Shown here: piece after piece, positions 1 to 64,000 of the stretch
Layout: every line of letters begins with the position of its first letter
How positions within the stretch are numbered: position 1 is the stretch's first letter
Assembly: GCA_021732745.1 (NCBI GenBank)
Contig: JAKFUK010000002.1
Location: 620,001 to 684,000, forward strand
DNA from: Nevskia sp.
GTDB taxonomy: Bacteria; Pseudomonadota; Gammaproteobacteria; Nevskiales; Nevskiaceae
DNA: 64,000 nucleotides
Reading direction: 5' to 3'
The notes under the pieces: generated by a model
Databases searched by the model: none
What the model was told of the DNA's origin: nothing
The model's input: the letters and a program-made list of their open reading frames with translations, nothing else
Program-made: the position numbers and the translations under genes

Positions 1-299
1 ACGAATCCGACACAGCTGAGCAGGCCGTTGGCAACCCAGGCGCCGACGCTGCCGACCAGATTGCGGGTGTCGCCACCGGCACCGGACGAGGACAGGCCGG
101 GATCGTTGGCGTTGAAGCTGAGGAGTGCAGCAAACAGGAACAGGGCAAGGCCGACGCTGGCCAGCAACGCCGCTTCATTCGGCAGCCGTTCGATCCAGCC
201 GGCGTCGGCATCAACTGCGCCCGCAGCGCCTTTGCGCGACAGCGCTTGCGCGGCTTGCTTCTTGCTTCCGAAGCTGAAGAATCGGGCGATCGAGGGCAC
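1..299 (-). CDS. ftsK: DNA translocase FtsK, N-terminal part (runs off the left edge)
   Basis: FtsK is the septal membrane protein that pumps chromosome dimers to dif during division. Only about the first 99 codons are present. Reading leftward from a GTG at 299, the frame has a basic N-terminus, then a hydrophobic segment (ASVGLALFLFAALLSF) and the element NDPGLS followed by GAWVAN. This order matches the first membrane helix and periplasmic loop of FtsK. An in-frame TGA lies upstream, and GTG 299 is the only start codon between it and the conserved region, although no clear Shine-Dalgarno is visible. ftsK next to aat/bpt/infA/clpA is also the order known from Pseudomonas, which supports the call. 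The motor and gamma domains lie outside the window. Confidence 0.85.
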   Translation of the reverse strand, partial: MPSIARFFSFGSKKQAAQALSRKGAAGAVDADAGWIERLPNEAALLASVGLALFLFAALLSFNANDPGLSSSGAGGDTRNLVGSVGAWVANGLLSCVGF

Positions 300-325
300 G
301 GCGAAGGGGCGTCAGGAGTGGCTCG

Positions 326-334
326 AGTATACCA
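326..334 (-). promoter_or_regulatory. Candidate extended -10 promoter for ftsK
   Basis: On the minus strand the sequence reads TGGTATACT, an extended -10 (TG-N-TATACT) that would start transcription about 20 bases before the GTG of ftsK. No good -35 is visible, which is tolerated by extended -10 promoters. Assignment is from motif and position only. Confidence 0.4.
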
Positions 335-440
335 GCCGACCCTGCATGATCCTCTGCACTACCGAGGGTCGCCCTGCTCTTGAAATCGTCGGTGGAAGCG
401 TCATCGTTGCTCCATCATTTTCTTATCGAGAGGCTTGGTC

Positions 441-773
441 ATGACGATGGAAGTGCGTCATTTCGTGCTGGCCCCGGACGGTGCCATCCGCGAGTTTTCT
501 CCCGAGGAAGCGGCGCTGATCGCGGCCGGTTCCAACCGCCTGCCGGAGTTCGCCGAGCGCCGCGTGCGCTACCTGCAAGTGTCCTGGAACGATGAAATCT
601 CCGCCGAGATGAAAATCCAGACCGCCGGTGCGGCGATCAAGTTCGATTCCGATGGCCGGCTCGCCGAAGCCACGCCGCCGTCGGACGAGGAAAAGATCTC
701 CCGCTTCGAGCACGACACCTGCGTGCAATGGGCGCTGCGCGGAGCCGAGGTCGCCGCGCTTACCTTCCACTGA
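441..773 (+). CDS. Conserved-looking hypothetical protein, 110 aa
   Basis: I do not recognise the family. The product is a soluble, acidic 110-residue protein without signal peptide, membrane segment or cysteine cluster apart from one Cys near the end (DTCVQWAL). Codon use and third-position GC match neighbouring genes, supporting real coding. ATG 441 is preceded by GAGAGG at 428-433 with 7-base spacing, so it is preferred over the upstream TTG at 435 or ATG 447. The gene is divergent from ftsK and lies 40 bases before the next rightward gene, so it probably opens a transcription unit with the GNAT-like gene and aat. No function can be inferred. Confidence 0.7.
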   Translation: MTMEVRHFVLAPDGAIREFSPEEAALIAAGSNRLPEFAERRVRYLQVSWNDEISAEMKIQTAGAAIKFDSDGRLAEATPPSDEEKISRFEHDTCVQWALRGAEVAALTFH

Positions 774-813
774 CCGGCGTCCGCCGCCCGCTGTCCCGAA
801 AAGCCGCCGCGCG

Positions 814-1953
814 ATGCGCGTCCGGCATCTCGAAAGTGTCGCTGCTCTTCCGGCAGCGCTGTGGGACGCGCTGTTCCCGTCCGGCTATCCGTTCACCCGC
901 CACGCCTTCCTGGCGGCACTCGAAGCCCATGACTGCGTCGGCCCGGAACTGGGATGGACACCTTGCCACGCCGTGCTTGGCGACGAAGCCGGCATCGCCG
1001 CGATCGCCCCGCTCTATCTGAAAGCCCATTCCTACGGCGAATTCGTCTTCGATTTCGCCTGGGCCGACGCCAGCCGGCGCATTGGCCAGCCGTATTACCC
1101 CAAGTTCATCAACGCCATTCCGTTCACGCCCTGCACCGGGCCGCGCATCGGGGCGCGTGATGCGCTGTCGCGAAAGACGATGGCGCAGCAACTGCCGGCG
1201 CTGGCAGCGGCCGCGGGGGTATCCGGTGCCCACGCGCTGTTTCTCGACGACGCCGATTTCGCCGCCTGCCGCGCGGCCGGCATGGTCGAGCGCAACGATG
1301 TGCAATTCCACTGGTACAACGCCGGTTACGCCGATTTCGCCGGCTTTCTCGCCACCTTCAGCAGCGACAAGCGCAAGAAAATCCTCCGCGAGCGCCGCCG
1401 GGTCGCCGAAGCCGGCATCCGTTTCGAGGTTCGCGCCGGTAATGACTTGAGCGAGGCCGAATGGCAGTGCGTCTATCGTCTGTACGCCAACACCTATGCC
1501 GAGCGCGGCCAGCGTCCCTATCTGACCCGGGAATTCTTTCTCGATTACGGGCGACAGCCGGATACCGCCGTTAGACTCGTGCTGGCAATCGAGGGAACGG
1601 AGATGGTGGCAGTCGCGATCCTGCTGCGCGGTGGCGATACGCTCTACGGGCGTCACTGGGGCGCGGCTGATCGTTACAACGGCCTGCATTTCGAGACCTG
1701 CTACTACCAGGGCATCGACTACTGCATCCGTGAAGGGCTTCAGCATTTCGATGCCGGCGCCCAGGGTGAACACAAGCTCGCGCGCGGCTTCACGCCGATG
1801 ATCACCCGTTCCGCCCACTGGCTGGCCGAACCGCGATTGTTCGATGCAGTGACCGATCACCTGGCGCGCGAACGCGCCTATGTCGGCGAACGCGAAGCGC
1901 TGCTCGACGCGCACTCGCCGTACAAGCGCATCGCCGCCGAGCCGGAGATCTGA
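814..1953 (+). CDS. GNAT-fold / FemAB-like N-acyltransferase family protein (DUF482-type)
   Basis: The 379-residue product matches the COG3146/DUF482 family of large GNAT-superfamily proteins. Recognisable stretches are the N-terminal block with PFTR-HAFLAALE, the central YYPKFINAIPFTP-CTGPR segment, SSDKRKKILRERR, and the C-terminal FDAGAQGEHKLARGF motif. These proteins are annotated as peptidoglycan-related acyltransferases, but the substrate of most members is unknown. ATG 814 starts the conserved region; the frame stays open upstream to 628, but that part overlaps the preceding gene. The stop is 2 bases before aat, so the two are probably co-transcribed. Confidence 0.85.
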   Translation: MRVRHLESVAALPAALWDALFPSGYPFTRHAFLAALEAHDCVGPELGWTPCHAVLGDEAGIAAIAPLYLKAHSYGEFVFDFAWADASRRIGQPYYPKFINAIPFTPCTGPRIGARDALSRKTMAQQLPALAAAAGVSGAHALFLDDADFAACRAAGMVERNDVQFHWYNAGYADFAGFLATFSSDKRKKILRERRRVAEAGIRFEVRAGNDLSEAEWQCVYRLYANTYAERGQRPYLTREFFLDYGRQPDTAVRLVLAIEGTEMVAVAILLRGGDTLYGRHWGAADRYNGLHFETCYYQGIDYCIREGLQHFDAGAQGEHKLARGFTPMITRSAHWLAEPRLFDAVTDHLARERAYVGEREALLDAHSPYKRIAAEPEI

Positions 1954-1955
1954 GC

Positions 1956-2711
1956 ATGGACAATCCGGTCCGCCTGCACTGGCTCGATCCGCGCGATCCC
2001 AACCAGCCGTTTCCGGCCCCGAACCGGGCCATGCGCGATCCCAACGGGCTGCTGGCGATCGGCGGCGATCTGTCGATTGCCCGGCTGATGCGCGCCTATT
2101 CCGGCGGCATCTTCCCCTGGTACAACCCCAACGAGCCGATCCTCTGGTGGTGCCCGGACCCGCGTGCGGTGCTGGCACCGGACGATTTCCACGTCTCGCA
2201 TTCGCTGGAAAAGCGCATTCGCAAGCCGGATTACGCAGTCAGTCTCGATCGCGTGTTCGCCGACGTGCTCGACGGCTGCACCGCCAGCCGGCGCGGCAGT
2301 CACGGCACCTGGCTGGGACCGGACATGAAGCGCGCCTATCTCGAACTGTTCGAGGCCGGCCACGCGCATTCGGCGGAAGTCTGGCGCGACGGCAAACTGG
2401 TCGGCGGGCTGTACGGCGTGGCGCTCGGGCGGGTGTTCTTCGGTGAATCGATGTTCTCCACCGAGACCGACTGCTCGAAACTGGCGCTGTACTGGCTGTG
2501 CCAGCAATTGAAAGCCTGGTCGTTCGAGCTGATCGACTGCCAGATCGCTTCCCAGCATCTGCGCACGCTGGGGGCCGCCGAAATCCCGCGCGACCGTTTT
2601 CTGGCGCGGCTCAAGGCCTCGTTGCAGCATCCCTCGCGCACCGGCACCTGGAAGTACGAGATCGACGTACCCAACGACGCAGTCCATCGCCTCGGGCCCA
2701 CCGTCGCATGA
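1956..2711 (+). CDS. aat: Leucyl/phenylalanyl-tRNA--protein transferase
   Basis: Aat transfers Leu or Phe from aminoacyl-tRNA to proteins with N-terminal Lys or Arg, creating primary N-degrons read by ClpS and destroyed by ClpAP. The 251 residues match the usual length. Family landmarks are GLLAIGGDLS, YSGGIFPWY, WWCPDPRAVL and the C-terminal ELIDCQIASQHLRTLGA. It follows the GNAT-like gene by 2 bases and precedes bpt, a second N-end transferase. clpA and clpS lie a few kb downstream, so most of the N-end rule machinery is encoded in this region. Confidence 0.97.
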   Translation: MDNPVRLHWLDPRDPNQPFPAPNRAMRDPNGLLAIGGDLSIARLMRAYSGGIFPWYNPNEPILWWCPDPRAVLAPDDFHVSHSLEKRIRKPDYAVSLDRVFADVLDGCTASRRGSHGTWLGPDMKRAYLELFEAGHAHSAEVWRDGKLVGGLYGVALGRVFFGESMFSTETDCSKLALYWLCQQLKAWSFELIDCQIASQHLRTLGAAEIPRDRFLARLKASLQHPSRTGTWKYEIDVPNDAVHRLGPTVA

Positions 2712-2748
2712 CATCGCTTCGCGCCTCGATCTTGCATGGGATTTCGTC

Positions 2749-3456
2749 ATGACCATGCAAAGTCTCCGATTGCTGATGGGCAGCGCCCACGCTTGCGGCT
2801 ACCTGCAGGATCGTCATGCCCGCTCGGCCTTCGTCGACCCGGCGTTTCCGCTGGAACCGGCGCTATACGGCAAGCTGCTTGATCAGGGCTTCCGGCGCAG
2901 CGGCGATTACGCCTACCGGCCGATGTGCCTGAACTGCCGCGCCTGCCATTCGGCGCGCATCGTCAGTGCCGAGTTCGTACCCGATCGCGCCCAGAAGCGA
3001 TGCTGGAAGCGCAATGCCGACCTGCAACTCGGCGTCAGCATCCGTCTTAGCGACGAGCACTACGCGCTGTATCGCCGCTACCTCGCTGCCCGCCACAAGG
3101 ACGGCGGCATGGACCCGGAGGATGCCGACGCCTTTCGCGAATTCCTCGCCTGTGGCTGGGGAGCAACCGAGTTCTGGGAGTTCCGCGCCGAAGGGCAACT
3201 GGTCGCCGTGGCCGTGGTCGACCGCATTCCGCACGGGTTGTCGGCGGTCTACACCTTCTTCGACCCAGACCTGTCGGAACGCAGCCTTGGCACCTACGCG
3301 ATCCTGACCCAGATCGCGCGCGCCAAGGCCGAGCAACTGCCCCACGTCTATCTCGGCTACTGGGTACCGGGCAGCGCCAAGATGGACTACAAGCGCCGCT
3401 ACCAGCCGCTGGAAGTGCTGCGCGGCGGGCAGTGGCAGCGCCTGGAAAGCGAATGA
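2749..3456 (+). CDS. bpt: Aspartate/glutamate leucyltransferase (bacterial ATE homologue)
   Basis: Bpt attaches Leu from Leu-tRNA to proteins with N-terminal Asp or Glu, converting secondary into primary destabilising residues for ClpS/ClpAP. The 235-residue product has the N-terminal Cys cluster MCLNCRACHSAR and the C-terminal ATE domain with YTFFDPDL, LGTYAIL and YLGYWVPGSAKMDYK. The start is ATG 2749; ATG 2755 is also possible. It sits 37 bases after aat and upstream of infA, the standard gammaproteobacterial order. Confidence 0.96.
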   Translation: MTMQSLRLLMGSAHACGYLQDRHARSAFVDPAFPLEPALYGKLLDQGFRRSGDYAYRPMCLNCRACHSARIVSAEFVPDRAQKRCWKRNADLQLGVSIRLSDEHYALYRRYLAARHKDGGMDPEDADAFREFLACGWGATEFWEFRAEGQLVAVAVVDRIPHGLSAVYTFFDPDLSERSLGTYAILTQIARAKAEQLPHVYLGYWVPGSAKMDYKRRYQPLEVLRGGQWQRLESE

Positions 3457-3466
3457 AATCCTTGCA

Positions 3467-3495
3467 TTGCTAGTCTGGAGGTGTTCCCGGATAAT
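3467..3495 (+). promoter_or_regulatory. Sigma70-type promoter of infA
   Basis: TTGCTA (3467-3472) and GATAAT (3490-3495) are separated by 17 bases, giving a near-consensus promoter. The predicted start near 3502 leaves a leader of about 30 bases before the infA ATG. This would let infA be expressed independently of aat-bpt. Confidence 0.6.
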
Positions 3496-3531
3496 GCCGC
3501 GTCCTTTCAAGACCCCCTGGTTGCAGCCCTG

Positions 3532-3750
3532 ATGGCAAAAGAAGATCACATCGAAATGCCCGGCATCGTCGCCGAAACGCTTCCGAACACGACGTTCCGC
3601 GTCAAACTCGAAAATGGCCACATCGTCACCGCCCATATTTCCGGGCGCATGCGCAAGAACTACATCCGCATCCTGACCGGCGACAAGGTCACCGTGCAGC
3701 TGACGCCTTACGACCTGACCAAGGGCCGGATCACCTTCCGCGACAAGTGA
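3532..3750 (+). CDS. infA: Translation initiation factor IF-1
   Basis: IF-1 binds the ribosomal A site during initiation. The 72-residue product from ATG 3532 begins MAKEDHIEM and has the S1/OB-fold landmarks [20 protein letters not shown] and DLTKGRI. An upstream in-frame GTG would add 17 non-conserved residues, so ATG 3532 is chosen. The gene has its own promoter and ends before a bidirectional terminator shared with clpA. Confidence 0.98.
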
Positions 3751-3773
3751 CGATGCGGCTTCACCGCGTCGTC

Positions 3774-3793
3774 ATCCCGACGAAAGTCGGGAT
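3774..3793. repeat. REP-like palindrome with GAAA loop
   Basis: ATCCCGAC and GTCGGGAT form an 8-bp stem around GAAA, followed by CCAGTCTGCGTCATCC. This is the type of dispersed hairpin whose reverse translation gives the familiar IPTFVGMT string in many genomes. It lies between infA and its terminator, and only one copy was noticed here. Confidence 0.65.
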
Positions 3794-3857
3794 CCAGTCT
3801 GCGTCATCCGACTGAGATCGCCGGCCGAATTCTCGCCACGGCGGGAACAACGCCCAA

Positions 3858-3885
3858 GAAAAAGCCCGCTTTCGCGGGCTTTTTC
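3858..3885. terminator. Bidirectional intrinsic terminator between infA and clpA
   Basis: A 12-bp stem (3858-3869 with 3874-3885) around TTTC has an A-run on the left and a T-run on the right, so it can stop transcription from both converging genes. Confidence 0.9.
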
Positions 3886-3902
3886 GTTGCAGCGCTAAGC
3901 AA

Positions 3903-6191
3903 TCACGCCGGCTCGACCACTGGAGCTGCCTTTTCCTTGGCTTCGATCTCGAAGCCGATCTTGCCGTCGTCGGTGACATTGACCGTCACCCGGCCACCGT
4001 GCGCCAGCTTGCCGAACAGCAGCTCCTCGGCCAGCGGCCGCTTGATGCTTTCCTGGATCACGCGCGCCATCGGGCGAGCGCCCATCTTGACGTCGTAGCC
4101 GTGCTCGCAGAGCCAGTCGCGGGCTTCCTGCTCGACTTCCATGACCACGTGCTTCGCCGCCAGCTGCTCTTCCAGCTGCATCAGGAACTTGTCGACCACG
4201 CGGACGATTTCGCTCTTGCCCAGCGGCGCGAACGGGATGATCGCGTCGAGGCGGTTGCGGAATTCCGGCGAAAAACCGCGCCGGATCACTTCCAGCGCGT
4301 CGGTCGAATGGTTCTGCTCGGTGAAGCCGATGCCGCGCCGTGACGATTCCTCGGCACCGGCATTGGTGGTCATGATCAGGATCACGTTGCGGAAATCCGC
4401 CGCGCGGCCGTTGTTGTCGGTCAGGGTGCCGTGATCCATGACCTGCAACAGCAGATTGAAGACATCCGGATGGGCCTTTTCGATTTCATCGAGCAGCACC
4501 ACCGAATGCGGATGCTTGATCACCGATTCGGTCAAAAGACCCCCCTGATCGAAGCCGACATAGCCCGGAGGCGCGCCGATCAGGCGCGACACCGTATGGC
4601 GCTCCATGTACTCGGACATGTCGAAGCGGATCAGCTCGATGCCCAACTGGCTGGCCAGCTGGCGGGTGACTTCGGTCTTGCCGACACCGGTAGGCCCAGC
4701 AAGCAGGAAGTTGCCGATCGGCTTGTCGGGGTTGCCCAAGCCTGAACGTGACAGCTTGATGCACGAGGCCAGCGTTTCGACCGCTGCGTCCTGACCGAAA
4801 ATCACCAGCTTGAGATCGCGTTCGATGGTGGCCAGACGATCCTTGTCATTGCTCGACACCGATTTCGGCGGGATGCGCGCGATCTTGGCGACGGTTTCCT
4901 CGATGTCACGCACCTGCACGGTCTTGCGGCGCTTGGCCTCGGGCAGCAGGCGCAGGCGGGCGGCGGCTTCGTCGATGACGTCGATGGCCTTGTCCGGCAG
5001 ATGACGGTCGGTGATGTGCTTGGCCGCCAGTTCCACGGCGCTGCGGATCGCACCGCTGGTGTAGTGCACCTGGTGGTGTTCCTCGAAACGCGGCCGCAGG
5101 CCTTCGAGAATCTGGATGGTTTCGGCCACGCTCGGTTCCGGCACGTCGACCTTCTGGAAACGCCGCGACAGCGCCCGATCCTTCTCGAAGATGCCGCGAT
5201 ATTCCTGGTAGGTGGTCGAGCCGAGGCAGCGCAGTTCGCCGTTGGCGAGCATCGGCTTCAGCAGGTTCGAGGCGTCCATCACGCCGCCGGAAGCCGCACC
5301 GGCACCGATGATCATGTGAATCTCGTCGATGAACAGGATCGCGCCCGGGGTGCGGGCCAGTTCCTGGATCACGCTCTTGAAGCGCTTCTCGAAGTCACCG
5401 CGGTACTTGGTACCGGCGATCAGGGAGCCGAGATCGAGACTGAAGACGATGCCGTCCTTCAGCAGCTCAGGCACCCGGTTCTCGGTGATCAGCCAGGCCA
5501 GACCTTCGGCGATCGCGGTCTTGCCAACGCCGGCTTCGCCGACCAGCAGCGGGTTGTTCTTGCGCCGACGGCAAAGGGTCTGCATGACCCGCTCCATCTC
5601 GTGCGCCCGGCCGATCAGGGGGTCGATCAGGCCCTTCATGGCCCGCTGATTGAGGTTGACGGCGAACTGCTCAAGTGCGGACTTGCCGGAATTCTTGCCC
5701 GGATCGTCCTTGTCCTCGGCCTCGTTCTGCTGTTCCTGCGGCGCGGCCGGCTGGTTGTTCTTGGCAATGCCGTGGCTGATGTAGTTGACGACGTCCAGCC
5801 GGGTGACGCCCTGCTCGTTGAGCAGGAACACGGCGTGGGTGTCCTTTTCGGCGAACAGCGCGACCAGCACGTTCAGTGTCGACACCCGCTTCTTGCCCGA
5901 AGCCTGGACGTGATAAATGGCGCGCTGCAGCACGCGCTGGAAGGACAGCGTCGGCTGCACTTCCTGGTTGCCACCGGCGTCCTTGTTCGAGTGGATGTTC
6001 TGGGTGATGTACTCGCGCAGGCCGCTCTCGAGCTTGTCGAGATCGCCACCGCTGGCGGTCAGCACTTCGCTGACATTGGAGTCGGACAGCAAGGCCAGCA
6101 GCAAATGTTCGACGGTCAACAGCTCATGGCCGTCACTGCGGGCTGCGAGGAACGCTGCATCAAGGGCTTTCTGCAATTCATCGCTGAGCAT
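3903..6191 (-). CDS. clpA: ATP-dependent Clp protease ATP-binding subunit ClpA
   Basis: ClpA is the AAA+ unfoldase that feeds substrates, including N-end rule proteins handed over by ClpS, into ClpP. The 762-residue product has the N domain (about 1-145), a charged linker, AAA-1 with Walker A GEAGVGKT (218-225) and Walker B FIDE (288-291), and AAA-2 with GPTGVGKT (499-506) and LLDE (566-569). A ClpP-docking loop IGF lies at 621-623, where E. coli has IGL. There is no middle coiled-coil insertion, which separates it from ClpB. clpS, normally adjacent, is 2.5 kb upstream behind two inserted secreted-protein genes. clpP is not in the window. Confidence 0.98.
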   Translation of the reverse strand: MLSDELQKALDAAFLAARSDGHELLTVEHLLLALLSDSNVSEVLTASGGDLDKLESGLREYITQNIHSNKDAGGNQEVQPTLSFQRVLQRAIYHVQASGKKRVSTLNVLVALFAEKDTHAVFLLNEQGVTRLDVVNYISHGIAKNNQPAAPQEQQNEAEDKDDPGKNSGKSALEQFAVNLNQRAMKGLIDPLIGRAHEMERVMQTLCRRRKNNPLLVGEAGVGKTAIAEGLAWLITENRVPELLKDGIVFSLDLGSLIAGTKYRGDFEKRFKSVIQELARTPGAILFIDEIHMIIGAGAASGGVMDASNLLKPMLANGELRCLGSTTYQEYRGIFEKDRALSRRFQKVDVPEPSVAETIQILEGLRPRFEEHHQVHYTSGAIRSAVELAAKHITDRHLPDKAIDVIDEAAARLRLLPEAKRRKTVQVRDIEETVAKIARIPPKSVSSNDKDRLATIERDLKLVIFGQDAAVETLASCIKLSRSGLGNPDKPIGNFLLAGPTGVGKTEVTRQLASQLGIELIRFDMSEYMERHTVSRLIGAPPGYVGFDQGGLLTESVIKHPHSVVLLDEIEKAHPDVFNLLLQVMDHGTLTDNNGRAADFRNVILIMTTNAGAEESSRRGIGFTEQNHSTDALEVIRRGFSPEFRNRLDAIIPFAPLGKSEIVRVVDKFLMQLEEQLAAKHVVMEVEQEARDWLCEHGYDVKMGARPMARVIQESIKRPLAEELLFGKLAHGGRVTVNVTDDGKIGFEIEAKEKAAPVVEPA

Positions 6192-6558
6192 GGTCGCTTC
6201 CTGAAAAGGTCTGAACGGTACTCTGGGGCCGGACTCAAGGCTTTACCAGACCATCATGCATCGTCTCTGCACGGATTTGGAACACGCAAAAGCCGCACCA
6301 CTGTTCGCCAACCAACATGGCAGTTCAGCCGCCGGTCCGCTTCGCGCCAAAGTGAGCGCTCGATAGCCGTCGAACGGTATTGATGCCGGTCATCGGCGTC
6401 TGGACGACGGTGGCGATAGCGTTCCCAATCACGACACAGGGTGATGCCAATCACCCGCGGGCAGCCGTTGCCGGCCACCAAAGTGCGCCGGAAAACCGAC
6501 ACCCGTTGATGCATCCAGACCACAGGCACCTCAGGTGCCATCCGAAAGGGGACAAGAC
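6192..6558. other. Intergenic region between divergent clpA and the lipase-like gene
   Basis: No gene is visible in these 367 bases. They must hold the clpA promoter (leftward) and that of the secreted pair (rightward), but I cannot pick out a convincing -35/-10 for either. A short palindrome GGCACC-TCA-GGTGCC lies at 6525-6539, about 20 bases before the lipase start, and could be an operator or a leader hairpin. Confidence 0.4.
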
Positions 6559-7569
6559 ATGCGATTCGCAACAATGCTCAGAACATTCGCAGCGCTCGCG
6601 CTGCTGACCATGGCGGGAGCGGCGCAAGCCGTGCCCTGCCTGATCTTCGTACACGGCAAATCGACCAACACCGGCACCTTCACCAGCTACACCACGGCCC
6701 GGAACTACTGGGTCAACGGCTCGGCAGACTTCATCCGCACCGCCACCCGCAATCTCACCGTGCCGTACTACGTGGTCGGCTACAACGGCACCCAGCGCTA
6801 TTACGAGAACAACGCCGCCGGTGAAGTGGCGCGCGAAATCGTGGCCGCGACCAATGGCACGGCCGATGGCGGCGGTCGCCGCTGCACCCGCACCTTCGCG
6901 CAGGGCGGCACCTTCGTGGTCGTGGCCCATTCGATGGGCGGCACGATCATGGATTACATCCTGGGCAACAACGACGCCAGCGATCCGAACTTCAACTATG
7001 GCGGCGCACCGTTTTCCACGGTTGCCGCAAGGGTGAGCTTCGCGATCACCACCGGCGGCGCCCATCGCGGCTCGCAGGGTGCGGATGCGGTCTGCGGCCA
7101 GTCCAACGGCGGCTGCAATTTTGTCGCCAGCTTCATCCAGAGCTGTGATGACGCCACCTTCTGGCTGCGTTCCGGTGAAGACGTGCAGGTGCGCAATTTC
7201 GCCAATGCACCGGCCCGGCTCATCTATCTGACCGGCGGCTACGAAGCCATCTTCGGGGCCAGCGTCTGCCTGTCCGGTGAAGACGACGGTGTGGTCCAGT
7301 ACGCCTCGCAATACGCCTGCAACGGCTCGACCGGCACCAGCTACGACAACACCAACGTCTGCCGCAACAACGCCAAGCAGGAGACCTCGAACTTCCGCAA
7401 TCTCGATTCCGGCCACGAAAACCACAGCGACGAACGCGACGACAGCGATTCCGACGTCCGCCGGCAGATTCCGGACGGCGTCTGGACCTGCAGCGGCGCG
7501 GCTTGCGCACCGAACACCCAGGTGCAGAGCGCGATGACCACCGCCCGCTTCATCTCGACGCTGTACTAA
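6559..7569 (+). CDS. Exported alpha/beta hydrolase (lipase-like)
   Basis: The 336-residue product starts with a clear Sec signal peptide ending at AAQA-VPC. An oxyanion-type FVHGKS segment follows, then the nucleophile elbow VVVAHSMGGT, with Ser in an A-H-S-M-G-G context as in many lipases and esterases. Eight or more cysteines in the mature part suggest periplasmic disulfide formation, as in type II secretion substrates. Asp (GEDDGVV) and His (SGHENH) candidates for the triad occur toward the C-terminus. ATG 6559 is preceded by a purine-rich GAAAGGGGAC. The gene is followed after 18 bases by another exported protein and lies close to gspC-F. That makes T2SS export plausible, but this is inference. 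Confidence 0.8.
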   Translation: MRFATMLRTFAALALLTMAGAAQAVPCLIFVHGKSTNTGTFTSYTTARNYWVNGSADFIRTATRNLTVPYYVVGYNGTQRYYENNAAGEVAREIVAATNGTADGGGRRCTRTFAQGGTFVVVAHSMGGTIMDYILGNNDASDPNFNYGGAPFSTVAARVSFAITTGGAHRGSQGADAVCGQSNGGCNFVASFIQSCDDATFWLRSGEDVQVRNFANAPARLIYLTGGYEAIFGASVCLSGEDDGVVQYASQYACNGSTGTSYDNTNVCRNNAKQETSNFRNLDSGHENHSDERDDSDSDVRRQIPDGVWTCSGAACAPNTQVQSAMTTARFISTLY

Positions 7570-7587
7570 AGCCCGGAAGCCAAGAAC

Positions 7588-8628
7588 ATGAAAACCAACT
7601 TCGTGCTGATGTCACTCGCCGCAGCGCTCATCGCGCCGGCCGCCGTCGCCCAGAACGCCACTGTGCCGTCGCTGACCGCCCAGGCCGCTGCCGACTACCG
7701 CGCCCAAGCGCGCTATCCGCGTTCGTCCCGGCCGATTCTCGATGCCGTCGACCCGCTGAGCAGCGGCCGTACCGTGTCCAAGCAGACCATGGCCGGGCCG
7801 AATGGCGCGGGCCCGCTGCTGTCGGTCTGGGCCTCGGCTATTTCCTACGAACCCGGCGAATCGGCGCTGCTCTACGCCGAACTGACCGATGCCCCGGCGC
7901 GTGCGCCCAGCCTCGCCAACCTGCTCGACAAGACCCGGCGCGATGCCGCCCAGTCGATCAAGGCCAAACTCATCGGCGAAACCAGCGGCCTGCTCGGCGA
8001 AGTGGTCTATCGCGATGACGGCCGCGACGGCGATGCCCGCGCCAACGACCGCATCTACACCGCCCGCTACACCCTGCCGGCCGCGCGGGCACCGGAACTG
8101 GGCTATGCGGAAGCCATCGGCGTCCACGTTCAGGCGGTCACCGAACTCGACGGCGATCGCGCCGCGCTAGGCGGCCTGCTCTACTCCAACCCCGGCGCGC
8201 GCCTGACCGGCAAGTTCCGCGATGTCATGCGCGACGGCCATCTGGTGATGTCGGCGGAAGTCGACGTGCGGGCACCGGGCCGGTATCACCTGGCCGGCAC
8301 CTTGTCAGGCGCGCGGGAAAAGCTGGTCGGCGACCGTCCGATGGCCTGGGCGCAGCAGGCGCAGCTGATGACGGCAGGCACCCAATGGATGGATCTGTCC
8401 TTCCACGGCCTGATTTTCCGTGATCTGAAGTCCTCGGGCCGCTACACGCTGAATGCGGTGACCCTGACCTCCGCGCTCGGCATGCCGAACGCGATGTCAT
8501 CGGTGCGTCGCGATGCCCACCAGACGCGGGCGATGGCGCTGTCGGAGTTCTCCGACAAGCCGTTCGTCGATGCCGCCCTCGCCGATGCAGCACAGCGGCT
8601 CGAAGCGGACGCGGCCGGCTCGCAGTAA
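7588..8628 (+). CDS. Exported protein, probable beta-sandwich companion of the lipase-like enzyme
   Basis: The 346-residue product has an N-terminal signal peptide (cleavage near AAVAQ-NA) and no further membrane segment. The middle contains SYEPGESALLYAELTD and, later, DDGRDGDARANDRIYTARY. This resembles the Asp/Gly-rich loop of choice-of-anchor X / Ig-like modules found in secreted proteins, often with hydrolases. It is 18 bases after the lipase-like gene and almost certainly co-transcribed. A role in stabilising or presenting the hydrolase is a guess; I do not recognise a lipase-specific foldase here. Confidence 0.65.
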   Translation: MKTNFVLMSLAAALIAPAAVAQNATVPSLTAQAAADYRAQARYPRSSRPILDAVDPLSSGRTVSKQTMAGPNGAGPLLSVWASAISYEPGESALLYAELTDAPARAPSLANLLDKTRRDAAQSIKAKLIGETSGLLGEVVYRDDGRDGDARANDRIYTARYTLPAARAPELGYAEAIGVHVQAVTELDGDRAALGGLLYSNPGARLTGKFRDVMRDGHLVMSAEVDVRAPGRYHLAGTLSGAREKLVGDRPMAWAQQAQLMTAGTQWMDLSFHGLIFRDLKSSGRYTLNAVTLTSALGMPNAMSSVRRDAHQTRAMALSEFSDKPFVDAALADAAQRLEADAAGSQ

Positions 8629-8682
8629 GTCGCAGCAAGTGGCAGTCGTCGCCCGGAAACGGGCGGCGGCTGCACTGACGCT

Positions 8683-9012
8683 TCAGACCTTTTCCATCAC
8701 CGTCAGCAGCGGATGATGGTTCTTGCGGGCGAAGCTGTTGACCTGGGCGACCTTGGTCTCGGCGATCTCGGCCGGAAAGATGCCGGCGGTGCCGCGCCCG
8801 GCCTGATGAACCTGCAGCATGATCTGCACGGCCTGTTCGCGGGAATGGTGGAAGAAGGTCTCCAGCACCTGCACCACGAATTCCATCGGCGTGAAGTCGT
8901 CGTTGATCATCACCACTTTATAAAGCGGCGGCTGTTGCAGGCGCGGCTTGGCCTCGTCGACGACGAGACCAGTGCCGGAATCCGGATCAGGACGGGAATT
9001 GCGAGAAGCCAT
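8683..9012 (-). CDS. clpS: ATP-dependent Clp protease adaptor ClpS
   Basis: ClpS delivers proteins with N-terminal Leu, Phe, Tyr or Trp to ClpAP. The 109-residue product has a flexible N-terminal tail followed by the conserved core: [35 protein letters not shown] and a C-terminal HHPLLTVM. The residues that bind the N-degron (N and DD in INDD, M in TPMEFV) are present. ATG 9012 (MASRN) is chosen because upstream extension is not conserved. Leftward and divergent from gspC; normally it directly precedes clpA, but here two rightward genes intervene. Confidence 0.97.
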
Positions 9013-9159
9013 GCCGCGAAGTGTACCGAATTGTCGCCGCTGCCCGGCACCTGCAAGCAAGGCCCATCGACTGCCGACGCAGGCGCGATGGCAAGCCGTC
9101 GAGCGGTGCGTCGAAGCCGACACGCGGATTGCTCCCGCCCGCAACAAAGCCCCGCTATC

Positions 9160-10089
9160 ATGCTGACAATGGCTACTTTTTCCTCTTCACGACTGCAAGC
9201 GCTGCCCGGCTCGATGCCGGCGCTGACGGCCCGTTACGGGCGCCGGCTGCCCCAACTAGCGAGCCTGGTGCTGGTGGTGGTGATCGCCAAACTGGCCGCC
9301 GAACTGGTCTGGGCGCTGGTACCGGTCCCGGCCGGTGCCGGCTGGCAGCCGCCGCCGGCCAGCGCGCCCCAGATCGCCGCGCGCGGCGGTGTCGATCTGG
9401 CGACGATCAGCAATGCCCGGCTGTTCGGCCAGTTCACGGCACCGGTGGCACCGGCACTTGCCGATCTTGCCGCCGCTCCCGACACCCAGCTCAACCTGAC
9501 CCTGCTCGGCATCCTGTCGAACGGTCGCAACGACAAGGACAGCCGCTCTCGGGCGCTGATTTCAGCGCAGGGCGGCGAAGAAAAGCCTTATTCAGTTGGC
9601 GATGACGTGGCGCGCGGCGTGCAGCTCACCGCGATCTTCCCGGACCGGGTAATCCTGAACCGCAACGGCAAGCTGGAAACCCTGCGCCTCGACAAGGACA
9701 ACACCGACAGCCTGCCGGGTGCCTCGGTCATCCAGTTGCAGGAAGCCCCGGCCGCCGACGCGGGCGACGGCAGCGCCGCCGAATCGCTGGCGCAGATTCG
9801 CAGCGAATTGCTCAACGACCCGTCCAAGGTCGCCGACTACATCCGCGTCCAGCCGGTCAATTCCGGCAGCGGCCTGACCGGCTATCGCATCTACCCGGGC
9901 CGCGATCGCACGATTTTTGCTGCGGCCGGCCTGCGTCCCGGCGACGTGGTGACCGCCGTCAACGGCGTCACCCTCAACGACCCGGCGCGCTCGCTGCAAC
10001 TGCTGAACGAGCTGAGCCAGAGCAACCAGGTCAACCTCACCGTTGATCGTGGCGGTCAGCCGCAGAGCTTCAGCATCAATCTCGAATAG
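9160..10089 (+). CDS. gspC: Type II secretion system protein GspC
   Basis: GspC is the inner-membrane connector between the T2SS platform and the secretin. The 309-residue product has a cytoplasmic N-terminus, one membrane helix ([16 protein letters not shown]), a Pro/Ala-rich linker, and the HR domain around [12 protein letters not shown] followed by ALIS. It ends in a PDZ domain ([28 protein letters not shown]). The start may be ATG 9160 or ATG 9169; no strong Shine-Dalgarno separates them. It begins a rightward gspC-D-E-F run and is divergent from clpS with 147 bases between. Confidence 0.9.
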
Positions 10090-10151
10090 TCGTTTCTTCA
10101 CCCACGGCGCGCATCGCGTCCGCCGAACCGTAAAGCCCGCCTGACATCGCC

Positions 10152-12296
10152 ATGAACGCACGCAAGACCCTGAAACACGCCGCGCTGACCGTCGCCGTTG
10201 CCTCGGTGGTGGTCGCCGCTTCCAGCTCGGCGCTGTGGGCGCAGTCGGGCCGCAGCCGCGGTGCCGAAGTGACCTTGAACCTGAAGGATGCGGAAATCTC
10301 GACGTTGATCGCGACCGTCAGCGAAGTCACTGGCAAGAACTTCATCGTCGATCCGCGCGTGCGCGGCAAGGTCACCGTGGTGTCGTCGAGCCCGATGGAC
10401 GCCGCAGCCGTCTACGAAACCTTCCTCGCGGTGCTGCAAGTGCAGGGTTTTGCAGCGATTCCGGCAGGTGACGCGATCAAGATCGTGCCGGAAACCAATG
10501 CCCGCACCGACGGCGGCGGCCTGATTTCCGACGGCCGCGGCGTGCCGCTCGATGAAATCGTCACCCACGTCTACACGGTGCAGAACGTCTCGGCGTCGCA
10601 GTTGGTGGCCATCCTGCGGCCGCTGATTTCGCAGAGCGGCCACTTCGCTGCCTATTCCGGCAACAACTCGCTGATCATTTCCGACCGCGCCTCGAACGTC
10701 ACCCGCATCGAACGCCTGATCGCCCAGATCGACCAGAGCGGCGACCGCGAGATCGACGTCATCAAGCTCGAAAACGCCTCGGCCGGCGATGTCGTGCGCA
10801 TCCTCACCACCCTGGCGCAGGCTGCCAAGCAGGCCGATCCGACCGCCCAGGCCGGTGTCGTGATCGCCGACGAACGCAGCAACAGCGTGCTGCTCAGCGG
10901 CGAAAAGAGCGAACGCAGCCGCATGGCCGACATCGTTCGCCGGCTCGACTTGCCCGGCCCGACCGGCGGCGACACCCAGGTGTTCTATCTGAACTACGCG
11001 AGTGCCGAAAACCTCGCGCCGATTCTTGAAGGCTATGCCCAGTCCGCGTCCACGGCAGGGCGGGCCTCGGCCGGCGGCGCGATTCCGGGCGGCGCTCCCG
11101 GCTCGGCCCCGGCTCCGGCCGGCGGCGGTGGCGGCTCGGGCAGCACCCGGGTGATCGCCGACAAGGACACCAATTCGCTGGTGGTCACGGCGGCGCCGAA
11201 GGACATGCTGGCGATCCGCAACGTCATCAACCAGCTCGACATCCGCCGCCGTCAGGTGCTGGTCGAAGCGATCATTGCCGAAGTCAGCCAGACCAAGGCC
11301 AGCGAACTCGGTCTTGACTACGCGGCCTACAACCCGAAAGTCGGTGCCATCACCGGCATCCTCAACCAGTCGACGCAGGGTGCCTTGTCCAGTCTCGCCA
11401 GTGCCGCCGGTTCGGCAGCCGGCGGTGTCGCCACCGGCGGCACCAGCACCATCCTGTCGGCGGCGGCGTCGCTGATCGGCTCCGGTGCCACGGCCGGCGG
11501 CGGCGGCTTCACCAAGGGCGGCTCGTTCTTCGGCGTGCTGCTGCGCGCACTCGCGTCTGACGGCGACACCAACATCCTGTCGACGCCGCAGCTGACCACG
11601 CTCGATAACGAGGAAGCCAAGCTCAGCGTCGGCCAGGAAGTGCCGTTCCTGACCGGCAGCTTTTCCAACTCCGGCGGCGGCGGCAACAACGGTGCCGTCA
11701 ATCCGTTCCAGACCATCGAACGCAAGGAAGTGGGCCTGAAGCTCGGCATCACGCCAACCATCAATGAAAACAATGGCTTGAAGCTCAAGATCGACCTTGA
11801 AAGCTCCGGCATCGCCAGCGGCGGCGCGGGTACCGCCAGCCTCATCACCAACAAGCGCACGGTGACCAATTCGGTGTCGGTGGAAGGCGACCAGATCCTG
11901 TTCATTGGTGGCCTGATCGACAACCAGTTGACCGATTCGCAAAGCCGGATTCCGCTGCTGTCGAGCATCCCGGGCATCGGCGCACTGTTCAAGTCGCGCT
12001 CGGTGCGCAAGGCCAAGACCAACCTGATGATCTTCATTCATCCGGTGATCCTCGACGATCGCAGCGAAGCCGATTACTACACCCGCAAGCGTTACGACGG
12101 TGTGCGCAGCGCCGAAGTGCGGGCTGCCCAGGGGGCGGTGCCGCTGATTGGCGGTGCCCGCCCGGTGCTGCCGCAGTACGACAGCTACGAGCCCTACGCC
12201 GCCCCGGCTCCGCCACCGGCCGCCGCTCCGGCCCCGGCCCCAGAAGCAGTGGCTCCGCCAGCACAGGATGTGCCTGCCGTCGCGCCGAACCCGTAA
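10152..12296 (+). CDS. gspD: Type II secretion system secretin GspD
   Basis: GspD forms the outer-membrane channel of the T2SS. The 714-residue product has a signal peptide (to ALWAQ), N0 (VTLNLKDAEISTLI, KNFIVDPRVRGKVTV), N1-N3 repeats, and a Gly/Ser-rich loop near 305-325. The secretin core follows, with VGQEVPFLTGSF, ERKEVGLKLGI-TP and LFIGGLI. The C-terminus is a Pro/Ala-rich tail of about 40 residues instead of a recognisable pilotin-binding segment, and no gspS gene is in the window. It lies 62 bases after gspC and 21 before gspE. Confidence 0.96.
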   Translation: MNARKTLKHAALTVAVASVVVAASSSALWAQSGRSRGAEVTLNLKDAEISTLIATVSEVTGKNFIVDPRVRGKVTVVSSSPMDAAAVYETFLAVLQVQGFAAIPAGDAIKIVPETNARTDGGGLISDGRGVPLDEIVTHVYTVQNVSASQLVAILRPLISQSGHFAAYSGNNSLIISDRASNVTRIERLIAQIDQSGDREIDVIKLENASAGDVVRILTTLAQAAKQADPTAQAGVVIADERSNSVLLSGEKSERSRMADIVRRLDLPGPTGGDTQVFYLNYASAENLAPILEGYAQSASTAGRASAGGAIPGGAPGSAPAPAGGGGGSGSTRVIADKDTNSLVVTAAPKDMLAIRNVINQLDIRRRQVLVEAIIAEVSQTKASELGLDYAAYNPKVGAITGILNQSTQGALSSLASAAGSAAGGVATGGTSTILSAAASLIGSGATAGGGGFTKGGSFFGVLLRALASDGDTNILSTPQLTTLDNEEAKLSVGQEVPFLTGSFSNSGGGGNNGAVNPFQTIERKEVGLKLGITPTINENNGLKLKIDLESSGIASGGAGTASLITNKRTVTNSVSVEGDQILFIGGLIDNQLTDSQSRIPLLSSIPGIGALFKSRSVRKAKTNLMIFIHPVILDDRSEADYYTRKRYDGVRSAEVRAAQGAVPLIGGARPVLPQYDSYEPYAAPAPPPAAAPAPAPEAVAPPAQDVPAVAPNP

Positions 12297-12317
12297 GCGC
12301 GAAGACCGGACGAAGCC

Positions 12318-13814
12318 ATGGACGCTGCCAGCAACGCCCTGCGTCGCCCGCCGTTCGCGTTCGCGAAACGGCACGGCCTGATCGTGTCGACCGACCACGG
12401 CGACACCGTCGAACTGGTCTGCCGGCCCGGCATCAGTCTCGATGCCGTGCAGGAAGCGCGGCGCTTCATCCGCCGGCCGGTGAAACTGAAGGCGGTCAGC
12501 CTCGACGAGTTCGACGCGCTCTTGCAGCGCACTTACGAAGGCCAGACCGGCGCCAGCGCCGCCCTCGCCGACGGTCTGGAAGAAGACAGCGCCGACATCG
12601 ACTCCCTGAGTGCCGCGCTCGCCGAAGCCCAGGATTTGCTGGAAAGCGACGACGACGCACCGATCATCAAGTTCATCAATGGCTTGCTGGTCGAAGCGAT
12701 CAAGGAAAACGCCTCCGACATCCACATCGAGACCTTCGAGACGCGGGTGACGGTGCGTTTCCGCATCGACGGCGTGCTGCGCGAAATCCTCAACCCGCCG
12801 CGTTCGCTGGCGCCGAAGATCATTTCCCGCGTCAAGATCATGGCCAAGCTCGACATCGCCGAAAAGCGCCTGCCGCAGGACGGCCGCATCAGCCGCGCGT
12901 TCGGCGGCCGCAAGGTCGATGTCCGCGTGTCGACCATTCCCACCGGCGCCAACGCCGAGCGCGTGGTGATGCGTATTCTCGACAAGCAAGCCGAGCGTCT
13001 GGACCTTGAACAGCTGGGCTTGGGCCCGGTGCAGACCGGCGTGCTCAAGCGGATCATCAACCGCCCCTACGGCATCATGCTGGTCACCGGCCCGACCGGC
13101 TCCGGCAAGACCACGACCTTGTATTCAGCGCTGTCGACGCTCAACGATCGCAGCCGCAACATCATGACGGTCGAAGACCCGATCGAGTACTACATCGACG
13201 GCGTCGGCCAGACCCAGGTCAATCTCCGCGTCGAAATGACCTTCGCCAAAGGCCTGCGCGCGATCCTGCGCCAGGACCCGGACGTGGTGATGGTCGGCGA
13301 AATCCGCGATCTCGACACCGCCCAGATCGCTGTTCAGGCCTCCCAGACCGGCCATCTGGTGATGTCCACCCTGCATACCAATACCGCCGTCGGTGCCGTG
13401 ACCCGCCTGCGCGACATGGGGGTCGAGCCCTATCAGTTGTCGTCGTCCCTGGTTGGCCTCATGGCGCAGCGGCTGGTGCGCACCCTGTGCAAGCACTGCA
13501 AGACGCCGTACGAGCCCAAGCTTGCCGAGCGCGAACAGCTCGGCGTGGCCGATCGCAGCGATCTGGTGCTGTACAAGCCCGTTGGCTGCCCGCTATGCCG
13601 CCACACTGGCTTTTCCGGCCGCAGCGGCATACACGAGATCATCGAAGTCGATCGCCGTCTGGAATCCCTGATCCACGACAACGCCTCCGAGCAAATCCTC
13701 GAAGCCGCCGCTCGCGAACGCACCCCCGGCATCCTTCAATCGGGCCGCAACAAAGTGATTGCCGGCGACACCACGCTGGGTGAAGTGTTGCGCGTCACCA
13801 TTGAAGAAGGTTGA
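12318..13814 (+). CDS. gspE: Type II secretion system ATPase GspE
   Basis: GspE is the cytoplasmic hexameric ATPase that powers pseudopilus assembly. The 498-residue product has Walker A GPTGSGKT (258-265), an Asp box around VEDPIEY, the Walker B region DPDVVMVGEIRD (320-331), and His-box residues in LSTLHTNTA-type context. A zinc-binding tetracysteine has CKHC at 391-394 and CPLC at 424-427, as in classical GspE. A hairpin but no U-rich terminator lies between it and gspF. Confidence 0.97.
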   Translation: MDAASNALRRPPFAFAKRHGLIVSTDHGDTVELVCRPGISLDAVQEARRFIRRPVKLKAVSLDEFDALLQRTYEGQTGASAALADGLEEDSADIDSLSAALAEAQDLLESDDDAPIIKFINGLLVEAIKENASDIHIETFETRVTVRFRIDGVLREILNPPRSLAPKIISRVKIMAKLDIAEKRLPQDGRISRAFGGRKVDVRVSTIPTGANAERVVMRILDKQAERLDLEQLGLGPVQTGVLKRIINRPYGIMLVTGPTGSGKTTTLYSALSTLNDRSRNIMTVEDPIEYYIDGVGQTQVNLRVEMTFAKGLRAILRQDPDVVMVGEIRDLDTAQIAVQASQTGHLVMSTLHTNTAVGAVTRLRDMGVEPYQLSSSLVGLMAQRLVRTLCKHCKTPYEPKLAEREQLGVADRSDLVLYKPVGCPLCRHTGFSGRSGIHEIIEVDRRLESLIHDNASEQILEAAARERTPGILQSGRNKVIAGDTTLGEVLRVTIEEG

Positions 13815-13829
13815 AGCGCTGCGCGCTTT

Positions 13830-13855
13830 CAGAAGTGCCTTGAATGGCACTTCTG
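13830..13855 (+). other. Intercistronic hairpin between gspE and gspF
   Basis: CAGAAGTGCC and GGCACTTCTG form a perfect 10-bp stem with loop TTGAAT, 16 bases after the gspE stop. There is no T-tract, so it looks like an mRNA-processing or stabilising element, or a dispersed palindrome, rather than a terminator. The whole gap to gspF is 177 bases, unusually long for a T2SS operon. Confidence 0.6.
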
Positions 13856-13991
13856 AGCAGCGATTCAACGGGCGGCAGCCCAGGTCGCGCGCGCACAGTT
13901 TCACCCTGCTCGATCGTGGCTAAACGGGCTCAGTTCTTTCAACACCTTCCAATTTCTGCCTCAACTTAAGTAACGCCACTCAGCCCAAGCC

Positions 13992-15215
13992 ATGTCCGCC
14001 TACGAATACAGCGCTCTCGACGCCAAGGGCCGACAGGTCAAGGGGCTGATCGAGGGCGATACCCAGCGGCAGGTGCGGCAGAGCCTGCGGGAACGCGGCT
14101 TGACGCCGCTGGAAATTCGCGAAGTCGCCGAGAAGACGATCAGGGCGGCGGCCAGCGGTTTTTCAATGAACCGGGGCGGCAGTTTCAATTCCACCGAGCT
14201 GTCGCTGTTCACGCGCCAACTTGCCACCCTGATCCGCTCCGGCCTGCCGCTTGATGAAGGCTTGGCCGCGGTGTCGCAGCAAAGCGAATCGAAGCGCGTG
14301 CAGCGCGTCACGCTCGGCGTGCGCTCGCGGGTCACCGAAGGCAACAGCCTGGCCAAGGCGCTGGGTGATTTCCCGGGTGCGTTTCCGCCGCTGTTCCGGG
14401 CCACCATCGAAGCCGGCGAATCTGCCGGCAAGCTTGATTCGGTGCTCGAACGCCTCGCCGACTACGCCGAGCGCTCGCAGGCGATCAAGAGCAAGGTGAT
14501 GCTGGCCACCTTCTATCCGGCGATCCTCACCTTCGTCGCCATCGGCGTGATCGCGCTCTTGATGTCCTACGTGGTGCCGAAAGTGGTCGGTGTGTTCGAT
14601 TCCATCGGGGCCGATCTGCCGCCGCTGACCAAGGGCCTGATCGCCACCAGCGAATTCCTGCAGGCCTATGGCTTGATGATGTTCGTGGCGCTGGTGCTCG
14701 GCTTTTTCGTCTTCAAACGGGCGCTGAAGAACGACGGTTTCCGCCGCAAGTACCATCTTTGGGTGCTGCGCCTGCCGCTGATCGGCCGTCTGGTGCGCGG
14801 CGCCAACACCGGCCGCTTCATGCGCACCTTGGGCATTCTGTTCGGCAGCGGCGTGCCGATTCTCGACGCCATGCGCATCGGTTCGCAGGTGGTGGAGAAC
14901 CTGCCGATGAAGGAAGCCATCGACGCCGCCGCCAAGCGCGTTCGCGAAGGTGCCAGCCTGAACAAGTCGCTGGCCGAAAGTCGGCTGTTCCCGCCGATCA
15001 CCATGCATCTGATCGGTTCGGGCGAGGCCTCCGGCAAGCTCGACGAGATGCTCGACCGCGCTGCGGAGAATCAGGAACGCGAGCTGGAAACCCTGATCGC
15101 AGCGTTGATGAGCCTGTTCGAGCCGATCCTGATCCTGACCATGGGCTCGGTGGTGCTGCTGATCGTGCTGGCCATCCTGCTGCCGATCTTCAATCTCAAC
15201 CAGCTGGTTCAGTAA
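13992..15215 (+). CDS. gspF: Type II secretion system inner-membrane platform protein GspF
   Basis: GspF is the polytopic platform protein contacting GspE, GspL and GspC. The 407-residue product starts YEYSALDAKGRQVKG, has two repeated T2SSF domains (LFTRQLATLIRSGLPLDEGL and FMRTLGILFGSGVPILDAM), and three membrane segments (about 170-190, 225-240 and a C-terminal LILTMGSVVLLIVLAILLPIF). It is the last gsp gene here: gspG-N and gspO are absent from the window and must lie elsewhere if the system is functional. Confidence 0.96.
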   Translation: MSAYEYSALDAKGRQVKGLIEGDTQRQVRQSLRERGLTPLEIREVAEKTIRAAASGFSMNRGGSFNSTELSLFTRQLATLIRSGLPLDEGLAAVSQQSESKRVQRVTLGVRSRVTEGNSLAKALGDFPGAFPPLFRATIEAGESAGKLDSVLERLADYAERSQAIKSKVMLATFYPAILTFVAIGVIALLMSYVVPKVVGVFDSIGADLPPLTKGLIATSEFLQAYGLMMFVALVLGFFVFKRALKNDGFRRKYHLWVLRLPLIGRLVRGANTGRFMRTLGILFGSGVPILDAMRIGSQVVENLPMKEAIDAAAKRVREGASLNKSLAESRLFPPITMHLIGSGEASGKLDEMLDRAAENQERELETLIAALMSLFEPILILTMGSVVLLIVLAILLPIFNLNQLVQ

Positions 15216-15470
15216 ACAACCCAGACTTCCTGCTTTTTCAAGCACATGGCTTCAGTGCTCTGACGCAAGAAAAGCAGCGCTTGCTGCGATATCCGGGAAC
15301 TTTTCCCATGCCGGTGCGGCGGTGGATTTCCTTATCGTCCATCGTCTTCTGACGTCCCCCCGCAGGTCGGGGCGCGGCAAGACCCACTCACGCGCTCCGA
15401 ATCCTCGGAAACGCCGACCAGCCGAAGACGCTGGCGCAGGGGGTGGCCATGCCGTGCCGGGGAGATCAGG

Positions 15471-17423
15471 GTGTATCGCAAGCAGACGGTGGAACGCGCG
15501 CGGCCGCTTGCCGCCCTGATCGCCTGCTGCCTGCTGCTCGCCGGCTGCCCCGACGATGACGGCCGCGCCGCGCCGGCCGCGCCGGAAACCGCCGCCTTCA
15601 CCGGCACCGTGTCGTTCGGCATGCCGATCGAGTCATTCGAACTGAGAGTCGGGGCCTTCGACACTGCCCCGCGCACCACCCGCATCGGGGCCAGCGGCCG
15701 TTACGAAGTGTCGGCGCTGGGGCTGACGGCACCGGCCATCATCGGCGTCCAGGACACGCTGTATGCCGCTGCCACCGATCTGACCGCCCCGGCGCAGGTC
15801 ACCGCGCTGACCCATCTGCAACTGGTGGAAGTGCTGCGCGACGATCCGGTCAACGCGCTGCGCAATGCCGTCAACACCCGCAGCAGCAGCACGGCGGTCG
15901 ATTACGCGCCGATCACGGCGGCAGCGCTGGCCCGCGCGCAGGCCCGGGTGGTCAGCCTGCTGCGCGAGCGGCTCAGCTACGAGCTGCCGGCTGCCGTCGC
16001 GGCGGCTGATTTCGTCGCCACGCCGTTCAGCAACACGCCCGGCGATCCCACTTACGACGCGCTGGCCGCGCTCAATGCGGCGTTCACGGCCAACGGCAGC
16101 GAACTGACCATCCTGGTTCGCGAGCGGGTCCGGGAACTGGAACCCTGCACCCGCTTCTTCGTTGATCTGCGCATCGGCGGCGCGGTGTCGGAGTTCTGCG
16201 CCAACACCCGCGAAACGGTGGCCGACAACACCGCCGGCGATGCTTTCGAGTATCGCTACACGGCGCTCGACGGCAGCACGCTGCGGGTGCGCGCCGCCGC
16301 CAGCACGGTGACGAGCGTGCGCCTCGATCAGGCCAGCGGTGCTGCCTACGCCTGCGAAAGCGCGGCCTGCGCCGGGCTTTCCATCAGTGCTGCGGATGCC
16401 GACGGTCGTCGCGAACTGCGTTTCACCCAGCTCGCACTGGCAGCCGCCGACGGTAGTGCTGCCGCCACGCTCGGCGGCATCATCGGCACCGCCCTGCCCG
16501 GCCTGCCGCCGCTGGATTGCGACGGTGCGCGGCGGCCGCCGCAGCCGGTGTATGTCACCGCCGACGACGGCAGCATCAGCGGCCTGTGCATCTCCCTGAG
16601 CTTTGGCAACGCCGGTGCCCGCAGCATCTACCGCGATCTTTCCAGCGGCGCGCAGCGGCTGTCGATCCACGCCGACGACACGGCGGCAGCGTCGATCGGC
16701 CTGTATCGCCTCGACAACCTCGGCCGCCGGATCACCGATTACCGCTGCGAAGGCAGCGCTTGCTTGGGCTTCAGCGCCGGGCCGCTGTTCGCGCTGCCGG
16801 GCAGCCTGCGCAATCGCGAACTGCGCCTGGTCGACACCCGGCTGAGCAGAGTCGGCAACGGCAGCGGGCCGGCTTCGGTCACCGTGCGCGGCACGCTGAC
16901 GGTGGCGCTCGGCATCGAAACCACGCCGCCGGCCTGTGCCTTGTCGCCGCCTTCCGAACGGCTGCGCGCCAGGGTCAGCAACGAGACTGCCGACTGGGAC
17001 ATCTGCCCGCCGTACGACCTGTCGGAAAACGGCACGGTGAGGGTCGATCGAGTGTCGGCGCTCGACTACGGCGGCCGCTACACCGGCGGCCTGCGCTACA
17101 GCTTCGAGAACGCCACCGCCATTCCCGGCTCGCTGGTGGTGGTGACCACCCTCGGCGTGGTGCGTCGTGTCGAATACAGCCGGGGCCGCGCGATCAGCAG
17201 CGAAACCGGGCGGCTCGATGACGAACTCATGCTCTGCGACGGCCTTGCCTGCCGCGGTGCCGAGATCGACCCGGCCAACGCCCAGACCGGCCATGTGCTG
17301 CGTTTCGCCGGTGTGCTGCTGAGCGAGGAACGCTACGACGGCAGCGCCGCCGATCGTCAGGTGCGGCTCGATGGCGCGCTGCTGAGCGCGCCGGATTGTC
17401 TGGCCAGCGGCAGTTGCCCGTGA
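15471..17423 (+). CDS. Large exported lipoprotein with three four-cysteine modules
   Basis: The 650-residue product starts at GTG 15471, preceded by GGGGAG at 15459-15464. It has a lipobox LLLAGC (Cys 26) followed by Asp residues. Residues about 42-220 form an Ala-rich N-terminal part that I cannot assign. Three repeats follow, each with four cysteines: C226-C243-C295-C300, C350-C373-C426-C431 and C489-C512-C589-C594. The second pair always has the form C-x4-C-x-G (CESAACAG, CEGSACLG, CDGLACRG). Two more such modules occur in the exported protein at 21358. The stop overlaps the start of the TonB-dependent receptor (TGATG), implying translational coupling. This suggests a surface or periplasmic partner of the receptor. 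I do not recognise a named family; the function is unknown. Confidence 0.8.
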   Translation: MYRKQTVERARPLAALIACCLLLAGCPDDDGRAAPAAPETAAFTGTVSFGMPIESFELRVGAFDTAPRTTRIGASGRYEVSALGLTAPAIIGVQDTLYAAATDLTAPAQVTALTHLQLVEVLRDDPVNALRNAVNTRSSSTAVDYAPITAAALARAQARVVSLLRERLSYELPAAVAAADFVATPFSNTPGDPTYDALAALNAAFTANGSELTILVRERVRELEPCTRFFVDLRIGGAVSEFCANTRETVADNTAGDAFEYRYTALDGSTLRVRAAASTVTSVRLDQASGAAYACESAACAGLSISAADADGRRELRFTQLALAAADGSAAATLGGIIGTALPGLPPLDCDGARRPPQPVYVTADDGSISGLCISLSFGNAGARSIYRDLSSGAQRLSIHADDTAAASIGLYRLDNLGRRITDYRCEGSACLGFSAGPLFALPGSLRNRELRLVDTRLSRVGNGSGPASVTVRGTLTVALGIETTPPACALSPPSERLRARVSNETADWDICPPYDLSENGTVRVDRVSALDYGGRYTGGLRYSFENATAIPGSLVVVTTLGVVRRVEYSRGRAISSETGRLDDELMLCDGLACRGAEIDPANAQTGHVLRFAGVLLSEERYDGSAADRQVRLDGALLSAPDCLASGSCP

Positions 17424-20419
17424 TGCGGAGGCTGACACTGGCGGCGGGTTTCATCGCCCTGAGCGCGCAGGCGGCACCCGAGCCGACCCAGGTGGTGCCG
17501 CTCGCCGATGGCGACACGCCGGCCGCGCGTTCGCCGTCCGGCATCACCGACACCACGCCGCCGCCGGTGATTCCGGCGCAGCCCGATGCGGCACCGGTCG
17601 CCGCCGTGCAGCTCGGCCCGGTGTCGGTGAAAGGCGTGAGGAAGCCGATCACCGTCGGCGTGCTGCCCGGGCTGGATTTGAGCCGCGACCAGATTCCCAG
17701 CGCCATCCAGAGCGCCACCGCCAAGGACATCCGCGAATCCGGGGCACTGAACCTGACCGATTTCCTGAACACGCAATTGCAGTCGGTCAACGTCAACGAT
17801 TTCCAGGGCAATCCCTTTCAGGTCGATGTCAGCTTTCGCGGCTTCACCGCCGGGCCGCAGATCGGCACGCCGCAGGGTTTGTCGGTGTTTTTCGGCGGCA
17901 CCCGGGTCAACGAGCCGTTTGGCGATGTCGTCAACTGGGACCTGATCCCCCTGTTCGCCATCGAACGTCTGGACCTGTTTCCCGGCTCCAATCCGGTGTT
18001 CGGCCTGAACACGCTCGGCGGGGCCATCGCCCTGAAAACCAAGTCCGGCTTCACCGCGCCGGGGCTGTCGACCAAGGCCAGCGGCGGCTCGTTTGGCCGG
18101 CGGCAGGCGGAAGCGGCGATCGGCGGCAGCGTCGGCGATCTCGCCGGCTATGCCGGGCTGTTCTACTTCGCCGAAGACGGCTGGCGCGACAACTCGGCCA
18201 GCGAAGTGCGCCAGGCATTTGCGCGCGGCGACTGGAACTTCTCCGGCGGTACCGTGGCCTTGAGCGCCCTGCTGGCCGACAACGACCTGATCGGCAACGG
18301 CCTGATTCCGGTCGAACAGCTGGCAGCCGATCGCGACAGCGTGTTCACCTCGCCGGACCAGACGCGAAACCGCCTGAACCAGTTCAATCTGAGCGGTCAG
18401 TTCGAAGTCAGCCGGGTGTTCAACGTCACCGCGCAGGGCTATCGCCGCGACAGCCGCCGCCGGGGCGTCAACGGCGATGTCTACGGCGAATTCGACGACA
18501 TCGGCCCCAGCTCGCCGCTCGGCAACCGCTTCGTGCGCAATCCCGAAGACGAAATCTGCCGCTACGCCGATGTCGATGACGACGGCCGCCCCGACACGCT
18601 GTCCGATGGCACGACACAAGCCGCGCCGCTCAACGATCCCTTCCGCGCCGGTCTCTGCGAAAACGTGCAGTACGGCGGCACGCCGCGCAACGGTGCCTAC
18701 GTGACCGAAAACGGGGAGTTCGGCGTGGGCCCCGGTGTCGCCACCGGCACGCCGAACGCGCTGCTGACCCGCACCAACATCGGCCAGGTGACCTACGGCG
18801 GCGCGGTGCAGCTCAACTGGAATTTCGAGCAGCACAAATTCCTCTTCGGGGCCTCGGTGGATTCCAGCCGCGCCGACTACTCGGCGCGCCAGCAGCTCGG
18901 CCTGATCGACGCCGGCCGCCGGGTTTTCGTCGACCCGGCGAATGTCGATCCGCTATTCCGTGCCGCGCAAATCGCCATTCCGATCAATGACTTCAACGGT
19001 ACCTCGCGGACCCTGAGCGCCTATTTCAGCGAAACCTTCAGCCCCCGCGACAACCTGCATCTGACCTTGGCCGGCCGCTACAACTTCACCCAGGTGCGCA
19101 ATCAGGTGGACGCCCGCATCGGCGTTGACCTGCACGAACTGGTCAACCGCCTGCCGACCGCGATCCTGTGTCCGGAGGCTGATCTCGCCTCCTGCCCGGA
19201 CAGCCTGCCGCCGATCCGGATCAACGATCTGAGCAATGAAACCCTGGCCCCGACCCGGGAAAAATTCATCTTCCGGTCGCTGAATCCTTCGTTCGGCTTC
19301 AACTGGCTGCCGGTCAAGTCACTGAATCTGTTCGGCAATATATCGCTTGGCAGCCGCGCGCCGTCGGTCATCGAACTCGGTTGCGCCTTCGATGCCACGC
19401 CAGTGGTGACGGTGCCCGGCTTCACCGATCCGGCCACCGGTCAGGACGTGCCGCCGCAGACCGCGCCGCGCAGCCTGGTCGGGCCGACCTGCAGCCTGCC
19501 GACCTCACTATCCGGCGATCCCTTCCTGCCGCAGATTCGCTCGCGCTCGGCAGAACTCGGTGCCCGCGGCACCGTGCTCGGCGGCTTGCAGTGGAACCTG
19601 AGCGTCTACCGCACGGATTTGCAGGACGACATCTATTTCGTCGGCGTATCGGCCTCGCGCAGCTATTTCGACACCATCGACAAGACCCGCCGCCAGGGTC
19701 TGGAATCCGGGCTCAAGGGTCGCTGGCGCTTTCTCGAATACAAGCTCGGCTACGCCTACACGGCAGCGACTTTCGAGTCCGAGTTCTACGTGCTGAGCCC
19801 GCACAACGCCTCGGCCGACTTCAATCGCAACAACAGCTTCGGCGGCAGCGGCCCGCAGGCCGGCTTGAACAATGGCCTCGGCACTTTCCGCACCGTGCGC
19901 GTGGAGCCGGGCGCGATCCTGCCGGCCAGCCCGCTGCACAACATCAACTTGAATCTCGATTTCAAGCTCACCAAGGCCCTGAGCTTCGGGGTGACCACGG
20001 TGTTCCACTCCAAATCCTTCGTCCGCGGCAACGAGAACAACGCCCATCAGGCCAGCGGTTCCGATCAGGTCACCGATGGCTTCGGCCCGGTGCAGGGCAT
20101 CGGCAGTTTCAACGGCGGCCGGCCGTTCGCAACGCAAGGCGCGGTGCCGGAATACGCGGTGGTCAATGTCGATGCCGCCTGGCGCTTCCGCACGCATTTC
20201 ACCGCCTTCGTGCAAGTCCTGAACGTGCTCGATCAGGACTACGCGAGCGCCGGCCGGCTGGGCGTCAATCCGTTCGCAACCGGCCCGAACGGCGCGATCG
20301 GCCCCGGTGGCTACAACTACAACTCGATCGAGCACCGCAACACCACGTTCCTGGGCCCCGGCGCGCCGCGCGGCGTGTTTGCCGGGCTCGCCTACGACTT
20401 CGATTTCGCATCCGAATGA
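17423..20419 (+). CDS. TonB-dependent outer-membrane receptor
   Basis: The 998-residue product has a short signal peptide (to SAQA), a Pro-rich stretch, and a plug domain: IPSAIQSATAKDIRESGALNLTDFLN, QVDVSFRGFTAGPQIGTPQGLSVFF, LFAIERLDLFPGSNPVFG and LNTLGGAIALKTK. A long beta-barrel of alternating residues ends in an aromatic strand (GVFAGLAYDFDF). The segment LGPVSVKGVRK near residue 70 may serve as TonB box, but is not a canonical one. ATG 17423 overlaps the lipoprotein stop; a TTG 27 bases earlier is the alternative. The transported ligand cannot be inferred; an extracellular Asp-rich loop (DVDDDGRPD) could bind Ca2+. The neighbours are exported proteins, with no ABC transporter or metabolic gene. 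Confidence 0.93.
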   Translation: MRRLTLAAGFIALSAQAAPEPTQVVPLADGDTPAARSPSGITDTTPPPVIPAQPDAAPVAAVQLGPVSVKGVRKPITVGVLPGLDLSRDQIPSAIQSATAKDIRESGALNLTDFLNTQLQSVNVNDFQGNPFQVDVSFRGFTAGPQIGTPQGLSVFFGGTRVNEPFGDVVNWDLIPLFAIERLDLFPGSNPVFGLNTLGGAIALKTKSGFTAPGLSTKASGGSFGRRQAEAAIGGSVGDLAGYAGLFYFAEDGWRDNSASEVRQAFARGDWNFSGGTVALSALLADNDLIGNGLIPVEQLAADRDSVFTSPDQTRNRLNQFNLSGQFEVSRVFNVTAQGYRRDSRRRGVNGDVYGEFDDIGPSSPLGNRFVRNPEDEICRYADVDDDGRPDTLSDGTTQAAPLNDPFRAGLCENVQYGGTPRNGAYVTENGEFGVGPGVATGTPNALLTRTNIGQVTYGGAVQLNWNFEQHKFLFGASVDSSRADYSARQQLGLIDAGRRVFVDPANVDPLFRAAQIAIPINDFNGTSRTLSAYFSETFSPRDNLHLTLAGRYNFTQVRNQVDARIGVDLHELVNRLPTAILCPEADLASCPDSLPPIRINDLSNETLAPTREKFIFRSLNPSFGFNWLPVKSLNLFGNISLGSRAPSVIELGCAFDATPVVTVPGFTDPATGQDVPPQTAPRSLVGPTCSLPTSLSGDPFLPQIRSRSAELGARGTVLGGLQWNLSVYRTDLQDDIYFVGVSASRSYFDTIDKTRRQGLESGLKGRWRFLEYKLGYAYTAATFESEFYVLSPHNASADFNRNNSFGGSGPQAGLNNGLGTFRTVRVEPGAILPASPLHNINLNLDFKLTKALSFGVTTVFHSKSFVRGNENNAHQASGSDQVTDGFGPVQGIGSFNGGRPFATQGAVPEYAVVNVDAAWRFRTHFTAFVQVLNVLDQDYASAGRLGVNPFATGPNGAIGPGGYNYNSIEHRNTTFLGPGAPRGVFAGLAYDFDFASE

Positions 20420-20507
20420 CGGTGGACGCACGGCCATCCGGATCGTCAACGGCTGCCGGACCTGCGCGTCCGTCGGCCTCAACCCCGAGCAGCACGAGGA
20501 GAACCCC

Positions 20508-21290
20508 ATGCAGAAAACCATCCTGAAATCCGCCGCTGTCGCCGCCCTGACGCTTGCCGCCGCCCCTGCTTTCGCGGTCGGCTACGAGCCGCTCACCAGC
20601 AGCGGCAGCACGGTGCTGCTGAGCTGCGCCGGCACCGAAAGCAACCCGAACCCGACGCGCAACGAATGCCGCGTGTTCGGCAATCTGCCGACCGGCCGCT
20701 TCGCCGGTACGCTGGCTGGCCGTCAGGGCCTGTGGCGGCTGGTGCGCTCCAATGTCGGCCAGCCGCTGATCGCCAACGGCACCCGCATCGGCACGCTCGA
20801 CGACCGCGTCTGGCAGCGCAACAACAGCAACGAATACGTGTTCGGCATGCGGGTCAGCGTCGAAAATCGCCTGTGGACGCCGCCGTCCGGCGTTTGCACC
20901 GACACCACGCCGGCCTACTTCGAGATCAACGACATGTTCCGCAACGGCTTTGCGGCGATCACCGGTCTGGACATCGCCTACCGCCAGGGCACGGCCGAGG
21001 AAGGCGCATGGCTGGTGGGCCGCACTGCACAGGGCCTGAACCAGTACGCCGGCTCGCCGGACGGCCTGAGCCCGGCGCGCAACAATGATCTGGTCGATTT
21101 CCGCACCGATGTGAACTTCGAGGATCCGGACGGCACTTCGGTGTTCAATTCCTCCTACATGATGGTCGCCGCGACCCTGCCGAACGGTGTGTCCGACAAC
21201 CCGAGCACCGGTGCCGTGCGCATCTATCAGGGCGGCGAGGAAGGCCAGTGCCTGTTCTCGGTGACCGCCAGCGGCTACACGCCGCGCTGA
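20508..21290 (+). CDS. Exported protein of unknown family, 260 aa
   Basis: The product has a Sec signal peptide (LAAAPAFA-VG) and a mature part with about four cysteines (LLSCAGTE, NECRVFG, SGVCTD, GQCLFS), many Asn, and no membrane segment. The central region NDMFRNGFAAITGLDIAYRQG is distinctive, but I cannot name the family. A strong Shine-Dalgarno AGGAG (20496-20500) supports ATG 20508. It lies 88 bases downstream of the TonB-dependent receptor and is probably its co-expressed periplasmic or secreted partner. Confidence 0.7.
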   Translation: MQKTILKSAAVAALTLAAAPAFAVGYEPLTSSGSTVLLSCAGTESNPNPTRNECRVFGNLPTGRFAGTLAGRQGLWRLVRSNVGQPLIANGTRIGTLDDRVWQRNNSNEYVFGMRVSVENRLWTPPSGVCTDTTPAYFEINDMFRNGFAAITGLDIAYRQGTAEEGAWLVGRTAQGLNQYAGSPDGLSPARNNDLVDFRTDVNFEDPDGTSVFNSSYMMVAATLPNGVSDNPSTGAVRIYQGGEEGQCLFSVTASGYTPR

Positions 21291-21357
21291 TGCGGCCGCT
21301 GCTCCCGGCTGCGGCTTGCCTTCGCCGTCGCCGGGCGCAGCCACGATTTCTTCGCTG

Positions 21358-22305
21358 ATGACGACCGGTTCCGGCGTTCGCTTCGCGTCCCTGCTGATCG
21401 CGGCGGCGCTGGTGATTGCGGCTGCCGTTTGGTTCAGCATCGACCCGCATCCGGCACCGGTCGATAAAGCCGTTTCAGCGCGCCCGCCGGCTGCGGTGGC
21501 GCTGGCGGCACGGCCGATCGTCAACGATGGGCCGCTGCGAACGGCGGCCCAACCCGGCGGTATCGCCGCCGATGGCGTTTGCCTGGGCACGCTGCTGCGC
21601 ATCGAACTGACGGCCACGGCGGAAGCGGCCGACGAATGCCTGGGCGCGCCATCCTCCGATCAGAACGGCGAGATTCGCCGCCATCAATTCAGTGCCGCCA
21701 GCGGCTGGTCGCTGGCGATCCGGGTTGCGTCCGGAAAGGTGCTTGACGCCGTCGCGACACGAAACGGCGAGATCGTCGCGACTTGCGAAGCCGCCGCCTG
21801 TACCGGCATCAGCATCGGCCTGCCCGATCAGGACGCTGTCCAGGACATCGCGCTGCAAGCGCTGCCTCTGGTCGACGCCGACGGCCGCATCCAGCACTTG
21901 AGCGCCCGACTGCGCAGCGCACCGGGCTACGCCTGCCCCGGTGCCTCGCTGATCATCAGTTACAGCGACAGCCGTTACCTGCACTTCTGCCCTTTCGGCG
22001 GCAGCGGTGTCGTCTACGACGAAGCCGGGATTGGCACGCTCAGCTTTCGCAGTCTGGAAGGCACGACATTGCGGGTGATGCTCGACGCTCAGGATCGCGT
22101 GATCGGCGTCGACTACGGTGCCTACCGCTGCACCGCCGCCACCTGCATCGGCGTGCTGGCCCTGCTCGCTGACCCGCTGGGCCAGCGCTCGATCGGCTTC
22201 AGCGGCACCGTGCTGGAAGCGCCGGACGCCGAATCCGACGCCGGTGCCCTGAGCATCAGCCTCAACGGCCGCCTGGAACTGCCGCCGGAGCCGGCGGAGC
22301 TGTAG
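21358..22305 (+). CDS. Membrane-anchored exported protein with two four-cysteine modules
   Basis: The 315-residue product has an N-terminal hydrophobic anchor (FASLLIAAALVIAAAVWF) without lipobox or clear cleavage site. Two modules homologous in layout to those of the lipoprotein at 15471 follow: C75-C94-C143-C148 and C193-C211-C258-C263. Their C-x4-C-x-G cores read CEAAACTG and CTAATCIG. Spacing between second and third Cys (49 and 47) is close to that in the lipoprotein (52 and 53). Module borders also share the pattern of a Cys-free strand pair ending in D-x-x-x-R-x-x-x-F. ATG 21358 is chosen since upstream codons belong to no conserved part. It ends the receptor locus; function unknown. 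Confidence 0.7.
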   Translation: MTTGSGVRFASLLIAAALVIAAAVWFSIDPHPAPVDKAVSARPPAAVALAARPIVNDGPLRTAAQPGGIAADGVCLGTLLRIELTATAEAADECLGAPSSDQNGEIRRHQFSAASGWSLAIRVASGKVLDAVATRNGEIVATCEAAACTGISIGLPDQDAVQDIALQALPLVDADGRIQHLSARLRSAPGYACPGASLIISYSDSRYLHFCPFGGSGVVYDEAGIGTLSFRSLEGTTLRVMLDAQDRVIGVDYGAYRCTAATCIGVLALLADPLGQRSIGFSGTVLEAPDAESDAGALSISLNGRLELPPEPAEL

Positions 22306-22330
22306 CGCGGCGAAAAGCGCACGGCGGGCT

Positions 22331-22516
22331 CACGCAGAGAACGCGGATGCCGCAGAGAAAAGCTTGAAAAGCTTCCGGGGCACAAAGGCACAAAGGTAAA
22401 AGGCGAGGACACAAAGAAAAGCCGGTTCGGGTCAGGTTTTCCTTTGTGTCCTTGTCTTCGCGGTTCTTTGTGCCTTTGTGTCCCGGGTTTTGCTTTTTCT
22501 CTGCGTTCTCCGCGTG
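22331..22516. repeat. Long imperfect palindrome of the CACAAAGG type (copy 1)
   Basis: The left arm holds GGGGCACAAAGGCACAAAG (22377-22395) and GAGGACACAAAG; the right arm holds CCTTTGTGTCC and CTTTGTGCCTTTGTG (from 22467). Outermost are ACGCAGAGAACGCGG and TCTCTGCGTTCTCCGCG. The arms pair over roughly 190 bases around a centre near 22425. Two relatives lie at 25230 and 63408. It fills the gap between the receptor locus and the MFS gene and may act as a terminator for both converging units. Confidence 0.8.
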
Positions 22517-22549
22517 CGCAAAGGCTTTTCGCGCCCTCAATGACGCCGC

Positions 22550-23818
22550 TCAGCCCTGGACGTGCGCCGATGACGGTGTCGCCGCCACGGCGGCTTCGAG
22601 TTTGGCTGACAGCACCTGCGGGCCGACATCCGGGGTGATTCGCCGGTACAGCCACCACAGCGCGTAGCCGCTGGCGGTCATTGCCGCTGCGGACACGGCC
22701 AGCAGCATCGGCGAGGCATCGACGACCGGCGCGACGAGGCCCGACACCAGGGCCGAAACGCCCAGACTGATCGTCGCCTGCACAGAAGCTGCCGCGCCGC
22801 GCACGGCGGGGAAACGGTCGAGCATCAGCAGGGTGAGCGTCGGGAAGGCCAGGGTCACGCCCATGCCGATCACCCCGACCGGCAGCACGAACCAGGGAAT
22901 CATCGGCGGCAGCCAGGCGCTGTCGGCCAGATTCAGCACCGTGCCGACCGCCATCAGGCTGAAACCGACGCTGACCGTGCGCACCGCGCTCATCCGGCCG
23001 GCCATGCGCGCGGAGGTGGCCGAGCCGAGCATCATCCCGGCGATCACCGGCACGAACAGCCAGGCGAATTCGGTTTCCGAAAGATGCAGCAGGTTCAGCA
23101 CCACCGACGGTGCCGAGGCGATGTAGGTGAACAGCGCGCCGAAGTTCAGGGCGGCGCTGAAGCCGAGCAGCAGGAAGCGGCGATCGCCGATCACCGCGCG
23201 ATAGGTGCGCAGCAGCGGTTTCAATTGAAAGCGCGTGCGCCGTTCGCGCGGATGGGTTTCCGGCAAGGCCGCCAGCGCGGCCGCGACCAGCAGCAGGGTG
23301 AAGCCGGCCAGCAGCCAGAAGATCGCCCGCCAGCCGGCCAGTCCGAGCACGAAGCCGCCGATGATCGGGGCCACCGCCGGTGCGAAGCCGAAAATGAAGC
23401 TGACCTGCGACATCAGGCGCTGGGCGTCGGCACCATCGTAGCGATCGCGAATGATGGCGCGGCCGACGATCATGCCGGCCCCGGCGCAAACGCCCTGCAT
23501 GGCGCGGAAGAACAGCAGCATTTCGTAGGAACCGGCCAGCGCGCAGCCGCCCGAGGCCACGGCGAACAGCAGCATCGACCACAGGATCACGCCGCGCCGG
23601 CCGTAGGCATCGGACAGCGGCCCGTGCAACAGCGACATCGCCGCGAACGACAGCAGGTAGACGCTTAAAGATTGCTGCATCGCCACCGGCGTCACCGACA
23701 GCTCGGCTTCCATCACCCGGAACGCGGGGAAAAAGGCGTCGATCGAGAACGGGCCGAGCATCGCCATGCCGGCGAGCAGCGGCGCCAGCAGTTTCGGATT
23801 GGCGCGGAAGCGATTCAC
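22550..23818 (-). CDS. Bcr/CflA-type MFS drug efflux transporter
   Basis: The 422-residue product has twelve predicted membrane helices and MFS landmarks. These include FSIDAFFPAFRVM in helix 1, the loop 2-3 motif GPLSDAYGRRGVI, RAMQGVCAGAGMIVGRAIIRD in helices 4-5, and APIIGGFVLGLAGWRAIFWLLA. These are typical of the DHA1 Bcr/CflA drug-proton antiporters of the inner membrane. It follows plsX by 6 bases and is probably co-transcribed with yceD-rpmF-plsX, occupying the position where fabH usually stands. The substrate is unknown. Confidence 0.9.
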   Translation of the reverse strand: MNRFRANPKLLAPLLAGMAMLGPFSIDAFFPAFRVMEAELSVTPVAMQQSLSVYLLSFAAMSLLHGPLSDAYGRRGVILWSMLLFAVASGGCALAGSYEMLLFFRAMQGVCAGAGMIVGRAIIRDRYDGADAQRLMSQVSFIFGFAPAVAPIIGGFVLGLAGWRAIFWLLAGFTLLLVAAALAALPETHPRERRTRFQLKPLLRTYRAVIGDRRFLLLGFSAALNFGALFTYIASAPSVVLNLLHLSETEFAWLFVPVIAGMMLGSATSARMAGRMSAVRTVSVGFSLMAVGTVLNLADSAWLPPMIPWFVLPVGVIGMGVTLAFPTLTLLMLDRFPAVRGAAASVQATISLGVSALVSGLVAPVVDASPMLLAVSAAAMTASGYALWWLYRRITPDVGPQVLSAKLEAAVAATPSSAHVQG

Positions 23819-23824
23819 GCAGCC

Positions 23825-24862
23825 CTAAACGGCTGCGGACGTCGGCTGGGCGCGCAGCGCTTCGGCCAGCAAGCTGGAAATGCGCGCCGGCACGTCGTTC
23901 TCGACCGCGCGCATGGCCACGTCGATGGCATTGGCGAAGGCCAGGGCATCGGCTCCGCCGTGGCTCTTGATCACCGTGCCGTTCAAACCGACCAGGCTGG
24001 CGCCGTTGTAGCGGCGCGGGTCCATGCGCCGCGATAGCTGGCGCAGCACCGAGCGGGCGATGAGCGCCACCGCCTTGGTCAGCCAGTCGCGCGTGAATTC
24101 CTCGCGCATGAAGTGAGTGATCAGCTTGGCCACGCCCTCGCCGGCCTTGAGCGCGACATTGCCGACAAAACCGTCGCAGACCACGACATCGGCCGGGTGC
24201 AGGAAGATGCCGTCGCCTTCGATGAAGCCGGCGTAGTTGAGCGTCGATGCCGAAATCATCGCCGCCGCCTGCTTGATGGTGTCGTTGCCCTTGATCTCTT
24301 CCTCGCCGATGTTGAGCAAGGCAACCCGGGGCCGCTCGATGCCGTTCAGCGCCGTGACCAGCGCCGAGCCCATCACCGCGAACTGGAACAATTGCTCGGA
24401 GCTGCACGAGGCATTGGCACCGAGATCGAGCACATGGGTGGCGCCGCTCACCGTCGGCAACGGCGAAATGATCGCCGGCCGGTCGATGCCTGGCAGCGTT
24501 TTCAGCACGAACTTGGAGATCGCCATCAAGGCGCCGGTGTTGCCGGCGGACACCGCCGCCTGCGCTTGCCGGCGCTTGACCAGGTCGATGGCGACCCGCA
24601 TCGAGGAATCCTTCTTGCCGCGCAGGGCTTTCGACGGCAGCTCGTCCATCGCCACGATCTGGGTCGTGTGCTGGATGCTCAGACGCGGCTCGCGGGCGCG
24701 CCGGTGGGCGGTCAGCTCGCGCACGAGCAGATCCTCGTCGCCGACGAGGATCAGGCTCAAGTGCGAATGCGCGTCGAGCGCCCGCAAGGCAGCATCGACG
24801 ACGATCCGGTGACCGTGGTCACCGCTCATGGCGTCAAGTGCCAGCAGGACAGGTGCGGTCAT
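23825..24862 (-). CDS. plsX: Phosphate acyltransferase PlsX
   Basis: PlsX converts acyl-ACP and phosphate to acyl-phosphate for phospholipid synthesis at the inner-membrane surface. The 345-residue product has the family signatures LALDAMSGDHG at the N-terminus, AAVSAGNTGALMA, VLDLGANASCSSEQL, NIGEEEIKGNDTIK and VVVCDGFVGNVALKAGEG. The order yceD-rpmF-plsX upstream is standard. Unusually, fabH-fabD-fabG do not follow; an MFS exporter does. Confidence 0.97.
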   Translation of the reverse strand: MTAPVLLALDAMSGDHGHRIVVDAALRALDAHSHLSLILVGDEDLLVRELTAHRRAREPRLSIQHTTQIVAMDELPSKALRGKKDSSMRVAIDLVKRRQAQAAVSAGNTGALMAISKFVLKTLPGIDRPAIISPLPTVSGATHVLDLGANASCSSEQLFQFAVMGSALVTALNGIERPRVALLNIGEEEIKGNDTIKQAAAMISASTLNYAGFIEGDGIFLHPADVVVCDGFVGNVALKAGEGVAKLITHFMREEFTRDWLTKAVALIARSVLRQLSRRMDPRRYNGASLVGLNGTVIKSHGGADALAFANAIDVAMRAVENDVPARISSLLAEALRAQPTSAAV

Positions 24863-24922
24863 GACGGCACCTGGGCAGCGTGCGGAAGCGGGCGGAACCG
24901 TTCAGCGCGCTGCAATCGAAGC

Positions 24923-25120
24923 TCAGGCTTCGTCAGCGACTTCGGCGGTCTTCATCTCGATCACGCGCTTGCCGCGGTAGAAACCGTCGGCAGTGACGTG
25001 ATGGCGCAGATGCGTTTCGCCCGAGGTCGAATCGACCGACAGGGTCGGCGCGCTCAGGGCGTCGTGGGCGCGGCGCATGCCGCGGCGGGAACGGGACTTC
25101 TTGGATTTTGCGACAGCCAT
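24923..25120 (-). CDS. rpmF: 50S ribosomal protein L32
   Basis: The 65-residue product starts [20 protein letters not shown], the highly conserved L32 N-terminus, followed by [11 protein letters not shown]-type residues and GFYRGKRV. It is the zinc-free (Cys-less) form. The gene lies between yceD and plsX, 60 bases before plsX. The frame is open upstream to 25240, but the ATG at 25120 gives the family start. Confidence 0.97.
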
Positions 25121-25229
25121 GGGGAACTCCGAAGGGCCTAGGGGTACGCCCAGGGGCGCGAATTCTACCCTGATTGCCCGGGAAAATGCATACGGCGGGT
25201 GAAGTTCGACATCGAGCGAAAGGCGAACC

Positions 25230-25357
25230 GTTAAACGCAAAGGCGCAAAGGGAAAAGATAAGGACGCAAAGAAAAGCTGAAGAAAGAAAAGCAGCTTTTC
25301 GCTCCTCAGGCTTTTGATGTTCTCCTCCTGGCTGTTCTTTGCGCCTTTGCGTTTAAC
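25230..25357. repeat. Long palindrome of the CACAAAGG type (copy 2), 21-bp perfect arms
   Basis: The 21 bases at 25230-25250 are the exact reverse complement of 25337-25357 (arms GTTAAACGCAAAGG... and ...CCTTTGCGTTTAAC). Inside are AAGGACGCAAAGAAAAG and further A/G-rich against T/C-rich strands. Its layout matches copy 1, with GCAAAG replacing CACAAAG. It sits inside the normally tight yceD-rpmF gap and would form a large cruciform or transcript hairpin between two co-transcribed genes. Confidence 0.85.
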
Positions 25358-25387
25358 TTTTGACTTTGCTTTCGCCCACCGTGCCGC

Positions 25388-25831
25388 TCAACCCGGCTCG
25401 CAGTCTTCCCGCTCGCAACGCGGCGCATACGGCAGCGCCAGCAGCACTTCTTCTTCGACCACGGCGTGGAACATCACCTGATCGTCCTCGATCAGCAGCG
25501 GCTCGGAATCCTTGAGCACGCGGCTCTCTTCTTCTTCATTGAAGACCAGACGCAGGTCGATGGCGGTGTCGAGCGGCCACAGGAACGGCCGCAGGCAGCG
25601 CTGGCAGACGACCGACAGCCCGCCGCGCACCCGGCCTTCGAGTTTCGGGATCCGGGTCTTGTCGCGGCGCAGTTGCAGTTCGACCTGCAGCGCACCGTCG
25701 GCGTCGGTGGTGACATCGCGCAGGCGTTCGAGACGGGCGATCGGCAGCAGTCCTTCGTAGCTCGCTTCGCGGGTCAGGGCGCTGGAAACCTTGGCGTGCA
25801 GCGGCAGCAGTCGTTTGGCAGATTCGTTCAT
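25388..25831 (-). CDS. yceD: YceD family (DUF177) protein, 23S rRNA accumulation protein
   Basis: The 147-residue product has the DUF177 core GRVRGGLSVVCQRCLRPFLWPLD, an acidic stretch, and the C-terminal CEREDCEPG, giving CQRC and C-x4-C pairs that could bind zinc. The family is linked to 23S rRNA accumulation and ribosome assembly and is almost always next to rpmF. ATG 25831 gives the family-length product. Between it and rpmF is a 267-base gap filled by a palindromic repeat. Confidence 0.92.
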   Translation of the reverse strand: MNESAKRLLPLHAKVSSALTREASYEGLLPIARLERLRDVTTDADGALQVELQLRRDKTRIPKLEGRVRGGLSVVCQRCLRPFLWPLDTAIDLRLVFNEEEESRVLKDSEPLLIEDDQVMFHAVVEEEVLLALPYAPRCEREDCEPG

Positions 25832-26044
25832 GGCCGCAACTTTATCAGCGGCGTTTCGCCCGGGTCGGCCCCGGATCAGCCCAGGCTCCACATCAGGGCG
25901 CGCATTGAATCGGCCATCATTGCCCCCAAAGCAGGCAGACGCGCCGCTTCGTCCCTCGAATTCTGCGTGCAAACTGCACGATCACTGCCCGCCTGACGCC
26001 GGGTGGCTGGCCATCGACAATTAAAAATCGCGTCCGGAAACGCC

Positions 26045-27124
26045 ATGCAAGACCTGCTGCTGCAGTACGGCCTGTTCCTCGCCAAGACGCTGACCTGGAT
26101 CGTCGCGATCATCGTGGTCGTGGTGCTCGTCGCCAATGTCGTGCGCGAAAGCCGCGGTCAGGTGGGCGAGCGGCTGGAGGTAAAGCACATCAACGAGCGC
26201 TACAAGGACATGGCCGAGGTGCTGAACCTCGATCTGCTCGATGACGCCGAGCACAAGGCGCTGGAAAAGCAGCGCAAGGCCGAGGAGAAAGCCGAAAAGA
26301 AGGCCGCCAAGAAAGGAGACGGGCCGTCACCCAAACCGCGCCTGTTCGTGCTCGATTTCGATGGCGACATCGAAGCTTCGCAGGTCGGCGCGCTCCGGGA
26401 AGAGGTCAGCGCGCTGCTGCAAGTCGCCAAGCCGGACGACGCGGTGCTGGTGCGCCTGGAAAGCGGTGGCGGCATCGTGCATTCCTACGGGCTTGCCGCG
26501 TCGCAGCTCAAGCGCATCCGCGATCGCGGTTACCGCTTGATCGTGTCGATCGACAAGGTCGCCGCCAGCGGCGGCTACATGATGGCCTGCGTCGCCGACG
26601 AGATCGTTGCCGCGCCCTTCGCCGTGGTCGGCTCGATCGGCGTGGTGGCGCAGATGCCGAACTTCCATCGCCTGCTCGACAAGAACGCCATCGACGTCGA
26701 ACTGCACACCGCCGGTGAATACAAGCGCACCCTGACCATGTTCGGCGAAAACACCGACGCCGCGCGTGCCAAGTTCAAGCAGGAACTCGACGAGATCCAC
26801 ACGCTGTTCAAGTCCTTCGTGTCGGACAACCGCAAGTCGCTGGCCATTGATCGGGTGGCCACCGGCGAGCACTGGTACGGCACCCAGGCGCTGGAACTGG
26901 GCCTGATCGACCGCATCCAGACCAGCGACGATCTGCTGCTCGACGCGGTCAAGGCGCGCGAAGTCTATGAAATCCACTTCCGGGTCAAACGCGGACTCAG
27001 AGAGCAACTGATCGGCACCCTGACCCGTATCGCCAGCATGGGATTGCGTGGCAGCTGGAACCCGGCGGCACGCGTGCAAACCCTTTCCGGCCTCGATGCA
27101 TCGCGCTTGAATCCGCCGCAGTAG
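26045..27124 (+). CDS. sohB: Protease SohB, inner-membrane S49 family peptidase
   Basis: SohB is a signal-peptide-peptidase-like serine protease at the inner membrane. The 359-residue product has an N-terminal membrane helix (TLTWIVAIIVVVVLVANVV) and a charged Lys/Glu/Ala coiled stretch near 70-95. The S49 domain follows, with FDGDIEASQ, RLESGGGIVHSYGLAA and the catalytic-serine region VDKVAASGGYMMACVA-like (SIDKVAASGGYMMA), plus the catalytic Lys region GEYKRTLTMFGEN. ATG 26045 is chosen. It is divergent from yceD and upstream of a DegP-type protease, forming a small envelope-proteolysis cluster. Confidence 0.94.
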   Translation: MQDLLLQYGLFLAKTLTWIVAIIVVVVLVANVVRESRGQVGERLEVKHINERYKDMAEVLNLDLLDDAEHKALEKQRKAEEKAEKKAAKKGDGPSPKPRLFVLDFDGDIEASQVGALREEVSALLQVAKPDDAVLVRLESGGGIVHSYGLAASQLKRIRDRGYRLIVSIDKVAASGGYMMACVADEIVAAPFAVVGSIGVVAQMPNFHRLLDKNAIDVELHTAGEYKRTLTMFGENTDAARAKFKQELDEIHTLFKSFVSDNRKSLAIDRVATGEHWYGTQALELGLIDRIQTSDDLLLDAVKAREVYEIHFRVKRGLREQLIGTLTRIASMGLRGSWNPAARVQTLSGLDASRLNPPQ

Positions 27125-27138
27125 CCAATAAAAACGGT

Positions 27139-27163
27139 CAACGCCAAGTGAAACTTGCCGTTG
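27139..27163 (+). other. Hairpin between sohB and the DegP/DegQ gene
   Basis: CAACGCCAAGT and ACTTGCCGTTG pair over 11 bp with one mismatch around GAA, shortly after the sohB stop. No T-run follows, so it may be a weak terminator or leader structure. Confidence 0.4.
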
Positions 27164-27229
27164 AACGCACGGTCACACCGCCACGTTCACCCTGAACGAC
27201 TTACAAACAAAGAATCTCCCAGGAACGCC

Positions 27230-28699
27230 ATGATCAATCTCCGCGCTTTCATGAAAACGGCGGCCGTCGCGACGGCTGCCGGTGTGCTGGCCACGGTTGC
27301 CACCTTGAGCCTGTCGACGACCGCGCCGGCTCCGCTGCATGCCGATGTGCCGACCACCCTGCTCGCCGCCCCGACCGCCACCGGTCAGGTGCCGTCGCTG
27401 GCGCCGATGCTCAAAGGCGTGCTGCCGGCGGTGGTCAACATCGCGGTGGTCGGCAAGGCCCAGCCGCAGCAGCAGAACCCGCTGCTCAACGATCCCTTCT
27501 TCCGCCGCTTCTTTGAAGCGCCGGAAGGCCAGCAGCAGGAGCAGCAGCCGCAGCAGCGCGAAGCGCCGCAGGGCATCGGCTCGGGCGTGATCGTCGACGC
27601 CCAGAAGGGCTACGTGATCACCAACAATCACGTCGTCGCCGATGCCGAAGTCATCAAGGTGCGCCTCAGCGACGATCGCGAACTCGACGCCAAACTCATC
27701 GGCACCGATCCCGACACTGACCTCGCGGTCTTGAAGATCGATCCGAAAAACCTCACCGCACTGGTGATTTCCGATTCCGACAAGCTCGAAGTCGGCGATT
27801 TCGTGGTGGCCATCGGCTCGCCATTCGGCCTGCGCCAGACGGTGACCTCGGGCATCGTTTCCGGCCTCGGCCGTCAGGGCTTGGGCGAAGGCTATGAAGA
27901 TTTCATCCAGACCGATGCCTCGATCAACCCGGGCAACTCGGGTGGCGCGCTGATCAATCTTCGCGGCGAGCTGATCGGCATCAACAGCCAGATCCTGTCG
28001 CGTTCGGGCGGCAACATCGGCATCGGCTTCGCGATCCCGACCAACCTGGTCAAGAGCGTGATGACCCAGTTGATCGAGAACGGCAGCGTGGTGCGCGGCC
28101 GCATCGGCATCCAGGGCGGGCAGGAACTGACGCCGGAACTGGCCAAGGCCTTCAATGTGCCGGGCGGCAAGGGTGCGCTGATCGGCAAGGTGCTGCCGGA
28201 TCAGCCGGCCGCCAAGGCGGGCTTGCAGGACGGCGATATCGTCATCGAAGCCAACGGCAAGGCGATCAAGGATTTCGGCCAGTTGCGCTATCTGGTCGGC
28301 CTGCTGCGGGTGGGCGACAAGGTGACCATGAAGGTGCTGCGCGACGGCAAGCCGAGAGAGGTCACGGTGACCGTCGGCAAGAACACCGACAACGAGCGCA
28401 CGGCGGCATCGGACAGCCTGCATCCGGCGCTGAAGGGCGCGACCTTCGGTGCGCTGGCCGGCCCGGCGGCGGAAGCGGCGAAGAATGCCGGCATCAAGGG
28501 CGTGATGGTGACGGCGGTCGATCCGCGCTCGGTTGCAGCCAAGAACGGCCTGCGTCCGAACGACATCGTGCTCAGCGTCAATCGTCGGCCAATTGCCACC
28601 GTGGCCGATTTCGAGCGCCTTGCCGCCCAGAAGGAAGGCCAGCTGCTATTGCAGATCCTGCGCGGACAGGGCGCGTTCTTCGTGATCCTGGAGCCGTAA
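27230..28699 (+). CDS. degQ: Periplasmic serine endoprotease, DegP/DegQ/MucD type
   Basis: The enzyme degrades or chaperones misfolded envelope proteins. The 489-residue product has an N-terminal export signal, a Gln/Pro-rich loop (about 78-113), and a trypsin-like domain with triad H134 (NNHVV), D164 (DTDLAV) and S237 (NPGNSGGAL). Two PDZ domains follow (about 285-370 and 405-489, the latter with VDPRSVAAKNGLRPNDIVLSVN). Two PDZ domains set it apart from DegS/AlgW. Whether it is the MucD, DegP or DegQ orthologue cannot be settled from sequence alone. AGGAA lies 5 bases before ATG 27230. A strong terminator follows. Confidence 0.94.
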   Translation: MINLRAFMKTAAVATAAGVLATVATLSLSTTAPAPLHADVPTTLLAAPTATGQVPSLAPMLKGVLPAVVNIAVVGKAQPQQQNPLLNDPFFRRFFEAPEGQQQEQQPQQREAPQGIGSGVIVDAQKGYVITNNHVVADAEVIKVRLSDDRELDAKLIGTDPDTDLAVLKIDPKNLTALVISDSDKLEVGDFVVAIGSPFGLRQTVTSGIVSGLGRQGLGEGYEDFIQTDASINPGNSGGALINLRGELIGINSQILSRSGGNIGIGFAIPTNLVKSVMTQLIENGSVVRGRIGIQGGQELTPELAKAFNVPGGKGALIGKVLPDQPAAKAGLQDGDIVIEANGKAIKDFGQLRYLVGLLRVGDKVTMKVLRDGKPREVTVTVGKNTDNERTAASDSLHPALKGATFGALAGPAAEAAKNAGIKGVMVTAVDPRSVAAKNGLRPNDIVLSVNRRPIATVADFERLAAQKEGQLLLQILRGQGAFFVILEP

Positions 28700-28740
28700 G
28701 CGCGGCTCGCGATCACCGCACCGAGTGGTCGATGTGACAA

Positions 28741-28780
28741 CGCGGGCCTGTCGGAAGACAGGCCCGCGTTATACTTTTTG
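28741..28780 (+). terminator. Intrinsic terminator after the DegP/DegQ gene
   Basis: A perfect 12-bp GC-rich stem (28741-28752 with 28757-28768) around GGAA is followed by TTATACTTTTT. The TATACT inside the tail could double as a -10 for the downstream TIGR02449-zapA unit, though no matching -35 is seen. Confidence 0.9.
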
Positions 28781-28800
28781 CACCTCCGCACGTCACGCCC

Positions 28801-28995
28801 ATGCTCACCAGCGAAGTCGCCCAATTGGATGAAAGAGTGCAGCGACTTATCGCGGCATTCCGGCAGGAGCGTCTCGAAAAGAAACGGGCGATTCAGGAGC
28901 GCGACCGCCTGCTGGCGCTCAATGCCGAACTGAAGCGGCGCATCGAAGGCGTGGTCGAGCGCATCCGGCTGCTGGAATCCGATCCGAACGCCTGA
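28801..28995 (+). CDS. TIGR02449 family coiled-coil protein
   Basis: The 64-residue product is almost entirely heptad-like helix (LDERVQRLIAAFRQERLEKKRAIQERDRLL) and matches the small ZapB-like TIGR02449 family. In gammaproteobacteria that family is encoded immediately before zapA, as here, 16 bases upstream. A role in division with ZapA is inferred from this context and from the coiled-coil resemblance to ZapB; it has not been shown for this family. Confidence 0.88.
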   Translation: MLTSEVAQLDERVQRLIAAFRQERLEKKRAIQERDRLLALNAELKRRIEGVVERIRLLESDPNA

Positions 28996-29011
28996 GCCCG
29001 GAGCAAGCACG

Positions 29012-29332
29012 ATGAGCGAAGCCGACAAGCAAGACAGCATGACCGTCACGGTCCGCATCATGTCGCGGGAATACACCGTGACCTGTCCGCCGGACGAGCA
29101 CGAAGGCCTGGTCGCCTCGGCCGATTACCTCAACGAACGGATGACCGCCATCCGCCGTCGCGGCAAGGCGCTGGGTGCCGAGCGCATCGCGGTGATGACG
29201 GCCCTGAACCTGGCGCGCGAACTGCTGGAACTGAAAGGCAATCCGGCACTGGCGCGGCCCGATCAGGACGCCATCGACCGGCTTCAGCAGATGTCCGCCG
29301 ACATCGACCAGACGCTCGATTCGGCCGACTGA
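29012..29332 (+). CDS. zapA: Cell division protein ZapA
   Basis: ZapA bundles FtsZ filaments at the Z-ring. The 106-residue product has VTVRIMSREYTVTCPPDEHEGL, then YLNERMTAIRR, and a C-terminal helix RIAVMTALNLARELL that forms the tetramer coiled coil. It lies between the TIGR02449 gene and 6S RNA, the conserved zapA-ssrS-ygfA arrangement. Confidence 0.95.
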   Translation: MSEADKQDSMTVTVRIMSREYTVTCPPDEHEGLVASADYLNERMTAIRRRGKALGAERIAVMTALNLARELLELKGNPALARPDQDAIDRLQQMSADIDQTLDSAD

Positions 29333-29338
29333 AGGAGC

Positions 29339-29365
29339 TTGAATCGGGTTCTTTCGTGCTAAGGT
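29339..29365 (+). promoter_or_regulatory. Probable 6S RNA promoter
   Basis: TTGAAT (29339-29344) and an extended -10 TGC-TAAGGT (hexamer 29360-29365) are spaced by 15 bases. The predicted start, near 29372, coincides with the 5' end of the 6S closing stem. Confidence 0.55.
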
Positions 29366-29371
29366 TTCCCC

Positions 29372-29554
29372 GTGTCTCCTGCGGTGTTCGATGTTCGTCA
29401 GCAACCCTTGAGCCTAATTCACAGCAACGGGAACCATAACGACGCAGGGAGTGCAGGCCCGCCCCGTAGCGGGAAGCCCGAATGCATTGTGCGGTGCCCA
29501 CTTGAGACCTCCGTCTCAAGGTCGAAGACGGATGACGGCACAGGCGGGAGACAC
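29372..29554 (+). ncRNA. ssrS: 6S RNA
   Basis: 6S RNA mimics an open promoter and sequesters sigma70 RNA polymerase in stationary phase. The ends pair: GTGTCTCC at 29372-29379 with GGAGACAC at 29547-29554. The 5' half has the conserved CCTTGAGCC and the 3' half a CACTTGAGACCT block. The length of about 183 bases equals that of the E. coli RNA, and the position between zapA and ygfA is the conserved one. The 3' end overlaps the best start codon of ygfA. Confidence 0.92.
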
Positions 29555-30149
29555 CTTTCCTATTTCCATCGCAGCGCAGAAATCCGCGCTGCGACGCGTG
29601 CTGCGCAGCCGCCGCAGCCGCATTCCCCGATCTGATCGCCGCAAGGCCGCCCGTCTCGCCGCCCGCGCGCTGCTGAAACGGCTGCCGCCGCGCTGCCGGA
29701 TCGCGATCTACCTGTCGGTGCATTCCGAACTCTCGACCGCGCCGCTGCGCGCCGCCCTGCTGCGCGCCGGTCATCGGGTGTCGGTGCCGGTGACCCTGCG
29801 CAACTGGCAGATGCGCTTCCTGCCGTTCGATGCCCGCACGGCGCTGCGTTCCAGCGGCCCGCTGCGCTTGCCGGAGCCGGTGGCGCGCAGGCCGATGCAG
29901 ACCGCCCGCGCCTTCGACGTGATCCTCGTGCCGCTGCTCGGCTTCGATGCCGCCGGCGGCCGCATCGGCAACGGCGGTGGCTACTACGACCGGGCGCTGG
30001 CGCATCCACGCGTCGGCGGACGCCCGCAGCGCATCGGCTACGCTTACGCCGCCCAAGCGGTCGACGCCCTTCCGATGGAAGCCTTCGATGTCCGCCTCGA
30101 CGCCGTGGTCAGCGAACGCGGCTGGGCCCGATTCCCGAAACAACCCTGA
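29532..30149 (+). CDS. ygfA: 5-formyltetrahydrofolate cyclo-ligase
   Basis: The enzyme converts 5-formyl-THF to 5,10-methenyl-THF using ATP. The 205-residue product has the family signatures AIYLSVHSELST, FDVILVPLLGFD and the nucleotide-binding GRIGNGGGYYDRAL. The only good start consistent with the conserved N-terminal helix is ATG 29532, which lies inside the 3' end of 6S RNA. The N-terminus is unusually Arg-rich (RRVLRSRRSRIPRSDRR). It is probably expressed by readthrough of ssrS as in E. coli, and its stop abuts the EVE gene. Confidence 0.92.
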   Translation: MTAQAGDTFPISIAAQKSALRRVLRSRRSRIPRSDRRKAARLAARALLKRLPPRCRIAIYLSVHSELSTAPLRAALLRAGHRVSVPVTLRNWQMRFLPFDARTALRSSGPLRLPEPVARRPMQTARAFDVILVPLLGFDAAGGRIGNGGGYYDRALAHPRVGGRPQRIGYAYAAQAVDALPMEAFDVRLDAVVSERGWARFPKQP

Positions 30150-30617
<468 letters not shown>

Positions 30618-30636
30618 TGCTGGCGGCGCGCCGGAT

Positions 30637-30969
30637 TCAGTCGCCGATCAACCGCCGCCGCAACAGCGTCTGGAAATCGCGCCGGCCGTCTCCGACAACC
30701 AGCACCAGCACGCGCTGTTCGATGTCATCGACGCGGTAGATCATCCGCCACGGCTTCTGATGGACTTGGCGGTAGCGGCGGATGCCGAGCGCCAGCAGTT
30801 CCGGCGGATGCTCGCCACCGTTAGGAAACGCCGCCAGTGCCGCGAGTCGCGCTGCGATGCCGTCGATCACTTGATCGGCCCGGACGTGACCGTCGCCTGT
30901 CGCGATATAGCGGTGGAGATCGGCCAGGTCTTGCGCTGCACCATCTGAGACGACGACGGCGTATCTCAT
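30637..30969 (-). CDS. RelE/ParE family toxin
   Basis: The 110-residue product matches type II RelE/ParE toxins: an N-terminal VVVSDGAAQDLADLHRYI, the central FPNGGEHPPELLALGIRRYRQV, and PWRMIYRVDDIEQRVLVLVVGDGRRDF, typical of the ParE/YoeB-like core. Its ATG overlaps the antitoxin stop by 4 bases, so translation is coupled. Whether it targets gyrase or mRNA cannot be decided from the sequence. Confidence 0.9.
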   Translation of the reverse strand: MRYAVVVSDGAAQDLADLHRYIATGDGHVRADQVIDGIAARLAALAAFPNGGEHPPELLALGIRRYRQVHQKPWRMIYRVDDIEQRVLVLVVGDGRRDFQTLLRRRLIGD

Positions 30970-31250
30970 GCCCGAGCGCGGGGATCAGCCTTGATCGCGT
31001 CGACGACCTCGGCCAGCGGCCGCAGGCGTCCGGCCTCGACTTGTCGCTCGCCGAGCGCGATCAACTTCAGCAGCGCCAGCGTTTCCTCGGTTTCCTCGTA
31101 GCGGCGGATGTCCTGGACGACGGCGGTAGCCTCGCCGTTCTGGGTAACGATCAGCGGCGGCGCGCCTTCCCGCAGTTCGCGGATCACCTGCGCGGCGTTC
31201 GCTTTCAGATAGCTGACTGGCCGCACGGCAGTGGATATTTTCATTGTCAT
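30966..31250 (-). CDS. Phd/YefM family antitoxin
   Basis: The 94-residue product starts MTMKISTAVRPVSYLKANAAQVIRELREG and continues PLIVTQNGEATAVVQDI, the DNA-binding Phd/YefM fold. The C-terminal half is the toxin-binding tail. MKIS at 31244 is an alternative start. A 12-base palindrome just upstream is a plausible autoregulatory operator. Confidence 0.9.
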   Translation of the reverse strand: MTMKISTAVRPVSYLKANAAQVIRELREGAPPLIVTQNGEATAVVQDIRRYEETEETLALLKLIALGERQVEAGRLRPLAEVVDAIKADPRARA

Positions 31251-31259
31251 CTTTCCAGA

Positions 31260-31271
31260 ACTGAATTCAGT
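31260..31271. promoter_or_regulatory. Palindrome upstream of the Phd/ParE-type pair
   Basis: ACTGAATTCAGT is a perfect 12-base palindrome 10 bases before the antitoxin start, the usual place for an operator bound by a Phd-type antitoxin. It lies between this pair and the ilvA stop. Confidence 0.45.
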
Positions 31272-31307
31272 ACCGAATCTAGTCCTATCGCTGGAGCTGC
31301 GCCAGCC

Positions 31308-32888
31308 TCACCCGCCCGCAATAAACAGCCGGTAAGCCGGATTCTCGCTTTCATCGTGGTATTCGTAGCCCAGCGCGTCGAGGGCGCGGCGGCAGTCGGC
31401 GCGTTCCTTCTTCGGCACTTGTAACCCGCACAGCACGCGGCCGTAAGCGGCACCGTGGTTGCGGTAGTGGAACAGGGAGATGTTCCAGCGACTGCCGACC
31501 GCCGACAGGAAATCGGCCAGCGCACCCGGACGTTCCGGGAATTCGAAACGGAACAGGCGCTCGTCGGCGAGGCCCTGCGCCCGGCCGCCGACCATGTAGC
31601 GGATGTGGACCTTGGCCATCTCGTCGTCGGTCAGGTCGGCGACGCCGTAGCCATCGGCGCGCAGCGCGTCGATCGCCGCCGTGCGTGCAGCCCGGTCGTC
31701 GAAGTGCACGCCAGCAAAGACATGCGCTTCGCTGGCGGTGGCGTAGCGATAGTTGAATTCGGTGATCGGCCGCTTGCCCAGCTGCTTCAGGAAGCGCTTG
31801 AAGCTGCCCGGCTGCTCGGGGATGGTCACTGCGAGCAGGGTTTCGCGGCCGTCGCCGAGTTCGGCGCGTTCGGCGATGTGGCGCAGGCGGTCGAAGTTCA
31901 GATTGGCGCCGCTGATCGTCGCGACGAAGGTCTTGCCGGTTTCGCCGGTCTGGGCCACCCACTTCTTGATGCCGGCCACCGCCAGCGCGCCGGCCGGTTC
32001 GGGCAGCGAGCGGTTCTCGGCGAAGACATCGCGGATCGCGGCACAGATTTCATCGGCCGATACCCGCAGCCAACCGTCGACCGTTTCCTTGCAGACCTTG
32101 AACGGCTCCGCCCCCGCCTGACGCACGGCAACACCATCGGCAAACAGGCCGACCTGCGGCAGTTTCACGCGCCGCCCGGCTTCCAGCGCCTGGGCCATGC
32201 AGTCGGAATCGTCCGGCTCGACGCTGATCACCTTCACTCCCGGCCGCACTGCCTTGATCCAAGCGGCGATGCCGGCCAGCAGGCCGCCACCGCCGGTGCA
32301 GACGAAGATCGTGTCCAGCACGCCGTCGGTGCCGATCTGTTCGAGGATTTCCTTGGCCACCGTGCCCTGGCCGGCGATGACGTCGGCATCGTCGTAGGGC
32401 GGGATCATGGTCAGGCTCTTGCTTTCCGCCAGTTCGGCGGCATGGGCGGCGGCATCGTCGAAGGCATCGCCATGCAGCACGATCTTGCCGCCGAGCGCGC
32501 GCACCGCGTCGACCTTCACCGACGGTGTCGTGCGCGGCATGACGATCCAGGCCGGGATGCCGAGCCGCTTGCCGGCGAGTGCGACACCTTGCGCATGGTT
32601 GCCGGCGCTGGCGCAGATCACGCCGCGCCCGCGCGAGGCTTCCGGCAACTGCACGATCTTGTTGTAAGCGCCGCGCAACTTGAACGAGCGCACGGACTGC
32701 GTGTCCTCGCGCTTCAGCAGCACGCGATTGTTGAGCCGGGCCGACAGCTTCGGCGCGTATTCCAGAGCCGACACGATCGCCACGTCGTAGACCCGGGCGC
32801 GCTCGATACGCGCCTTGTAATCGGCGAGCAGGCGCTCGCGGTCAGTGCGGGATGCCTTGGCGGCAGCAGGGGGCGCGGAGTCGGTCAC
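31308..32888 (-). CDS. ilvA: Threonine ammonia-lyase, biosynthetic (threonine deaminase)
   Basis: IlvA is the PLP enzyme that opens isoleucine synthesis by converting threonine to 2-oxobutanoate. The 526-residue product has the PLP-lysine motif SVRSFKLRGAYNK, SAGNHAQGVA, the phosphate-binding CTGGGGLLAGIA, and two C-terminal ACT-like regulatory domains (from about 335 and about 430), so it is the feedback-regulated form. GTG 32888 (MTDSAPPA) is chosen by comparison with the E. coli N-terminus; the open frame continues upstream across proC on the other strand, which is not credible. Divergent from proC with 112 bases between. Confidence 0.96.
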   Translation of the reverse strand: MTDSAPPAAAKASRTDRERLLADYKARIERARVYDVAIVSALEYAPKLSARLNNRVLLKREDTQSVRSFKLRGAYNKIVQLPEASRGRGVICASAGNHAQGVALAGKRLGIPAWIVMPRTTPSVKVDAVRALGGKIVLHGDAFDDAAAHAAELAESKSLTMIPPYDDADVIAGQGTVAKEILEQIGTDGVLDTIFVCTGGGGLLAGIAAWIKAVRPGVKVISVEPDDSDCMAQALEAGRRVKLPQVGLFADGVAVRQAGAEPFKVCKETVDGWLRVSADEICAAIRDVFAENRSLPEPAGALAVAGIKKWVAQTGETGKTFVATISGANLNFDRLRHIAERAELGDGRETLLAVTIPEQPGSFKRFLKQLGKRPITEFNYRYATASEAHVFAGVHFDDRAARTAAIDALRADGYGVADLTDDEMAKVHIRYMVGGRAQGLADERLFRFEFPERPGALADFLSAVGSRWNISLFHYRNHGAAYGRVLCGLQVPKKERADCRRALDALGYEYHDESENPAYRLFIAGG

Positions 32889-33000
32889 GGCGGCTGGAAA
32901 CTCTGGATTGCAGGGGGCGAAACGCGGGCCGGATCGGCATCGGGCGTCGCGTATCATACCGTCCGCCCTCCCGCGCCCTGCCCTGCGAGCACTCCCGCCC

Positions 33001-33852
33001 GTGACGTCTTCCACTGCGCCAGCTCCCGCTGACACCATCGCCTTCGTCGGCGGCGGCAACATGGCGGCGAGCCTGATCGGCGGCCTGGTCGCGGCCGGCC
33101 ACCCGGCGGCCAGCATCCGGGTGTCCGAGCCGGATGCCGAACGCGCCGCCGCCTTGAAGGCCCGCTTCGGATTGACGATTGCCGCCGACAACGTCGACGC
33201 CGTAACCGGTGCCGATCTCGTCGTGCTGGCCACCAAGCCGCAGCAGGTGGCGAATGCCATCCGCGGCTTGCAGCTTGCGGCCGATGCCACGCTGATCTCG
33301 ATTTGCGCCGGTGTCCGCATCGCCAGCCTGCGCGCCCTGGTTGCCAACGGCGGCTGGACGGGGGCCATCGTCCGCGCCATGCCGAACACCCCGGCGCTGT
33401 TCGGTGTCGGCATCACCGGGCTGTACGCCTCGGAAACTGCCTCGCCACGCGCACGGATGCAGGCTGAAACTGTGCTTGCTGCGGCTGGCAAGGTCTGCTG
33501 GGTCGACACCGAATCGCTGATGGACGCGGTCACCGCCGTGTCCGGCAGTGGCCCGGCCTATTTCTTCCTGCTGACCGAAGCGATGGCCGAAGCCGGTGTA
33601 GCGCTGGGTCTGACGCCGGCCGATGCGAAAGCGCTGGCGCTGCAGACCTTCATCGGTGCCGCGAAGATGGCCGAAGGCACCGGCACCGACGTGGCAACGC
33701 TTCGGGCCCAGGTGACGTCCAAGGGCGGCACCACGCAGGCGGCACTTGAAAGCCTTGAAGCCGCCGGATTCCGCCGCATCCTCGACGAGGCCCTGCGCGC
33801 CGCCGACATCCGCAGCGCGCAGCTTGGCGACGAGCTTGCCGCCACCCTCTGA
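33001..33852 (+). CDS. proC: Pyrroline-5-carboxylate reductase
   Basis: ProC makes proline from pyrroline-5-carboxylate with NAD(P)H. The 283-residue product has the Rossmann motif FVGGGNMAASLIGGL, RAMPNTPALFGVG, and the C-terminal family signature region VSGSGPAYFFLLTEAMAEAGVALGL, followed by TSKGGTTQAAL. GTG 33001 is required because the first ATG falls inside the nucleotide-binding motif. First gene of a proC-yggT-metX-metW unit. Confidence 0.97.
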   Translation: MTSSTAPAPADTIAFVGGGNMAASLIGGLVAAGHPAASIRVSEPDAERAAALKARFGLTIAADNVDAVTGADLVVLATKPQQVANAIRGLQLAADATLISICAGVRIASLRALVANGGWTGAIVRAMPNTPALFGVGITGLYASETASPRARMQAETVLAAAGKVCWVDTESLMDAVTAVSGSGPAYFFLLTEAMAEAGVALGLTPADAKALALQTFIGAAKMAEGTGTDVATLRAQVTSKGGTTQAALESLEAAGFRRILDEALRAADIRSAQLGDELAATL

Positions 33853-33878
33853 CGCCAAGGAGCCGCGCCATCATCAAC

Positions 33879-34418
33879 GTGTTCTACAGCCTGTTCACCA
33901 CCCTGCTTGATCTGGTGATCTGCGCGTTCCTGCTGCGCGTGCTGCTGCAACTGGTCAAGGCCAATTTCTACAACCCGATCTCGCAGCTGATCTGGAAAGT
34001 CACCCAGCCGGTGGTCATGCCGCTGGTGCGACTCGTTCCACGCATCCGCAATATCGACACGCCAGCGGTACTGATGCTGGCCGTGGTCGCGGTGCTCGAT
34101 ATCTGGATCGTCGCCAGCATTTATGGCCAGGGCTTGGAGTTCTCGCAGATGCTCGGCCTCGCCGCGCTGAAAGTGATCAGCCTCGGACTGCGCATCTACA
34201 TCCTGAGCTTGCTGGTGGTGACAATCCTGTCCTGGGTAGGCCCCGGCGTCTCGAATCCGGCCGCCAACGTGCTGTGGAGCCTGACCGAGCCGGTGCTGAA
34301 ACCGGTGCGCCGGGTGATTCCGTTGGTCGCCGGGCTCGATCTGTCGCCGATCCCGGTGATGATCCTGTTCCAGGCGCTCGACACCTGGATGCGCACCCTG
34401 CTTGGCCTGTTCCACTGA
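33879..34418 (+). CDS. yggT: YggT family integral membrane protein
   Basis: The 179-residue product has two YggT repeats, each a hydrophobic hairpin followed by an amphipathic NP-x-S-x-L-x(4)-T-x-P motif ([17 protein letters not shown] and [17 protein letters not shown]), as expected. The coordinate uses GTG 33879. However, AAGGAG at 33857-33862 is placed better for an ATC at 33870, which would add Ile-Ile-Asn, so the true start is uncertain. Role unknown; some homologues are linked to osmotic tolerance and FtsZ-associated division. The stop overlaps metX (TGATG). Confidence 0.9.
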
Positions 34419-35566
34419 TGGCCGTGGCGGAAGGTTCGGTCGGCGTCGTCACGCCGCAGAAGATCGTCATCGACGCCAGCCTGCTGCTCGCCTGCGGCCA
34501 GCAGTTGAACGGCTTCGAGCTGATGATCGAAACCTATGGCGAGCTGAACGCGGCGCGCAGCAATGCCGTGCTGATCTGCCACGCGCTGTCCGGCGATCAT
34601 CACGCCGCCGGCTTTCATTCCGCCGATGACCGCAAGCCCGGCTGGTGGGATTCGGCGATCGGCCCCGGCAAGCCGATCGACACGAGCAAATTCTTCGTCG
34701 TCTGCCTGAACAACCTCGGCGGCTGTCGCGGTTCCACCGGCCCGACCACCGTCAATCCGGAAACTGGCGCGCTCTGGGGTCCGGATTTCCCGATCGTCAC
34801 GGTGCGCGACTGGGTGGCCTCGCAAGCGCTGCTGGCGGATCGTCTCGGCATCGACGCCTGGGCGGCGGTGATCGGTGGCAGTCTCGGCGGCATGCAGGTG
34901 ATGCAATGGACGATCGACTGCCCCACGCGCGTCCGCCACGCGCTGGTGATTGCTGCCGCGCCGCGCATCTCGGCACAGAACATCGCATTCAACGAAATCG
35001 CCCGGCAGGCGATCCTGTCCGACCCCGAATTCCACGGCGGCCGCTACATCGAAGCGCAAGCCCGCCCGGAGCGCGGCCTGAAGCTGGCTCGCATGCTCGG
35101 CCACATCACTTATCTGTCCGACACCGCGATGCGCGCCCGCTTCGGCCGCATCCTTCGTGACGGCGACGGCCAGTACAACTTCAACTACGACGTCGAATTC
35201 GAAGTCGAAAGCTATCTGCGCCATCAGGGCAACAGCTTCGTCGACCGCTTCGACGGCAACACCTATCTGCTGATGACCAAGGCGCTGGACTACTTCGATC
35301 CGGCCCGAGAATTCGGCGACGATCTGGCGGCGGCATTCCGGCAGGCCACCGCCAAGTTCCTGGTGATCAGCTTCTCGGTCGACTGGCGCTTCTCGCCGGC
35401 CCGCTCACGCGAAATCGTCAACGCCCTGATCGCCGCCGGCCGCGATGTCAGCTACGCGCGCATCGACTCGCAACTCGGCCACGACGATTTCCTGATGCCG
35501 ATTCCGCAGTACCACGCGGTGCTGCGCCACTATCTCGATCGCGTCGCCACCGAGGTCGGGTCATGA
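34418..35566 (+). CDS. metX: Homoserine O-acyltransferase
   Basis: MetX activates homoserine with acetyl- or succinyl-CoA in methionine synthesis. The 382-residue alpha/beta hydrolase has the oxyanion region [15 protein letters not shown], the nucleophile elbow GGSLGGMQ with Ser155, and a C-terminal Asp/His pair with the His in QLGHDDFL. Acyl-donor preference varies in this family and cannot be fixed by eye; many gammaproteobacterial MetX enzymes use succinyl-CoA. ATG 34418 overlaps yggT, and the 3' end overlaps metW by 4 bases. Confidence 0.95.
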
Positions 35567-36165
35567 GCGCCTTGCGTCCCGATCTGGCGCTGATTTCCGG
35601 CTGGATCGCCCCCGGCTCGCGCATCCTCGATCTCGGCTGCGGCGATGGCGCGCTGCTGGCGCATCTGGCGCAAACCCGGCAGGTGCACGGCTACGGGCTG
35701 GAAATCGACGACGACAACGTCGCCGCCTGTGTCGCCGCCGGCATCAATGTCATTCAGGCCGATGTCGACGACGGCCTGACCGAATTCGCCGACAGCTCCT
35801 TCGACTACGTGGTCATGACCCAGGCCTTGCAGGCGCTGGTGCGGCCCGATCTGGTGCTCGCGGAAATGCTCCGCGTGGGACGGGAAGTGATCGTCACCTT
35901 TCCGAATTTCGGTCACTGGCGCGTTCGCAAGGCGCTGATCGGCGGCCACATGCCGCAGACCCCGGCGCTGCCGGCGCAATGGTTCGATACCGAAAACATC
36001 CATCTCTGCACCCTGGCCGACTTCGACGCCCTGTGTCGCGCTTCGCGCTGGCAGGTGCTGGAACGCGCCCTGCTCGACCGTCGCCACCGCACCGGCACCA
36101 GCATCCGCATTGCGCCGAACCTGTTCTGCGAGATCGCGCTTTACAAGCTGCGCCGGCCAGGGTGA
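35563..36165 (+). CDS. metW: Methionine biosynthesis protein MetW
   Basis: MetW is a methyltransferase-fold protein that pairs with MetX and is thought to be needed for its activity. The 200-residue product has the SAM-fold glycine loop [16 protein letters not shown], the acidic [13 protein letters not shown] and the MetW-specific [16 protein letters not shown] overlap with metX shows coupled translation. The gene ends 12 bases before an integron-like recombination core. Confidence 0.96.
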
Positions 36166-36187
36166 CGCCGATCAGGCGTTAGAGGTC

Positions 36188-36472
36188 ATGAACGGAATAG
36201 ACAAAATGCAGTGCGCCATTCACGGTTCGGCATTTGAGTCGTATATCTGCGATCACCTGTATGACAATGCGGCACAGCATTGGTATTCCCGCGAGCCAAC
36301 AGCTGACAATCCATGGCCTGATGCATGGTGCGGACTCTGTGACGTCGAGTTTCTGAAGGCAGGCGAGTGGAACGACCAAAATTCGAGCATCACTCAGATC
36401 AAACTCATCTGCAGCGGTTGCTATGAGCGCCGTAGAGCACAAGAACTTCCGCATGGCAGCAATGAGCGCTGA
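36188..36472 (+). CDS. Small Cys/His-rich protein carried on the integron-like cassette
   Basis: The 94-residue product starts at ATG 36188, overlapped by AGAGGTC as Shine-Dalgarno within the cassette core, a common cassette arrangement. It has metal-ligand-like residues C9, H12, C21, H23, C48-x2-C51 and C75-x2-C78, consistent with one or two zinc sites, and many Trp and Asp. Codon use is more AT-rich than the flanking genes, indicating transfer. I do not recognise the family; DNA, RNA or protein binding are all possible. Confidence 0.7.
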   Translation: MNGIDKMQCAIHGSAFESYICDHLYDNAAQHWYSREPTADNPWPDAWCGLCDVEFLKAGEWNDQNSSITQIKLICSGCYERRRAQELPHGSNER

Positions 36473-36480
36473 CCACGCGG

Positions 36481-36528
36481 TCAAGCCGACTGGGCACAAG
36501 CAGCCATGCCGAGCGGCTTAAGTTAGGC
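36481..36528. other. attC-like recombination site
   Basis: L-type boxes TCAAGCCG and CGGCTTAA (7 of 8 complementary) flank a 25-base variable centre and are followed at once by GTTAGGC. The expected outer inverse core (RYYYAAC) upstream is degenerate; GCTGACC is the nearest candidate I see. The GTTAGGC supplies the TAA stop of the leftward REC-GGDEF gene. Confidence 0.6.
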
Positions 36529-37560
36529 GATAGAAGCCGCCAGCACACAGCGATTGCGCCCGCTGCGCTTGGCGGCGTACATCGCTTCGTCCGCCGCGCG
36601 GATCAGTTGCTCGCGGCTTTCGCCGTTGGGCGGAAACATCGCCAGGCCGATGCTGGCGCCGATCTCGACGGTGACCGGGCCATTCGCGGTGGCCACGGTG
36701 TAGGGTCGGCGCAGGTCGTGGCCGATCACTTCGCAGACTCTCAAGCCCGCGGCTTCACCATCGGCAAGGCTTTCGAGGATCACCGCGAATTCGTCGCCGC
36801 CAAGTCTTGCCACCGTGTCTTCCTGGCGCAGCAGGGCGCGCAGGCGATCGGCGATCGCTTTCAGGAGTTCGTCGCCGACCGGGTGGCCGTGGGTGTCGTT
36901 GACCGGCTTGAAACCGTCGATGTCGAGATAGGCGAGGCCGAACTTGCGCTGGTGGCGGCGGCTGCGTTCGATGGCGCTGTCGAGCCGATCCATGAACAGC
37001 ATGCGGTTCGGCAGGTCGGTCAAACCATCGTGGCTGGCGCGGTGCCAGGCGAGCTTTTCGGTTTCGCGGCGCAGGGCGATTTCCTTTTCCAGCGCCCGCA
37101 TGTGCTGCGACAGCTGTTCAAGGGCGTCCTGCAGCTCGGTCTTGCGCCGGTACAGCTCCAGAAAGACGCCGACCTTGGACTTGAGGATGGTTTCGTTGAC
37201 CGGCTTGGCGATGTAGTCGACGGCACCCGAGCCGTAGCCCTTGAGCCGGTTCATGTCGTCGTAGGCGGCGCTGATGAAGATGATCGGCGTATCGCGGCTG
37301 CCTTCGTCTTCGCCAAGCAGTTCGGCCACTTCAAAGCCGTCCATCTCCGGCATGTTGACGTCGAGCAGGATCAGCGCGAAGTGGTGGTCGAGACAGGCGG
37401 CCAGCGCGTCATTGCCGGAATCGGCTTCGATCAGTTCAGCGCCGGACTTCGCCAGCAGGCGGCGCAGCGCCAGCCGGTTCGGCGCGTGATCGTCGACGAT
37501 CAGGATCTTCGGCAGTTCGGGTGCTGCGGCGACAGCGCTGGAGGGTTCGAGGTCGGTCAT
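36523..37560 (-). CDS. Response regulator with GGDEF (diguanylate cyclase) output
   Basis: The 345-residue product has an N-terminal receiver (phospho-acceptor D67, Lys119 in YIAKPV), a coiled-coil linker (about 140-172) and a GGDEF domain with an intact GGDEF active site at 254-258. A product-inhibition I-site R245-x-x-D248 stands five residues before it. It should make cyclic di-GMP when phosphorylated. It overlaps cheB by 4 bases (ATGA) and is the last gene of the kinase operon, probably receiving phosphate from the hybrid kinase. Its stop codon is formed by the attC core of the neighbouring cassette, so the original C-terminus may have differed slightly. Confidence 0.95.
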   Translation of the reverse strand: MTDLEPSSAVAAAPELPKILIVDDHAPNRLALRRLLAKSGAELIEADSGNDALAACLDHHFALILLDVNMPEMDGFEVAELLGEDEGSRDTPIIFISAAYDDMNRLKGYGSGAVDYIAKPVNETILKSKVGVFLELYRRKTELQDALEQLSQHMRALEKEIALRRETEKLAWHRASHDGLTDLPNRMLFMDRLDSAIERSRRHQRKFGLAYLDIDGFKPVNDTHGHPVGDELLKAIADRLRALLRQEDTVARLGGDEFAVILESLADGEAAGLRVCEVIGHDLRRPYTVATANGPVTVEIGASIGLAMFPPNGESREQLIRAADEAMYAAKRSGRNRCVLAASIA

Positions 37561-38135
37561 GGGCAGCGTTCGTTGATCGTTCGGGCAATGCCGGCAAGAC
37601 TGATAACGGCATCAGCCCCCGCGCGCTTGAGCGCGGCCAGCGGCATCTGCGGCGCTTCGGCTTCTTCCGGGTCCTGCACCAGCGCGTAACCGCCGTGGCG
37701 ACGCACCGCCAGCAGGCCGTCGGCACCGTCATCGTTGGCCCCGGTCAGCACGGCGGCGAGCAGGCCTTCGCGATGGACATCGGCAGCCGACTGGAACAGC
37801 ACGTCGACCGCCGGCCGCACGTAGCGCACCCGGGGATCGGTAGACAGCATGAATCGGCCGTCGGTTTCGAGCAGCAGGTGATAGCCCGAAGGCGCCAGAT
37901 GAATGATGCCCGGCGCGGCAAGCCGCCGCTCCTCGGCTTCGCAGACCGGCAAGCGGGAATGCTGGGCCAGCAGCTCGACCAGCAGCGTGCCGTCGTCGTC
38001 CTGACCGCGATGGCAGACGGCGATCACCGGCACGGCAAGATCGGGCCGGAGCGCGGCCAGGATGGTGGACAGCGCATGCAGGCCGCCGGTCGAACAGCCG
38101 ATCACCACCGCCGTGCTGCGACCGGCGCTGGTCAC
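37557..38135 (-). CDS. CheB-type methylesterase domain protein, without receiver
   Basis: The 192-residue product is a stand-alone CheB catalytic domain. It has Ser15 in VIGCSTGGLHAL, His42 in VCHRGQDD and Asp in the TGANDDGADG motif, forming the Ser-His-Asp triad. There is no N-terminal receiver domain. GTG 38135 overlaps the cheR stop (GTGA). In CheR/CheB pairs beside hybrid kinases the targets may be kinase glutamates rather than classical MCPs. No MCP, cheA or cheW is in the window. Confidence 0.92.
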   Translation of the reverse strand: MTSAGRSTAVVIGCSTGGLHALSTILAALRPDLAVPVIAVCHRGQDDDGTLLVELLAQHSRLPVCEAEERRLAAPGIIHLAPSGYHLLLETDGRFMLSTDPRVRYVRPAVDVLFQSAADVHREGLLAAVLTGANDDGADGLLAVRRHGGYALVQDPEEAEAPQMPLAALKRAGADAVISLAGIARTINERCP

Positions 38136-38965
38136 GGCTGCGGCAGGCCGAGCCGGTAGATGCGGGCGCGGGCGTTGAGCACGGTGAATTCGCCCGCGTT
38201 GGGCGCAAAGCTCAAGCTTTCCTTGTTGCCCAGCATCAGGTAGCCGCCGCGCACGAGGCTGTCCCGGAACAGGCCCAGCACCCGGTCCTGCAGGGGATTG
38301 GTGAAGTAAATCAGGACGTTGCGACACAGAATCAGATGCGCTTCGCAGAACACGCCATCGGCAACCAGATTGTGGTTGGCGAAAGTGATGTTGCGCTTGA
38401 GTTTCTCGTCGAGCTTCAGGTGCTCGTAGCGGGCGTGCCAGTAATCGCTCAGCGAATGCTGGCCGCCGGCCGCCAGATAGTTTTCCGACCAGGTGCGCGC
38501 CTCGGCCACCGGAAAGATGCCTTCCTGCGCCAGCGCCAGGGCGGAATCGTTGAAATCGGTGGCGTAGATCTGGGCGCGCTCGTACAGGCCGGCCTCTTCG
38601 AGCAGGATCGCCAGCGTGTAGATCTCCTCGCCGCGCGCGCAGCCGGCCTGCCAGATGTTGATGTGCGGGTAGGACGCCAGCACCGGAAACACTTCCGCGA
38701 CCAGCGCCTTGAACACCGAAGGATTGCGGAACATCTCCGACACCGGCACCGACAGGCCGGCGATCACCGACGGCAGCCGCGCGTCTTCGCGGATGAGTTT
38801 GGCGGTCAGCTCGCCGATGGTCTTGCACTGGCTGGCCATTGCCACGCTTTGCACCCGGCGTTTCAGCGAAGCCCGCGCATAACCGCTGAAATCGTAGCCG
38901 TGGCGCAATTGCAGCGCGCGGACGAACAGTTCCAGTTCGACGTCGTCGGGATCGGGGCGCGGCAT
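38132..38965 (-). CDS. CheR-type protein-glutamate methyltransferase
   Basis: The 277-residue product has the N-terminal CheR helical domain (YDFSGYARASLKRRVQSVA) and the SAM-binding domain with FRNPSVFKAL, IWQAGCARGEEIYTLAIL (Gly-rich loop plus the GEE motif) and LILCRNVLIYF. It methylates glutamates on receptors or sensory kinases. It is followed by a CheB domain and preceded after a single base by the hybrid kinase, making a kinase-CheR-CheB-GGDEF operon. Confidence 0.94.
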   Translation of the reverse strand: MPRPDPDDVELELFVRALQLRHGYDFSGYARASLKRRVQSVAMASQCKTIGELTAKLIREDARLPSVIAGLSVPVSEMFRNPSVFKALVAEVFPVLASYPHINIWQAGCARGEEIYTLAILLEEAGLYERAQIYATDFNDSALALAQEGIFPVAEARTWSENYLAAGGQHSLSDYWHARYEHLKLDEKLKRNITFANHNLVADGVFCEAHLILCRNVLIYFTNPLQDRVLGLFRDSLVRGGYLMLGNKESLSFAPNAGEFTVLNARARIYRLGLPQP

Positions 38966-38966
38966 G

Positions 38967-42607
<3,641 letters not shown>

Positions 42608-42611
<4 letters not shown>

Positions 42612-43057
42612 GCGCCGACTCCGCTGGCAGCGGCGGCGGCCTCGCGCGCTTCCACGTAATCGGCCATCGGGATGAACAGCAGGTCGACCAAGCGACGCAG
42701 CAGGTGCTCCTCGTGCTTGTCGACACGGCCGTCGGCGTAAGCGACCTGCCAGAGCATGGTGATCAGCTCGCGTTTGCCGTCGGCATCGAGACGGCTGTTG
42801 AGGCTACCGACATATTCATGCAGCGACACCGACAAGCGCGCCTTGATCCGCGCTTCGTCAAGCAGGGCGTCAAGCGCCGCAGGATCCAGCCCGTAGCGGG
42901 CTTGCAGCAGTTCGCGAACGCGACCGAGTTCGGTGTCGTCGAACTCGAAATCGGCGCGCGCCAGTTCCAGCAGCAGCAAGGCCGTGGACAAGGCCTCGGA
43001 CGGCGGCTTCGGCGCTGCGGGCGCGCTCAGCAGGTTCTTCAGACGATTCAGCACCAT
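42608..43057 (-). CDS. TerB-like (COG4103) protein
   Basis: The 149-residue helical product has the TerB-fold pattern ALLLLELARADFEFDDTEL...ITMLWQVAYADGRVDKHEEHLLRRL, with repeated acidic helix-turn residues thought to bind metal in the family. It overlaps the hybrid kinase by 4 bases and heads the signalling operon. Tellurite resistance itself is not implied; the family is widespread and mostly uncharacterised. Confidence 0.88.
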
Positions 43058-43071
43058 GAACGATCTCCAGT

Positions 43072-43743
43072 TCAGGCAGCGGCGAGATGCACGCCAAGAA
43101 AGTCACGGACGGCGCTTTCGATGTCGCCGAGCCGACCGTGGAAGAAGTGTCCCGCGTCGTCGACATGCACGAACTGCGGCGGCGGGTCGTAAGTCGCGAA
43201 GGCGGCGCGGGTTTCGGCGTAGGACACCACTTCGTCATCGGCGCTGTGCATGGCCAGCCAGGGCACTCGGGGATGCACGGGCGGTTCGGCGGTCTTCAGG
43301 TAACGGCCCATGGGTGGCGCAATGGTGACGAGGGCGGCAGTGTCGATCAGCGACGCAGCTTTCAGCGCCACGTGACCGCCAAACGAGAAGCCGGCCAGGA
43401 CCAGCGGCAAATCCGGTGCGGAGGCGCGCAGCAGCGTGGCGACGGCCAGCGCGTCCTCGGTTTCACCGAGGGTGTCATCGAACAGGCCTTCGCTCTTGCC
43501 GACACCGCGAAAATTGAAACGCGCGGTGCGAAAGCCGGCTTTCAGCGCCGTATTCGCCAGCGCCCAGACCACCTTGTTGGCCATCGTGCCGCCAAACAGC
43601 GGATGCGGATGGCAGACCACGCAGACGCCGCGCAGCGCAGCCTTGGGCGTGGCGATCAGCGCCTCCAGCCGCCCGGCCGGGCCGGGAATCAGGACTTCGG
43701 CGTTGCCGCCGGGCAAAAGTACCGCTTCGGGGATCGAAAACAT
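43072..43743 (-). CDS. Alpha/beta hydrolase, COG2945-type
   Basis: The 223-residue product is a compact serine hydrolase with VCHPHPLFGGTMANKVV at the oxyanion side, RFNFRGVGKSEG, the nucleophile elbow LAGFSFGGHVA, Asp in HSADDEVV and His in DAGHFFHG, completing the triad. The family is large and substrate assignments are mostly lacking. It lies 14 bases upstream of the TerB-like gene in the same direction and may be the first gene of that transcript. Confidence 0.9.
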   Translation of the reverse strand: MFSIPEAVLLPGGNAEVLIPGPAGRLEALIATPKAALRGVCVVCHPHPLFGGTMANKVVWALANTALKAGFRTARFNFRGVGKSEGLFDDTLGETEDALAVATLLRASAPDLPLVLAGFSFGGHVALKAASLIDTAALVTIAPPMGRYLKTAEPPVHPRVPWLAMHSADDEVVSYAETRAAFATYDPPPQFVHVDDAGHFFHGRLGDIESAVRDFLGVHLAAA

Positions 43744-43873
43744 GCGGCCAAGTCTAGTCGAGCCGCCGCTGGCAAATCCGGTCGGCAGCCGGTGTCGAAT
43801 GGCCGCGTGCAGCGCCTTGGAATGGGCCGTCGTACTGAACCCATCGGCAGGTTGCGGACGGGTCAGCGCGAAC

Positions 43874-43903
43874 TTGCCAGCCGACGGACCGCAAACCTAT
43901 AGT
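43874..43903 (+). promoter_or_regulatory. Sigma70-type promoter for the repeat-rich exported protein
   Basis: TTGCCA (43874-43879) and TATAGT (43898-43903) are spaced by 18 bases. Transcription would start around 43910, placing a stable hairpin at the very 5' end of the mRNA. Confidence 0.55.
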
Positions 43904-43912
43904 CCACCGGCT

Positions 43913-43934
43913 GGAAGGCCTCAGAGGGCCTTCC
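43913..43934 (+). other. 5' leader hairpin
   Basis: GGAAGGCC and GGCCTTCC form an 8-bp perfect stem with loop TCAGAG, followed by CACTTTT. It stands just after the predicted transcription start and 42 bases before the ATG. It may protect the transcript end; as a leftover terminator it would have only a weak T-run. Confidence 0.5.
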
Positions 43935-43976
43935 CACTTTTCGTTCATCAATTCAAACAACAGGGGGAAGCACGCA

Positions 43977-44696
43977 ATGCGCAAGCTCGCAGTGATCTCG
44001 GGAGCTGCTCTGCTGCTCGCAGGAACCTGGACCGCCGTCGCCGGCCCGAACAATGGCATCAGCACCGAACCATCGGCGAATGCTTACCTGAGCCTCGATT
44101 TCGGTCATCCGAACCCGGCCCGGGCGACGTTTGCGCCCTTCCACTACGGCTTGCGGATGTCTTACGACAACCGCCTGCGCACCGCCAACGGCAACGTGCT
44201 GCCGCCGCTGGCACAGCTCGATTTCGATGCCCGCGGCAACCGCGTCGGCACCGTCGGCGGCGTGCCGTTCATGGCTCGCGTGCGGCCGCCGCTCAAGCAG
44301 AACGATGGTGAAGGCGGCGGCGGCCCGACCAGCGGCGCAGGCTCCGGTGGCATCGAATTCTTCGATCTGGCACTGCTCGGCGTCGGCGTTGCCGGCCTCG
44401 GCTATCTGATCTACGAAGTGACCGCCAACGACGAAAGTCCGGATCCGGTCGACGAAGGCGGCACCACCGGCGGCGGCTTGCTCGGCGGTGGTCTGCTCGG
44501 CGGCCTGCTGGGCGGTGGCACCACGGGTACCACTGGAACCACCGGCGGTCTGCTCGGTGGCTTGCTCGGCGGCGGCACCACGGGCGGCTTTGCGGGCGCT
44601 GCGGGCGCGATCCCCAGCGAGCGCGATCTGGAACGCCAGCGCTGGCTCGATGGCGGCACCGGCCATATGGGCGATCTGGGCGATCCGAACCCGTAA
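43977..44696 (+). CDS. Exported protein with a Gly-Leu-Leu / Thr-Thr-Gly repeat tract
   Basis: The 239-residue product has a signal peptide (ALLLAGTWTAVA-GP), a polar N-terminal domain with aromatic residues (ANAYLSLDFGHPNPARATFAPF) and a Gly-rich linker. A hydrophobic helix follows (DLALLGVGVAGLGYLIYEV, about 121-140), then a low-complexity tract (about 160-206) built from GGLLGG and GGTTGTTG units. AGGGGGAA precedes the ATG. It has its own promoter, leader hairpin and terminator, indicating a single strongly expressed gene. I do not know the family; surface or matrix localisation is a guess. Confidence 0.75.
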   Translation: MRKLAVISGAALLLAGTWTAVAGPNNGISTEPSANAYLSLDFGHPNPARATFAPFHYGLRMSYDNRLRTANGNVLPPLAQLDFDARGNRVGTVGGVPFMARVRPPLKQNDGEGGGGPTSGAGSGGIEFFDLALLGVGVAGLGYLIYEVTANDESPDPVDEGGTTGGGLLGGGLLGGLLGGGTTGTTGTTGGLLGGLLGGGTTGGFAGAAGAIPSERDLERQRWLDGGTGHMGDLGDPNP

Positions 44697-44715
44697 TCTG
44701 ACCTCAAGCTGAACG

Positions 44716-44742
44716 AAGGGAGCCGCAAGGCTCCCTTTTCGT
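44716..44742 (+). terminator. Intrinsic terminator after the repeat-rich exported protein
   Basis: AAGGGAGCC and GGCTCCCTT form a 9-bp stem with a GCAA tetraloop, followed by TTCGTTT. Confidence 0.85.
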
Positions 44743-44778
44743 TTCCCACACCTGAACCGCGTTCCGAACCACTCCCCG

Positions 44779-46599
44779 ATGATCCCCGCCTGGCTCAAAG
44801 CCCGCCTCGACATGATGTTCGGCGTCGATCTGCGCTCGCTGGCGCTGTTCCGCGTGCTGCTCGGCAGCGTGCTGTTCGTCGATCTCTGCGTTCGCGCCAG
44901 CGATCTGACCACTTTCTACACCGATGTCGGCGTCATGCCGCGCGACTGGCTGCTGGCGGTCAACGGGCTGTGGCGCATCTCGCTGCACTCGGCGAACGGC
45001 GAAACCTGGTTCGTCGGCCTGCTGTTCGCGGTGGAAATGCTCGCCGCGCTATGTGTCGCCATCGGCTGGCGCACCCGCAGTGCCCTGATCGTGGCCTTCG
45101 TGCTCAACGCCAGCCTGCTCAATCGCAACCCGATGGTGCTGCTCGGCGGCGACATCCTGCTGACCTGTCTGCTGTTCTGGGCGATCTTCCTGCCGGTGGC
45201 CGCGCGCCACAGCCTTGATGCCGCGCTGTCGCGCACACCGCCGCCGGCCAGCCATCACCATCGCTCCTGGGCTTCGGCCGGCGTGCTGCTGCAGGTGATG
45301 TCGGTCTACTTCTTCAGCGCCGTTCTCAAGAGCGGGGCCGACTGGCACAACGGCACGGCGGTGGACTACGCGCTGGCGATCGACGGCTACGCCACCCCCC
45401 TCGGGCAATGGCTGAAAACCTTCCCGGCCCTGACGACCGCCCTCACCCACTACGTCTTCTGGCTGGAGCTGATCGGGCCGATCCTCGTTTTCGTGCCGAT
45501 TTTCAGCCGCATCACCCGTTTTGCGGTCATGGCGATGCTGATGGTGATGCACATCGGCTTCATCTTCTGCCTTGAACTCGGCCCCTTCCCGTACATCAGC
45601 CTGACCTCGCTCACCACCCTGGCCGGCGGCTGGATCTGGGATTTCCTGGGCGACTGGCGCGCCCGCCGCAACACAAGGCGCGGGCCGCAGCCCTTACGCA
45701 TCTTTTACGATCGCGACTGCGGCTTCTGTCTCAAGAGTGTCTTGATTCTGAAGCAGTTTCTGCTGCTGGGGCGGGCCGAAATCGCCCCGGCGCAGGACAA
45801 CCCGCGTGCGAAAAAGCTGCTCGAAGACAACTACTCCTGGGTCATCATCGACCATGACGACCGCGCCCATCTGAAGTGGCCGGCCTTCGTGCTGCTGCTC
45901 AAGCGCTCGCCGCTGTTCGCACTACTTGGCTGGCTGTTGTCAGGCCAATGGGCGGTAGCCCCCGGCAATGCCGTCTATGACTTCGTCGGCCGCCATCGCG
46001 GCGGTTTCGGCAGCTTGAGCGGCGCGCTGCTGCCGCATCACGACCGGCCGTTCGAGACCGGCGTCATTGCCCAATCGCTGGCCGCCGTCACCCTCGTCAC
46101 CCTGCTGGTCTGGAACTGCTTCACCGTCCGGTTTTTCGTGCAGGAAACGATTTATTTCCAGTTGACCAAGGTGCTGCGCAGCGTTCGTCTCGATCAATAC
46201 TGGGACATGTTCGCGCCTTTCCCGTCACGCGAGGACGGCTGGTTCGTGATCGCGGCCGAGCTGAAGGACGGCCGCGAACTGGACCTGCTGCATCCCGAGC
46301 GCAGCGGCGTGAGCTACGAGAAACCGGAATACGTCAGCCGCGAATGGAAGAACATCCGCTGGCACAAGTATCTGGAACGCGTCTGGTCCATCGAATTCAC
46401 CAACAGCCGGGAGCATTACGGCCGCTACCTGTGCCGCCGCTGGAACAGCCAGCACAGCGGTGACCAGCGGCTCGACACTTTCCGGATCTTCTACATGCTC
46501 GAAATGTCGCGGCCCCCGGGCGAAACGCCGAAAGTCGAGAAAAGACTGCTCTGGCGCCACGGCTGCTTCGTGGTGCCCGGGCCGGAACGCGCGAAATAG
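44779..46599 (+). CDS. HTTM-domain membrane protein fused to a DCC-type thiol-disulfide domain
   Basis: The 606-residue product begins with an HTTM (vitamin-K-dependent carboxylase-like) membrane domain: about six to seven helices between 17 and 290, with SLALFRVLLGSVLFVDL and NRNPMVLLGGD. It continues with a DUF393/DCC domain whose signature FYDRDCGFCLKS carries the D-x2-C-x2-C active site at C314 and C317. Two more hydrophobic segments and a soluble C-terminal part (about 460-606) follow. Such HTTM-DCC proteins are known but uncharacterised. No gamma-carboxylase active-site lysine can be assigned with confidence. It is the only gene between a terminator and tatD, 10 bases away. Confidence 0.88.
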   Translation: MIPAWLKARLDMMFGVDLRSLALFRVLLGSVLFVDLCVRASDLTTFYTDVGVMPRDWLLAVNGLWRISLHSANGETWFVGLLFAVEMLAALCVAIGWRTRSALIVAFVLNASLLNRNPMVLLGGDILLTCLLFWAIFLPVAARHSLDAALSRTPPPASHHHRSWASAGVLLQVMSVYFFSAVLKSGADWHNGTAVDYALAIDGYATPLGQWLKTFPALTTALTHYVFWLELIGPILVFVPIFSRITRFAVMAMLMVMHIGFIFCLELGPFPYISLTSLTTLAGGWIWDFLGDWRARRNTRRGPQPLRIFYDRDCGFCLKSVLILKQFLLLGRAEIAPAQDNPRAKKLLEDNYSWVIIDHDDRAHLKWPAFVLLLKRSPLFALLGWLLSGQWAVAPGNAVYDFVGRHRGGFGSLSGALLPHHDRPFETGVIAQSLAAVTLVTLLVWNCFTVRFFVQETIYFQLTKVLRSVRLDQYWDMFAPFPSREDGWFVIAAELKDGRELDLLHPERSGVSYEKPEYVSREWKNIRWHKYLERVWSIEFTNSREHYGRYLCRRWNSQHSGDQRLDTFRIFYMLEMSRPPGETPKVEKRLLWRHGCFVVPGPERAK

Positions 46600-46609
46600 G
46601 CGGATAGGC

Positions 46610-47434
46610 ATGATCGACATCGGCGCGAATCTCGCCCATGAAAGCTTCGCGCCTGATTTCGACGCCATGCTGGCCCGCGCCAGCGCGGCCGGCGTCGAAG
46701 CGATCGTGATCACCGGCTCCTGCGCGGCGAGCAACGAATCGGCCTTCGCCTTCGCGCGTGCCGAACGCCGCGAAGGCCCGCAGCTCCACGCCACCGCCGG
46801 CCTGCATCCGCACCACGCCGCGCGCTGGAACGCGCGCCTCGCCGCCCGCATCGCCGAGCTGGCGCAGATGCCGGAAGTGGTGGCCGTCGGCGAATGCGGC
46901 CTGGATTATTTCCGCGACCTGTCGCCGCGCCCGGCGCAACGCGCCGCCTTCATCGCCCAGCTAAGCTTGGCGATCGCGGCAAAAAAGCCGGTATTCCTGC
47001 ATCAGCGCGACGCCCACGCGGACTTCCTGGCCATCCTTCGCGAACACCGCAGCAGCCTGCGCGACGCCATCGTCCACTGCTTCACGGACAGCGCCGCAGC
47101 CTGCGCCGACTATCTCGCCATCGACTGCCACATCGGCATCACCGGCTGGATCTGCGACGAGCGGCGCGGCGCGCACTTGACCGACGTTGCACGCATGATC
47201 CCGGCTGATCGGCTGCTGATCGAAACCGATGCCCCTTATCTGCTGCCACGCACGCTGCGCCCGAAGCCGAAAGAGCGGCGCAACGAACCGGCCTTCCTGC
47301 CCGCAGTGCGCGATGCACTTGCCGCCGCGCGCGGAGAATCGGCCGAACAGCTGGCAACCGCCACCACCGCCAACGCAAAGCGCGTGTTCGCCCTGAAACA
47401 ATTGGCAAAACAATTGGGGTCAGATACAAATTAA
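46610..47434 (+). CDS. tatD: TatD family hydrolase / DNase
   Basis: The 274-residue TIM-barrel metal hydrolase has the expected ligands: IDIGANL at the start (in place of HxH), GLHPHHA, VAVGECGLDYFRDLSP, FLHQRDAH, VHCFTDS and LLIETDAPYLLPR. TatD enzymes are 3'-5' DNases or RNases in repair. ATG 46610 follows GGATAGG. The last seven codons (QLGSDTN) are written by a GGGGTCAGATACAAATT stretch that looks like a dispersed element end, so the native C-terminus may have been replaced. Confidence 0.94.
   Translation: MIDIGANLAHESFAPDFDAMLARASAAGVEAIVITGSCAASNESAFAFARAERREGPQLHATAGLHPHHAARWNARLAARIAELAQMPEVVAVGECGLDYFRDLSPRPAQRAAFIAQLSLAIAAKKPVFLHQRDAHADFLAILREHRSSLRDAIVHCFTDSAAACADYLAIDCHIGITGWICDERRGAHLTDVARMIPADRLLIETDAPYLLPRTLRPKPKERRNEPAFLPAVRDALAAARGESAEQLATATTANAKRVFALKQLAKQLGSDTN
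47411..47433. repeat. GGGGTCAGATACAAATTA motif, possible mobile-element end
   Basis: CAATTGGGGTCAGATACAAATTA is AT-rich compared with its surroundings and resembles sequences often seen beside REP-associated transposase genes in gammaproteobacteria. No transposase is present here. Recognition rests on memory of the motif. Confidence 0.35.
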
Positions 47435-47439
47435 TTGCC

Positions 47440-48165
47440 ATGCCCTACGTCCTGTCGCCCTTGATCCGTCCCGATGCACCCGGCCTCTGGGCCGAAGGCG
47501 CGCCGTATTCGGTCGAGCCGATCTACGACCTCGGCAATCCGGCCCATCCGCCGGTGCGTTATGACGCGCATCGGCTGGCCCCGCACAGCCTGCCGCACGT
47601 CGACGCGCCCTCCCACATTCTTGAGGACGGCGGCGATGTTGGCAGCTATTTCACGCCCGAACGGCTGGGCAATCTCTATGGTCCGGTGCTGCTGCTGAAG
47701 CTCGCCGCACCCCGCTGGCAAGACCTGGCCGGTGGCCGTCATTGCTGCGTCGATGCAACTACGCTGCGCGCTGAAATCCTGCGGGCAACCGGCAGCGAGG
47801 CCGCGCCCGACAAGCTGATCCTGACGTTCGCCGAGCTTCCGGTGACCGCGCAGGGCCAGCATGATCCCGCCTGCGCGCTGACCCTGGCCGAGGACGCCGC
47901 CGACTGGCTGCTCGCCAATCCGCGCTTCGATGCCTATCTCACGTCCTGGAAATCGACCGACTTCCAGCCCGGTTCGCGCAAACGTCCGATCCACCGCAAG
48001 CTGCTGCCGCGCGCGGCCGTGTTCGAGTGCCTCGACGTCGCCGCCGTGCCCGAAGGCCGCTATTTCCTCTGCGCCTTTCCGCTGCCGCTGGCAGGGGCCT
48101 CGGAAGCGCCGGTCTGTCCGGTGCTGTTCAGCTTCGACGAACTCGCCGCCGCTGCCGAACGCTGA
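47440..48165 (+). CDS. Cyclase family protein (kynurenine-formamidase-like metal hydrolase)
   Basis: The 241-residue product has the family metal motif H-x3-H-x-D-x-P-x-H as HSLPHVDAPSH, followed by LTSWKSTDFQPGS and a C-terminal PLPLAGASEAPVCPVLF, consistent with the PF04199 fold of KynB and related enzymes. It lacks the usual GT before the second His (here LP). No kynurenine genes are nearby, so the substrate is unknown. It follows tatD by 5 bases. Confidence 0.82.
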   Translation: MPYVLSPLIRPDAPGLWAEGAPYSVEPIYDLGNPAHPPVRYDAHRLAPHSLPHVDAPSHILEDGGDVGSYFTPERLGNLYGPVLLLKLAAPRWQDLAGGRHCCVDATTLRAEILRATGSEAAPDKLILTFAELPVTAQGQHDPACALTLAEDAADWLLANPRFDAYLTSWKSTDFQPGSRKRPIHRKLLPRAAVFECLDVAAVPEGRYFLCAFPLPLAGASEAPVCPVLFSFDELAAAAER

Positions 48166-48209
48166 GCCGCGCGTCTACACTGCGCCGCCCTCCTTCGCCC
48201 TTCAATGCC

Positions 48210-49124
48210 ATGAACCGTCACCGTCGTCTGCTGGCTGCTGTCGTTGCGATCAGCGGCCTGCTGATCACCGCGTGCAGCAGCACGCCAGTCGCACCGCCGG
48301 TGGTCGCCGTCGAAGTGCCGAGCGGGCCGATCATTCCACCGGCCCCGGTCCTGCCGAAAGTCGCGCTGGCGCTGGGCGGCGGCGCGGCCCGCGGCTTCGC
48401 CCATGTCGGGGTGATCAAGATGCTGGAATCGCAGGGCATCAAGTTCGATCTGATCATCGGCACCAGCGCCGGCAGCGTGGTCGGCGCGTTGTACGCATCG
48501 GGCTACAACGGCTTTGAATTGCAGGAAAAAACCTTCGATCTGGAACGCAACGCCTTCGCCGACTGGCAGTTGTTCAGCCGCGGCCTGCTGAAGGGCGAGA
48601 AGCTCCAGAACTACGTCAACGAACAGGTCGGCCGCCGCAAGATCCAGCAGTTGCCGCGCCGTTTTGCGGCAGTCGCCGCCAAGCTGCGCACCGGCGAAGC
48701 GGTGGTGTTCACCAGCGGCGATGTCGGCCTGGCGGTGCGGGCGTCATCGTCGATTCCCGGCGTGTTCCAGCCGACGGTGATCGACAACGAGGAATACGTC
48801 GATGGCGGCACGGTGAGCCCGGTGCCGGTGCGCTTCGCCCGCGAACTGGGCGCGGACCTGGTGATCGCGGTCGATGTCTCGGCACCGGTGGAGGAAGCGC
48901 GCGAGGACTCCACCCTCGGCACCGTCCTCAAAGCCTTCGACATCATGGGATCGTCCTTGCGCCGCGCCGAACTGCCGTCGGCCGATGTGGTGATCGCCCC
49001 GGACGTGCACGGCATCAAGGCCGCCGATTTCGAGTCCAAGCAACGCGCGATCCTGGCTGGCGAGCGCGCCGCCCTGGCCGCCGTGCCGGCGATCCGGGCG
49101 GCGATTGCGGCCAAGACCCACTGA
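48210..49124 (+). CDS. Patatin-like phospholipase, lipoprotein
   Basis: The 304-residue product has a lipoprotein signal (LLITAC-SS) and a patatin domain: oxyanion loop LALGGGAARGFAHVGV, nucleophile Ser in IIGTSAGSVVGAL, and the catalytic Asp in VDGGTVSPVPV. It is close to the RssA-type cluster of patatins but anchored in the envelope by its lipid. Activity on phospholipids is inferred from family. It runs into a decayed DUF6795-like gene. Confidence 0.93.
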   Translation: MNRHRRLLAAVVAISGLLITACSSTPVAPPVVAVEVPSGPIIPPAPVLPKVALALGGGAARGFAHVGVIKMLESQGIKFDLIIGTSAGSVVGALYASGYNGFELQEKTFDLERNAFADWQLFSRGLLKGEKLQNYVNEQVGRRKIQQLPRRFAAVAAKLRTGEAVVFTSGDVGLAVRASSSIPGVFQPTVIDNEEYVDGGTVSPVPVRFARELGADLVIAVDVSAPVEEAREDSTLGTVLKAFDIMGSSLRRAELPSADVVIAPDVHGIKAADFESKQRAILAGERAALAAVPAIRAAIAAKTH

Positions 49125-49140
49125 ACCCGGACCGCAGACG

Positions 49141-49410
49141 CTGACCGTTGCCGCCGCACTGCTGATCGCCATTCTTACCGAGGCTCAAGTGCTGGCCAGG
49201 ATGTGTCTGTTCTCGGAAGTCACCGGCGTGGTGCTCGATCACGGCTAGCCGGTTGCCGGCGCGACGCTCGAGCGAAACTGGGGACCGTCGCACCACCGAC
49301 ACCACGGCCACCGATGCCAGCGGCAGCTTCCGTTTCCCGGCCGTGTTCGGCAGTTCGCTATTCGGCTCGGTACTGCCGCACGAGCCGGTGATCGAATTCG
49401 CGAGCGGCAC
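49141..49410 (+). pseudogene. Decayed DUF6795-like exported protein gene
   Basis: Translation from 49141 gives a signal-like LTVAAALLIAILTEAQ, then from 49201 MCLFSEVTGVVLDHG. A TAG at 49246-49248 then interrupts the frame, and PVAGATLERNW continues. Near 49285 the homology moves to the +1 frame and resumes as TTDTTATDASGSFRFPAVFGSSLFG and VLPHEPVIEF. This reconstructs the order seen in DUF6795 proteins (carboxypeptidase-regulatory-like fold). One nonsense codon, one frameshift and a missing C-terminal part make it a pseudogene. No good start codon remains before the signal-like part. Confidence 0.7.
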
Positions 49411-49492
49411 TGGGTTGTCGCCACGGCAGGCGGTTGGTTGCCAGGCGCGGCACTGCGCTTGGCGTTGCCTGGCCCGTCCGCTAATCCCGGCC

Positions 49493-51172
49493 TCAGCCCG
49501 TCACCGCCCCCAGACTCGCCGTCGACACCAGCTTCGCGTACTTGGCCAGCAGGCCCTTGGTGTAGCGCGGGGTTGGCTGTGTCCACACGGCACGGCGACG
49601 AGCGATTTCCGCGTCGTCGACATTCAGTTGCAGGGTCTGGGTCAGGGCGTCGATGGTGATCGAGTCGCCTTCCTTGACCAGTGCGATGACGCCGCCAACG
49701 AAGGCTTCCGGCGCCACATGGCCGACGACCATGCCCCAGGTGCCGCCGCTGAAGCGGCCATCGGTGATCAGGCCCACGGTTTCGCCGAAGCCCTTGCCGA
49801 TCAGGGCGGCGGTGGGCGACAGCATCTCGCGCATGCCCGGGCCGCCTTTCGGACCTTCGTAGCGGATCACCAGCACGTCGCCGTGCTGAATCTTGTCGGC
49901 CATGATCGCCGCCATCACATCTTCCTCGGAATCGAAGACGCGCGCCGGGCCGGTGATCACCGGGTTCTTGAGGCCGGTGATCTTGGCGACACAGCCCTCG
50001 GGGGCGAGATTGCCCTTCAGGATCGCCAGATGACCCTGGGCGTACATCGGCTTTTCGATCGGCCGGATCACGTCCTGATCGGCGCGCGGGGCCGCCGGCA
50101 CGTCCTTCAGCACTTCGGCGATGGTCTGGCCGCTGATGGTGATGCAGTCGCCGTGCAAGAGACCCGCTTCGAGCAGGATCTTCATCACCTGCGGAATGCC
50201 GCCGGCCTTGTGCAGGTCGGTGGCCACGTACTTGCCGGAGGGCTTGAGATCGCAGAGCACCGATGTCTTCAGGCGAATCCGCTCGTAATCGTCGATCGTC
50301 CATTCCACGTCCGCAGCATGGGCAATCGCCAGAAAATGCAGGATCGCGTTGGTCGAACCACCGGTGGCCATGACCACGGCGATGGCGTTCTCGATCGATT
50401 TGCGGGTGACGATGTCGCGCGGCTTCAGATCGCGCTTGATGGCATCGACCAGCACCGTCGCCGAACGGGCGACGGAGTCACCCTTCTCCGGGTCCGGGTT
50501 CGCTTCGGTGGAGGAATACGGCAGCGACATGCCGATCGCTTCGATGGCGCTCGACATGGTGTTCGCGGTGTACATGCCACCACAGGCACCGAAGCTCGGG
50601 CAGGCGTTCTTTTCGATGCCGTCGAGGTCTTCCTTGCTCATCTTGCCGGCGCCAAACGCACCGACCGCTTCGAACGGCGACACGATGGTCAGCGGAATGC
50701 CTTTCCACATGCCCGGCTTGATGGTGCCGCCGTAGCAGAAGATCGCCGGCGCATTGATGCGCAGCATCGCCATCAGGGCACCCGGCATGTTCTTGTCGCA
50801 GCCGCCGATGGCCAGCACGCCGTCCATACTCTGGCTCTGCACCGAGGTTTCGATGGCGTCGGCGATCACTTCGCGCGACACCAGCGAATACTTCATGCCT
50901 TCGGTGCCCATGCCGATGCCGTCGGTGACGGTCGGGAAGCCGAATATCTGCGGCATCGCGCCAGCGGCCAGCAGCGCGGCTTCGGCACGGGTCGCCAGGC
51001 CACCGATGCCGGCGTTGCAGGGGTTCATCGTCGAATGACCCGAGGCGACGCCGACGATCGGCTTCTCGAAATCCCCGTCCTTGAAGCCGACGGCGCGCAG
51101 CATGGCGCGGTTCGGGCTGCGGTTCAGGCCTGCCGTGATGGCGAAGCTGCGCTTGTTCAGGGGCTCGGACAT
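49493..51172 (-). CDS. ilvD: Dihydroxy-acid dehydratase
   Basis: IlvD dehydrates dihydroxy acids in valine, leucine and isoleucine synthesis, using an Fe-S cluster. The 559-residue product has the family signatures [29 protein letters not shown] (cluster Cys), [16 protein letters not shown] (cluster Cys), and the C-terminal [22 protein letters not shown]. It is a single-gene leftward unit; an inverted repeat at 51212 lies between it and vapBC. Confidence 0.97.
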
Positions 51173-51211
51173 GGCGTGAGGCTCTCGTGGTGTGCGGACG
51201 GGCGCGCAGCG

Positions 51212-51229
51212 TACACCACGGGTGGTGTA
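51212..51229. promoter_or_regulatory. Inverted repeat between ilvD and vapBC, probable VapB operator
   Basis: TACACCAC-GG-GTGGTGTA is a perfect 8-bp-arm inverted repeat 30 bases before the vapB ATG and 40 bases before the ilvD start. VapBC complexes bind such sites, so autoregulation is likely, with possible side effects on ilvD. Confidence 0.6.
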
Positions 51230-51259
51230 TCGTCATGCACACCATCCGGGAGTTGAACC

Positions 51260-51466
51260 ATGCGCACCAACATCGTGCTCGACGACGAGCTTGTGAAGAA
51301 GGCGATGCAGTATTCGCAGTCGACGACCAAACGCGATGCGGTCAACCTCGCCTTGCAGGAATTCGTCGCCAGCCGCGAACGCCTCGGCATTCTCGAAATG
51401 TTCGGCTCCGATTGCATCGACCCAAGCTACGACTACAAGGCCGCTCGGGCAGGCGAGGCGCACTGA
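51260..51466 (+). CDS. vapB: VapB-family antitoxin
   Basis: The 68-residue product starts MRTNIVLDDELVKKAMQYS, the ribbon-helix-helix type seen in VapB antitoxins (DUF2191), followed by an acidic C-terminal toxin-binding tail. It lies 12 bases before the PIN toxin gene. Confidence 0.9.
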   Translation: MRTNIVLDDELVKKAMQYSQSTTKRDAVNLALQEFVASRERLGILEMFGSDCIDPSYDYKAARAGEAH

Positions 51467-51478
51467 AGCTTTTCTCCG

Positions 51479-51877
51479 ATGTACCTGGTCGACAGCTCGG
51501 TCTGGATCGATTTCGGTCGTCCGCATCCGCGCCCGCCGTCACAGATGCTCAGGCGGCTCATCGAACGCGAGGTTGCCGTGCATCTGACCGGCACGATCGT
51601 TCAGGAAATCCTGCAAGGCGCACGCGATGACGTGCATCTGGCTCGGATGACGCGCTGGCTGGCCCCGCATCGGCTGCTGGTTCCGAAAGACGCATTCCGC
51701 ACCGCGGCGGCAGCGGCCGCGCTCTACGCCCGCTGTCGCTGGGCCGGCGTCACGCCTCGCAGCGCCAACGACTGCCTGATCGCCCAATTCGCCCTCGACT
51801 ACGAACTGACGCTGCTGCACGACGACGCCGATTTCGAGCGCATCGCCATCGTCGAACCGCGGTTGAAGCTGGCCTAG
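51479..51877 (+). CDS. vapC: VapC-type PIN domain ribonuclease toxin
   Basis: The 132-residue PIN domain has acidic metal ligands in YLVDSSVWIDF, TGTIVQEILQGA, PRSANDCLIAQFAL and LLHDDADFERIA, the standard four-position set. VapC toxins cleave tRNA or rRNA. Paired with vapB upstream. Confidence 0.93.
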   Translation: MYLVDSSVWIDFGRPHPRPPSQMLRRLIEREVAVHLTGTIVQEILQGARDDVHLARMTRWLAPHRLLVPKDAFRTAAAAAALYARCRWAGVTPRSANDCLIAQFALDYELTLLHDDADFERIAIVEPRLKLA

Positions 51878-51913
51878 CCTTCGACGATCCCGAAGGTCGC
51901 GGAGCAGACGCGC

Positions 51914-53416
51914 TTACGGGCGACGATGCCGTACGACCGCTTTGATCCACGCGTCAACGATCTTTCGCTCGTCGGCCGACGCATTGCGATTGCAGACGCC
52001 GTGAACCTGCACGATTCGTAAGGTTTCGGGTGCCAGTTCGACAGTCAGACAGCGCTCGCCATCGCGGCGGATCGACACAATCGCTGATGCGCCGGATTGG
52101 CACCTCGGCCCATAGCCGCCCACGCAGTGGCGCATGGCCTGTCCGTCATCGAACAGCGCCGCGCCGCTGAGCAACTCGGTGAATGTCCAGCAAGACCTGT
52201 TTTCATCGACGAACTGCCAGTCCCAGCCATGACCGGACCACCGCAGATTCTCGTATCGCGACCGGAGGGCGTGCCGGTACTGCTCGCTGGCTGCCAACAC
52301 TGGCCGCAACTGACGGCCGCGCCACGAAAATGGCGGTTGATCCCCGCGGCTGCCTTCCGTGTAGCGGTGCCTCGCCCAGTCAAGTACCCGCTCGATATCG
52401 CGGTCGGTCAGCGCCTCTGCATGCCCAGCCAGCCAGATGGCCGTTTCCTGCCGGAACGTGGTGACATGATGAAACCCGCCCCGTTCGGTCGGATCATCGA
52501 GATAACCCCTATGCCGACTGAAGCAGCGCGCCAGTTCCTCGCTGCAGCCGAGACTCCGCACTTCCGCGAACACGATGGCAGCCGCTGGCGACATCGGTTC
52601 TGCCGTAAATGGCAGGTATCCGGGAAGGCGCTTCGGTATCTGCCATCCGCACGGGCGAGCAATCCGTCTGAGGCTGCCGCCCTGCGCGAACACAAGGAAC
52701 CAGACAAGCCACTTCAGCGGCAGCTCGTTGTCGCTGTCCTCAATCGCCGCGTACAGGAACGCAGGCACCGGATAAAGCACGAACAGATGGATCAGCCACT
52801 CGCGTGCCGTGCCGCCGTGAAAATCCTGCGGCCTGCGCAGCCAGAAAGGACCTAACAGGCAACTGGCTTTGACGACCAGTTCAAGGCCGGTAATACGGGC
52901 AATCCGCTGCAACTCCCCGATCGACGCGAATCGCGTCACGGCATCGCAATTGGCGGCGGTCCACGCATCCGGCTGACGATCTGCGTTCCAGAAAAGCGCG
53001 AGGTGCTTGACAAGGCGCTCGTCGAGCGACGCTTCGCCATCGCCGAGGGCGGCCGGGTCTGCCGTCACGGTTCGAGCCGCTTGTGCCGACAATCCGAGGT
53101 CCGCGAACGGCTTGCTGGGGGCGATCAGGGCTGCCCAGACTCGCGCAGCCTCGTTGAGCAGCGCATTGCGATTCCAGCCCCGTAGCTCACCGCGGTAGTC
53201 CCCTTCTTCGTCCCACCCGTCATCGACATAGTCGTACGCCGGGTCTCCCTGCCAGCCGAATATGCAATCGATATCCGTCACATCGGGAACCAGTTGTCCG
53301 CGACGCATCAGTACCGCGTCATCATGCAGACAGCGCAAGTAGCTTCTTCGCAGCGCGTCTTTCGCCAGCGGTCGACGGATGTTCTGCGCGCGGACGCCCA
53401 ATCTTTTCTGTTTCAT
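51914..53416 (-). CDS. PcfJ-like domain protein, 500 aa
   Basis: The C-terminal 75 residues match the PcfJ-like domain first noted in conjugative plasmids: AMRHCVGGYG (His430-Cys431), SGASAIVSIRRDGERCLTVEL and IVQVHGVCNRNAS. The N-terminal 420 residues are Trp- and Arg-rich, probably helical, and unfamiliar to me. The gene begins at the base after the SprT-like stop and ends a four-gene leftward operon. PcfJ-domain proteins have no established activity. Confidence 0.8.
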   Translation of the reverse strand: MKQKRLGVRAQNIRRPLAKDALRRSYLRCLHDDAVLMRRGQLVPDVTDIDCIFGWQGDPAYDYVDDGWDEEGDYRGELRGWNRNALLNEAARVWAALIAPSKPFADLGLSAQAARTVTADPAALGDGEASLDERLVKHLALFWNADRQPDAWTAANCDAVTRFASIGELQRIARITGLELVVKASCLLGPFWLRRPQDFHGGTAREWLIHLFVLYPVPAFLYAAIEDSDNELPLKWLVWFLVFAQGGSLRRIARPCGWQIPKRLPGYLPFTAEPMSPAAAIVFAEVRSLGCSEELARCFSRHRGYLDDPTERGGFHHVTTFRQETAIWLAGHAEALTDRDIERVLDWARHRYTEGSRGDQPPFSWRGRQLRPVLAASEQYRHALRSRYENLRWSGHGWDWQFVDENRSCWTFTELLSGAALFDDGQAMRHCVGGYGPRCQSGASAIVSIRRDGERCLTVELAPETLRIVQVHGVCNRNASADERKIVDAWIKAVVRHRRP

Positions 53417-53980
53417 CTATCGCCTCCCGTGCGGCGCTTCGAACAGCAGCGAAGCACCGGCTGCCTTCACGCGACCACGCGAAGTCGGCGCGGCCTCCAT
53501 GTCATGAAACGCCAGCGGCGGCCGTCCGAACCAGATCATCACGCCCATCCATTCCGGGCCGTGCGGCTCGCGCACTTTCGGCAGATACCAATCGATCACC
53601 AGATGGGCGATCTCGTGCGGAATGGTCTGCTGGATCATTCGTACCGGGTAGCGCGCCAGCAGATCGGGATGGATGCGAATCCACTGCTCGGGCAGCGCTC
53701 GCGGCCGCGCAAAAGTCGCAGCCATGCCGGCGATGCCGCCTTTCAGGTCGTACAGCACGCGCGGTTTGGGCAGCGGCGGGCCGAGCGTCGACAGATGCGG
53801 AATCTCCCGCGCCCGATCGACCCAGTGATCGACCGCCCGCTCCAGCCGCTCGCGCACCTTCAGCGGATTGCGATTGATCGCGCCCTGCTCCCACTCGATA
53901 CCGCGCGCATCGCGAACCAGCGGCACCTGTGTCCACGGGGACGCCAGCGGCTGATTCCAGAAGTCGCCCTTGCCCGCCAT
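53417..53980 (-). CDS. SprT-like zinc metalloprotease
   Basis: The 187-residue product has the zinc-protease motif HEIAH (H122, E123, H126) with a probable third ligand H140 in EPHGPEWMGVMIWFG, the SprT/Spartan layout. N-terminal residues about 40-60 form a helix with ERLERAVDHWVDRA. There is no C-terminal zinc ribbon, which may be supplied by the separate CxxC mini-protein encoded just upstream. SprT-like proteins cut DNA-protein crosslinks in eukaryotes; bacterial roles are unclear. Its ATG shares one base with the upstream stop (TGATG). Confidence 0.85.
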   Translation of the reverse strand: MAGKGDFWNQPLASPWTQVPLVRDARGIEWEQGAINRNPLKVRERLERAVDHWVDRAREIPHLSTLGPPLPKPRVLYDLKGGIAGMAATFARPRALPEQWIRIHPDLLARYPVRMIQQTIPHEIAHLVIDWYLPKVREPHGPEWMGVMIWFGRPPLAFHDMEAAPTSRGRVKAAGASLLFEAPHGRR

Positions 53981-54147
53981 CAGTGTCTGGCACCCTTCCA
54001 GGTGCCGCCATAGCGATAGCCCGGCTTCGCCTGCTCGGTCGGCAAACAGGCCGGACAGGCGAACTGCCAGGCATTCGATGGCGCGATCTGGAACCGGTAA
54101 GCCACGGTCACTGTCTGTGCGCAGCGGTCGCAGGGCTTGGTCTTCAT
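53980..54147 (-). CDS. CxxC mini-protein, possible detached zinc ribbon
   Basis: The 55-residue product has two CxxC pairs, CDRC and CPAC about 22 residues apart, followed by YRYGGTWKGARH. The Cys spacing suits a zinc ribbon like that at the C-terminus of many SprT proteins, and the gene directly precedes the SprT-like gene. It overlaps the HNH gene stop by 4 bases (ATGA) and the SprT start by 1 base, so all three are translationally coupled. Function inferred from context only. Confidence 0.75.
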   Translation of the reverse strand: MKTKPCDRCAQTVTVAYRFQIAPSNAWQFACPACLPTEQAKPGYRYGGTWKGARH

Positions 54148-54527
54148 GCCTTGGCCACGCGCTGCCGGGCTGCCCATTCGAGGTGGTGGGCGATCAACGG
54201 CTCGGCGGCCAGCAGGGCGCGCGTGTTCAGCTTTCTTCCGAGTGTCGCTTCGTCGAAATGTTCGTGAACGAAGGCATGACACGGGTGGCATAGCCAGACG
54301 CCGCGCGAGCGCATCTCCGCCAGCGTGAAATGGCTGCGGAACCAGCGGCGATCGTGCATCCGGCGCGGAATCAGGTGGTGAAAGCTCAGCGGCAGCGGTC
54401 GACGACACAGCTCGCAGCCGCCATCGGCCGGTGACTTCGGCCGACGCGCCGCCAGCGGCGAGCTACCGGCTTCGGGAGTCGGGACGGGTCGAGCGCGCGG
54501 CATGGCGATCAGGGCGGGAGGTAGCAC
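54144..54527 (-). CDS. HNH endonuclease-like protein
   Basis: The 127-residue product has CELC, the metal-His motif FHHLIPRRMH, and LCHPCHAFVH, the CxxC-HH-CxxCH layout of HNH nucleases. A conserved tail (LGRKLNTRALLAAEPLIAHHLEW) follows. ATG 54527 is used; ATG 54503 is equally possible since residues before CELC are not conserved. It is the first gene of the HNH-CxxC-SprT-PcfJ operon. Similar stand-alone HNH proteins are common but uncharacterised. Confidence 0.8.
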   Translation of the reverse strand: MLPPALIAMPRARPVPTPEAGSSPLAARRPKSPADGGCELCRRPLPLSFHHLIPRRMHDRRWFRSHFTLAEMRSRGVWLCHPCHAFVHEHFDEATLGRKLNTRALLAAEPLIAHHLEWAARQRVAKA

Positions 54528-54582
54528 GGCTTCGGTACGATGCCGCGATGATGCCGCAGTCGCCGCCGATCACGCCCCGACC

Positions 54583-54659
54583 CCGTTCGCCCTGAGCTTG
54601 TCGAAGGGCCTGCGCGAAAGCATCGACCCGCAAGGCTTCGACAAGCTCAGCCCGAACGG
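54583..54659. repeat. Inverted repeat of the CTGAGCTTGTCGAAG type
   Basis: The left arm at 54583-54606 (ending GAGCTTGTCGAAG) and the right arm at 54636-54659 (starting CTTCGACAAGCTCAG) are complementary at 22 of 24 positions around a 29-base centre. This palindrome type is widely dispersed in proteobacterial genomes. The rest of the 54528-54918 gap shows no gene that I can support; an open frame across it is repeat-encoded and Arg-rich. Confidence 0.8.
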
Positions 54660-54918
54660 ATTTTGTATACGCACTCAAAACGAAAATGCGCTGGACGATC
54701 GGTGTCGCTGCCAGCGGTACGGCAACCGTCTGCGCGAGCAGCGCCACGCGCCGCCGCCGCCGAGCCCGCGCAGCGCTTGCTTGGCGAGCCGGGCTGAGCG
54801 CAGGCGACCATTCAGCGAACGCTCATCTGCTGCGCGCCAATCTCGCCGCGCCTGATGCCCGCATGCCGCGCATCGGCATCGGCCCGATCGGGGTCTCTAC
54901 CGGATCAAATGACGCGCA

Positions 54919-55587
54919 ATGAACATCAAGACGCTGCTGACCGCCGCTGCCTTTCTCGCTCCCGTTTCCGCCTTCGCCGGTCAAGGCGGCCCTGACGTCG
55001 ACCTGTACGGCTTCGCCGGCTACAACTTTCTGGAGCTGGGCGACGGCTTCGAGAACGTCGAGCCGGAAGGCGTGGATCTGGGTCTGCGCGGCAAGGTTTT
55101 CCTTGGTAACAGCGGCCTGTTCCTCGGCGGCGAATACACCTATTCCGACACCGACACCCAGTTTGCCGGCTCCAAGCTCAGCTACGAAGGCAACGAATTC
55201 CGCCTGGGCGGCGGCGTGCTGCTGCCGATCACGCCGGTATTCCGCCTGGGCGGCTACGGCCACTACGTGAACCAGGAAGTCGACACCCGCTTCGAGGGCT
55301 TCACTGCCACCGGCGAAGCCAGCGGCTACGACGTGGGCGCGCTGTTCGAGTACGACGCCACGCCGGACATCCAGACCTACGGCCGCATCGGCTACATGAG
55401 CCTGTCGCCGGACAACGACGAAAGCGACGAAGCCCGCGCCACCGGCGTCGATCTGCTGGCCGGCCTGAGCTTCCGCATCAGCTATTCGCTGAGCCTGTTC
55501 GGCGAATACCGCTACACGCATCTGGAAGACGACTTCAACGAGCAGGATTACAGCTCGGTGCGCGGCGGCCTGCGTCTCACCTACTGA
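54919..55587 (+). CDS. Small outer-membrane beta-barrel protein (OmpA-like / OmpW-size fold)
   Basis: The 222-residue product has a signal peptide (FLAPVSAFA-GQ) and about eight alternating amphipathic strands (DLYGFAGYNFLEL, LFLGGEYTYSDTDT, FRLGGYGHYVNQE, LSLFGEYRYTHLEDDF), ending in GGLRLTY with a C-terminal aromatic residue, as required for BAM insertion. Acidic loops are prominent. No OmpA peptidoglycan domain is present. Function unknown; single-gene unit. Confidence 0.85.
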   Translation: MNIKTLLTAAAFLAPVSAFAGQGGPDVDLYGFAGYNFLELGDGFENVEPEGVDLGLRGKVFLGNSGLFLGGEYTYSDTDTQFAGSKLSYEGNEFRLGGGVLLPITPVFRLGGYGHYVNQEVDTRFEGFTATGEASGYDVGALFEYDATPDIQTYGRIGYMSLSPDNDESDEARATGVDLLAGLSFRISYSLSLFGEYRYTHLEDDFNEQDYSSVRGGLRLTY

Positions 55588-55648
55588 GGCTTCGTGGGGC
55601 GGCGGCGCTGACGTAAGCTCGCGGCATTCCCTTGCCGAGGCGCCGCCG

Positions 55649-56605
55649 ATGTCCGTCCTGCTTTCTCCGCGCGAACTTCGCGAACGCTTCGTCGAAGCCG
55701 CCACCGCGAAGTTCGCGCGCAATGTCCCCGATTTCGTCCGCCTGCGGGCGCTGGTGGCCGCGCAAGGCGGCCGCTTCCTGAACGATCACGGTGCCATTCG
55801 TACTGCCGATCCGGCCGTCGCTGCCTTGTTCGTGCGTGCCGCGCGGGTGCTCGGCCTGCACCGCGAGCGCGACTACGTCTTCCCCGCCAAGAAACTGGTC
55901 AGCTTCGACTTGCAGGTGATCGGCGACGACGCCCATCAGTTCAAGGTATTTCTCAGCCAGGTCGATCTGGCGGCGTTCCCGCCGGTGGTGGCCGCGCTGA
56001 TTCGCGAGGATTGCGCGAGTCAGGCAGCGGCCGTCGATCACGCGCCGTTCATCGCATTGATCGCCCAAGCCGAAGCCAGCGGCGGTCTCGACACCCGCGA
56101 CGCCGCAGCCTTCATCACCCATTTCTGCGAAGCGCTGATGGCCCGCCCCGGCCCGCCGCTGCGACGCGCCACGCTGGATGCCGTGGCTGCCGTTTCCGGC
56201 GAAGCCGCCAGCGCGCTGGCCCTGGGCCCGGACTTCAACCATGTGACCATCGATGTACCCGCCGCCGGCTTCGGCGGCATCGACGCGATGGCCGCCGCCA
56301 TGCTCGCTGCGGGCTTCACCCTGCTGCCGGCCATCCAGGGCGCGCCGGGCACCAAGCTGCGCCAGACCGCGACCATGGCGGCGACCATGGCCACCCCGGT
56401 CGTCGAAACCGATGGCAGCCTCGGCATGGCGCAGAGCGAGAAGCAGTTCGTGGAGATCATCGAACGCGGGCAAGCGCTCGACATGGACGCCGCACCGCGC
56501 TGGGCCGATGACGGCAAGCCCTTGATCTTCCGGAATTTTCTGGCTGCCAACGCGGAAAAGATCTTCGACGCCGCGTCAACCCGCAGCAGTGCCGCCGGCA
56601 TTTGA
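55649..56605 (+). CDS. DUF1338 family protein (2-oxoadipate dioxygenase/decarboxylase-like)
   Basis: The 318-residue product has the DUF1338 signature GPDFNHVTIDV, FFIT-like AAFITHFCEAL, QTATMAATMATP and EIIERGQAL. In the related HglS/YdcJ enzymes an Fe(II)-dependent hydroxyacid dioxygenase acts on 2-oxoadipate, with the metal His in the FNH motif and an Arg and Glu downstream; FNH and an E in VEIIERG are present here. The product is shorter than HglS (about 460), so the substrate may differ. Confidence 0.85.
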   Translation: MSVLLSPRELRERFVEAATAKFARNVPDFVRLRALVAAQGGRFLNDHGAIRTADPAVAALFVRAARVLGLHRERDYVFPAKKLVSFDLQVIGDDAHQFKVFLSQVDLAAFPPVVAALIREDCASQAAAVDHAPFIALIAQAEASGGLDTRDAAAFITHFCEALMARPGPPLRRATLDAVAAVSGEAASALALGPDFNHVTIDVPAAGFGGIDAMAAAMLAAGFTLLPAIQGAPGTKLRQTATMAATMATPVVETDGSLGMAQSEKQFVEIIERGQALDMDAAPRWADDGKPLIFRNFLAANAEKIFDAASTRSSAAGI

Positions 56606-56614
56606 GCCGCGCTG

Positions 56615-57247
56615 TTACTCGCTGCCGGCCGCCGCGCCGTAAAGCTGTTGCAGGCGCTGATCGCGACCGCATTGCTGGCGATAGATGCGGTAGCGCAGCG
56701 CTTCCTTGCGGTAGTAATCCTGGTGGTATTCCTCGGCCGGCCAGAACTTGGTGAACGGCGCGATTTCGGTGGCGATGGGCGCGCCGCGCAGGATGCCCGA
56801 CGCGGCCAGCGCATCGCGCGAAGCCTCGGCGGCTTTGCGCTGCGTCTCGTCGTGGAAAAAGATCGCCGTGCGGTATTGATCGCCGCGGTCGCAGAACTGC
56901 CGCTTCGGCGTGGTCGGGTCGATGTTGCGCCAGAACACCGCCAGCAACTGCTCGTAGCTGATCCGCTTCGGGTCATAGAGCACGTTGATGACTTCGGCAT
57001 GGCCGGTGTCGCCGCGCGAAACCTGACGGTAGCTGGGCCGCTCGACATGGCCGCCGCTGTAGCCCGACACCACCGATTTCACGCCGGTCAGCTTCTTGAA
57101 CGGCGGCTCCATGCACCAGAAGCAGCCACCGCCGAAGGTGGCAACCTGGTTGGCGACCGGCAGCGGTGAATCGACAACTTGCGTTGCCGCCAGCGCGCGG
57201 CTGGCGAACAGGGTGGCAGACAGCAGCATGACGACGAACGGACGCAT
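56615..57247 (-). CDS. msrA: Peptide-methionine (S)-S-oxide reductase, exported form
   Basis: MsrA repairs methionine-S-sulfoxide in proteins. The 210-residue product has the catalytic GGGCFWCMEPPF (Cys42, second Cys45), SGYSGGHVERPSYRQVSRGDTGHAEVI and EEYHQDYY. An N-terminal signal peptide (LLSATLFASRALA-AT) points to the periplasm, where partner MsrP or MsrB would be elsewhere. ATG 57247 starts the signal. The reducing system is not in the window. Confidence 0.93.
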   Translation of the reverse strand: MRPFVVMLLSATLFASRALAATQVVDSPLPVANQVATFGGGCFWCMEPPFKKLTGVKSVVSGYSGGHVERPSYRQVSRGDTGHAEVINVLYDPKRISYEQLLAVFWRNIDPTTPKRQFCDRGDQYRTAIFFHDETQRKAAEASRDALAASGILRGAPIATEIAPFTKFWPAEEYHQDYYRKEALRYRIYRQQCGRDQRLQQLYGAAAGSE

Positions 57248-57364
57248 TGTGGAATCTTGGGCGAAAGAGGAATTAGCCCAGCATACGGCGCAAGCAGCCT
57301 TGCGGATGACGGCCCCGGTGGCCGCTGGCACACTCGCCGCCCCGACTTGCCCCGAGACGCGCCG

Positions 57365-58129
57365 ATGAGACAGCTACGCCTGTTGTGCACCGCCCTGGCG
57401 CTTGCCGCGTCCGGTTTTGCCGTCGCCGCCCCCGCGAAACTGGTGATCGGCGTGGTGCCAAGCTTGGGACCCGCAGCCGCCGTGCTCGACCAGGCGTTCA
57501 CGAAGGACCATGCCGAAGTCGAAATCAGCGTCCGCGTGGCGACCGCCACCGCGCTGTCGACATCCGCCAGCAGCAGCGACGCGCCCGACCTGCTGCTGCT
57601 CGACAGCCTCGATGCCGCGAAAGCGCTGATCGCCCGCAGCCAGGCGCTGGGCGATTCGCTGACGCCGGTTGGCGACGGCCTGCTCGCCATCTACACCAAC
57701 ACGCCTGGCGTCAACACCGGCCGCGGCGCGCCGCTGTTCGTGGCCGACTACATCACCGGCATCGCCGTCAGCGATCGGCAAGCCTCGCCGTTCGGGCAGA
57801 TCGCCCGCGACGTGCTCGAACGCCTGACCCTGCTCGAACTCGCCGAGAAGAAATTCCGTCTGTTTCCCGATGACGCCGCCGCCGCCGCCGCCGTGAAAGC
57901 CGCCGAAGTCGACATCGGCCTGATTCCGGTGCCGCTGCTGGTGTCGGCGGGCTATCGCAACATCGGCTCCTCGACCGCGCTGCCGCTCGGCCTCTACACG
58001 CCAGCCGCCTACACCGCCGTCATCACTCGGGATTCAGCAGCCGCGCGGGCGTATCTGGCCTTCCTGCAAGCGAAGTCCACGCAGCCGCTGCTGACCGATG
58101 TCGGCATCGTGCCGGCGTCCATCCGCTAG
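57365..58129 (+). CDS. modA: Molybdate-type ABC transporter substrate-binding protein
   Basis: The 254-residue product has a signal peptide (LAASGFAVAA) and a periplasmic binding fold in the ModA layout: short N-terminal strand, PDLLLLDSLDAA, a central IAVSDRQASPFGQIARDVLERL matching the ModA P-x-G-x-x-A region, and ADIGLIPVPLLV-like EVDIGLIPVP. It is divergent from typical ModA, so tungstate or another oxyanion is possible. modB follows after 8 bases. Confidence 0.78.
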   Translation: MRQLRLLCTALALAASGFAVAAPAKLVIGVVPSLGPAAAVLDQAFTKDHAEVEISVRVATATALSTSASSSDAPDLLLLDSLDAAKALIARSQALGDSLTPVGDGLLAIYTNTPGVNTGRGAPLFVADYITGIAVSDRQASPFGQIARDVLERLTLLELAEKKFRLFPDDAAAAAAVKAAEVDIGLIPVPLLVSAGYRNIGSSTALPLGLYTPAAYTAVITRDSAAARAYLAFLQAKSTQPLLTDVGIVPASIR

Positions 58130-58137
58130 ACCGCCCG

Positions 58138-58854
58138 ATGAGCGATGCGCCGCTGCTGGCCGGTCTGACCCCGGCGCTGTGGCAATCGCTGGGGCTGACC
58201 GTGCGGCTGGCGGCGATTTCCACCGTCATCCTGCTGGCCATCGCCCTGCCGCTGGCCGGCTGGCTCGATCGCACGCGGCTCAAGATTGCGCCGTGGATCG
58301 AAGCGCTGGTGACCCTGCCGATCGTCCTGCCGCCGACGGTGATCGGCTTCTATCTGCTGGTCGGCTTCGGCGGCGGCAGTTGGCTCGGCACAGGCTGGCA
58401 GATGCTGTTCGGCAGCACCCTGGCCTTCAGTTTCGCAGGCCTCGTGGTCGGCTCGGTGATCTACAGCCTGCCGTTCGCCGTGCAGCCGATCCAGAACGCC
58501 ATCCGCGAGGTCGACGCCGCCCTGATCGAAGCCGGCTGCGCGCTCGGTGCCCAGCCGCGCCAGGTGTTCTGGCGAGTGATCGTGCCGGCCGCGCGCAACG
58601 GCATCCTCACCGGCGCGGCGCTGAGCTTCGCCCACACCATGGGCGAGTTCGGCGTGGTGCTGATGCTCGGCGGCAACATCCCCGGCGCGACGCGCGTGGC
58701 CTCGATTGCGCTATACGACGAGACCCAACTGCTGAACTACCCGGTCGCCCACAGTTACGCGCTGCTGCTGCTGGCGATCTCGTTCGCGATGCTGATGCTG
58801 ATCGGCCTGCTGCGGCGCGGCGCGCGTCAGCAGGCGCGGCCGAAGCTGCGCTGA
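58138..58854 (+). CDS. modB: Molybdate ABC transporter permease
   Basis: The 238-residue product has five to six membrane helices and ModB signatures LPIVLPPTVIGFYLL, LPFAVQPIQNAIREVD and the ATPase-contact EAA loop IEAGCALGAQPRQVFWRVIVPAARNGILTGAALSFAHTMGEFGVVLMLGGNIPG. It is clearly of the ModB family. The ATPase gene modC, normally next, is missing; palindromes and a phosphatase gene follow. Confidence 0.93.
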   Translation: MSDAPLLAGLTPALWQSLGLTVRLAAISTVILLAIALPLAGWLDRTRLKIAPWIEALVTLPIVLPPTVIGFYLLVGFGGGSWLGTGWQMLFGSTLAFSFAGLVVGSVIYSLPFAVQPIQNAIREVDAALIEAGCALGAQPRQVFWRVIVPAARNGILTGAALSFAHTMGEFGVVLMLGGNIPGATRVASIALYDETQLLNYPVAHSYALLLLAISFAMLMLIGLLRRGARQQARPKLR

Positions 58855-58869
58855 GGCCGGTCGTTCCCG

Positions 58870-58952
58870 CCGCGTGGGCAGGCTTCACCTGCCCACGCGG
58901 CGCGCGATCGGCAAACGTAGGCGAATCGGTGGGCAGATGGAGCCTGCCCACC
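58870..58952. repeat. Two GTGGGCAGG-type palindromes
   Basis: A 13-bp perfect hairpin (58870-58882 with 58888-58900, loop CTTCA) is followed by a second with 9-bp arms (58928-58936 with 58944-58952). They share the GTGGGCAG / CTGCCCAC core, so they look like two units of one dispersed palindrome family. The first may also terminate modAB. Confidence 0.75.
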
Positions 58953-59014
58953 CTACGGAGTCATGTCGGCGTCATCATCGACGGCGAGCATTCGATATTT
59001 GCCGAGGTGCCGTG

Positions 59015-60634
59015 ATGTCACCGCCCTATAGTCGCCGTGACCTGCTGAAATCGGCCGCCGCCGCCCTGCTGCCAACCCTGGCCGCCTGCGGCGATGCGAT
59101 CGACTCTGCATCAAGCCCCGCCCGCTTCGATCACGGCGTCGCCAGCGGCGATCCGCTGCCGACAGCGGTGATCCTGTGGACGCGGGCGACGCCGGTCGAC
59201 GTTGCAGCGGACGCCGTGGTCGTCGTCGACTGGCAGCTGGCCCGCGATGCCGAATTCCGTGATGTCATCGCCAGCGGCCGCGAAACGGTCACTTCGGCAA
59301 GCGACTACATCGTCAAGCGCGATGTCGGCGGGCTCGCGCCCGGCAGCCGCTACTTCTATCGCTTCAGCAGCGGCGACGCGGTGTCGCCGGTCGGCCGCAC
59401 CCGCACCGCGCCGACCGGTGCCGTCGACGCGCTGCGCTTCGGTGTCGTCAGTTGCGCGGACTATTCGCAGGGCCTGTTCAACGTCTACCGAAGAGTTGCC
59501 GAGCGCGACGAACTTCAAGCCATCATCCACCTCGGCGACTACATCTACGAGAACGGCGCGCAGGATCGCGTGCGACCGCAGCTCCCGGCGCGCGAAACCC
59601 TGACGCTCGCCGACTACCGCGAGCGCTACGCCACCGCGCGTCGCGATGCCGATTTGCAGGCCCTGCACGCCGCGCATCCGATGATCTGGGTCTGGGACGA
59701 TCACGAACTGGCCAACAATGCCTGGCGCGATGGCGCGGAAGCGCACGATCCAGCCACCGAAGGCGATTTCCGGGCTCGTCGCGCGGCGGCATTCCAGGCC
59801 GCCCACGAATGGCTGCCGATCCGCACGCCGGACCCGCGCGATCTGTCGATCATCCACCGCAGCTTCGCGTTCGGCGATCTGGCGCAGCTCAGCATGCTCG
59901 ACACCCGCCACGTCGGCCGCGATCAACCGCTGCCGCCCAATTCGATCCTTGGCGACAACGTCGGCGTGTTCACCCAGCGCGATGGTTTTGCCGATCCCGG
60001 CCGGCAACTGCTCGGTGCCGCGCAGGAGCAATGGCTGGCCGCGACCCTGGCCGCGTCGACCGCGCGCTGGCAGCTGCTCGGCAACCAGGTCTATTTCTCG
60101 CCGCTGAAACTGCTCGGCGCGCCGCGCGCACTTGGTACCAGCCTGTTCGTGTCCACCGACAAATGGGACGGCTACGAACCCGCGCGCGACCGGGTGCTGG
60201 CACTGCTGGCCGGCGTGCGCAATCCGGTGATCCTGACCGGCGACGCCCACGAGGCCTACGCCTTCGATGTCACGCCGGACCCGAACAGCGCGAACTACAA
60301 CCCGCTGACTGGCGAAGGCTCGCAAGCGGTGGAATTCGTCGTCACATCAACCACTTCCAGAGGCGATGCACCGATCGGCGATTCGCTGAGCGGCGTCATC
60401 GCACGCCTCGCGACCGGCCTCGAAGACACGGTCGAACAGTTGCTGCGGATCAGCAATCCGCACTTGAAGCACTTCAACAACCGCCTCAACGGCTATTGCC
60501 TGCTCGATGTCACGCCGGCCCGCTGCACAGCCGAATTCTGGACCGTGCCGTTCGTCGCGACGGCGACCGATGCGCAGGCGCTGGATGCGGTCTGGGTCTG
60601 CGACGAGGGAACCAGGCGGCTGCGGCGCGGCTGA
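59015..60634 (+). CDS. PhoD-like alkaline phosphatase, Tat-exported
   Basis: The 539-residue product has a twin-arginine signal (YSRRDLLKSAAAALLPTLAAC) and the PhoD fold: N-terminal FDHGVASGDPLPTAVILWTRATP, metal ligands in VSCADYSQG, IHLGDYIYENG, WVWDDHELANNAWRDGA and ILTGDAHEAYAFDV. PhoD enzymes are Fe/Ca-dependent phosphomonoesterases or phosphodiesterases. The Cys at the end of the signal could allow lipidation, but the Tat motif dominates. GAGG 59004-59007 precedes ATG 59015. No Pho box was identified upstream. Confidence 0.93.
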   Translation: MSPPYSRRDLLKSAAAALLPTLAACGDAIDSASSPARFDHGVASGDPLPTAVILWTRATPVDVAADAVVVVDWQLARDAEFRDVIASGRETVTSASDYIVKRDVGGLAPGSRYFYRFSSGDAVSPVGRTRTAPTGAVDALRFGVVSCADYSQGLFNVYRRVAERDELQAIIHLGDYIYENGAQDRVRPQLPARETLTLADYRERYATARRDADLQALHAAHPMIWVWDDHELANNAWRDGAEAHDPATEGDFRARRAAAFQAAHEWLPIRTPDPRDLSIIHRSFAFGDLAQLSMLDTRHVGRDQPLPPNSILGDNVGVFTQRDGFADPGRQLLGAAQEQWLAATLAASTARWQLLGNQVYFSPLKLLGAPRALGTSLFVSTDKWDGYEPARDRVLALLAGVRNPVILTGDAHEAYAFDVTPDPNSANYNPLTGEGSQAVEFVVTSTTSRGDAPIGDSLSGVIARLATGLEDTVEQLLRISNPHLKHFNNRLNGYCLLDVTPARCTAEFWTVPFVATATDAQALDAVWVCDEGTRRLRRG

Positions 60635-60658
60635 AACGCTTGGCGGATCGCCCGCCTG

Positions 60659-60682
60659 GATATACAGTTTCATTTGTATATC
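60659..60682. promoter_or_regulatory. Inverted repeat upstream of the second PIN-toxin pair
   Basis: GATATACA and TGTATATC are perfect 8-bp arms separated by 8 bases, 18 bases before the antitoxin GTG. The AT-rich palindrome in a GC-rich setting is a typical antitoxin operator overlapping the promoter. Confidence 0.6.
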
Positions 60683-60700
60683 TGAACAGCGAGGACCGCC

Positions 60701-60949
60701 GTGCAACTTTCCAGATGGGGCAACAGCCTGGCCGTGCGGCTTCCGGCGGCCGTCATCGACGCGCTGGAGCTGAAGGAAGGCGACGACATCGAGATCACTG
60801 TCGCCGGTGCCGCGCAGTTCGAGATTAGCCGCAAGCCCGGCCGGATCGACATGCTGGCCGCGCTGCGCCGCTTCCGCGGCACGCTGCCGGCCGATTTCCG
60901 CTTCGATCGCGATCAGCTCAACACGCGCGACGCCGACACCCCGGCATGA
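60701..60949 (+). CDS. AbrB/MazE-fold antitoxin
   Basis: The 82-residue product begins MQLSRWGNSLAVRLPAAVIDALELKEGDDIEI, the swapped-hairpin AbrB/MazE DNA-binding domain; the C-terminal half is the toxin-binding tail. It starts at GTG 60701 with GAGGA about 6 bases upstream. The stop overlaps the PIN toxin start (ATGA). Confidence 0.92.
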   Translation: MQLSRWGNSLAVRLPAAVIDALELKEGDDIEITVAGAAQFEISRKPGRIDMLAALRRFRGTLPADFRFDRDQLNTRDADTPA

Positions 60950-61359
60950 GCCGCAGCCGGGTGTTCTTCGACAGCAATGTGCCGCTGTACTTGCTGTCGG
61001 AAGACCTCGCCAAGGCTGAGAAAGCTGAAGCGCTGCTGGCACAGGGTGGCGTGATCAGCGTGCAGGTGCTCAATGAGTCGGCGCGGGTGTTGTCGCGCAA
61101 GCGGCTTCTCGGCTGGGACGAGATCGACGAGTTCCTGCGCACCCTGCGCGTGGTCTGCGAAGTCCGCCCTCTGACCGTCGACATTCACGAAAACGCACTG
61201 GCACTGGCTCGCCGCCACGGCTTTGCGTTCTTCGATGCGCTGATCGTGGCCTGCGCGCTCGAAGCGGGCTGCGACACGCTGTACAGCGAGGATTTCCAGC
61301 ACGGCATGCGAGTCGCGGACCGGCTGTCGATCCTCAACCCGTTTCTGCCCGCCCTCTAG
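60946..61359 (+). CDS. PIN domain toxin (VapC-like)
   Basis: The 137-residue product has PIN ligands in VFFDSNVPLYLL, SVQVLNESARVL, GFAFFDALIVACAL and LYSEDFQHG, the four acidic positions of the nuclease. It pairs with the MazE-fold antitoxin immediately upstream. Confidence 0.93.
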   Translation: MSRSRVFFDSNVPLYLLSEDLAKAEKAEALLAQGGVISVQVLNESARVLSRKRLLGWDEIDEFLRTLRVVCEVRPLTVDIHENALALARRHGFAFFDALIVACALEAGCDTLYSEDFQHGMRVADRLSILNPFLPAL

Positions 61360-61405
61360 GTCGCCACGACGCCCACCCGCGAGGAGCGTGTCAGACACAT
61401 AAGAT

Positions 61406-61468
61406 GGATAAGCGCAGCGCATCCACCGGCCGGAACCGCGCGCTTGGCGGATGCGCTATCGCTTATCC
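61406..61468. repeat. Facing arms of a GGATAAGCGCAGCGCATCC-type palindrome
   Basis: The arm at 61406-61427 is nearly the reverse complement of 61446-61468 (GGATGCGCTATCGCTTATCC), with a 18-base centre. It lies between the converging PIN toxin and tas genes and may terminate both. Related GGCGG...CCGCC palindromes occur near 63263. Confidence 0.7.
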
Positions 61469-61494
61469 GCCCTACGTCGCTTGCAGGTCGGTTT

Positions 61495-62529
61495 TCAGGG
61501 GCAGGGAATCGTGTAGCGCTTGTGGATCGCTTCGATGCCTTCCAGCACGGCCTTCGACAGCTTCAGTTCGTGCGACGCGATGTTGGACTTGAGCTGGTCC
61601 ATGGTCGTCGCGCCGATGATGTTGGCGGTCGTGAAATGACGCGAGGTGACGAACGCCAGCGCCATCTGGTTCAGCGCCAGGCCGTGTTCCTTGGCCAGAT
61701 CGGCATAGGCCTGGGTGGCGGCATTGGCGTGATCACCGTTGTAACGGCTGAAGCGGCTGAACAGGCTCAGGCGGCCGTCGGCCGGGCGCTGACCGTTCAG
61801 GTACTTGCCGCTGAGCACGCCGAAAGCCAGCGGCGAGTAGGCCAGCAAGCTCAATTGCTCGCGATGCGAGAACTCCGACAGGCCGACCTCGAAGCTGCGA
61901 TTCAGCAGGCTGTACGGGTTCTGGATCGACACAGGGCGTGGCAAGCTGCCATCGCGGGACAGGCGCAAATATTCAGCGACACCCCAGGGCGTTTCATTGG
62001 AAATGCCGACATGGCGCACCTTGCCGGCCTTGACCAGTTCACCGAGCGCACCCAGGGTTTCCTCGATCGACGGCGCGCGGCTGTCGTCGCTGGGCTTGAA
62101 GCCCAACTGGCCGAAGTAATTGGTGGCGCGCGACGGCCAATGCACCTGATAAAGGTCGATGTAGTCGGTCTGCAGCCGCTGCAAGGAGGTATCGCAAGCC
62201 GCCAGTACGCTCTTGCGATCCAGCTTCGCGCCGCCGCGCATGTAATCCATCTGCCCCGGACCCGCGACCTTGGAGGCCAGCACGATGTCGTGGCGGCGGC
62301 CGGTCTTCGCAAACCACGTCCCGATGATTTCCTCGGTGCGGCCGTAGGTCTCCGCCTTCGGCGGCACCGGATACATCTCGGCGGCATCGAAGAAGTTGAT
62401 GCCCTGGCTCACGGCGTAGTCCATCTGCTCGTGGCCCTGGCTTTCCGAGTTCTGCTCGCCCCAGGTCATGGTGCCGAGGCAGATGCTGCTGACTTCGAGA
62501 TCGGTACGGCCGAGCTTGCGCATTTCCAT
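61495..62529 (-). CDS. tas: NADP(H)-dependent aldo/keto reductase, Tas type
   Basis: The 344-residue TIM-barrel reductase starts MRKLGRTDLEVSSICLGTMTWGEQNSE, typical of Tas/YajO-like enzymes. It has the AKR tetrad: Asp and Tyr in FFDAAEMYP, Lys in VLASKVAG, and His in YQVHWPSR, plus C-terminal NADP-binding residues (IIGATTMDQLKSN). The physiological substrate is unknown. Single leftward gene. Confidence 0.93.
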   Translation of the reverse strand: MEMRKLGRTDLEVSSICLGTMTWGEQNSESQGHEQMDYAVSQGINFFDAAEMYPVPPKAETYGRTEEIIGTWFAKTGRRHDIVLASKVAGPGQMDYMRGGAKLDRKSVLAACDTSLQRLQTDYIDLYQVHWPSRATNYFGQLGFKPSDDSRAPSIEETLGALGELVKAGKVRHVGISNETPWGVAEYLRLSRDGSLPRPVSIQNPYSLLNRSFEVGLSEFSHREQLSLLAYSPLAFGVLSGKYLNGQRPADGRLSLFSRFSRYNGDHANAATQAYADLAKEHGLALNQMALAFVTSRHFTTANIIGATTMDQLKSNIASHELKLSKAVLEGIEAIHKRYTIPCP

Positions 62530-62815
62530 GGTCAGTTGCTTTGTCTGGGGGCGGAGGGGCTGACAGCGTAGCGGTAAGCGGCAGGTATGCGGAGGGACTG
62601 CGCCGCGTTCGCCGCTTGCTTCACCCTCGATAATAGCTGGCTGCGGCTACCGGAGGAGACTGACATTACAGGCTGTCGAGTCGAAAACGCCGGCGTTATC
62701 CTGTGACCAGCGAGTATCAGACGATCGCCTGAAAAATCATGCTGGGAACGAAGACTTGCTCGAAAACCAACTACTTGACGCCATGACATGGTGCGTTTCA
62801 GCACGGTAGGATTTC
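62530..62815. other. Intergenic region between tas and the low-GC orphan
   Basis: These 286 bases lie between divergent genes and drop in GC content toward the right. I see no convincing gene, promoter pair or long palindrome. A leftward open frame spans it but has no family resemblance or start signal. Confidence 0.4.
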
Positions 62816-63313
62816 GTGTCACACGACGTTACCGCCGCCCTTTCAATCAGATGTTACGAACCGGAGACGTCAACAGTGGAAGAGTCGGAGCAAATCATTC
62901 GAATACTGTGCAGCCGTCGTGAGGACGATAGGTCTTTGGTAGATTTAATCCGAAACGGGGCGTGGGATGCCGACTTCTTCGAACAGGTAACGATAGAGCT
63001 GAAAAGCATGCCTCAGCGCATTCCTGATCCACTCTCACCCGAAGCACTCAATTATGTCTTCACGATAATTCTCGCCGCATACTTCGCCAGCCCCAAATGG
63101 GCTTATCCGATTCGTTCGCCAGAGCGCGTTGCACTTGGGCATCTTGTCAGTGCTATTTGGGCTCTTGCCGACAAATGGATAATTACTCAAACATCACTTC
63201 GGAACATGCATGGTCAAGATGCTTCGGCGCTTCCAAACTACCCGACAGATGCATCGGAGGGCCGTAGGGCAGATCGCGACCCGCCGCTTTCCGTGAAGCG
63301 ATCGCTACCGTAA
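62816..63313 (+). CDS. Hypothetical protein, low-GC orphan
   Basis: I do not recognise this 165-residue product. It is soluble, probably helical, with one moderately hydrophobic segment (YVFTIILAAYFA). Codon use is markedly more AT-rich than its neighbours, a sign of transfer. GTG 62816 has AGGA close upstream; GTG 62876 with GGAG at 62863 is an alternative giving 145 residues. The last 17 or so residues (GRRADRDPPLS...) are encoded by one arm of a dispersed palindrome, so the reading frame may have been truncated by repeat insertion. Confidence 0.55.
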   Translation: MSHDVTAALSIRCYEPETSTVEESEQIIRILCSRREDDRSLVDLIRNGAWDADFFEQVTIELKSMPQRIPDPLSPEALNYVFTIILAAYFASPKWAYPIRSPERVALGHLVSAIWALADKWIITQTSLRNMHGQDASALPNYPTDASEGRRADRDPPLSVKRSLP

Positions 63314-63385
63314 AGCTTGTGCACGGCGTCCATCGGCAAGTTGGCCGAGGCGCTGCGTCAATGGCGGGTCGCGACCCGCCCTACG
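63263..63385. repeat. GGCGGGTCGCGACCCGCC palindrome with a distant facing arm
   Basis: Positions 63363-63380 form a perfect 18-base palindrome. Together with CCTACG (to 63385) it is the reverse complement, with two mismatches, of 63263-63285 inside the 3' end of the orphan gene. This is a typical dispersed GC-rich palindromic element pair. Confidence 0.75.
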
Positions 63386-63407
63386 TGTTACGTGCCAGAC
63401 AAAGCCG

Positions 63408-63594
63408 GGCGCTGCGCGCAAGGCACAAAGGTGAACAGCAAGGGCACAAAGGTAAGAAAATCTTTCAGCACCGAGGCGCGGAGAAAACAGAAAGGACGCG
63501 GAAAGGCAAAAGGCTTTTACGAAAAGTCTTTTCGCTTTTGATGTCCTTTCTTTTTTACCTTTCTTTTCCCTTTGTGCCTTGCGCGAAGCGCCCC
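63408..63594. repeat. Long imperfect palindrome of the CACAAAGG type (copy 3)
   Basis: The left arm (GGGCGCTGCGCGCAAGGCACAAAGG, 63408-63432) pairs with CCTTTGTGCCTTGCGCGAAGCGCCC near 63569-63593 with one mismatch. Inside are GGGCACAAAGGTAAGAAAA against TTTTTTACCTTTC and a centre GCTTTTACGAAAAGTC. Same architecture as copies at 22331 and 25230. Located between the orphan gene and trmB. Confidence 0.8.
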
Positions 63595-63612
63595 GTCTTT
63601 TGTTTCTCGCCC

Positions 63613-64000
63613 TCAGACGCGAACAAATTCAAGATCGGCGACTTCATGCCCCAGCCGCAGGCCGCGATTCTCGAAGCGGGTCAGTGGCCGATCTTCCGGA
63701 CGTGGCACGAAGCGGCCATCCGGGCTCAGGTTACGCAGGCGCGGCTCGCTGGCGATCGCTTCCAGCATGTGCTCGGCGTACGGTGCCCAGTCGGTGGCGA
63801 GCTTGAAGCGGCCGCCGATTGCCAGCGCATCGGCCACGGTGGCAACGAAGGCCGGCTGGACGATGCGGCGCTTGTGGTGGCGGGTCTTGTGCCAGGGGTC
63901 GGGGAACTGGATGACGACTTCGCAAAATGCACCGCGCGGGGCGGTCGTGCGCAGGAATTCGGCGGCGTCCGAACACATCACGCGGACATTGCTCAAACCC
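63613..64000 (-). CDS. trmB: tRNA (guanine-N7)-methyltransferase, C-terminal part (runs off the right edge)
   Basis: TrmB methylates G46 of tRNA. The visible 129 codons cover the C-terminal half: GLSNVRV-MCSDAAEFL, the family hallmark VIQFPDPWHKTRHHKRRIVQPAF with PDPWHKxRHHKRR, FKLATDW-APYAEHML and RPLTRFENRGLRLGHEV. The SAM-binding N-terminal half lies beyond base 64000, so the true start is outside. Confidence 0.95.
   Translation of the reverse strand, partial: GLSNVRVMCSDAAEFLRTTAPRGAFCEVVIQFPDPWHKTRHHKRRIVQPAFVATVADALAIGGRFKLATDWAPYAEHMLEAIASEPRLRNLSPDGRFVPRPEDRPLTRFENRGLRLGHEVADLEFVRV

Follow-up and report, generated by a model that had tools for sequence, protein, structure and literature searches.

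Two proteins, A and B, encoded on either side of a TonB-dependent receptor (TBDR), were found to carry a small four-cysteine module, three times in A and twice in B. Our analyses support the conclusion that the five segments form a genuine family of one small domain. Among the genomes searched, this module family is confined to one genus, and the domain is absent from the libraries searched. By analogy with TbpB and its receptor TbpA, the module is best read as an accessory domain, specific to this lineage, in TBDR-based uptake. The window, a 64-kb stretch within contig C2 of a genome of 3.99 Mb (91% complete), includes the following features.

8878–15215, plus strand: gspC, gspD, gspE and gspF of type II secretion (Pfam), directly upstream of A
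15471–17423, plus strand: protein A, predicted lipoprotein of 650 residues with modules A1–A3 (open reading frame; orthologues in 7 of 58 family genomes)
16146–16517, plus strand: module A1, 124 residues, Cys spacing 17/52/5; AF2 model with pLDDT 91.7
16518–16934, plus strand: module A2, 139 residues, Cys spacing 23/53/5
16935–17420, plus strand: module A3, 162 residues, Cys spacing 23/77/5; AF2 model with pLDDT 81.7
17423–20419, plus strand: TBDR with Plug and beta-barrel domains (Pfam, orthologues)
20508–21290, plus strand: P4, secreted protein with four cysteines, 260 residues from the ATG (open reading frame of 262 residues)
21358–22305, plus strand: protein B, 315 residues from the ATG, with modules B1–B2 (open reading frame, orthologues)
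21580–21933, plus strand: module B1, 118 residues, Cys spacing 19/49/5
21934–22302, plus strand: module B2, 123 residues, Cys spacing 18/47/5

An earlier note on this DNA had placed the two module proteins on both sides of the receptor; this arrangement stands, with the refinement that a fourth gene, that of P4, is located between TBDR and B. The likely ATG of TBDR at 17423 shares one base with the stop codon of A, as read from the sequence at the junction, suggesting translational coupling, and A, TBDR, P4 and B apparently form one operon. The gap between gspF and A is 255 bp. Downstream of B, genes for an MFS transporter and then plsX were identified by Pfam on the opposite strand. By eye, gspF was also found upstream of A in four other carrier genomes, directly adjoining it in L009 and separated by one or two genes in G018, G013 and G025; the stretches from G011 and G017 end before gspF would come.

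Several other genes were noted by eye around the locus. Upstream of gspC (6535–8625) are two exported-looking proteins, one hydrolase-like and the other a Cys-free protein of 346 residues, which are possible type II secretion substrates and keep their order in L009. Elsewhere in the window were observed two short open reading frames resembling PIN-domain (VapC-type) proteins (51479–51874 and 60946–61356) and, on the minus strand at 36526–42611, a signalling-type cluster with a response regulator, a CheR-like protein and a receptor- or kinase-like protein of 1,214 residues. Just upstream of A in another carrier (L050:2135–8074), a long open reading frame, presumably ExeM/NucH-like, contains a Lamin Tail Domain, an endonuclease/exonuclease/phosphatase domain and PKD/Calx-beta-like domains. 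Long frames like this one, of about 1,950–1,980 residues where whole, were seen upstream of A in L047/L048, L049, L052 and L055 (domains scanned in L050), so that the long protein occurs in five carrier genomes besides the window and L009; in the latter two it is absent from this position.

All five cysteine spacings reported earlier, three in A and two in B, proved exact when measured from the sequence. The pattern occurs three plus two times in mature A and B, with a maximum of 1 in 20,000 shuffles. The repeat unit extends past C1–C4, as a conserved tail, roughly R-x-L-x-[FL] ... L-x-G-x-[LI], continues up to the next copy; thus the copies abut, with lengths of 115–162 residues among 25 copies measured. 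In the alignment of these 25 rows the four cysteines alone are invariant. A total of 35 copies were present in seven genomes, and 34 were tested after A1 of G017, which is cut by the contig end, was dropped. The ending C-x4-C-x-G, which the earlier note had described as constant, holds for all five window copies but only for 24 of the 34 across genomes, while C-x4-C itself is kept in 33. Given that the cysteines never vary and that A and B appear to be exported, we infer a disulfide-stabilised module, with disulfides probably between C1 and C2 and between C3 and C4.

A3 is the most conserved module, with 39 invariant columns across seven orthologues against 18–24 for the other, shorter modules (A1 compared over six orthologues). 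When the window/L009 pair was compared with other genomes, identity was 39–44% for A3 and 23–35% for A1, A2, B1 and B2. Being the most constrained, A3 is the best candidate for contact with a conserved partner. The A3 of the window has an additional C-terminal Cys pair, shared among the seven A3 copies solely with L009.

Pairwise scores among the window modules exceeded z = 5 in four of the ten pairs, all including A1; the remaining six gave z of 1.7–3.3, with 1–16 of 200 shuffles scoring as high. Since pairwise comparison alone was weak, we employed a profile test, in which one repeat position was left out of the profile and then sought in a background of 20,000 shuffled decoys. Every one of the 34 copies was recovered, 33 of them at E ≤ 7e-5; the weakest (A2 of L009) had 15.7 bits, while the top decoy in its round had 13.7. 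In the module tree, for which the program warned of long branches, the A2, A3 and B2 groups were well supported, B1 was weak (73/58), and A1 did not form one group. Since A2, A3 and B2 group by position, at least three of the positions seem older than the divergence of these genomes.

Structures of A1 and A3 were predicted separately, 10 copies (window and L009) being used for the two folds; alignments of whole A and of tandem A2–A3 put the modules out of register and were left out of folding. The order of elements was alike in the two models, as judged by eye from secondary-structure strings. No difference of fold was seen between the two of five copies modelled, and together with the recovery of every left-out copy this supports the earlier proposal of one real domain family. 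The best structural match of both models was LpqH, ahead of TbpB, whose barrels were among the matches of both. As modelled, the module would be a beta-barrel-like extracytoplasmic domain, with a fold resembling LpqH and the TbpB barrels rather than one unlike everything known.

A strong match to a described family would have spoken against a new domain, but no sequence family scored above chance. Searches of Pfam, NCBIfam and PHROGs gave no useful match for A, B or P4, the best chance rows staying below cut-offs (E 0.52 for B, 0.074 for P4). When the 25 modules were searched singly against Pfam (E limit 10, with filters that drop most matches above about 0.1), seven families were each matched by one module of 25, at best with E 0.016. 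Neither the TbpB or lipoprotein C family nor the LpqH family was among the Pfam matches for A, B and the 25 modules. Against PDB sequences, A, P4 and the module profile, built from 25 of the 35 copies from five of the seven genomes, gave chance-level rows alone; the sole match of the profile, an eIF5A chain at E 1.2, was discarded as chance. A and P4 had no useful match on plasmids; of viral contigs, 133 stretches fitted a P4 pattern and none was a relative; and the A1 model had no match at E ≤ 0.001 in a viral structure library. A literature search of open-licence papers found none on the module domain or the locus.

A starts with a signal peptide and lipobox LAGC, in which Cys26 (15546–15548) was read from the sequence; an N-terminal region (residues 27–225) is followed by A1–A3. 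It is predicted from these features to be a lipid-anchored envelope lipoprotein. Its nearest named relative, at 48% identity, is that of L009, a Nevskia sp. metagenome-assembled genome. B is without a lipobox and consists of an N-terminal hydrophobic anchor preceded by about eight residues, an Ala/Pro-rich linker and modules B1–B2; the anchor looks like an inner-membrane one, which would leave the modules facing the periplasm.

Within the family of the window, A, B and P4 (searched at E ≤ 0.001) and TBDR (E ≤ 1e-100) each matched the identical seven of 58 genomes, all in the same genus as the window (7 of its 18 genomes). Gene order was identical in the six readable carriers, including G017, where A continues on another contig; the locus of G025 is split over three contigs. 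The shared genomes and gene order indicate that the four genes go together as one set, although the seven carriers may be a single clade, then counting as one event. Of 85 order genomes, 7 gave five matches each with the module profile and the other 78 gave none; among 369 class genomes, the profile detected the own genome and no other credible match. One class genome (G390) gave a partial match with two internal stops (E 0.0038, 18.7 bits), which was judged to be noise.

The receptor scored above the curated Pfam cut-offs for PF07715 (Plug, 45.8 bits) and PF00593 (beta-barrel, 119.4 bits). Its type is distributed more broadly, in 35 of the 369 class genomes at E ≤ 1e-60 (own included), whereas P4 is rarer, being found there, besides the own genome, in two genomes that belong to a single genus of another family. 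These two, the only genomes of that family in the set, carry two P4 homologues each (L109:4044–4844, L110:1897–2739, L129:2127–3437 and L130:1952–3262), and in all four cases the homologue adjoins a TBDR of the same type. Modules were not detected in 17 stretches with TBDR homologues, several of these stretches being short or cut off where a contig ends. As TBDR–P4 pairs thus occur elsewhere with no detected module, this pair is probably the older core, to which A, B and their modules were added later in this lineage.

P4 of the window is 75% identical to that of L009. It was observed as a tandem pair of paralogues in G018, G011 and G017 at least (L047, L049, L051) and as a single copy in the window, L009 and G013. 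Of the four distant homologues, two were scanned for the VPLPA-CTERM surface-sorting tail (cut-off 25.35 bits): one has it at 27.9 bits and the other stays below at 22.2 bits. A nine-row P4 alignment displays conserved acidic residues, E-x-N-D, D-x-N and GEEGQ, which suggests a metal or ligand site. For TBDR, only two PDB sequence relatives were found at E ≤ 0.001, YncD and a PQQ transporter, and the gene beside one homologous TBDR (L115), the sole neighbour of this kind that was scanned, encodes a PQQ-associated beta-propeller, with a sensor kinase also present. These remote relatives of TBDR only hint at a link to PQQ or metals. PQQ or lanthanide was considered as the ligand and is kept as a lead at most, because the PqqU model, with its cut-off of 1200, gave 48 bits. 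Near TBDR homologues (L109–L123), a crude motif for response regulators was seen in 9 of 17 loci, some hits being distant or doubtful and some regulators being missed by the pattern.

Host-restricted nutrients are captured by the lipoproteins TbpB, LbpB and HpuA working with a partner TBDR, a hand-off being presumed (PMC7857515). TbpB-like surface lipoproteins are often encoded next to TBDR, as in 120 of 185 Slam-lipoprotein clusters (PMC5449769), and duplication of the barrel is known for TbpB and some predicted T11SS cargo (PMC12282271). As with TbpB/LbpB beside TbpA/LbpA, the locus apparently combines a lipoprotein gene adjoining TBDR with repeated small beta-barrel-like domains; A has the lipobox, and TBDR appears to start on its stop. 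TbpB and LbpB depend on Slam and are built with TbpBBD barrels. Unlike them, A and B gave no sequence-profile match, each module has four conserved cysteines, A has three tandem modules with no handle domain seen, and both the membrane-anchored B with two more modules and the secreted P4 are extra. LpqH, the mycobacterial 19-kDa lipoprotein family (Pfam PF05481), also differs: identity was 7–14% over three LpqH entries, phylum and envelope are different, and we know of no TonB receptor context for it. P4 resembles haemophores of the Hemophilin/HphA type as a secreted protein encoded with a TBDR, but differs in scoring above chance in no family of the libraries searched and in the VPLPA-CTERM tail of a distant homologue.

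The apparent operon and the presence in the same seven genomes suggest that the modules work with TBDR. Our preferred reading, to which we give about even weight, is that they represent one barrel-like four-Cys domain, A being a TbpB-like accessory capture lipoprotein of TBDR and B offering the module in the periplasm. Lipid-anchored A would then act beside TBDR as TbpB does beside TbpA, its three modules holding the substrate, or P4 as a carrier, at the mouth of the receptor; B, whose two modules sit on what seems to be an inner-membrane anchor, would encounter the substrate on the periplasmic side. More tentatively, the four-Cys barrel could serve as a relay on both sides of one TBDR, the A modules collecting substrate or loaded P4 and the B modules receiving it. 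If A reaches the surface, candidate export routes are Slam and the upstream type II secretion system; Slam (PF04575) gave no match in the own genome (91% complete), but none in 14 control genomes either.

The modules could instead be scaffold or adhesion barrels of the envelope, A in the outer and B in the inner membrane positioning TBDR and P4 or stabilising the complex with no substrate contact. LpqH, the best fold match ahead of TbpB, is an envelope lipoprotein, and the divergence of A1, A2, B1 and B2 fits loosely constrained scaffolds; however, five modules were kept in all seven carriers, and the stronger constraint on A3 points to a specific site for a partner or ligand. We regard this role as doubtful. 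Less probable still is that A and P4 are type II secretion substrates and the modules export or surface-display domains, the link to TBDR being secondary. Such a role would agree with the gsp genes directly upstream of A in the window and with gspF upstream of A in four other carriers, and the system can place one lipoprotein, PulA, on the surface (PMC7857515). Yet the two modules of B appear to be tied to the inner membrane, which makes the module look unlike a surface-export tag, and the one-base overlap couples A with TBDR and not with gspF. FecR reports occupancy of the FecA receptor, and B, with its single N-terminal hydrophobic segment, would-be periplasmic module region and TBDR context, could be such a membrane sensor for cell-surface signalling, but this is very improbable given the few residues before the segment, no FecR or sigma-factor match of B in Pfam and NCBIfam, and no sigma factor among six neighbouring window genes scanned.

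Returning to the accessory-capture reading, the set is a variant within the known receptor-plus-lipoprotein uptake systems, not a new kind. Animal pathogens (TbpAB, HpuAB) and Bacteroidetes provide the best-known examples of such pairs. The module domain provides an annotation handle for proteins otherwise called hypothetical, and its apparent placement at two membranes makes the relay model directly testable. It seems that a Nevskia-like lineage made a receptor-plus-lipoprotein version of its own from a domain not recognised by the libraries searched, which was added to the TBDR–P4 pair.
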